Origin: Rhodocyclaceae bacterium
Lineage (GTDB): Bacteria > Pseudomonadota > Gammaproteobacteria > Burkholderiales > Rhodocyclaceae
Direction: 5' to 3'
Assembly: GCA_027310465.1 (NCBI GenBank)
Contig: DAIDAU010000359.1
Location: 1-32,671 of the forward strand
Length of the DNA: 32,671 bases
How positions within the stretch are numbered: position 1 is the first letter of the stretch; each line of letters begins with the position of its first letter. Of this stretch, positions 1 through 32,671 are shown piece by piece. A program made the translations under genes and the position numbers. The notes beneath the pieces were generated by a model. It searched no databases, was not told the DNA's origin, and was given only the letters and a program-made list of their open reading frames with translations.

Positions 1-779
1 TCTTCCACGAGGGCGCCTTCTCCGACACGATGGAGACCGACGGCCAGTACATGATGGCGAACAACTACCGCTATTCGCTGTCGCTGCTCGACTTCTGCCT
101 CGACCACGAGATTCCGTTCCTCTACGCCTCGAGCGCTTCGGTCTACGGCGGCGGCCGGGTGTTCAAGGAGGACCGCTCGTTCGAGGCGCCGCTCAACGTC
201 TACGGCTACTCGAAGTTCCTCTTTGACCAGGTGGTGCGCCGCCGCTTGCCGGAGGCGAACTCGCAGGTCGCCGGCTTCCGCTACTTCAACGTCTACGGTC
301 CGCGGGAGCAGCACAAGGGCCGCATGGCATCGGTCGCCTTCCACCACTTCAACCAGTATCGCGAGACCGGCAAGGTCAAGCTGTTCGAGGGCTGCGACGG
401 CTACGGCAACGGCGAGCAAAGCCGCGACTTCGTGTTCGTCGAGGACGTCGTCAAGGTGAACCTGCATTTCCTCGACAATCCCGATGCGTCGGGCATCTTC
501 AATCTCGGCACCGGTCGCGCGCAGCCGTTCAACGACATCGCCACGTCGACCGTCAACGCCTGCCGCGCGCTCGAAGGCAAGCCCGCGCTGCCGCTCGCCG
601 ACATGGTGGCGCAGGGCATCGTCGAATACGTCGATTTCCCGGAAGCGCTCAAGGGCAAGTATCAGAGCTACACCGAGGCCGACATCTCGCAGCTGCGCGT
701 CGCCGGCTACCGCGGCGAGTTCGCGACGGTGGAGCAGGGCGTGGCCAAGTACGTGCGCCACCTCGCCGGCGCGAAATAG
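1..779 (+). CDS. hldD: ADP-L-glycero-D-manno-heptose 6-epimerase, partial (5' end outside window)
   Basis: Frame is open from the window edge ([25 protein letters not shown]...); [11 protein letters not shown] and [13 protein letters not shown]-epimerase motifs and [19 protein letters not shown] are typical of HldD/RfaD. Stop TAG 777-779. Confidence 0.9.
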
Positions 780-782
780 CAC

Positions 783-1298
783 ATGAAGCGGTTCGACCAT
801 GCCGATCTCGACGCGCTGACGCGGCAGGCGGAGCAGTCTCCGCGCCGGCGCATGAACTTCAACTTCCACGAGGACCTTGCCGATCCGATCCAGCGGCTCG
901 CCATCGCGATGGAGCCCGACACCTACATCCGGCCGCACCATCATCGCCACAGCTGGGAATTGCTGACGGCATTGCGCGGCCGCCTCGTCGTGCTGCAGTT
1001 CGACGCGGAGGGGACCGTGACGCAGCGCGCGGTGCTCGGCGAGAGCGCGAGCGTCGTCGAGACGCCGGTCGGCGGCTGGCATGCCGTGCTGTCGCTCGAT
1101 CCCGGAGCGGTCATCTTCGAGGTCAAGCGCGGACCCTACGCGCCCTTCGGAGAAAACGACTTCGCGCCCTGGTCTCCGCCGGCCGACGATGTCGCCGGAA
1201 GCCGCGAACTGCTGGCGTGGTACGCGACCGCAGCCGTCGGGCAGCGTTGGCGCCGCACCAGCGCAGCGGGTCGACCGCGTTCAAGAAGGAAGCCGTGA
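783..1298 (+). CDS. WbuC-family cupin-fold protein
   Basis: MKRFDHADLDALTRQAEQSPRRRMNFNFHEDLADPIQRLAIAMEPDTYIRPHHHRHSWELL: cupin His cluster and WbuC-like N-terminus; starts 4 nt after hldD. Confidence 0.65.
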   Translation: MKRFDHADLDALTRQAEQSPRRRMNFNFHEDLADPIQRLAIAMEPDTYIRPHHHRHSWELLTALRGRLVVLQFDAEGTVTQRAVLGESASVVETPVGGWHAVLSLDPGAVIFEVKRGPYAPFGENDFAPWSPPADDVAGSRELLAWYATAAVGQRWRRTSAAGRPRSRRKP

Positions 1299-1395
1299 TG
1301 CGCCTGTTGCCCGGCGGAAGCGCCGCTGCCGTCGCTGCAATCGAGTGCCCCTGATGTCTGCGCCAGGCGCTATGCTGTTGCTATAGCGCCGAGCG

Positions 1396-1445
1396 AGCCC
1401 CGCATCGCGCCCCGATAGCCCGGCGGGCAGCGGGGCTATTTTTTG
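1396..1445 (+). terminator. Rho-independent terminator with alternative pairings
   Basis: ATAGCCC(1415-1421)/GGGCTAT(1433-1439) followed by a T-run; the alternative AGCCCCGC(1396-1403)/GCGGGGCT(1430-1437) uses the same right arm. Confidence 0.6.
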
Positions 1446-1538
1446 ATCGTCGCATCGGCACATTCTATTTTCCAAATCGCGTCGACTGCTCTAGCTTTGC
1501 CGCCATAGAACATACGATGCATACCATCGGAGGAGAAT

Positions 1539-1904
1539 GTGAAAACACTATCGCAAGTACTCGGCGCCCACGCCGCCGCCGTGGTGACGGTGACTCCGCG
1601 CGAATCGGCGGACCACGCGCTGAAACTGATGACGAGCCACAAGGCAGGCGCGGTCCTCGTCATGCAGCACCATCACGTCGTCGGGGTGGTCACCGAGCAG
1701 GACTGCCGGCGCTCGGCCGGCGAAGCGCGCGTGCAGGACATCATGCGGCCGGTCGTCTGTGCCTCGCAGCAGACCACGGTGCGCGACGCCATGGCCATCA
1801 TGGCCGAGCAGCACGTGTCGCACCTGCCCGTGCTCGATGAGCACAAGGACGTGATCGGCCTCGTCTCGATGGGGGCTCTGGCGCAGGAAAAGCCCGCGGC
1901 GTAG
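1539..1904 (+). CDS. CBS-domain-pair protein
   Basis: GTG start with AGGAGA upstream; VTPRESADHALKLMTSHKAGAVLVMQHHHVVGVVTEQD...VQDIMRPVVCASQQTTVRDAMAIMAEQHVSHLPVLDEHKDVIGLVSMG, two CBS repeats. Confidence 0.85.
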   Translation: MKTLSQVLGAHAAAVVTVTPRESADHALKLMTSHKAGAVLVMQHHHVVGVVTEQDCRRSAGEARVQDIMRPVVCASQQTTVRDAMAIMAEQHVSHLPVLDEHKDVIGLVSMGALAQEKPAA

Positions 1905-2028
1905 CGGCATCGCCGTCCGGTCCGGGGAGATTGCCGCAGCGCCGCAATGCGCCGCGGAACATCGCGCTATGATGGCGTCCTGACGCGAATTCCCGCCGTC
2001 TCACTTCGCAATCTACGGAGCACCGATC

Positions 2029-2847
2029 ATGCACGCACTGCAAAGCATCATCGACGAGGCCTGGGAGAACCGGGCGGAGTTCAGGCCGGGCAAGGCGCCG
2101 GCCAAGATCGGCGAAGCGGTCGAGCTGATCCTCCACGATCTCGACTCTGGCCGCCTGCGCGTGGCCGAGAAGATCGACGGCACCTGGATCACGCATCAGT
2201 GGATCAAGAAGGCGGTGCTGCTGTCGTTCCGCCTCGAGGACAACTTCCTCATGGAGGCCGGTCCGCTGAAGTTCTTCGATCGCGTGCCGACCAAGTTCGC
2301 CGACTACGACACCCATCGCTTCCAGAAGAGCGGCATCCGCGTGGTGCCGCCCGCCGTGGCCCGCCGCGGCTGCTACATCGCCAAGAACGCGGTGCTGATG
2401 CCGAGCTACATCAACATCGGCGCCTACGTCGACGAGGGCACGATGGTGGATACCTGGGCGACGGTCGGCTCGTGCACTCAGATCGGCAAGAACGTGCATC
2501 TGTCGGGCGGCGTCGGCATCGGCGGCGTACTGGAGCCGATCCAGGACGTGCCGACTATCATCGAGGACAACTGCTTCATCGGCGCGCGCTCAGAGATCGT
2601 CGAGGGCGTGATCGTCGAGGAGAACTCGGTGATCTCGATGGGCGTCCATATCAGCCAGAGCACCAAGATCTACGATCGCGCCAGCGGCGAGATCTCTTAC
2701 GGCCGCGTGCCGTCGGGATCCGTCGTCGTCAACGGCAACCTGCCGTCGCCCGACGGCAAGTACAGCCTCTATTGCGCCGTCATCGTCAAGCGCTTCGATG
2801 CGCGCACGCGCGCGAAAACCTCCATCAACGAATTACTCCGCGACTGA
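2029..2847 (+). CDS. dapD: 2,3,4,5-tetrahydropyridine-2,6-dicarboxylate N-succinyltransferase
   Basis: [18 protein letters not shown]...[66 protein letters not shown]: left-handed beta-helix DapD signature. Confidence 0.95.
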
Positions 2848-2860
2848 TTTTCTTGCGCCT

Positions 2861-2891
2861 AAAAATGCGGCGTTCGCGCCGCATTTTTTTT
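2861..2891. terminator. Bidirectional intrinsic terminator after dapD
   Basis: AAAAATGCGGCG-TTCG-CGCCGCATTTTTTTT: perfect stem, TTCG tetraloop, A-run and T-run. Confidence 0.92.
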
Positions 2892-2949
2892 GCCGTTTGC
2901 GGCATCGCAGCACGGCTCGAGGCTCCATGCCGACGCTGGCAGCGGCTGC

Positions 2950-3234
2950 GTCGATAGATAACCTGATTCGGGTGCTATTAATGCCGACCGCGTCGCGGCG
3001 GTACTTTCATCGCCTTTTTGGTCTAAAAGTGGATGATTTTACTCATGTATTAGGATGTATTTCCTAGTAATTCCGTCGGGCAAATATTGCTGCGGCGTGC
3101 GTGGCAATACTTATGGAAACGATAAGAAGAAGTGAATGTTTTTTATAGATCGTGCTCGCTACATTCTGCCCGTCACAAGCTAGATGCATGTCGCGTAAGG
3201 GAAAAGGGACTCCGAGGAGGCAGAAGAACTATTT
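2950..3234 (+). promoter_or_regulatory. AT-enriched intergenic/leader region upstream of the long operon
   Basis: Locally AT-rich in a GC-rich window; TAGGA-N6-TCCTA (3051-3066) and TATTGC-N13-GCAATA (3085-3109) dyads; GAGGAGG before ATG 3235. Confidence 0.45.
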
Positions 3235-3768
3235 ATGAGCCATGTAGACGACCGAATTGTCGAGCTGGTTCGCGCTGCCCTGGACCTCGAATTCGGCGGC
3301 GAGCGTCTTTATCGACATTTGGCCGAGCTCACCCAGCATCCGGCCGGTCGCACCACTTTCCTGCGCCTGGCCAACGAAGAGAGGCGTCACGTCGGCGAGT
3401 CCCATGAACTGTTCGCTGCGCTCGTCGGCGAAGAGGAATGGCAGCGGATTTCCCAGCGCGAAGCCGGCGAGCCCAATGTCACCGGCATCGTCGCCGAACT
3501 CGAAGCGGCGGTGATGCAGCGCGGCCACGCTGCGGTGGCCGACGACACGCAGGCGCTGCGCATGGCGATGGAACTGGAGCGCCGCGCCATCCACATGTAC
3601 CAGGAAATGGCCCAGCACACGGACGATCCGGTCCAGCTCAAGCTGCTCAGCAAGCTGGTCCAGGAAGAGTTCTTCCACTACGACAACCTGCAGGCCCAGC
3701 TCGACAGCATCCTCAACGTCGGCCTGTGGCTCGATCAACCCGAGTTCCGCATGGACGGAAAGTTCTGA
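3235..3768 (+). CDS. Ferritin-like / rubrerythrin-like di-iron protein (no rubredoxin domain seen)
   Basis: LDLEFGGERLYRHLAELTQHPAGRTTFLRLANEERRHVGES ... MELERRAIHMYQEMAQ...EEFFHYDNLQAQLDSI: repeated E...E..H helices of ferritin-like di-iron proteins. Confidence 0.7.
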   Translation: MSHVDDRIVELVRAALDLEFGGERLYRHLAELTQHPAGRTTFLRLANEERRHVGESHELFAALVGEEEWQRISQREAGEPNVTGIVAELEAAVMQRGHAAVADDTQALRMAMELERRAIHMYQEMAQHTDDPVQLKLLSKLVQEEFFHYDNLQAQLDSILNVGLWLDQPEFRMDGKF

Positions 3769-3776
3769 AGGCGACC

Positions 3777-4199
3777 ATGTCAATCACCACCGCTCGCATC
3801 TCGTCGGCCCAGCTCAAGAGCGCTTTCGTGGCCAAGGTGCAGAAGAACAGCGACCAGAAGCTGCTCGCCTGCTACCAGTGCGGCAAGTGCTCCGCCGGCT
3901 GCCCGATGGCGGCCCACATGGACATCCTGCCGAACCAGATCATCCGCCTCGCGCAGCTCGGCATGCACGAGCGGCTGCTGGCCTCGAATGCCATCTGGAC
4001 CTGCGTCTCGTGCATGACCTGCAACACGCGCTGCCCGAAGAACGTGCATATCGCCGAAGTCATCGAATCGCTGCGCGACATCGCGATGCGCAACGGCCGC
4101 CGTCACGAGCACCTGACCATCGGCGACGTTCCCGCCGAGACGCGCGCCGAACTGCCCCCGATCGCCATGATCAGCGCCATGCGCAAGCTGACCTCCTGA
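3777..4199 (+). CDS. hdrC: Heterodisulfide reductase subunit C-like protein
   Basis: ATG 3777 inside the longer ORF 3438-4199; CYQCGKCSAGCP and CVSCMTCNTRCP, two [4Fe-4S] motifs, followed by HdrB. Confidence 0.85.
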   Translation: MSITTARISSAQLKSAFVAKVQKNSDQKLLACYQCGKCSAGCPMAAHMDILPNQIIRLAQLGMHERLLASNAIWTCVSCMTCNTRCPKNVHIAEVIESLRDIAMRNGRRHEHLTIGDVPAETRAELPPIAMISAMRKLTS

Positions 4200-4211
4200 C
4201 GCAGGCCAAGA

Positions 4212-5090
4212 ATGAAGCTCATCTACTACCCCGGTTGCACGCTGAAGAATCACGCGCGGAATTTCGACGTCTCGACGGTCTCGTCGATGGCGAAGCTCGA
4301 CGTCGAGGTCGAGGAACTCGATCGCTGGAACTGCTGCGGCACGGTGCACGCCCTCGGTGCGACCAACGTCATGAACCGCATCGCGCCTGTCACCAATCTC
4401 GTCCGCGTCAAGCAGCAGCAGGCGAACGAGGTGATGACGACCTGCGCCATGTGCTACAACACGCTCAAGCGCGCCAACATCGACGTGCAGAAGCGCGCCG
4501 CCGCGCTCGAGACGATCAACAAGTTCATGTACCTCGACGAGGTCGACTATCAGGGCGACGTCGCGGTGCATCACCTGCTCGAGTATCTGCGCGACCGCAT
4601 CGGCTTCGACAAGCTGAGCGCGCGGGTGAAGAAGCCGCTCAAGGGGCTGCGCGTCGCCTGCTACTACGGTTGCCTGCTGGTGCGTCCGAAGGAAGTCGCC
4701 TTCGACGACGTCGAGAACCCGACCGTCATGGAAGACCTGGTCACCGCGCTCGGCGGCACGCCGGTGCCGTTCGCGCAGAAGACCGAGTGCTGCGGCGCGT
4801 ATCACGCGGTCGACAACGCCGAGATCGTCGCCGACCGCACCAACAAGATCATGAGCGGCGCCACGGAGCAGCAAGCCGACGTCGCGATGGTCAGCTGCCC
4901 GCTGTGCGCCTTCAACCTCGACTTCAAGCAGCCCGACGCGCGGCGCCTGAATCCCGAGCTGCAGCCGATGCCGGTGCTGTACTTCACGCAGCTGATGGCG
5001 CTGGCCTTCGGCTGCGGCGAGGACGACCTGCGCTTCGACCTTCATCACATCGACCCGAAGCCGGCGCTCGCCGGCCGCGGCCTGATCTAA
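4212..5090 (+). CDS. hdrB: Heterodisulfide reductase subunit B-like protein (two CCG domains)
   Basis: YPGCTL...WNCCGTVHALG...TCAMCYNTL and CYYGCLLVRP...TECCGAYHAVDN...SCPLCAFNLD: both Cx(n)CCGx(n)CxxC domains intact. Confidence 0.88.
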   Translation: MKLIYYPGCTLKNHARNFDVSTVSSMAKLDVEVEELDRWNCCGTVHALGATNVMNRIAPVTNLVRVKQQQANEVMTTCAMCYNTLKRANIDVQKRAAALETINKFMYLDEVDYQGDVAVHHLLEYLRDRIGFDKLSARVKKPLKGLRVACYYGCLLVRPKEVAFDDVENPTVMEDLVTALGGTPVPFAQKTECCGAYHAVDNAEIVADRTNKIMSGATEQQADVAMVSCPLCAFNLDFKQPDARRLNPELQPMPVLYFTQLMALAFGCGEDDLRFDLHHIDPKPALAGRGLI

Positions 5091-5100
5091 CGGAGGCCGC

Positions 5101-5364
5101 ATGTACTTCAACGATCTCAAGCCGCTCCACGGCAACGTTTTCGTCAACGAGACCTGGTGCAAGGGCTGCGGCTTCTGCGTGCAGTTCTGCCCGACCAACG
5201 TGCTCGACACGTCGCCGGAGTTCAACGCCAAGGGCTACCACCCGCCCTACGCCAAGAATCCCGAGAACTGCCGCGACTGCAATTACTGCCAATTGATCTG
5301 TCCCGAATTTGCCATCTACGTGAAGCGGGACGGCGAAATAGAAGCCGAGAAAGGGAAAGCATGA
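5101..5364 (+). CDS. korD: 2x[4Fe-4S] ferredoxin, likely OFOR delta subunit
   Basis: CKGCGFCVQFCPTNVL and CRDCNYCQLICPEFAIYV; directly precedes the OFOR alpha gene. Confidence 0.8.
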   Translation: MYFNDLKPLHGNVFVNETWCKGCGFCVQFCPTNVLDTSPEFNAKGYHPPYAKNPENCRDCNYCQLICPEFAIYVKRDGEIEAEKGKA

Positions 5365-6533
5365 ACATAAAGACAGTGCCCGCCGATCCGAAGGGAGTCG
5401 ACAGCGGCCCCCACTTCATGGACGGCGACCACGCGCTGGCCGAAGGCGCGCTGGCGGCCGGCTGCCGGTTCTTCGCCGGCTATCCGATCACGCCGTCGAC
5501 CGAAACCTTCGAGCGCTTCGCCGAGCGCGCACCCGAAGTCGGCGCCATGTTCATCCAGATGGAGGACGAATTGGCCTCGATCGCCGCGATCATCGGCGGC
5601 GCCTGGGGCGGCCAGAAGGTGATGACCGTCACCTGCGGTCCCGGCTTCTCGCTGATGTGCGAAAACCTCGGCCTCGCCGCCATGACGGAGACGCCGATGG
5701 TCATCGCCAACGTGCAGCGCGCGGGTCCTTCCACGGGCGCCCCGACGCTGACCGCGCAGCAGGACATGATGTAGGCCAAGTACGGCCCGCACGGCGACAA
5801 CGCCATCATCGCCCTGTCCCCCGACAGCCCGCAGGAGTGCTTCGACCTCGCCATCGAAGCCTTCAACCTGTCCGAGCACTATCGCGTGCCGGTGGTCATC
5901 CTGACCGACGAGACCGTCGGCCACATGCACGAGAAGGTGGTGATCCCGCCGGCCGACCAGATCAAGATCGTGCCGCGCAACAACTACAGCGGCCCGAAGG
6001 AAGACTTCCGCCCCTACAAGTTCGACGGCAAGCCCGGCCATCCGATGGCGCGCGCCGGCGACGGCTACCGCTTCCACGTCACGGGCCTTACGCACAACGA
6101 GAAGGGCTACCCAGTTGTAACCGCCGAGCAGAACAAGATCGTCGTGACGCACCTGATGGAGAAGATCAACGGCCACGCCGACCAGATCGTGCGCGTAGAG
6201 ACGGACCAGCTCGAGGGCGCCGACGTCGTCGTCGTGTCCTACGGCATCACCTCGCGAATCGCGGTAAAGGCGATCCAGGATGCGCGCAAGCAGGGACTCA
6301 AGGTCGGATCGCTGCGCCTGATCACCATCTGGCCGTTCGCGCAGAAGCAGATCCGCGAAATCGCCGGCAAGGTGAAGGCCATCGTCGTACCCGAACTCAA
6401 CTACGGCCAGATGGTTCTCGAAGTCGAGCGCGCCGCGGCCGGCAAGTGCAAGGTCATCAGCGTCAATCACTGCGGCGGCGCGGTGCATGAGCCCGAGGAA
6501 ATCCTCGAAGCGATCAGAAAGGGAAGCAAATGA
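5361..6533 (+). pseudogene. korA: 2-oxoacid (probably 2-oxoglutarate):ferredoxin oxidoreductase alpha subunit, interrupted by an in-frame TAG at 5772-5774
   Basis: ORF 5361-5774 (EGALAAGCRFFAGYPITPSTETFE...TGAPTLTAQQDMM*) continues in the same frame as AKYGPHGDNAIIALSPDSPQECFDLAIEAFNLSEHYRVPVVILTDETVGHM... to TGA 6531-6533; (6533-5361+1)/3 = 391 codons. Confidence 0.85.
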
Positions 6534-7795
6534 GCACGGGCATGGACATCGCCGAGTACAAGAAGCACAGCCCGATGGCGGGCACGCTGCGCATGGACCG
6601 CATGGCGCACATCTGGTGCCCCGGCTGCGGCATCGGCTCCGAGGTCAACGCCTTCGCCGAAGCCGTCAAGCGCAGCGGGATCGATCCGGACAAGCTCGCC
6701 GTGATCTCCGGCATCGGCTGCACCGGCCGCGTCGCCGGCTACGTCGATTTCGATTCGCTCCACACCACGCACGGCCGCGCCATTCCGGTCGCCACCGGCC
6801 TCAAGCTGGCGCGTCCCGACATGAAGGTCGTCGTCTTCAGCGGCGAGGGCGACCTCACCGGCATCGGCGGCAACCACTTCATCCACGCCGCGCGCCGCAA
6901 CATGGACATCGTGGTGATCTGCAACAACAACTTCACCTACGGCATGACGGGCGGCCAGGTCACTCCCACCACGCCGGGCGGCGCCATCTCGTCGACGACG
7001 CCGTTCGGCAACCACGAGTACCCCTTCAACCTGCCGCTGCTGGCCGACGCCTGCGGCGCCAGCTACGTCGCGCGCTGGACGTCGATGCACTCGCGCAACC
7101 TGGTGCAGTCGATCGAGGAAGCGCTGTCGCGAAAGGGCTTCTCGTTCATCGAGATCATCTCACCCTGCACCACGCTCTACCTGCGCCGCAACCGTCTCGG
7201 CGATGGCGTCGACGCGCTGCAGTTCTACCAGGAGAAGGCGATCCTCAAGCACGGCGCCGACACGCGCGAGGTGGCCATCGACTTCCAGGACAAGATCATC
7301 GTCGGCAAGTTCATCGAACGCGACAAGCCGACCTACATCGAGGCGCTCGACAAGCGCTGCGTGCAGGTCGTCGGCGATGACTACCAGCTCTACGGCAAGA
7401 CCGTGCCGGAGCGCGAGGCCGAGGAGAAGGCGGAGAAGGAGCGCATCGCCGCGCGCCGCGCCGCCGCGCTGGCCGAGGCCGAAGCGGCCGAGAAGAAGGG
7501 CGCGGTCAAGAAAGCTGCTGCTCCGAAGAAGACTGCCGCCAAGGTTGCCCCGAAGATGGCCGCTCCCGCCAAGAAGACTGCCGCTGCGAAGGCCGCTCCG
7601 AAGAAGGCTGCTGCCAAGCCGGCCGTGAAGAAGGCTGCGGCGCAGAAGCCGGCTGCGAAGGTTGCTGCCAAGGCGCCAGCAAAGAAGGCGGTCGCGAAGG
7701 CGCCGGTGAAGAAGGCTGCGCCGAAGGCGACCGTCAAGGTGGCCCCGGCCAAGACGCCGATGAAGCCGGCTGCGGCGAAGAAGACTCGCAAATAA
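6530..7795 (+). CDS. korB: 2-oxoacid:ferredoxin oxidoreductase beta subunit (TPP-binding) with Lys/Ala/Pro-rich C-terminal tail
   Basis: WCPGCGIGSEVNAFAEA, SGIGCTGRVAGYVDFDSLHTTHGRAIPVATGLK, SGEGDLTGIGGNHFIHAARRNMDIVVICNNNFTYGMTGGQVTPTTP; tail KKAAAPKKTAAKVAPK...KTRK to the stop. Confidence 0.92.
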   Translation: MSTGMDIAEYKKHSPMAGTLRMDRMAHIWCPGCGIGSEVNAFAEAVKRSGIDPDKLAVISGIGCTGRVAGYVDFDSLHTTHGRAIPVATGLKLARPDMKVVVFSGEGDLTGIGGNHFIHAARRNMDIVVICNNNFTYGMTGGQVTPTTPGGAISSTTPFGNHEYPFNLPLLADACGASYVARWTSMHSRNLVQSIEEALSRKGFSFIEIISPCTTLYLRRNRLGDGVDALQFYQEKAILKHGADTREVAIDFQDKIIVGKFIERDKPTYIEALDKRCVQVVGDDYQLYGKTVPEREAEEKAEKERIAARRAAALAEAEAAEKKGAVKKAAAPKKTAAKVAPKMAAPAKKTAAAKAAPKKAAAKPAVKKAAAQKPAAKVAAKAPAKKAVAKAPVKKAAPKATVKVAPAKTPMKPAAAKKTRK

Positions 7796-7807
7796 GGAAC
7801 CGTTGCC

Positions 7808-8380
7808 ATGAGCACGACAGAGATCAGGTTCTCGGGATTCGGCGGTCAGGGCATCATCCGCTGCGCGCTGATCACCGGCAAGGCCTTGTCGCTCTATGAC
7901 GACAAGTTCGCCACGATGACGCAGAGCTTCGGCCCGGAAGCGCGCGGCAGCGCCTGCGCGGCGCAGCTCGTGGTCTCCGACGACCGCGTCCTCTATCCCT
8001 ACATCACGCATCCCGGCATCCTGATGGCGCTCTCGCAGGAAGCCTACGACAAGTACTGGAGCGAGCTGCCGAAGGGCGGCCTGCTGATCGTCGAAGAGGA
8101 TCTGGTGAAAATGAAGGCCGAGCACCCGGATCTCAACGTCCAGCGCGTGCCTGCGACCCGCTTCGCCGAGGAAGTCGGCAACCGCCTGTTCACCAACCTC
8201 GTCGCGCTCGGCTTCTTCTCCGCGGTCAGCGGCATCGTTTCCGCCGACGCCATGAAGAAGGCGCTGCCCGGCCTGGTGCCCGACCGCTTCCTCAAGGTCA
8301 ACATCAAGGCCTTCGAGAAGGGCTACGACTACGGCGTGGCGGCGATGCAGGGCGGCGTCAAACAGGAAGCTGCGGCATGA
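7808..8380 (+). CDS. korG: 2-oxoacid:ferredoxin oxidoreductase gamma subunit
   Basis: IRFSGFGGQGIIRCALITGKALSLYDDKFATMTQSFGPEARGSACAAQLVVSD: OFOR gamma signature. Confidence 0.9.
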   Translation: MSTTEIRFSGFGGQGIIRCALITGKALSLYDDKFATMTQSFGPEARGSACAAQLVVSDDRVLYPYITHPGILMALSQEAYDKYWSELPKGGLLIVEEDLVKMKAEHPDLNVQRVPATRFAEEVGNRLFTNLVALGFFSAVSGIVSADAMKKALPGLVPDRFLKVNIKAFEKGYDYGVAAMQGGVKQEAAA

Positions 8381-10332
8381 GCGAAAAGCGCACAGGCGTC
8401 TTCGTCTGCCACTGCGGCAACAATATCGCCGCGACGGTCGACGTCAAGAAGGTCGCCGAGACGATGGCCCAGGAAGGGACCGTCGCCTTCTCGAAGGATT
8501 ACGTCTACATGTGTTCCGATCCCGGCCAAAGCTCGGTGATCGAGGCCATCAAGGAACACAGGCTCGACAGCGTCGTCGTCTCGTGCTGCTCGCCCAACCT
8601 GCACGAGGGAACCTTCCGCGAGAACGCCGAGCGCGCCGGCATCAGCGGCTTCACCTGCGAGATCGCCAACATCCGCGAGCAGTGCGCCTGGGTGCACAAG
8701 GACCGCACTGAAGCGACCGAGAAGGCCATCAAGATTTCGCGCAGCGCCATCCGCCGCGTCGCCGGCAACAAGAAGCTCGATCCGATCGCCGTGCCGGTGA
8801 CGCGCCGGGCGATGGTCATCGGCGGCGGCATCGCCGGCATCCAGGCCGCGCTCGACATGGCCAACGCCGGCCTCGACGTCGTGCTGGTCGAGAAGCTCGC
8901 CACCATCGGCGGCCACATACTGCAACTCTCCGAAACCTTCCCGACGCTCGACTGCTCGCAGTGCATCCTGTCGCCGAAGATGGTGGAAGTCTCGCGCCAT
9001 CCGAAGATCAAGCTGCTGACCTACAGCGAGGTGAAGGAAGTGTCCGGCTCGGTCGGCAACTTCGAGGTCAAGATCCTCAAGAAGCCGACCTTCGTCGATG
9101 CCGAGACCTGCAAGCTGTGCGACGACTGCGCCCAGGTCTGCCCGCAGGTGGTGTCCAACGAGCACGACCTCGGCCTCACCGCGCGCCGCGCCATCCACAT
9201 CCCGTTCGCCCAGGCGATTCCCGCCAGCTACACGCTCGACGAGGAAGCCTGCCTGGGGCTCAATCCGATCCGCTGCGGCAAGTGCAAGGACGTCTGCGAG
9301 GCGGGCGCGATCAACTACGACATGCGGCCGGAGACCATCACCGAGAACGTCGGCGCCATCGTCGTCGCGACCGGCTTCGATCTCTACCCGCAGGAGAAGA
9401 TCCTCGAGTACGGCGCCGGCAATGTCGCGGACGTCCTCGACGGCCTGCAGTTCGAGCGCCTCTGCTCGGCTTCCGGCCCCACCCAGGGCCACGTCAAGCG
9501 TCCGTCGGACCGCACCGAGCCGAAGGAGGTCGTCTTCATCCAGTGCGTCGGCTCGCGCGACCCCGCGCAGCACTGCGCCTACTGCTCGAAGATCTGCTGC
9601 ATGTACACGGCCAAGCATGCGCGCCTGTACAAGCATCACGTGCCGGACGGCAAGGCCTACGTCTTCTACATCGACATCCGTTCCGGCGGCAAGAACTACG
9701 AAGAATTCGTCCAGCGCGCCATGGAGGAGGACGAGACCGTCTATCTGCGCGGCCGCGTCTCGAAGCTTCATCGCACCAAGGACGGCAAGGTGCGCGTCAT
9801 GGGCGTCGACACCCTGACCGGCCAGAACGTCGAGATCGACGCCGACATGGTCGTGCTGGCCCTCGCCATGCAGCCGTCGCAAGGCACGGCAGACGCCGCC
9901 CGCACGCTGAAGATCGGCCGCGACAAGGACGGCTTCCTCGCCGAGGCGCACCCGAAGCTGAAGCCCGTCGAAAGCGTCACCGGCGGCATTTATCTCGCCG
10001 GCTGCGCGCAAGGTCCGAAGGACATTCCCGAAACCGTGTCGCAGGCGAGCGCCGCCGCATCCAAGGTGCTGGCGCTGCTGTCGAAGCCCACGCTCAGCCA
10101 CGCGCCGACCATCGCCACGGTGCGCAACTCGCACTGCACCGGTTGCGAGATGTGCGTGACGGCGTGCCCGTACGACGCGATCCATCTCGAAAACGGCAAG
10201 GCCGTGGTGAACGAGGTGCTCTGCGAAGGCTGCGGCAGCTGCTCGGCGACCTGCCTGCGCGCGGCGATCTCGGTCAGGAACACCTCGCCGATGCAGGTGC
10301 ACGAAATGATCGAAGCCTGCCTGAGTCTCTGA
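8377..10332 (+). CDS. hdrA: Heterodisulfide reductase subunit A-like flavoprotein
   Basis: GVFVCHCGNNIAATVDV, AMVIGGGIAGIQAALDMANAG (FAD), CVGSRDPAQHCAYCSKICCMYTAKHA, multiple [4Fe-4S] motifs, C-terminal CTGCEMCVTACPYDAI / CEGCGSCSATCLRAAI; ATGA overlap with korG. Confidence 0.93.
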   Translation: MSEKRTGVFVCHCGNNIAATVDVKKVAETMAQEGTVAFSKDYVYMCSDPGQSSVIEAIKEHRLDSVVVSCCSPNLHEGTFRENAERAGISGFTCEIANIREQCAWVHKDRTEATEKAIKISRSAIRRVAGNKKLDPIAVPVTRRAMVIGGGIAGIQAALDMANAGLDVVLVEKLATIGGHILQLSETFPTLDCSQCILSPKMVEVSRHPKIKLLTYSEVKEVSGSVGNFEVKILKKPTFVDAETCKLCDDCAQVCPQVVSNEHDLGLTARRAIHIPFAQAIPASYTLDEEACLGLNPIRCGKCKDVCEAGAINYDMRPETITENVGAIVVATGFDLYPQEKILEYGAGNVADVLDGLQFERLCSASGPTQGHVKRPSDRTEPKEVVFIQCVGSRDPAQHCAYCSKICCMYTAKHARLYKHHVPDGKAYVFYIDIRSGGKNYEEFVQRAMEEDETVYLRGRVSKLHRTKDGKVRVMGVDTLTGQNVEIDADMVVLALAMQPSQGTADAARTLKIGRDKDGFLAEAHPKLKPVESVTGGIYLAGCAQGPKDIPETVSQASAAASKVLALLSKPTLSHAPTIATVRNSHCTGCEMCVTACPYDAIHLENGKAVVNEVLCEGCGSCSATCLRAAISVRNTSPMQVHEMIEACLSL

Positions 10333-10345
10333 GAGGAAACATTTG

Positions 10346-10774
10346 ATGTCGGAACAAACCTACGAGCCGAAGATCGTCGCGTTTCTCTGCAAGTGGTGCT
10401 CGTCAGCAGGGTCGGACCTGGCAGGCGTCTCGCGCATCCAGTATCCGGCCAACGCGACGCCGATCCAGGTGCCGTGCTCGGGCAGCGTGTCGCCGATGTA
10501 CATCCTGTCGGCGTTGAAGAAGGGCGCCGACGGCGTGCTGGTGTCGGGCTGCCACATCGGCGACTGCCACTATCTCGAAGGCAACTACCTGGCGCGGCGC
10601 AAGCTGCACCTCGTCAAGGAGCTGCTGCAGTTCGTCGGCATCGAGGAGAACCGTTTCCGCATGTCCTGGGTGTCCGCGGCCGAAGGCGCGAAGTTCGCCG
10701 AGGTGGTCAAGGAGTTCGTCGATGACCTGCGTCCCATGGGGCCGCAAGAAAAGCTGAAGGCGAAGCGCGCATGA
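10346..10774 (+). CDS. MvhD/FlxD-like [2Fe-2S] electron-transfer subunit
   Basis: IVAFLCKWCSSAGSDLAGVSRIQYPANATPIQVPCSGSVSPMYILSALKKGADGVLVSGCHIGDCHYLEGNYLARRK: MvhD signature. Confidence 0.9.
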   Translation: MSEQTYEPKIVAFLCKWCSSAGSDLAGVSRIQYPANATPIQVPCSGSVSPMYILSALKKGADGVLVSGCHIGDCHYLEGNYLARRKLHLVKELLQFVGIEENRFRMSWVSAAEGAKFAEVVKEFVDDLRPMGPQEKLKAKRA

Positions 10775-11802
10775 TCAACGTTCAAGACATTCGCGACACC
10801 GCGCGCGACCTGCTCGCCAAGGGCGAGGTGCGCGCCGTGATCGGCTGGCGTGCCGGCAGCCGCGGCATGGCCGCCGAGCCCTGCGTCGTCACCAAGCCGG
10901 AAGAGGCGGACAGCCTGGTCTGGGATCCGACCTGCTACCACAATCTCGCGCTGCAGCTGGTGAACGACCGCAAGGATCTGGTCCATTCGAAGAAGACCGC
11001 GACGGCGCCGATCGGCATCGTCGCCAAGGGCTGCGACGCGCGCGCCATCGTCGTGCTGCTGCAGGAACACTACTTCAAGCGCGAAGACGTCTACATCATC
11101 GGCGTCTCCTGCGAAAACAGCGGCGTGCTGGATGAGCGCAAGGTCAAGGCGCAAGTGGGCGGCTTCGCGCCGAGCGCGGCGGCTTTCGACGGCGACAACT
11201 TCAGCGTCAAGACCGCGAAGGGCGACAAGAAGCTGGCCGGCCGCGAAGTCATGGCCGACCGCTGCCTGGAATGCCGCACCCCCTTCCCCAAGGAGAACAA
11301 CACCGCGTTCGGCGATGACAAGACCGGCCGCGAGTTCGATGCGCAGTTCGCCGCGCTGGCGCGTTTCGAAGCCAACGACGAGGCGGCGCGCTGGGAGTTC
11401 TGGCAGCGCCAGTTCGACCGCTGCATCCGCTGCTTCGCCTGCCGCTCGGTCTGCCCGATGTGCTTCTGCGACGAGTGCGTCGTCGACAGCATCGAGATGA
11501 AGATCGCGCCGGAGACGACGGCCGAGGAGAAGGCCAATCGCATCCGCTGGATCGAGCGCTCGGCCGTGCGCTCCGAGAATGCCACCTACCACATGACGCG
11601 CGCCCTGCACCTGGCCGGCCGCTGCGTCGACTGCGGCGAGTGCGAGCGCGTCTGCCCGGTCAACATCCCGCTCCGGCTGCTCAACACCAAGATGGAGCGC
11701 GAGGCGCGCGAGGCCTTCGGTTTCGACCCGGGTGCTTCCATCGGGGGGCCCTCGCTGGTGGCCTCCTTCCGCGACGACGACCCCGGTGAATTCATTCGAT
11801 GA
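10771..11802 (+). CDS. Fe-S protein, FrhB/FlxC-like (4Fe-4S dicluster)
   Basis: WDPTCYHN, KGCDARAIVVLLQEHYFKREDVYIIGVSCEN (FrhB-like), CIRCFACRSVCPMCFCDEC, CVDCGECERVCPVNIPLRLLN; ATGA overlap with the previous gene. Confidence 0.75.
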   Translation: MINVQDIRDTARDLLAKGEVRAVIGWRAGSRGMAAEPCVVTKPEEADSLVWDPTCYHNLALQLVNDRKDLVHSKKTATAPIGIVAKGCDARAIVVLLQEHYFKREDVYIIGVSCENSGVLDERKVKAQVGGFAPSAAAFDGDNFSVKTAKGDKKLAGREVMADRCLECRTPFPKENNTAFGDDKTGREFDAQFAALARFEANDEAARWEFWQRQFDRCIRCFACRSVCPMCFCDECVVDSIEMKIAPETTAEEKANRIRWIERSAVRSENATYHMTRALHLAGRCVDCGECERVCPVNIPLRLLNTKMEREAREAFGFDPGASIGGPSLVASFRDDDPGEFIR

Positions 11803-12845
11803 GCATGGAAAAGACACTCGACAAAGCCCTTCTCTCCGACTGGATCGCCGCCGTCACCAGCGGCGGCTGGCAGGTGCATGGGCCTGCCCTCGAAGACGGG
11901 ATCTGGACCTTCAAGCCGGTCGCTGCATCCGTCGATCTCGACTACCCGAACGTCAAGCAGGCGCCGAAGGACTTCGCCTTCCCTCAGCGCGAGATCTTCT
12001 TCGCCTTCGAGCACATCAAGGGCGAAGCGCCACGCCTCAAGGAAGTGAAGCCCGAAGCGCCGCAGTGCGCCGTGTTCGGCGTGCGTCCCTGCGACGGCCG
12101 CGGCGCGGTGCGCATGGACAAGGTGTTCTCGGACAACGTCAACGACCCGTACTACCAGGAGCGCCGCAAGAACACGGCCTACGTCGGCCTCGCCTGCAAT
12201 GCGCCGCCGTCGCCGACCTGCTTCTGCAAGTCGGTCGGCGGCTCGCCGGTGTCGTCCGAAGGCATGGACATCCTGCTGACCGACCTCGGCGAGATCTACA
12301 TCGCGCAGGCGGCCACCAAGACCGGCGAGGCGTTGATGGCCGCCGCCGACAAGCTGTTCGGCAAGATGGGCGCCGCCGACAAGAAGCAACTGGACAAGGT
12401 CCACGCCGACGCCGTCGCCGCGCCGCAGCGCGCCGTCAAGGACGCCAAGGGCGCGCCCGCCGCGCTCAAGGCCGGCTTCGACTCCGCAGTGTGGGAAGAG
12501 ATGGCCAAGCCGTGCATCGGCTGCGGCATCTGCACCTTCCTCTGCCCGACCTGCCACTGCTTCGACATCAACGACGAGATGACGGGCATGTCGCCGCTCA
12601 AGGGCCAGCGCGTGCGCACGTGGGACAACTGCCAGTTCCCGGACTTCACCATGCACACGTCCGGCCACAACCCGCGCGAAACGCTGGGGACGCGGCTGCG
12701 CCAGCGCGTCAGCCACAAGTTCCGCTACTTCCACGAGAACTTCGGGATGCTCCAGTGCACCGGCTGCGGACGCTGCGTCTCCGAGTGCCCGGTCGGAATC
12801 GATATCGTCGCCGTCGTGAACAAGGTTGCCGAACATGTCGCATAG
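11799..12845 (+). CDS. Sulfhydrogenase beta / HydB/FlxB-like 4Fe-4S dicluster protein
   Basis: FFAFEHI, AVFGVRPCDGRGAVRMDKVF, CIGCGICTFLCPTCHCFDI, CTGCGRCVSECPVGIDIVAVVNKV. Confidence 0.8.
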   Translation: MSMEKTLDKALLSDWIAAVTSGGWQVHGPALEDGIWTFKPVAASVDLDYPNVKQAPKDFAFPQREIFFAFEHIKGEAPRLKEVKPEAPQCAVFGVRPCDGRGAVRMDKVFSDNVNDPYYQERRKNTAYVGLACNAPPSPTCFCKSVGGSPVSSEGMDILLTDLGEIYIAQAATKTGEALMAAADKLFGKMGAADKKQLDKVHADAVAAPQRAVKDAKGAPAALKAGFDSAVWEEMAKPCIGCGICTFLCPTCHCFDINDEMTGMSPLKGQRVRTWDNCQFPDFTMHTSGHNPRETLGTRLRQRVSHKFRYFHENFGMLQCTGCGRCVSECPVGIDIVAVVNKVAEHVA

Positions 12846-13674
12846 CCACGCCCACGCCAACACCTACCTGCCGAAGCTCGCCAAGATCGTCCACATCAAG
12901 GAGGAGATCGGCGGCGAGCGCGCGATCAAGACCTATCGCCTCGAGTTCGAGAACGGCGACGGCTTCGACCACGAGGTCGGCCAGTGCGCCATGCTGTCGA
13001 TCTTCGGCCGCGGCGAATCGATGATTTCGATCGCCTCGTCGCCGCTGACCAAGGAATACAAGCAGTTCTCGATCATGCGCGTCGGCCGCGTCACCAAGGC
13101 CTTCCACGAGCTGCAGGTCGGCGACGTCGTCGGCATCCGCGGCCCCTACGGCAACCAGTTCCCGCTCTCCGCGTGGAAGGGCAAGAACCTGGTCGTCATC
13201 GGCGGCGGCGTCGGCCTCGCGCCGGTGTGGCCGATCGTCACCACCGCCGTGGCCAAGCGCGCCGACTACAAGGACATCACGGTGTTCTACGGCGCGCGCT
13301 CGTCGAAGGACATCATGTACCGCGAGGACCTCGAGCGCATCCGCGGCCAGGCCACGGTGCACCTGTCGGTCGACCGTGCCGAGGAGGGCTGGAAGGAATT
13401 CGTCGGCTTCGTGCCGGCCAACGTGCTGGCCAAGAAGCCCGATCCCAAGAACACGGTGGCGATCGTCTGCGGCCCGCCGATCATGATCAAGTTCGTGATC
13501 CAGAACCTGCAGCAGCTCGGCTTCACCGACGAGCAGATCTACACCACGATCGAGAACAAGATGAAGTGCGGCGTCGGCAAGTGCGGCCGCTGCAACGTCG
13601 GCAAGGACTACGTCTGCGTGAACGGCCCGGTGTACTCCTGGGCGCAGCTCAAGGACCTGCCGCAAGAATATTGA
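12835..13674 (+). CDS. Sulfhydrogenase gamma / FlxA-like FAD/NAD(P)H-binding oxidoreductase
   Basis: TYRLEFENGDGFDHEVGQCAMLSIFGRGESMISIASS, GIRGPYGNQFPLSAWKGKNLVVIGGGVGLAPVWPI, CGPPIMIKFVIQNLQQLGF, CGVGKCGRCNVG [2Fe-2S]. ATG 12826 or ATG 12835 are both possible starts. Confidence 0.85.
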   Translation: MSHSHAHANTYLPKLAKIVHIKEEIGGERAIKTYRLEFENGDGFDHEVGQCAMLSIFGRGESMISIASSPLTKEYKQFSIMRVGRVTKAFHELQVGDVVGIRGPYGNQFPLSAWKGKNLVVIGGGVGLAPVWPIVTTAVAKRADYKDITVFYGARSSKDIMYREDLERIRGQATVHLSVDRAEEGWKEFVGFVPANVLAKKPDPKNTVAIVCGPPIMIKFVIQNLQQLGFTDEQIYTTIENKMKCGVGKCGRCNVGKDYVCVNGPVYSWAQLKDLPQEY

Positions 13675-13701
13675 TAACGGAGCCCTGTTGGGGGATAGAC
13701 G

Positions 13702-14988
13702 ATGAACATTACCGGAATGCTGTACGGTTCCAAGCTCCTGAAGCTGGTCGATTTCCCGACCTCCAAGGTGCTGGGGCCGGAGGCCGACGAACACCAGATC
13801 AAGGACATGATCGCCGAGTGCGGCGAGGTCTTCGTCAAGCCGATCTTCAAGGGCGGCGTCGGCAAGAAGGGCAAGTCGGGCCTGCTCGGCCGCGCCAAGG
13901 ACGTCGGCACGGCGATGAAGGAGAAGGAGCGCCTCTACTTCGCCGAGCACTTCCACAACAACACCAAGGCCAAGGCGGAAGGCGTCACCTTCGAAGGCGC
14001 CGTGCCGGCCGAGTACGAGATCTATTTTTCGCTGTCCGACAGCACCGAGTTCCGCGCCCCGACCGTCACGCTGACGCATCACGGCGGCATGGACATCGAG
14101 GAACTGCCGGCCGACAAGCTGGCGCGCATTCCCTTCGATCCGCTGACTGGCCTCAAGGGCTTCGTCATCTCCAACGGCCTGAAGAAGATCGGCGCGCCTG
14201 CCGAACTGATCAGCCCGCTGGTACAGCACCTGCCCAAGCTGTGGGACCTCTACCACTTCTACGGCATGACCATGCTGGAGCTCAACCCGATCCGCATGAG
14301 GTCGGACGGCAAGGGCCGGCTGACGCCGGTCGCCTGCGACTTCAAGTGTTCGTTCGACAACGACGATCCCAACGTCGCCCGCCTCGGCCTTCCCGACGAC
14401 CTCGACACCTCGAGCTATTCGAACTTCGAACTCGAGGTCAACGAACTGCGCACCTACCAGGGCCAGTCCGACGTGTTCGTCATCAACGAGAAGGGCACCA
14501 TCACGGCGATGACCTTCGGCGGCGGCGCCAACGCGCTGGTCACCGAACTGCTCGGCGACGCCGCGACGATCTCGTCCGACTTCGGCGGCAACCCGCCCTA
14601 CGCCAAGATGCATGACATCAGCCGCATCGTCTACAAGTACTGGCTCAACCAGTCCAACGTGCTGTTCATCATCGGCGGCAAGGCCAACAACACCGACATC
14701 TTCGAGACCTTCCGCGCCATGTCCGACGCGCTGCGCGACCACTTCAACGCCTACGGCCCGCAGCCGCTCTACGTGGTGGTCGGCCGCGGCGGTCCCAATC
14801 TCATCCGCGGCATGTCCTACATGAAGGACACACTCGACTCGCTCGGCATCCCCTACCAGATGTTCGGCTTCGACTCGGCCATGAGCGAGGTGGTCAACTT
14901 CGCGCAGGCGGTCGACGCATGGATGAAGAACGGCGGCCGCGAAATCGTTGCCAAGCAAATGGGCCTCAGCGTCCAACAAGCGGCCTGA
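13702..14988 (+). CDS. aclB: ATP-citrate lyase small subunit-like (ATP-grasp, SCS-beta-like)
   Basis: ILE/KVLGPEADEHQIKDMIAECGEVFVKPIFKGGVGKKGKSG..., LWDLYHFYGMTMLELNPIRM, FGGGANALVTELLGDAATISSDFGGNPPYAKMHDISRIVYKYWL: ACL ATP-grasp/citrate-binding arrangement. Confidence 0.82.
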   Translation: MNITGMLYGSKLLKLVDFPTSKVLGPEADEHQIKDMIAECGEVFVKPIFKGGVGKKGKSGLLGRAKDVGTAMKEKERLYFAEHFHNNTKAKAEGVTFEGAVPAEYEIYFSLSDSTEFRAPTVTLTHHGGMDIEELPADKLARIPFDPLTGLKGFVISNGLKKIGAPAELISPLVQHLPKLWDLYHFYGMTMLELNPIRMRSDGKGRLTPVACDFKCSFDNDDPNVARLGLPDDLDTSSYSNFELEVNELRTYQGQSDVFVINEKGTITAMTFGGGANALVTELLGDAATISSDFGGNPPYAKMHDISRIVYKYWLNQSNVLFIIGGKANNTDIFETFRAMSDALRDHFNAYGPQPLYVVVGRGGPNLIRGMSYMKDTLDSLGIPYQMFGFDSAMSEVVNFAQAVDAWMKNGGREIVAKQMGLSVQQAA

Positions 14989-15001
14989 CGGGAGATAGAA
15001 C

Positions 15002-17719
15002 ATGCACCAATCCGGCATCGCGCCGTTCCGCAAGTACTTCGTCGGCATCAACTCCCTGGCGGAGCTGGCCACCAAGAAGGACCGCGTCTGCGTCCTCAAC
15101 ATCACCGGCGGCGAGTCGCGCACCGTCACGCCCGTCAGCCACATCTATTCGGGCGGCAACATCGTCTGCGGCACGGCGCCCGGCCGTTCCGGCTCGGCCA
15201 TGAAGACCGCGGCGGGCGACATCCCCGTGTTCGACAATATGGCGGAGGCCGTCAATGCCGGCGTCAAATTCAACGTCGTCGTCGTGTACCTGCCGCCGTC
15301 CGGCGTGCGCGACGGCGTCATCGAGGCGATCCGGGTCAATCCCGACCTCGAGAAGATCGTCATCCTGACCGAAAAGGTGCCGGTCCGCGACGCGCGCATC
15401 ATCCGCGCCATGGGGCAGTTGCACGGCGTCGACATCTTCGGCGCCAACTGCCTCGGCATCGCCGACGCGCACAACCATATCCGCATCGGCGGCGCCCTGG
15501 GCGGCAGCGCGCCGGAAGAGTCGCTGCTGCCGGGCTCGGTCGCCATCTACTCGAACTCCGGCAACTTCACCACGACCATCGCCGTGTACCTGGCGACGGC
15601 GGGGTGGGGCAGCACCGTGTCGCTGTCGTCCGGCAAGGACATCTACATCCACTACGCGGCGCCCGAATGGGCCCACGCCTTCCACATGGACGACCGCTCC
15701 AAGGCGGCCGTCATGTACGTCGAGCCGGGCGGCTACTACGAGCACGACCTGACGTTCGAGAAGCCCGTCGTCGCCTGCGTCGTCGGCCGCTGGAAGGCCA
15801 AGCTGACCAAGGCCTGCGGCCACGCCGGCGCCATCGCCGGCTCGGGCGACAATGCCTTCGCCAAGGAAGAGTGGTTCATGAAGAAGTTCGGCGTCGACGC
15901 GTTGTTCACGCCGGACAATCCCGTGTGCACCGAAAAGGGCGCCGTCGTCACCAACATCGCCCACATCCCGGCCGCGCTGACGGCCGTGATGGCGAAGCGC
16001 GGCTTGAAGCCGGACTTCGCGCCGGTCGGCGACCTCTCGATGAAGTGCTGGTTCTCCAACACCCAGGGCATCGAACTGCCGAAGCCCCTGAATCCGCCCG
16101 TGGTCAAGGCGATGGCACCGTACGACGAGCAGATCGGCTCGCTCGGCGAGCAGGTCGGCGCCGTCTTCGCGCGCCAGTCGATGAAGGACGCCTCCGGCGC
16201 CTCGATGATGGATTCGAAGACCCAGGTCACGCGCGTCCATGGCGTCGCCGTGCTTGACTCCTCGACGCACGCCTTCGAGGAGAACCTGGTCCAGAGCCTG
16301 ATCCGCGAGTACCCGGACGCCAACGGCATCAAGCTGGCCAACGTCGCGCTCAACGCCTTCGTCAACCGGGCCGGCCACATCGGCCTGGCTGCGGCCGACG
16401 CCGCGCGCGAATCCGGCAACGCTCCGAATACGGTGCTCGCCGCGGCCGTCGCGATGGTGGGGCCGAAGGATGTCGAGTTTTCGCGGCATGCCGCGGCGAC
16501 GCTGGTGAACCTGTTCAAGAAGGTCCATATCGACGATCCCGCCGCGAGCGGCGTCGATTTCAGCGCCCAGCTCGGCGCGGCGGAGGCCGACGCGCTGGTG
16601 TCCTCGGCCGCCTGCGAACGCGGCGCCGCCATGCTGGCGGCCATCAAGGCGCGCGGCGCGAAGTCGATGTTCGTCGACTTCCTCGAAGCGCTGGCGCAGA
16701 AGACCGGCAAGCACCTGCGCGGCCAGGTCGTCCTCGCCGCGATCGCCACGCATCTCGGCTGGAAACCGCTGATGCGCAAGCGCCTCTCGGCGCTGACCGT
16801 CTCGAACATGCCGTGGCACTTCCGCGTGTTCAGCACGCTGATCGGCTCGGCCGCCGGCAGCGCGCAGCAGAGCACGGGCAAGTTCTGCAATGTGGCTGAC
16901 GCCGAGCTGATGAAGTCCTACAGCTTCACCGAGACCGCCTACATGGCGCTGTTCGGCAACCGCCCGGACGCCGACGCCCTCTACGGCTTCTCGGTGCTGC
17001 TGGGCCTCATCACCTCGAACGGCCCGGGCACGATCTCCGCCCAGGGCGCGAAGGGCGCAGTCAGCGCGGATGGTCCGGAAGCCCCGGAACGCGTGCAAAT
17101 CAACAAGGGATACATCGGCTTCCTGACGCATACGGGCTTCGCGCACGGCGGCAACGGCTTCGAAGCGATCGCCTTCCTGCTGGACCGTTTCCGCGATTCC
17201 GGCCTCAAGGACCCCGGCTCCGAGTCCCACGGCCTGGACCTCGCGGCCATGGCGACCGCCTACGCCAAGCAGTACAAGGGCTACAAGTCCAAGGCCAAGG
17301 CCGAGGGCAATATCTCCTACGAGAAGATTCCCTGCGTCAATCACCCGGTGTTCAAGGACAAGGACGTCAACTACGACCCGCGTGAAGTCTTCGTCAACGA
17401 CCTGTTCAGGAAGCGCGGCAGCTACAACGTCTTCCACGACTTCTACCATAACCTGGTGCAGGCCCTCTACAAGACGGGCGTCAGCAAGAACGTGTACTGC
17501 GTCAACGTCGACGCCGTGATTGCCGTGATTCTGCTGAAGATGCTCTGGAAGCCGTACGCCGAAGGCAAGATCAGCGACGCCACCATGGAGGCGGCCGCGT
17601 TCACCACCTTCCTCTTCGGCCGCATGATAGGCTCCGCCGCGGAGATCGACGACCATACCAATCGTGGCCGCAACATGGACACACGGACGCCGGCCTCTGC
17701 CTGCGCCTACGTTTCCTGA
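15002..17719 (+). CDS. aclA: ATP-citrate lyase large subunit-like (SCS-alpha-like plus citryl-CoA lyase/citrate-synthase-like domain), divergent 905-aa form
   Basis: SCS-alpha-like Rossmann region, phospho-His motif KACGHAGAIAGSGDNAF, C-terminal ALFGNRPDADALYGFSVLLGLITSNGPGTISAQG...HTGFAHGGNGFEA...NVYCVNVDAVIAVILLKML matching the ACL C-terminal layout. Confidence 0.82.
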   Translation: MHQSGIAPFRKYFVGINSLAELATKKDRVCVLNITGGESRTVTPVSHIYSGGNIVCGTAPGRSGSAMKTAAGDIPVFDNMAEAVNAGVKFNVVVVYLPPSGVRDGVIEAIRVNPDLEKIVILTEKVPVRDARIIRAMGQLHGVDIFGANCLGIADAHNHIRIGGALGGSAPEESLLPGSVAIYSNSGNFTTTIAVYLATAGWGSTVSLSSGKDIYIHYAAPEWAHAFHMDDRSKAAVMYVEPGGYYEHDLTFEKPVVACVVGRWKAKLTKACGHAGAIAGSGDNAFAKEEWFMKKFGVDALFTPDNPVCTEKGAVVTNIAHIPAALTAVMAKRGLKPDFAPVGDLSMKCWFSNTQGIELPKPLNPPVVKAMAPYDEQIGSLGEQVGAVFARQSMKDASGASMMDSKTQVTRVHGVAVLDSSTHAFEENLVQSLIREYPDANGIKLANVALNAFVNRAGHIGLAAADAARESGNAPNTVLAAAVAMVGPKDVEFSRHAAATLVNLFKKVHIDDPAASGVDFSAQLGAAEADALVSSAACERGAAMLAAIKARGAKSMFVDFLEALAQKTGKHLRGQVVLAAIATHLGWKPLMRKRLSALTVSNMPWHFRVFSTLIGSAAGSAQQSTGKFCNVADAELMKSYSFTETAYMALFGNRPDADALYGFSVLLGLITSNGPGTISAQGAKGAVSADGPEAPERVQINKGYIGFLTHTGFAHGGNGFEAIAFLLDRFRDSGLKDPGSESHGLDLAAMATAYAKQYKGYKSKAKAEGNISYEKIPCVNHPVFKDKDVNYDPREVFVNDLFRKRGSYNVFHDFYHNLVQALYKTGVSKNVYCVNVDAVIAVILLKMLWKPYAEGKISDATMEAAAFTTFLFGRMIGSAAEIDDHTNRGRNMDTRTPASACAYVS

Positions 17720-17741
17720 TCGGGACGCTGGACAGGGATAA

Positions 17742-19988
<2,247 letters not shown>

Positions 19989-20043
19989 CCCACCGGCGGG
20001 AGTCGGCCGCTGCCGATTCCCGCCATTTTGAATAAAGGACCCG

Positions 20044-22608
20044 ATGACCATGCTTGAAGCCTATCGAGCCCAAGTTGCCGAGCGCGAAGCACTTGGCATC
20101 CCGCCCCTGCCGCTGACGCCTGCGCAGACGAAGGACCTCGTCGCGCTGCTGAAGAATCCGCCCAAGGGCGAGGAAGCCTTCCTCGTCGAACTCATCACCC
20201 ACCGCGTTCCTGCCGGCGTCGACGATGCCGCCAAGGTGAAGGCCGAGTTTCTCGCCGCCGTCGCCAACGGTGCAGTGAAGAGCCCGATCTCGAAGGTGCG
20301 CGCCACGGAACTGCTCGGCAGCATGCTCGGGGGTTTCAACGTCAAGCCGCTGATCGATTTGCTGGCCGATGCCGAATGCGGCGCCGCGGCCGCCCAGGCG
20401 CTCAAGCACACGCTGCTGGTCTTCGACTTCTTCAACGAGGTCAAGGCGCTGGCCGACAAGGGCAATGCCAACGCCAAGTCCGTCATGCAGTCCTGGGCCG
20501 ACGCCGAGTGGTTCACCTCGCGCGCCGGCGTGCCGGAAAGCCTGACGGTCACCGTCTTCAAGGTCTCGGGCGAGACCAACACCGACGATCTGTCTCCCGC
20601 GACCGATGCGTGGAGCCGTCCCGACATTCCGCTGCACGCGCTGGGCATGCTGAAGAACCCGCGCGCCGGCATCACCCCCGACGAGCCGGGCAAGCTCGGC
20701 CCCGTCAAGCTGCTGCAGGAACTCAAGGCCAAGGGCCACCTCGTCGCCTACGTCGGCGACGTCGTCGGCACGGGCTCCTCGCGCAAGTCGGCGACCAACT
20801 CGGTGCTGTGGTGGACGGGCGAGGACATCCCATTCGTGCCGAACAAGCGCTACGGCGGCGTCTGCCTCGGCTCCAAGATCGCGCCGATCTTCTTCAACAC
20901 CATGGAAGACGCCGGCGCGCTGCCGGTGGAGCTCGACGTGTCGCAGATGGAAATGGGCGACGTCGTCGAGCTGCGCCCGCTGGAAGGCAAGGCGCTCAAG
21001 AACGGCAACGTCATTGCAGAATTCAAGATCAAGTCCGACGTGATCTTCGACGAAGTGCGCGCCGGCGGACGCATCAACCTGATCGTCGGCCGCGGTCTCA
21101 CCGCCAAGGCGCGCGAAGCGCTGGGCCTCGCGCCCTCGACGCTGTTCCGCCTGCCGGTCCAGCCAGCGGACACCGGCAAGGGCTACACGCTGGCGCAGAA
21201 GATGGTCGGCAAGGCCTGCGGCGTCGCGGGCGTGCGTCCGGGCGCCTACTGCGAACCCAGGATGACGACGGTCGGCTCGCAGGACACGACGGGCCCGATG
21301 ACGCGCGACGAGATGAAGGACCTGGCGTGCCTCGGCTTCTCCGCCGACCTCGTGATGCAGTCGTTCTGCCACACGGCGGCCTATCCGAAGCCCGTCGACG
21401 TCAAGACCCACAAGACGCTGCCCGAATTCATCTCCAGCCGCGGCGGCGTCGCCCTGCGTCCGGGCGACGGCGTGATCCATTCCTGGCTCAACCGCATGCT
21501 GCTGCCCGACACGGTAGGAACCGGCGGTGACTCGCACACGCGCTTTCCGCTCGGCATATCCTTCCCGGCCGGCTCAGGCCTGGTGGCCTTCGCCGCCGCG
21601 ACCGGCATGATGCCGCTCGACATGCCCGAATCCGTGGTGGTGCGCTTCAAGGGCCAGATGCAGCCCGGCATCACCCTGCGCGACCTGGTGAACGCGATTC
21701 CCTACGTCGCCATCCAGCGCGGCCTGCTGACCGTCGAAAAGAAGGGCAAGAAGAATGTCTTCTCCGGCACGATCCTGGAGATCGAAGGCCTCGAGAATCT
21801 CAAGGTCGAGCAGGCCTTCGAACTGGCCAACGCCTCCGCCGAGCGCTCCGCCGCGGCCTGCACGGTCAAGCTGTCGAAGGAATCGGTCGCCGAGTACACG
21901 CGCTCCAACGTCGCGCTGCTCAAGTGGATGGTCGCCAACGGCTACCAGGACAAGAAGACGCTCGAACGCCGCATCGCCGCCATGGAAGCCTGGCTGGCCA
22001 ACCCGGAACTGCTCGAAGCCGACAAGGATGCCGAGTACGCGGCCGTGTTCGAGATCGACATGTCCTCAATCCGCGAGCCGATCGTCGCCTGCCCGAACGA
22101 TCCGGACGACGTGAAGCTGCTGTCGCAGGTCGCCGGCGACAAGATCGACGAGGTCTTCATCGGCTCCTGCATGACCAACATCGGCCACTTCCGCGCCGCC
22201 GGCAAGATGCTGACCGGCAAGACCGACATCCCGACCCGCCTGTGGATCGCGCCGCCGACGAAGATGGATGCCGGCGTGCTGCGCGAGGAGGGCTACTACA
22301 GCATGCTCGGCCAGGCGGGGGCGCGCATGGAGATCCCGGGCTGCTCGCTGTGCATGGGCAACCAGGCGCAGACGCACAAAGGCATCACGGCGATGTCGAC
22401 CTCGACGCGCAACTTCCCGAACCGTCTCGGCATCGACACCCGCGTCTACCTCGGCTCGGCCGAACTCGCTTCGGTGTGCGCCATGCTGGGCCGCATCCCG
22501 ACGGTCGCCGAATACATGGAGCAGTACCAGCCCGTGGCCGAGAAGGCCGGCGACATCTATCGCTACATGAACTTCGACCAGATCGACGAGTATCGCGCCG
22601 CCGCTTGA
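20044..22608 (+). CDS. acnB: Aconitate hydratase B (bifunctional)
   Basis: [27 protein letters not shown]..., [54 protein letters not shown]. Confidence 0.96.
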
Positions 22609-22637
22609 AGTCAAAGGATCACAAAGAAGGAAGGCAA

Positions 22638-23363
22638 ATGGAGACAAAGAAGACGAACGGCCAGGAAGGCGGCAAGCGGCAGCGCCTGTCGACCAACATG
22701 GTGAACGTGTTCATCATGGGCAAGCACCACATCGTCCCCGAGCACGCGACCATCATGCGCGCCATCGAGTACGCCGGCCACCAGATCATCCGCGGGGCGG
22801 GATGCCGCGAAGGCTTCTGCGGCGCCTGCGGCACCATCTACCGCCTGCCCGGCGACTACCGCATGCACACGGGGCTGGCCTGCACCACGCTGGTCAAGGA
22901 GGGCATGGTCCTGACGCAGGTGCCCTTCGTGCCTATGCTGAAGGCGGTCTACGACATCGAAACGCTCAAGCCGGACGTCAGCGCCATCGAGCAGGTCTAT
23001 CCGCAGACCTTCCGCTGCGTCGCCTGCGGCACCTGCAGCAAGGCCTGTCCGCAAGGCATCCCGGTGATGGACTACATCCAGGCCGCCATGCGCGGCGACG
23101 TCGCCGAAGTGGCCGACATCGCCTTCGACTGCGTCGCCTGTGGCCTGTGCGCGCTGCGCTGCCCGGCGGAGTTGATCCAGCACGAGGTCGGCATCCTCTC
23201 CAAGCGCCTCACCGGCCGTTACCTGCGCAAGGAGAGCACCGAGGTCGACGAGCGTCTCGACCAGGTCCGCTCGGGCAAGTTCGAGCAGGAGTACGCGGAG
23301 CTGATGGCGATGGACAAGCAGACGCTGTCGAAGCTCTATTACGACCGCGACATCGAGCCCTGA
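22638..23363 (+). CDS. Fumarate reductase/succinate dehydrogenase-type iron-sulfur subunit ([2Fe-2S] + [4Fe-4S] motifs)
   Basis: GAGCREGFCGACGTIYRLPGDYRMHTGLACTTLV; CVACGTCSKACPQGIPVMDYIQAAMRG; CVACGLCALRCPAELIQHEVG. ATG 22638 lies inside the longer ORF 21924-23363. Confidence 0.82.
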   Translation: METKKTNGQEGGKRQRLSTNMVNVFIMGKHHIVPEHATIMRAIEYAGHQIIRGAGCREGFCGACGTIYRLPGDYRMHTGLACTTLVKEGMVLTQVPFVPMLKAVYDIETLKPDVSAIEQVYPQTFRCVACGTCSKACPQGIPVMDYIQAAMRGDVAEVADIAFDCVACGLCALRCPAELIQHEVGILSKRLTGRYLRKESTEVDERLDQVRSGKFEQEYAELMAMDKQTLSKLYYDRDIEP

Positions 23364-23391
23364 CGGCCCGCATCCACTTGGAGTTCCGACG

Positions 23392-25119
23392 ATGTATCCA
23401 GAATACCTGAACGAATCGCTGAAGGCCTTCGAGCGCACCCGCGCCAAGCGCCTCGAGCTCGCCCTGACCGGCAAGCCGGTGTTCCCGCCCATGAACGCCG
23501 ACGAGCGCAAGGACGTGCTTTCCAAGTACCACCCCGACTTCGCGGCGGGCTCCAAGCGCGTGGGGCGCGTCGGCCCGAACCGCGGCGAGGAACTGACGAC
23601 GGAAGTCGCCGAAATCCTCGAAGCCCACTCAATGATCGAGCCGAAGCTGATGGACATCCATCTGCGCGAGCCCGACTACGAAACCGACCTGCTGATCATC
23701 GGCGGCGGCGGCGCCGGCTGCTGGGCGGCCATCACCGCCGCGCGCAACGGCTGCAAGTCGCTGATCGCCACCAAGCTGCGCATGGGCGACGCCAACACCA
23801 TGATGTCCGAGGGCGGCATGCAGGCCGCCGTCTCGCGCACCGACTCGCCGACGCGCCACTTCCTCGACGCCATGGGCGGCGGCCACTTCGAGAACATGCC
23901 CGAGCTCGTCAAGGTGCTGACCCAGGACGGCCCGGACGTCGTGCGCGACCTCGAGAACCTCGGCGTCGTCTGGGACAAGATGGACGACGGCTCGATGCAG
24001 GTCCTGCACGGCGGCGGCACGTCGCGCAAGCGCATGGTCTCCTGCCGCGACCTGATCGGCGCCACCATCATGCGCACGCTGATGGACGAGGTGAAGAACC
24101 ATCCCGACATGATCGCCGTGCGCGAGTTCGAACCGGCGGTCGAACTGATCCTCGACGACAAGGGCCACTGCGCCGGCGCCGTGCTCTACAGCCTGGACAC
24201 CGAGCAGTTCCTGACGGTGAAGGCCAAGGCCACCGTGATCACCACCGGCGGTTTCGGCCGGCTGCACATCCGCGGCTTCGCCACCACCAACCACTACGGC
24301 GCCACCGGCGACGGCCTCGTCATGGCCTACCGCGCGGGAGCCAAGCTCAAGTTCATGGACTCGGTGCAGTACCACCCGACCGGTGCGGTGTTCCCCGAGC
24401 AGATCGCCGGCTTCCTGGTGACCGAGAAGATCCGCGGCGCCGGCGGCCAGCCGCTCAACAAGAACGGCGAGCTGTTCGTCTTCCCGCGCGAGCCGCGCGA
24501 CGTCGAGTCCGCCGCGATCATCCGCGAGTGCAGCCCCGACCGCAACATGGGCGTCGACACCTACGCCGGCCGCCTGGGCGTATGGCTCGACTCGCCGATC
24601 ATCGACATGATCCACGGCGAAGGCTACGTGCGCCACCAGTTCCCCGGCATCTGCCGCCAGTTCGACCGCTTCGGCATCGACATCGCCAAGCAGCCGATGC
24701 TGATCTACCCGTCGCTGCACTACCAGAACGGCGGCGTCGGCATCAACGAGCGCTGCGAGACCAACATCCCCGGCCTGTACGTCGCGGGCGAGGCTTCCGG
24801 CGGCGTGCACGGCCGCAACCGCCTGATGGGCAACTCGGTGCTCGACTACAACGTCTTCGGCCGCCGCGCCGGCCAGTACGCCAGCGAATACGCCAAGAAG
24901 GCCAAGCTCGGCAAGCTCAACGTCGATCACGTCGCCACCCACGCCGCCGAACTGGCGCGCGAGGGCATCGACACCGACCTGGTGTCGCCGCTGATCCTGC
25001 CGTCCTACACGCCCGAGGACGTCAAGATCCAGCAGATGGCCCGCCTGGGCAACATCCCGGCCCGCCATTCGATGCTGCGCAGCCGGTTTACGCCTGGGGA
25101 GCGGAAGACGCACCTGTAA
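23392..25119 (+). CDS. Fumarate reductase/succinate dehydrogenase-type flavoprotein
   Basis: ETDLLIIGGGGAGCWAAITAARNG, ATVITTGGFGRL, SVQYHPTGAVFPEQI, YVAGEASGGVHGRNRLMGNSVLDYNVFGRRAG. Confidence 0.88.
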   Translation: MYPEYLNESLKAFERTRAKRLELALTGKPVFPPMNADERKDVLSKYHPDFAAGSKRVGRVGPNRGEELTTEVAEILEAHSMIEPKLMDIHLREPDYETDLLIIGGGGAGCWAAITAARNGCKSLIATKLRMGDANTMMSEGGMQAAVSRTDSPTRHFLDAMGGGHFENMPELVKVLTQDGPDVVRDLENLGVVWDKMDDGSMQVLHGGGTSRKRMVSCRDLIGATIMRTLMDEVKNHPDMIAVREFEPAVELILDDKGHCAGAVLYSLDTEQFLTVKAKATVITTGGFGRLHIRGFATTNHYGATGDGLVMAYRAGAKLKFMDSVQYHPTGAVFPEQIAGFLVTEKIRGAGGQPLNKNGELFVFPREPRDVESAAIIRECSPDRNMGVDTYAGRLGVWLDSPIIDMIHGEGYVRHQFPGICRQFDRFGIDIAKQPMLIYPSLHYQNGGVGINERCETNIPGLYVAGEASGGVHGRNRLMGNSVLDYNVFGRRAGQYASEYAKKAKLGKLNVDHVATHAAELAREGIDTDLVSPLILPSYTPEDVKIQQMARLGNIPARHSMLRSRFTPGERKTHL

Positions 25120-25125
25120 GCAGCT

Positions 25126-25424
25126 GGCTGGAATACCGGGGGTTTTAATCCGCCGAGGGCGACGGGTGGTCGTCGCCGCTCCGTGTCCCCCGGCGGACAA
25201 GAGCGATAAAGCGTCCGCCTCCTCCTGTACCTACGCGTCGACGACCACCCGCCACCCTCGGCTCGACGCCCTGCCGTTCTGGACCTATCGGGCCGGCACC
25301 ATGGTTCCGCGCTCGGGCTGATGGGGTGGTCCGCTGCGCGTAAGTAAAGGAGGAGGCGGACGCCTTATCGTCTTTGTCCGCCGGGGGACATGGAGCGCAG
25401 CGGACCACCCCGTCGGCCCGAGCG
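25126..25424. repeat. Repeat element copy A: two inverted nested-hairpin units
   Basis: Unit 1 outer arms 25153-25175/25239-25261, inner arms 25192-25198/25213-25219; unit 2 outer arms 25311-25339/25395-25423, inner arms 25355-25361/25376-25382. Near-copy at 29057-29353. Confidence 0.92.
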
Positions 25425-25472
25425 CTCGCACCCTCGCACCAACCGAAGGCGACCAACTTATGCCCCGATAAG

Positions 25473-25599
25473 TCCGGCTCTCTCAGCCGAGAAGAGCGCC
25501 ATTGTTGCATCGCGATTACCACATTTGCGGTACGATTACGCCCTCGCAATATGCAACCGGCCGACGTCCGTTCGGCCATTTTTTTGCCCCGGAGCCCCC
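25473..25599 (+). promoter_or_regulatory. Structured leader of pyc with a terminator-like hairpin just upstream of the start codon
   Basis: CGGCT-CTCTC-AGCCG (25475-25489), GTTGCAT/ATGCAAC (25504-25510/25551-25557), GGCCGA-N7-TCGGCC-ATTTTTTT (25559-25585), then GGAG and ATG 25600. Confidence 0.5.
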
Positions 25600-28500
25600 A
25601 TGAGCAAGATCCGCAAACTCCTGATCGCCAACCGCAGCGAAATCGCGATCCGCGTATTGCGCGCTGCGAATGAAATGGGCATACGCACGGTCACCGTCTA
25701 CTCGAACGAGGACCGCTTCGCGCTGCACCGCTTCAAGGCCGACGAGAGCTACCTGGTGGGCAACGGCAAGAAGCCGCTGCAGGCGTATCTCGACATCGAG
25801 GACATCATCCGCATCGCCAAGGATGCGAAGGTGGATGCGATCCATCCGGGCTACGGCTTCCTTTCCGAGAACCCCGATTTCGCCGAGGCTTGCGGCAAGG
25901 CCGGCATCATGTTCGTCGGCCCCACGCCGGAAGTCATGCGCACGCTGGGCAACAAGGTCGCGGCGCGCAATGCCGCGGTGGCGGCCGGCGTGCCGGTGAT
26001 GCCGGCGACCGATCCGCTGCCGAAGGACTTCAAGCAGGCGGCGAAACTCGCCGCCGAGATCGGCTATCCGCTGATGCTCAAGGCGAGCTGGGGCGGCGGC
26101 GGCCGCGGCATGCGCGTGATCGAATCCGAGGCCGACCTCAAGGCGCAACTCGACGTGGCGCGGCGCGAAGCCGGCGCGGCCTTCGGCAACGACGAGATGT
26201 ACCTCGAGAAGCTGGTGCGCGACGCGCGCCACGTCGAGGTGCAGATCATGGGCGACAAGCACGGCCACGTCGTGCATCTCTTCGAGCGCGACTGCTCGGT
26301 GCAGCGGCGCAACCAGAAGGTCGTCGAGCAGGCGCCGGCGCCTTACCTGAACAACGATCAGCGCGAGCAGATCTGCGGCGCGGCGCTGGCGCTGGCCGGC
26401 GCGGTGAATTACACGCATGCCGGCACGGTCGAGTTCCTGATGGACGCCGATACCGGCAAGTTCTACTTCATCGAGGTCAACCCGCGCATCCAGGTCGAGC
26501 ACACCGTGACCGAGGAGGTCACGGGCATCGACATCGTCAAGGCGCAGATCCGCATCGCCGAGGGCGCCAAGATCGGGCACAAGGACTCCGGCGTGCCGGC
26601 GCAGAAGAACATCCGCCTCTCGGGCCATGCGCTGCAATGCCGCGTCACCACGGAAGACCCGGAGAACAACTTCACGCCGGATTACGGCCGCATCAACTCC
26701 TATCGCAGCGCGGCCGGCTTCGGCATCCGCCTCGACGCCGGCACCGCCTATACCGGCGCCGTCATCACGCCGTACTACGACTCGCTGCTGGTGAAAGTGA
26801 CCGCCTGGGCGCCGACGGCCGAGGACGCCATCCATCGCATGGGCCGCGCGCTGCGCGAGTTCAAGGTGCGTGGACTGTCGACCAACCTGCAGTTCCTCGA
26901 GAACCTGATCGACCATCCGAAGTTCGTCGCCGGCGAATGCTCGACGCGCTTCATCGACACGCATCCCGAGCTGTTCCACTTCCCCAAGCGCCGCGACCGC
27001 GCCTCGCGCCTGCTGCGCTTCGTCGGCGAAGTCGTGGTCAACGGCAACGACGAGGTCAAGGGCCGCACGCTGCCCAAGCTGCCGCTGACGCAGCCGCTGA
27101 TGCCGAAGACCGACCTCGCGGCGCCGGTGCCGCCCGGCACGCGCGACCTGCTGAAGAAGCTCGGCGCAAAGAAGTTCGCCAAGTGGATGCTCGAGCAGCC
27201 GCAGGTGCTGCTGACCGACACGACGATGCGGGACGCCCACCAGTCGCTGTTCGCCACGCGCATGCGCACCGCGGACATGACCGCGATCGCGCCGCACTAT
27301 GCGCGCGACCTGTCGCAGCTCTTTTCGCTCGAATGCTGGGGCGGCGCGACCTTCGACGTCGCCATGCGCTTCCTCAAGGAAGACCCGTGGGAGCGCCTCG
27401 CGCTGCTGCGCGAAGCCGTGCCGAACATCCTGTTCCAGATGCTGCTGCGCTCGGGCAACGCCGTCGGCTACACCAACTACGCCGACAACATTGTGCGCTA
27501 CTTCGTCGAGCAGGCGGCCAAGAACGGCATGGACGTGTTCCGCGTGTTCGACTCGCTGAACTGGGTCGACAACATGCGCGTCGCGATGGACGCGGTCATC
27601 GAGAGCGGGGCGCTCTGCGAAGCGGCGATCTGCTACACCGGCGACCTGTTCGACGCCAGCCGGCCGAAGTACAACCTCAAATACTACGTGACCATGGCCA
27701 AGCAGCTCGAGAAGGCCGGCGCGCACATCCTCGGCATCAAGGACATGGCCGGCGTCTGCCGCCCGCGCGCGGCGCGCGAACTGGTCAAGGCGCTGAAGGA
27801 GGAGATCGGCATCCCGATCCACCTGCACACCCACGACACCAGCGGCGCCTCGGCGGCCAGCGTGCTGGCGGCGATCGAAGCGGGTGTCGACGCCGTCGAC
27901 GGCGCGATGGATTCGATGAGCGGCCTCACCTCGCAGCCGAGCCTCGGCGCGATCACCGCGGCGCTCGAAGGCACCGAGCGTGCGCCGCGCATGACCATCG
28001 ACCAGATGCAGCCGTTCTCGCGCTATTGGGAGGACGTGCGCCGCTTCTATTCGCCGTTCGAGCCGGACATCCGCTCGGGCACCTCCGACGTCTATCGCCA
28101 TGAGATGCCCGGCGGCCAATACACGAACCTGCGCGAGCAGGCGCGCTCGATGGGCCTCGAGCACCGCTGGGCCGAGGTCTCCAAGGCCTATGCCGACGTG
28201 AACCAGCTGTTCGGCGACATCGTCAAGGTGACGCCGTCGTCCAAGGTCGTCGGCGACATGGCGCTGGCGATGGTGGTGAACGACCTCACGCCCGAGGACG
28301 TCGCCGATCCAGACAAGGAAATCGCCTTCCCCGACTCGGTGATCTCGATGTTCCGCGGCGAGATGGGCTTCCCGGCCGACGGCTTCCCATTGGCCCTGCA
28401 GAAGAAGATCCTCAAGGGCAAGCCGCCGCTCGCCGGACGTCCGGGCGAAATCATCCCGCCCGCGGATCTCGACGCGCTGCGCGCCGACGGCGAGCAGGCC

Positions 28501-29046
28501 ATCGGCCGGCCGATGAGCGACGCCGACTTCGCCTCGTATCTCATGTACCCGAAGGTCTTCGCCGATTTCGCCGAGCACCAGAAGCACTACGACGCCGTCT
28601 CGCAGCTGCCGACGCCGGTGTTCTTCTACGGCATGGGCGAGCGCGACGAGATGGCGGTCAACCTCGAGCAGGGCAAGTCGATCATCGTGCGCCTCAACGG
28701 CCGCACCGATCCCGACGAAGAGGGCATGGTCAAGCTGTTCTTCGAGCTCAACGGCCAGCCGCGCGACATGCGCGTACGCAAGGCCGGCGCGATCGCCACG
28801 GTGCAAATCCATCCGAAGGCCGACCCGAACAACCCGAACCACGTGCCGGCCCCCATGCCCGGCATGGTCTCGACCGTCGCGATCAAGGCCGGCGCCAAGG
28901 TGCGCAAGGGCACGCCGCTGCTGTCGATCGAGGCGATGAAGATGGAGACCATGATCACGGCGGACCGCGATGGGATCGTGGCCAAGGTGTTCGTGTCGCC
29001 TGGGGACAAGATCGAGGCGAAGGATCTGCTGGTGGAACTGGGCTGA
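25600..29046 (+). CDS. pyc: Pyruvate carboxylase (biotin carboxylase + carboxyltransferase + biotin carrier)
   Basis: ATG 25600 MSKIRKLLIANRSEIAIRVLRAANEMG; GGGGRGMR ATP-grasp; TTMRDAHQSLFATRMR; HTHDTSGASAASVLAAIEAGVDAVDGAMDSMSG; C-terminal EAMKMETMI biotinylation motif. Confidence 0.95.
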   Translation: MSKIRKLLIANRSEIAIRVLRAANEMGIRTVTVYSNEDRFALHRFKADESYLVGNGKKPLQAYLDIEDIIRIAKDAKVDAIHPGYGFLSENPDFAEACGKAGIMFVGPTPEVMRTLGNKVAARNAAVAAGVPVMPATDPLPKDFKQAAKLAAEIGYPLMLKASWGGGGRGMRVIESEADLKAQLDVARREAGAAFGNDEMYLEKLVRDARHVEVQIMGDKHGHVVHLFERDCSVQRRNQKVVEQAPAPYLNNDQREQICGAALALAGAVNYTHAGTVEFLMDADTGKFYFIEVNPRIQVEHTVTEEVTGIDIVKAQIRIAEGAKIGHKDSGVPAQKNIRLSGHALQCRVTTEDPENNFTPDYGRINSYRSAAGFGIRLDAGTAYTGAVITPYYDSLLVKVTAWAPTAEDAIHRMGRALREFKVRGLSTNLQFLENLIDHPKFVAGECSTRFIDTHPELFHFPKRRDRASRLLRFVGEVVVNGNDEVKGRTLPKLPLTQPLMPKTDLAAPVPPGTRDLLKKLGAKKFAKWMLEQPQVLLTDTTMRDAHQSLFATRMRTADMTAIAPHYARDLSQLFSLECWGGATFDVAMRFLKEDPWERLALLREAVPNILFQMLLRSGNAVGYTNYADNIVRYFVEQAAKNGMDVFRVFDSLNWVDNMRVAMDAVIESGALCEAAICYTGDLFDASRPKYNLKYYVTMAKQLEKAGAHILGIKDMAGVCRPRAARELVKALKEEIGIPIHLHTHDTSGASAASVLAAIEAGVDAVDGAMDSMSGLTSQPSLGAITAALEGTERAPRMTIDQMQPFSRYWEDVRRFYSPFEPDIRSGTSDVYRHEMPGGQYTNLREQARSMGLEHRWAEVSKAYADVNQLFGDIVKVTPSSKVVGDMALAMVVNDLTPEDVADPDKEIAFPDSVISMFRGEMGFPADGFPLALQKKILKGKPPLAGRPGEIIPPADLDALRADGEQAIGRPMSDADFASYLMYPKVFADFAEHQKHYDAVSQLPTPVFFYGMGERDEMAVNLEQGKSIIVRLNGRTDPDEEGMVKLFFELNGQPRDMRVRKAGAIATVQIHPKADPNNPNHVPAPMPGMVSTVAIKAGAKVRKGTPLLSIEAMKMETMITADRDGIVAKVFVSPGDKIEAKDLLVELG

Positions 29047-29056
29047 TCGCTTCGTT

Positions 29057-29353
29057 GGCTGCTGAGAACCGGGGGGTTAATCCGCCGAGGGCGACGGGTG
29101 GTCGTCGCCGCTCCGTGTCCCCCGGCGCAGAAGATCAAAGGGCCTGCGCCTCCTCCTTTACCTAAGCGTCGACGACCACCCGCCACCCTCGGCTCGGCAC
29201 CGCGCCGTTCTGGCCCGGTCAGGCCGGCATGGCCGTTCCACGCCGGGCTGATGGGGTGCCCTGCTGCGCGTAGGTAAAGGAGGAGGCGGACGCCTTATCG
29301 CTCTTGTCCGCCGGGGGACACGCAGCGCAGCAGGGCACCCCGTCGGCCCGAGC
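29057..29353. repeat. Repeat element copy B: two inverted nested-hairpin units
   Basis: Unit 3 outer arms 29085-29107/29170-29192, inner arms 29124-29130/29144-29150; unit 4 outer arms 29245-29269/29325-29349, inner arms 29285-29291/29306-29312. Same orientation as copy A. Confidence 0.92.
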
Positions 29354-29398
29354 GCGCGCTGCGCACGGCGCGTGCCGACACCGCGGTATCATTACCCC

Positions 29399-30301
29399 AT
29401 GGCCTACCGAACCCTAGAAGACTACGTCGGCAACACTCCGCTGGTGATGCTCAAGCGCATTCCCGGCGCCGACAACGCCCGCCGCAACAACGTCATCCTC
29501 GTCAAGCTCGAAGGCAACAATCCGGCTGGATCGGTGAAGGATCGCCCTGCGCTGTCGATGATCACCCATGCGGAAAAGCGCGGCACGATCAAGCCCGGCG
29601 ACACGCTGATCGAGGCGACCTCCGGCAACACCGGCATCGCGCTTGCCATGGCGGCCGCGATGCGCGGCTACCGCATGATCCTGATCATGCCGGAGAACCA
29701 GAGCGTGGAGCGGCGCCAGACCATGCGCGCCTTCGGCGCCGAGCTGATCCTCGTCCCCAAGTCCGGCGGCATGGAGGCGGCGCGCGATCTCGCCGACAAG
29801 ATGATGCGCGACGGCAAAGGCATGGTGCTCGACCAGTTCGCCAATCCCGACAATCCGCTGTCGCACTACGAGGGCACGGGTCCCGAGATCTGGCGCGACA
29901 CCGAAGGGCGCATCACGCACTTCGTCTCGAGCATGGGCACGACGGGCACCATCATGGGCTGCTCGCGCTTCTTCAAGGAGCAGAACCCGAAGATCGAGAT
30001 CGTCGGCTGCCAGCCGGAGGAGGGCTCGCAGATCGCCGGTATCCGCAAATGGCCGGAGGCCTACCTGCCGAAGATCTACGACAAGTCTGCCGTCGACCGC
30101 ATCGAGTACGTGAGCCAGGCCGAAGCCGAGGACATGGCGCGGCGCATGGCGCGCGAGGAGGGCGTCTTCGCCGGCGTCTCGTCGGGCGGCGCCCTCGCCG
30201 TTGCGCTGCGCATCTCGGCGCAGCTCAAGAACGCGGTGATCGTCAGCATCGTCTGCGACCGCGGCGACCGCTATCTGACGACCGGTGTGTTCCCCGCTTA
30301 A
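29399..30301 (+). CDS. cysM: Cysteine synthase B (O-acetylserine sulfhydrylase)
   Basis: MAYRTLEDYVGNTPLVMLKRIPG, KLEGNNPAGSVKDRPALSMI (PLP Lys), EATSGNTGIALAMAAAMRGY, SSMGTTGTIMGCSRF. An upstream in-frame start (29372) is possible. Confidence 0.92.
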   Translation: MAYRTLEDYVGNTPLVMLKRIPGADNARRNNVILVKLEGNNPAGSVKDRPALSMITHAEKRGTIKPGDTLIEATSGNTGIALAMAAAMRGYRMILIMPENQSVERRQTMRAFGAELILVPKSGGMEAARDLADKMMRDGKGMVLDQFANPDNPLSHYEGTGPEIWRDTEGRITHFVSSMGTTGTIMGCSRFFKEQNPKIEIVGCQPEEGSQIAGIRKWPEAYLPKIYDKSAVDRIEYVSQAEAEDMARRMAREEGVFAGVSSGGALAVALRISAQLKNAVIVSIVCDRGDRYLTTGVFPA

Positions 30302-32204
30302 GGCGCCGCTCCGCATCGCGCTGCTGATGCTCTGCCTGCTCGCGCTGCCGGCGCGGGCGGCGGAGGTCTCCCTCTCCTTCGACGCGGTCCACCACGAATT
30401 CTTCGACGCCGAAGGCATGGTGCTGAGCTTCGACGCGGCGCGCGAGGGCGAAGCCGACATCCGCCTGCGCCGCCTGCGCATCGGGCAGGCCGAATACCGC
30501 GAGCTGCGCCTGCACTGCTCCGACTTCTTCTTCGACGGCCACCGCCTCGACTGCCCGCTAGGCACGCTGTCGAGCGACGACGAGCGCGGCCGCGGCCGGC
30601 CGCCGCTGCCGTTCTCGCTGGCCTATCGCGCCCGCGACGGCTTCTTCGAATTCGTCCTGCACGACGTCGACGCGGTCGACCTTTCGCCGCTGGTGAAGCG
30701 GCTGCGCGGGTGGAAGCCCGAAGGCAAGGCGGATTTCCGCCTGAGCGCGCTCGACGGCAAGGCCAAGCTCGAGCTGGCGCTGCGCGACGTCGGCTTCGCC
30801 AGGGGCGACGTGTCGGCCAAGGGGATCGCGGCGACGCTGGAGGTCGACGCGCAGCGCGGCAAGCGCGGCGACTGGAACTGGCAGGCGCGTCTCGACTGGC
30901 CGCACGGCGAGCTGCTGCGGGCGCCGTGGCGGCGCGAAGGCGGCATGAGAGCGGTGGCGAACGGAACCGTCGGGCCCAAGGAGATCGACGTGGCGATGGC
31001 GCGGCTCGAGGTGGCGCGCTTCGGCGCGGTCAACGCCAGCCTGCGCTGGGACCGCGTGAACGACGAGACGACGGCCTGGGGCTTCGTCACCGAGCGGCTG
31101 GATCTCGCCACGGCGATGCGCGAATGGCTGCAGCCGTGGCTCGAGCAATACGGCTTCCCGGCGTGGCGCACCGAGGGCTACGCGATGTTCTCCGCGGAGG
31201 GGCGGCGCGGCCGGCTGCTGCGCTTCTACGCCGGCCTGCAGGACGCGGCGGTGTCCGATTTCACCGGTCACATCGACCTGCGCGGCGTCAGCGCGCGCAT
31301 CCCGTGGGAGGCCGACGCGCCGACGCAGGCCGAAATGGGCGTGACGTCGGGCGCGCTCGGCGACCTGCCGCTCGGCAAGTTCAGCTTCCCGATCGCCATC
31401 GCCGGCAGCGAAGCGCGCGTGCGCGACCTCGAGGCGCCGATGCTCGACGGCAAGTTCACCATCGACGCCCTGACGCTCGGCCGCGGCCCCGGCGGCTGGC
31501 ACGGCGACTTCAGCGGCGGCATCGAAGGCGTCTCGATGCCGAAGCTGTCGCACGCGCTCGGCATGCCGACGATGGCCGGCACCTTCACCGCGCGCATCCC
31601 GCGCGTCGCCTACGACAAGGGCACGCTGGCGCTCGACGGCGTGCTGGCGATGACCGTGTTCGACGGCGCCATCGCGGTCAACCAGCTGCGCGTGATCGAC
31701 GCCTTCAGCAAGGAGCGGCGCTTCGTCGTCGACGTCACGGCGCGCAACCTCGACCTCGGCATGCTGACGCAGACGTTCTCCTTCGGCACCATCGCCGGCC
31801 GCTTCGACGCCGACCTGCGCGATCTCGAGATGACCGGCTGGAAGCCGCTGCATTTCGAGGCGCGGCTGGCGAGCGCGGACGGCGACTACCTGCGCGAAGT
31901 CAGCGTCGGCGCCCTGCGCGACATCGCGTCGATGGGCGAGGGCGGCCTGCCGTCCGGCGCCAAGCACCTGCCGGAGCGCTCCATCGGCTTCGGCTACGAT
32001 CGCATCGGCATCGCCGCCAGGCTCGCGGACGGCGTCTGCACCATCGACGGCATCGGCCGCGACGGCGACGGCATCGTGCTGATGGAGGGCCGCGGCTTTC
32101 CGTCGGTGCGCATCATCGGCTACAATCCGCGCCTCGACTGGGACGCGCTCGTCGCGCGCATCCGCGAAGTCCTCGCGGGGAAATCCGCCATGCTCGTCCA
32201 ATGA
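30285..32204 (+). CDS. Exported AsmA/YdbH-like protein
   Basis: Signal-peptide-like IALLMLCLLALPARAAEVS; long repetitive beta-rich sequence; C-terminal GALRDIASMGEGGL...GFGYDRIGIAARLADGVCTIDGIGRDGDGIVLMEGRG; followed by a tiny lipoprotein, as in ydbH-ynbE. Overlaps cysM by about 17 nt at the annotated start. Confidence 0.5.
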   Translation: MCSPLKAPLRIALLMLCLLALPARAAEVSLSFDAVHHEFFDAEGMVLSFDAAREGEADIRLRRLRIGQAEYRELRLHCSDFFFDGHRLDCPLGTLSSDDERGRGRPPLPFSLAYRARDGFFEFVLHDVDAVDLSPLVKRLRGWKPEGKADFRLSALDGKAKLELALRDVGFARGDVSAKGIAATLEVDAQRGKRGDWNWQARLDWPHGELLRAPWRREGGMRAVANGTVGPKEIDVAMARLEVARFGAVNASLRWDRVNDETTAWGFVTERLDLATAMREWLQPWLEQYGFPAWRTEGYAMFSAEGRRGRLLRFYAGLQDAAVSDFTGHIDLRGVSARIPWEADAPTQAEMGVTSGALGDLPLGKFSFPIAIAGSEARVRDLEAPMLDGKFTIDALTLGRGPGGWHGDFSGGIEGVSMPKLSHALGMPTMAGTFTARIPRVAYDKGTLALDGVLAMTVFDGAIAVNQLRVIDAFSKERRFVVDVTARNLDLGMLTQTFSFGTIAGRFDADLRDLEMTGWKPLHFEARLASADGDYLREVSVGALRDIASMGEGGLPSGAKHLPERSIGFGYDRIGIAARLADGVCTIDGIGRDGDGIVLMEGRGFPSVRIIGYNPRLDWDALVARIREVLAGKSAMLVQ

Positions 32205-32332
32205 TCAAGCGATCCCTCCTGCCGCTGCTCGCCGCGCTGCTGCTTGGCGGCTGCGTCAACGTGCACGTGCATTTCCCCGCGGCGCCCGGCGGCGAACCGC
32301 AGGCCGCGAACGAGCCGCAGAAGAAGCCATGA
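32201..32332 (+). CDS. Small (43 aa) lipoprotein, possibly YnbE-like
   Basis: MIKRSLLPLLAALLLGGCVNVHVHFPAAPGGEPQAANEPQKKP: lipobox LLGGC; ATGA overlap with the upstream gene. Confidence 0.6.
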   Translation: MIKRSLLPLLAALLLGGCVNVHVHFPAAPGGEPQAANEPQKKP

Positions 32333-32671
32333 TTCCCGTCCTCGTCTTCGACATCGAAACCATCCCCGACGTCGCCGGCGTGCGAGCGCTGCACGGCCTG
32401 CCGGCGGACCTGCCGGACGCCGAGGTGGCGGAGCTGGCGTTCCAGCGCCAGCGCGCGAGGAACGGCTCCGATTTCCTGCCGCACCACCTGCAGCGCGTCG
32501 CGGTGATCTCCTGCGCCATGCGCAGCGACGACGGCTTCAAGGTGTGGTCGCTGGCCGCGCCGAAGCTGTCGGAAGGCGAGATCATCCAGCGCTTCTACGG
32601 CGGCATCGAGAAATACACGCCGCAGCTCGTCTCCTGGAACGGCGGCGGCTTCGACCTGCCGGTGCTGCACT
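32329..32671 (+). CDS. Predicted 3'-5' exonuclease related to PolB exonuclease domain, partial (3' end outside window)
   Basis: ATG 32329: MIPVLVFDIETIPDVAGVRALHGL...FLPHHLQRVAVISCAMRSDDGFKVWSL...LVSWNGGGFDLPVLH: DIET exonuclease motif. Confidence 0.85.
   Translation, partial: MIPVLVFDIETIPDVAGVRALHGLPADLPDAEVAELAFQRQRARNGSDFLPHHLQRVAVISCAMRSDDGFKVWSLAAPKLSEGEIIQRFYGGIEKYTPQLVSWNGGGFDLPVLH

Follow-up and report, generated by a model that had tools for sequence, protein, structure and literature searches.

The locus examined here raises two linked questions: why the large subunit of an ATP citrate lyase (ACL) should be so long, and how its lyase domain, in which the His pattern of human ACLY is altered, would cleave citryl-CoA. 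The window, a stretch of 32,671 nucleotides that makes up an entire contig in the 3.8-Mb draft genome of a Rhodocyclaceae bacterium, carries on its forward strand the gene aclA (15002-17719, 905 aa), whose product is the large subunit of type II ACL, a known but uncharacterised citrate-splitting family of CO2-fixing bacteria. This protein had been recognised as an ACL large subunit in an earlier note made from the sequence alone, and both its resemblance, over the full length, to already published type II ACL loci (82% identity to L002, and 78% to L004 and L005) and its setting among aclB, kor, hdr-flx, idh, and acn genes agree with that assignment. The loci of the metagenome-assembled genome (MAG) RIFOXYD12_FULL_61_37 and of tubeworm symbionts are 78-82% identical to it. 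The unusual length pointed out in the same note is also real, considering that the type I AclA of Sulfurovum has 600 aa and one lyase module.

The aclB-aclA pair lies inside a kor/hdr-flx/idh/acn cluster, as in a previously published arrangement (PMC6315080). On the forward strand, we found rubrerythrin, hdrCB, korABG, hdrA, and flx-type electron-transfer genes of an rTCA cluster (3235-13674, by family matches), followed by aclB (13702-14988), whose 428-aa product is a small subunit with ATP-grasp and ACL citrate-binding domains (Pfam PF16114, 7e-19; PF08442, 1e-11). Downstream of aclA are genes for a monomeric NADP isocitrate dehydrogenase (17769-19988; NCBIfam TIGR00178, 1320 bits), aconitase B (20044-22608; NCBIfam TIGR00117, 1466 bits), and pyruvate carboxylase (25390-29046; NCBIfam NF009554, 1823 bits), all on the same strand. 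Two irregularities were observed in the window. The korA gene (5358-6533, forward strand) has an in-frame TAG at 5772-5774 (QQDMM*AKYGPHG), beyond which the reading frame continues to the end of the protein; a relative with 89% identity (L052) has Gln at this position, and the codon is either a sequencing error or a nonsense mutation. In addition, the open reading frame called at 23392-25119 encodes a fumarate-reductase-like flavoprotein in which the FAD domain is preceded by about 95 additional N-terminal residues, and the start codon may be misplaced. Elsewhere in the same genome, a RuBisCO large subunit is encoded on contig C458 (L095). Since RuBisCO and the rTCA cluster occur in one draft genome, the two CO2 fixation pathways may coexist in it, and organisms with two carbon fixation pathways have been described alongside type II ACL (PMC3522073, PMC6315080).

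The N-terminal part of AclA (aa 15-305, 15044-15916, forward strand) is similar to the alpha subunit of succinyl-CoA synthetase and to citryl-CoA synthetase, its best PDB match being the citryl-CoA synthetase small subunit 6hxq (5e-53). H274 of the GHAGA motif (15821-15823) aligns with the phospho-His motif of these synthetases, and E124 (15371-15373) is found at the place of ACLY E599, a position that was checked against PDB. Both residues are invariant in the 37 sequences of alignment A2, which reaches down to 39% identity and includes one Verrucomicrobial MAG.

The lyase domain at the C-terminus, designated domain B (aa 633-905, 16898-17716), is a citryl-CoA lyase (CCL) domain with an intact citrate synthase (CS)-type site. 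This C-terminal part of AclA shows weak similarity to CCL models, and domain B aligns with the CCL profile in hhalign at 98.5% (score 107.5); the CS family profile PF00285 gave no match in AclA at 0.001. A full-length Foldseek search returned only mixed alignments to ACL chains with an rmsd of about 17 A, so the residue mapping is not based on full-length superposition. The full-length AclA model is itself moderate (pLDDT 79.7, pTM 0.60) and represents a single chain rather than an oligomer. Residues were instead read from a joint alignment in which domain B was placed alongside stand-alone CCLs, CS, and human ACLY, the human letters being checked against PDB chains, and a profile-profile alignment gave the same residue register for domain B.

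In both alignments, N673 (17018-17020) falls on ACLY H900, and H715 (17144-17146) shares its column with ACLY F935 and with the HGG His of CS and CCL. The former lies within SNGPGTISA (residues 672-680, 17015-17041; placed at 17005-17040 in the earlier note) and the latter within FAHGGNGFEA (residues 713-722, 17138-17167; formerly about 17135-17166). A change from His to Asn at the first column, a CS-like His at the second, and a match of Asp to ACLY D1026 had all been suggested, and each holds, the Asp being D837 of NVDA (17510-17512) within NVDAVIAVILLKML (residues 835-848). That description of the active site overlooked four further residues of the CS-type site, a third His and three Arg. 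These are H781 (17342-17344), in the column of ACLY H975; R794 of DPRE (17381-17383), in the column of CS R329; R874 (17621-17623), aligned with R401 of CS, the Arg of its (G)R-x-x-G; and R895 near the C-terminus (17684-17686), the likely counterpart of CS R421 in a region where the alignment is loose. The columns of the CS His/His/Asp triad are filled in domain B by H715, H781, and D837, and we take these columns to be those of pig CS H274, H320, and D375 in the established numbering. The three Arg are invariant as well, and N673, H715, H781, and D837, together with the phospho-His, are identical in all 37 sequences. The same N/H/H/D pattern was also found in four plasmid-borne relatives. Chance or sequencing error at N673 and H715 is ruled out by this conservation among relatives.

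The greater length of the region before the lyase domain, also mentioned in the earlier note, was confirmed; rather than a linker, this region forms a second, degenerate CCL domain, designated domain A (aa 405-632, 16214-16897, forward strand). When the profiles of domains A and B were compared by hhalign, a probability of 98.1% and a score of 94.5 were obtained, with 30 column shuffles as controls giving at most 0.9% and a score of at most 19.6 and the reversed alignment a probability of 0.4. Modelled alone by AlphaFold2 with 36 relatives, domain A reached a pLDDT of 92.7 and a pTM of 0.90. Its top PDB fold is the citryl-CoA lyase 6hxp, the sole match passing an E of 0.001, and all 50 PDB matches listed are citryl-CoA lyase modules, ACLs, or citrate/methylcitrate synthases. 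The helix order is the same in both domains of the full AclA model, and the two domains are sisters in the tree (100/98), a placement to which a long-branch warning is attached. A linker or an unrelated insert is ruled out by profile, fold, and tree, and AclA is long because a decayed second lyase copy adjoins the presumably active lyase domain.

The decay of domain A is visible in its residues. Read in the hhalign register (columns 571 and 613 of the conservation count being off by about one residue), it has no counterparts of H715, the H781 loop, or R874, and its HGG-His column is freely variable; only 14 of its 228 columns are invariant, compared with 81 of 273 in domain B. The Asp of the NVD motif is retained in domain A of the heterotroph copies inspected (ADAVLAA). 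Type II-like ACLs of approximately 700 aa without domain A were observed in genomes related to the Verrucomicrobia MAG (L016, 696 aa; L092, 706 aa; and L093), and such short forms are rare, being present in 3 of 145 genomes of the Verrucomicrobial phylum. A duplication later than the short Verrucomicrobial form was disfavoured in the first tree (p 0.037) but was no longer so when two more short relatives were added (p 0.437).

We propose that the N-terminal part together with AclB would phosphorylate citrate via H274 and produce citryl-CoA as in citryl-CoA synthetase, and that citryl-CoA would then be split in domain B by a CS-type site working in reverse, with domain A serving as a structural partner. 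As a whole, this proposal appears to us to be probably correct. Judged by homology, H781 would take the hydroxyl proton, H715 and D837 would stabilise the acetyl-CoA enolate and protonate it, and oxaloacetate would be held by R794, R874, and R895, while N673 would be the replacement of a substrate-contact His that type I ACL has retained. Domain A, as a decayed tandem lyase copy devoid of both His, may have been kept because of its structural role, probably replacing one half of a CS-fold lyase dimer. HGG is also carried by the solved lyase 6hxp, a stand-alone CCL; however, the short relative L093 has no HGG His, which counts against the proposal. On balance, a conserved CS triad in domain B beside a decayed domain A speaks for catalysis in domain B, without proving it.

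An alternative that we regard as unlikely, but that deserves serious consideration, is that domain B is non-catalytic, C-C cleavage taking place in the synthetase part, the lyase module only loading and unloading CoA, and the His change being neutral drift. The role of the lyase module in human ACLY, and hence that of H900, is disputed, and Wei et al., whose ACLY D1026A and R976E data favour such a reading, argued that the CSH domain is allosteric and that C-C cleavage occurs in the ASH part, with direct catalysis left open for the ACLs of other species (PMC10115795). Because E124, the counterpart of E599, is also invariant, cleavage could lie in the N-terminal part of AclA as well. On the other hand, H715, H781, D837, and the three Arg are strictly conserved down to 39% identity, whereas domain A, in the same chain, has lost most of these residues, which argues that selection keeps the site of domain B.

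The difference between type I ACL (human and Sulfurovum), with DHG and RFGG, and type II ACL, with S/TNG and HGG, might also be explained by relocation of the catalytic His, in a type I-like ancestor, out of the column of ACLY H900 and into that of HGG, a move between these two positions having been considered possible in the earlier note. We consider this improbable, since CS and the Hydrogenobacter CCL hold His at both columns and loss from a two-His ancestor is simpler than relocation. Reciprocal loss, in which type I ACL lost the HGG His and type II ACL lost the His of the H900 column, would be the simplest history. The two columns are labile across stand-alone lyases, and the pattern is not without parallel in the superfamily at large: H/H, A/H, and H/none all occur among CCL-like proteins, with DAG and HGG in L055 and EHG without the HGG His in several others, and the short relative L093 has TNG (N/none). 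The N-terminal part of AclA also speaks against relocation, since it is sister to the citryl-CoA synthetase 6hxq (99/97) and a clade of type I and type II ACLs is rejected there (p 0.021), in a tree with two type I rows and one citryl-CoA synthetase row; however, this argument is limited by the lyase domain, for which the joint clade is not rejected (p 0.134). An independent origin of the lyase domain is unsupported, as the joint clade stands at that value. Given that the N-terminal tree rejects the joint clade and the lyase-domain tree does not, there is a hint that type II ACL might be a fusion separate from that of type I. A more complete version of our proposal, according to which type II ACL would be an intrachain pseudo-heterodimer of one live and one dead copy, cleaving citryl-CoA with the CS His triad and derived from a fusion, separate from type I, of citryl-CoA-synthetase-like and CCL-like proteins, is tentative and somewhat doubtful at present.

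Relatives of AclA at 64-82% identity are present in tubeworm symbionts, the RIFOXYD12_FULL_61_37 MAG, Thiomargarita, Magnetococcales, and Rhodocyclaceae. Many Rhodocyclaceae genomes have full-length relatives at 55-60% identity that belong to a heterotroph branch (among loci L020-L046); in the two Rhodocyclaceae loci inspected, a porin and a sensor kinase (histidine-kinase core) are encoded nearby, with a 2CSK_N domain in one. The genome studied here also encodes part of a second such large subunit of type II ACL (L051; aa 1-540; contig C481, 41-1657), which belongs to this branch and is 66% identical to L023. Plasmid-borne relatives were found in Paraburkholderia, Caballeronia, Sinorhizobium fredii, Microvirga, Aminobacter, and Polymorphobacter (loci including L076-L079), labelled "CoA-binding protein" or "hypothetical protein" and adjoining an ATP-grasp or citrate-binding partner, and several of them are close to MFS, DctA, or 2-hydroxycarboxylate transporters. 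The heterotroph relatives are probably involved in catabolic citrate use, and we infer that they may function in taking up and cleaving citrate or a similar acid rather than in CO2 fixation. That AclA itself cleaves another tricarboxylate (such as 2-methylcitrate or homocitrate) or acts mainly as a citrate synthase, as the CS-like site and the heterotroph relatives outside rTCA clusters might suggest, is very improbable in view of its rTCA neighbours (aclB with a citrate-binding domain, idh, acnB, and kor), a separate citrate synthase encoded in the same draft genome, and the published rTCA evidence for tubeworm symbionts (PMC3522073, PMC6315080).

As the family is found in heterotrophs and on plasmids, the presence of acl genes does not by itself prove that CO2 is fixed through the rTCA cycle. 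In addition, whether the CS-like module contributes chemistry or regulation in human ACLY, a drug target, is an open dispute, and, if the pseudo-heterodimer reading is true, type II ACL would allow the catalytic and allosteric views of ACL lyase modules to be tested in a natural system. Since it combines the opposite His to type I with a dead copy of the module in one chain, these models could be told apart with point mutants of a single natural enzyme.

With regard to known systems, the family is known and its architecture is a variant. Vestimentiferan symbionts and Thioflavicoccus have a type II ACL (PMC3522073, PMC6315080, where the name is credited to Hugler and Sievert 2011) of the same protein family, encoded in the same rTCA gene cluster. 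AclA does not differ from it in kind, and both the tandem lyase domain and the His pattern are traits of the family. No description of these two traits was found in the open-access papers searched. Type I ACL (human ACLY, Chlorobium AclAB, and Sulfurovum) is similar in having a synthetase-alpha part with GHAGA followed by a CCL module with the GxGH His and NVD Asp, but it possesses one CCL module in an AclA of 600 aa, whereas the protein described here has two CCL-fold domains in 905 aa. The human and Sulfurovum enzymes combine DHG with RFGG, compared with SNG and AHGG here, and the type I N-terminal part is on a different branch, albeit in a tree with few type I rows. CS shares with AclA the columns of H274, H320, D375, and the Arg ligands, all of which are filled, whereas AclA differs in having Asn at the DHE/DHG column, a synthetase fusion, and no Pfam CS match. 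Of the Hydrogenobacter proteins, 6hxq is the PDB entry closest to the N-terminal part, and 6hxp has the closest lyase profile and also contains the HGG His, but the two are separate enzymes with no second lyase copy, and 6hxp combines DHG with AHGG, thus carrying His at both sites.
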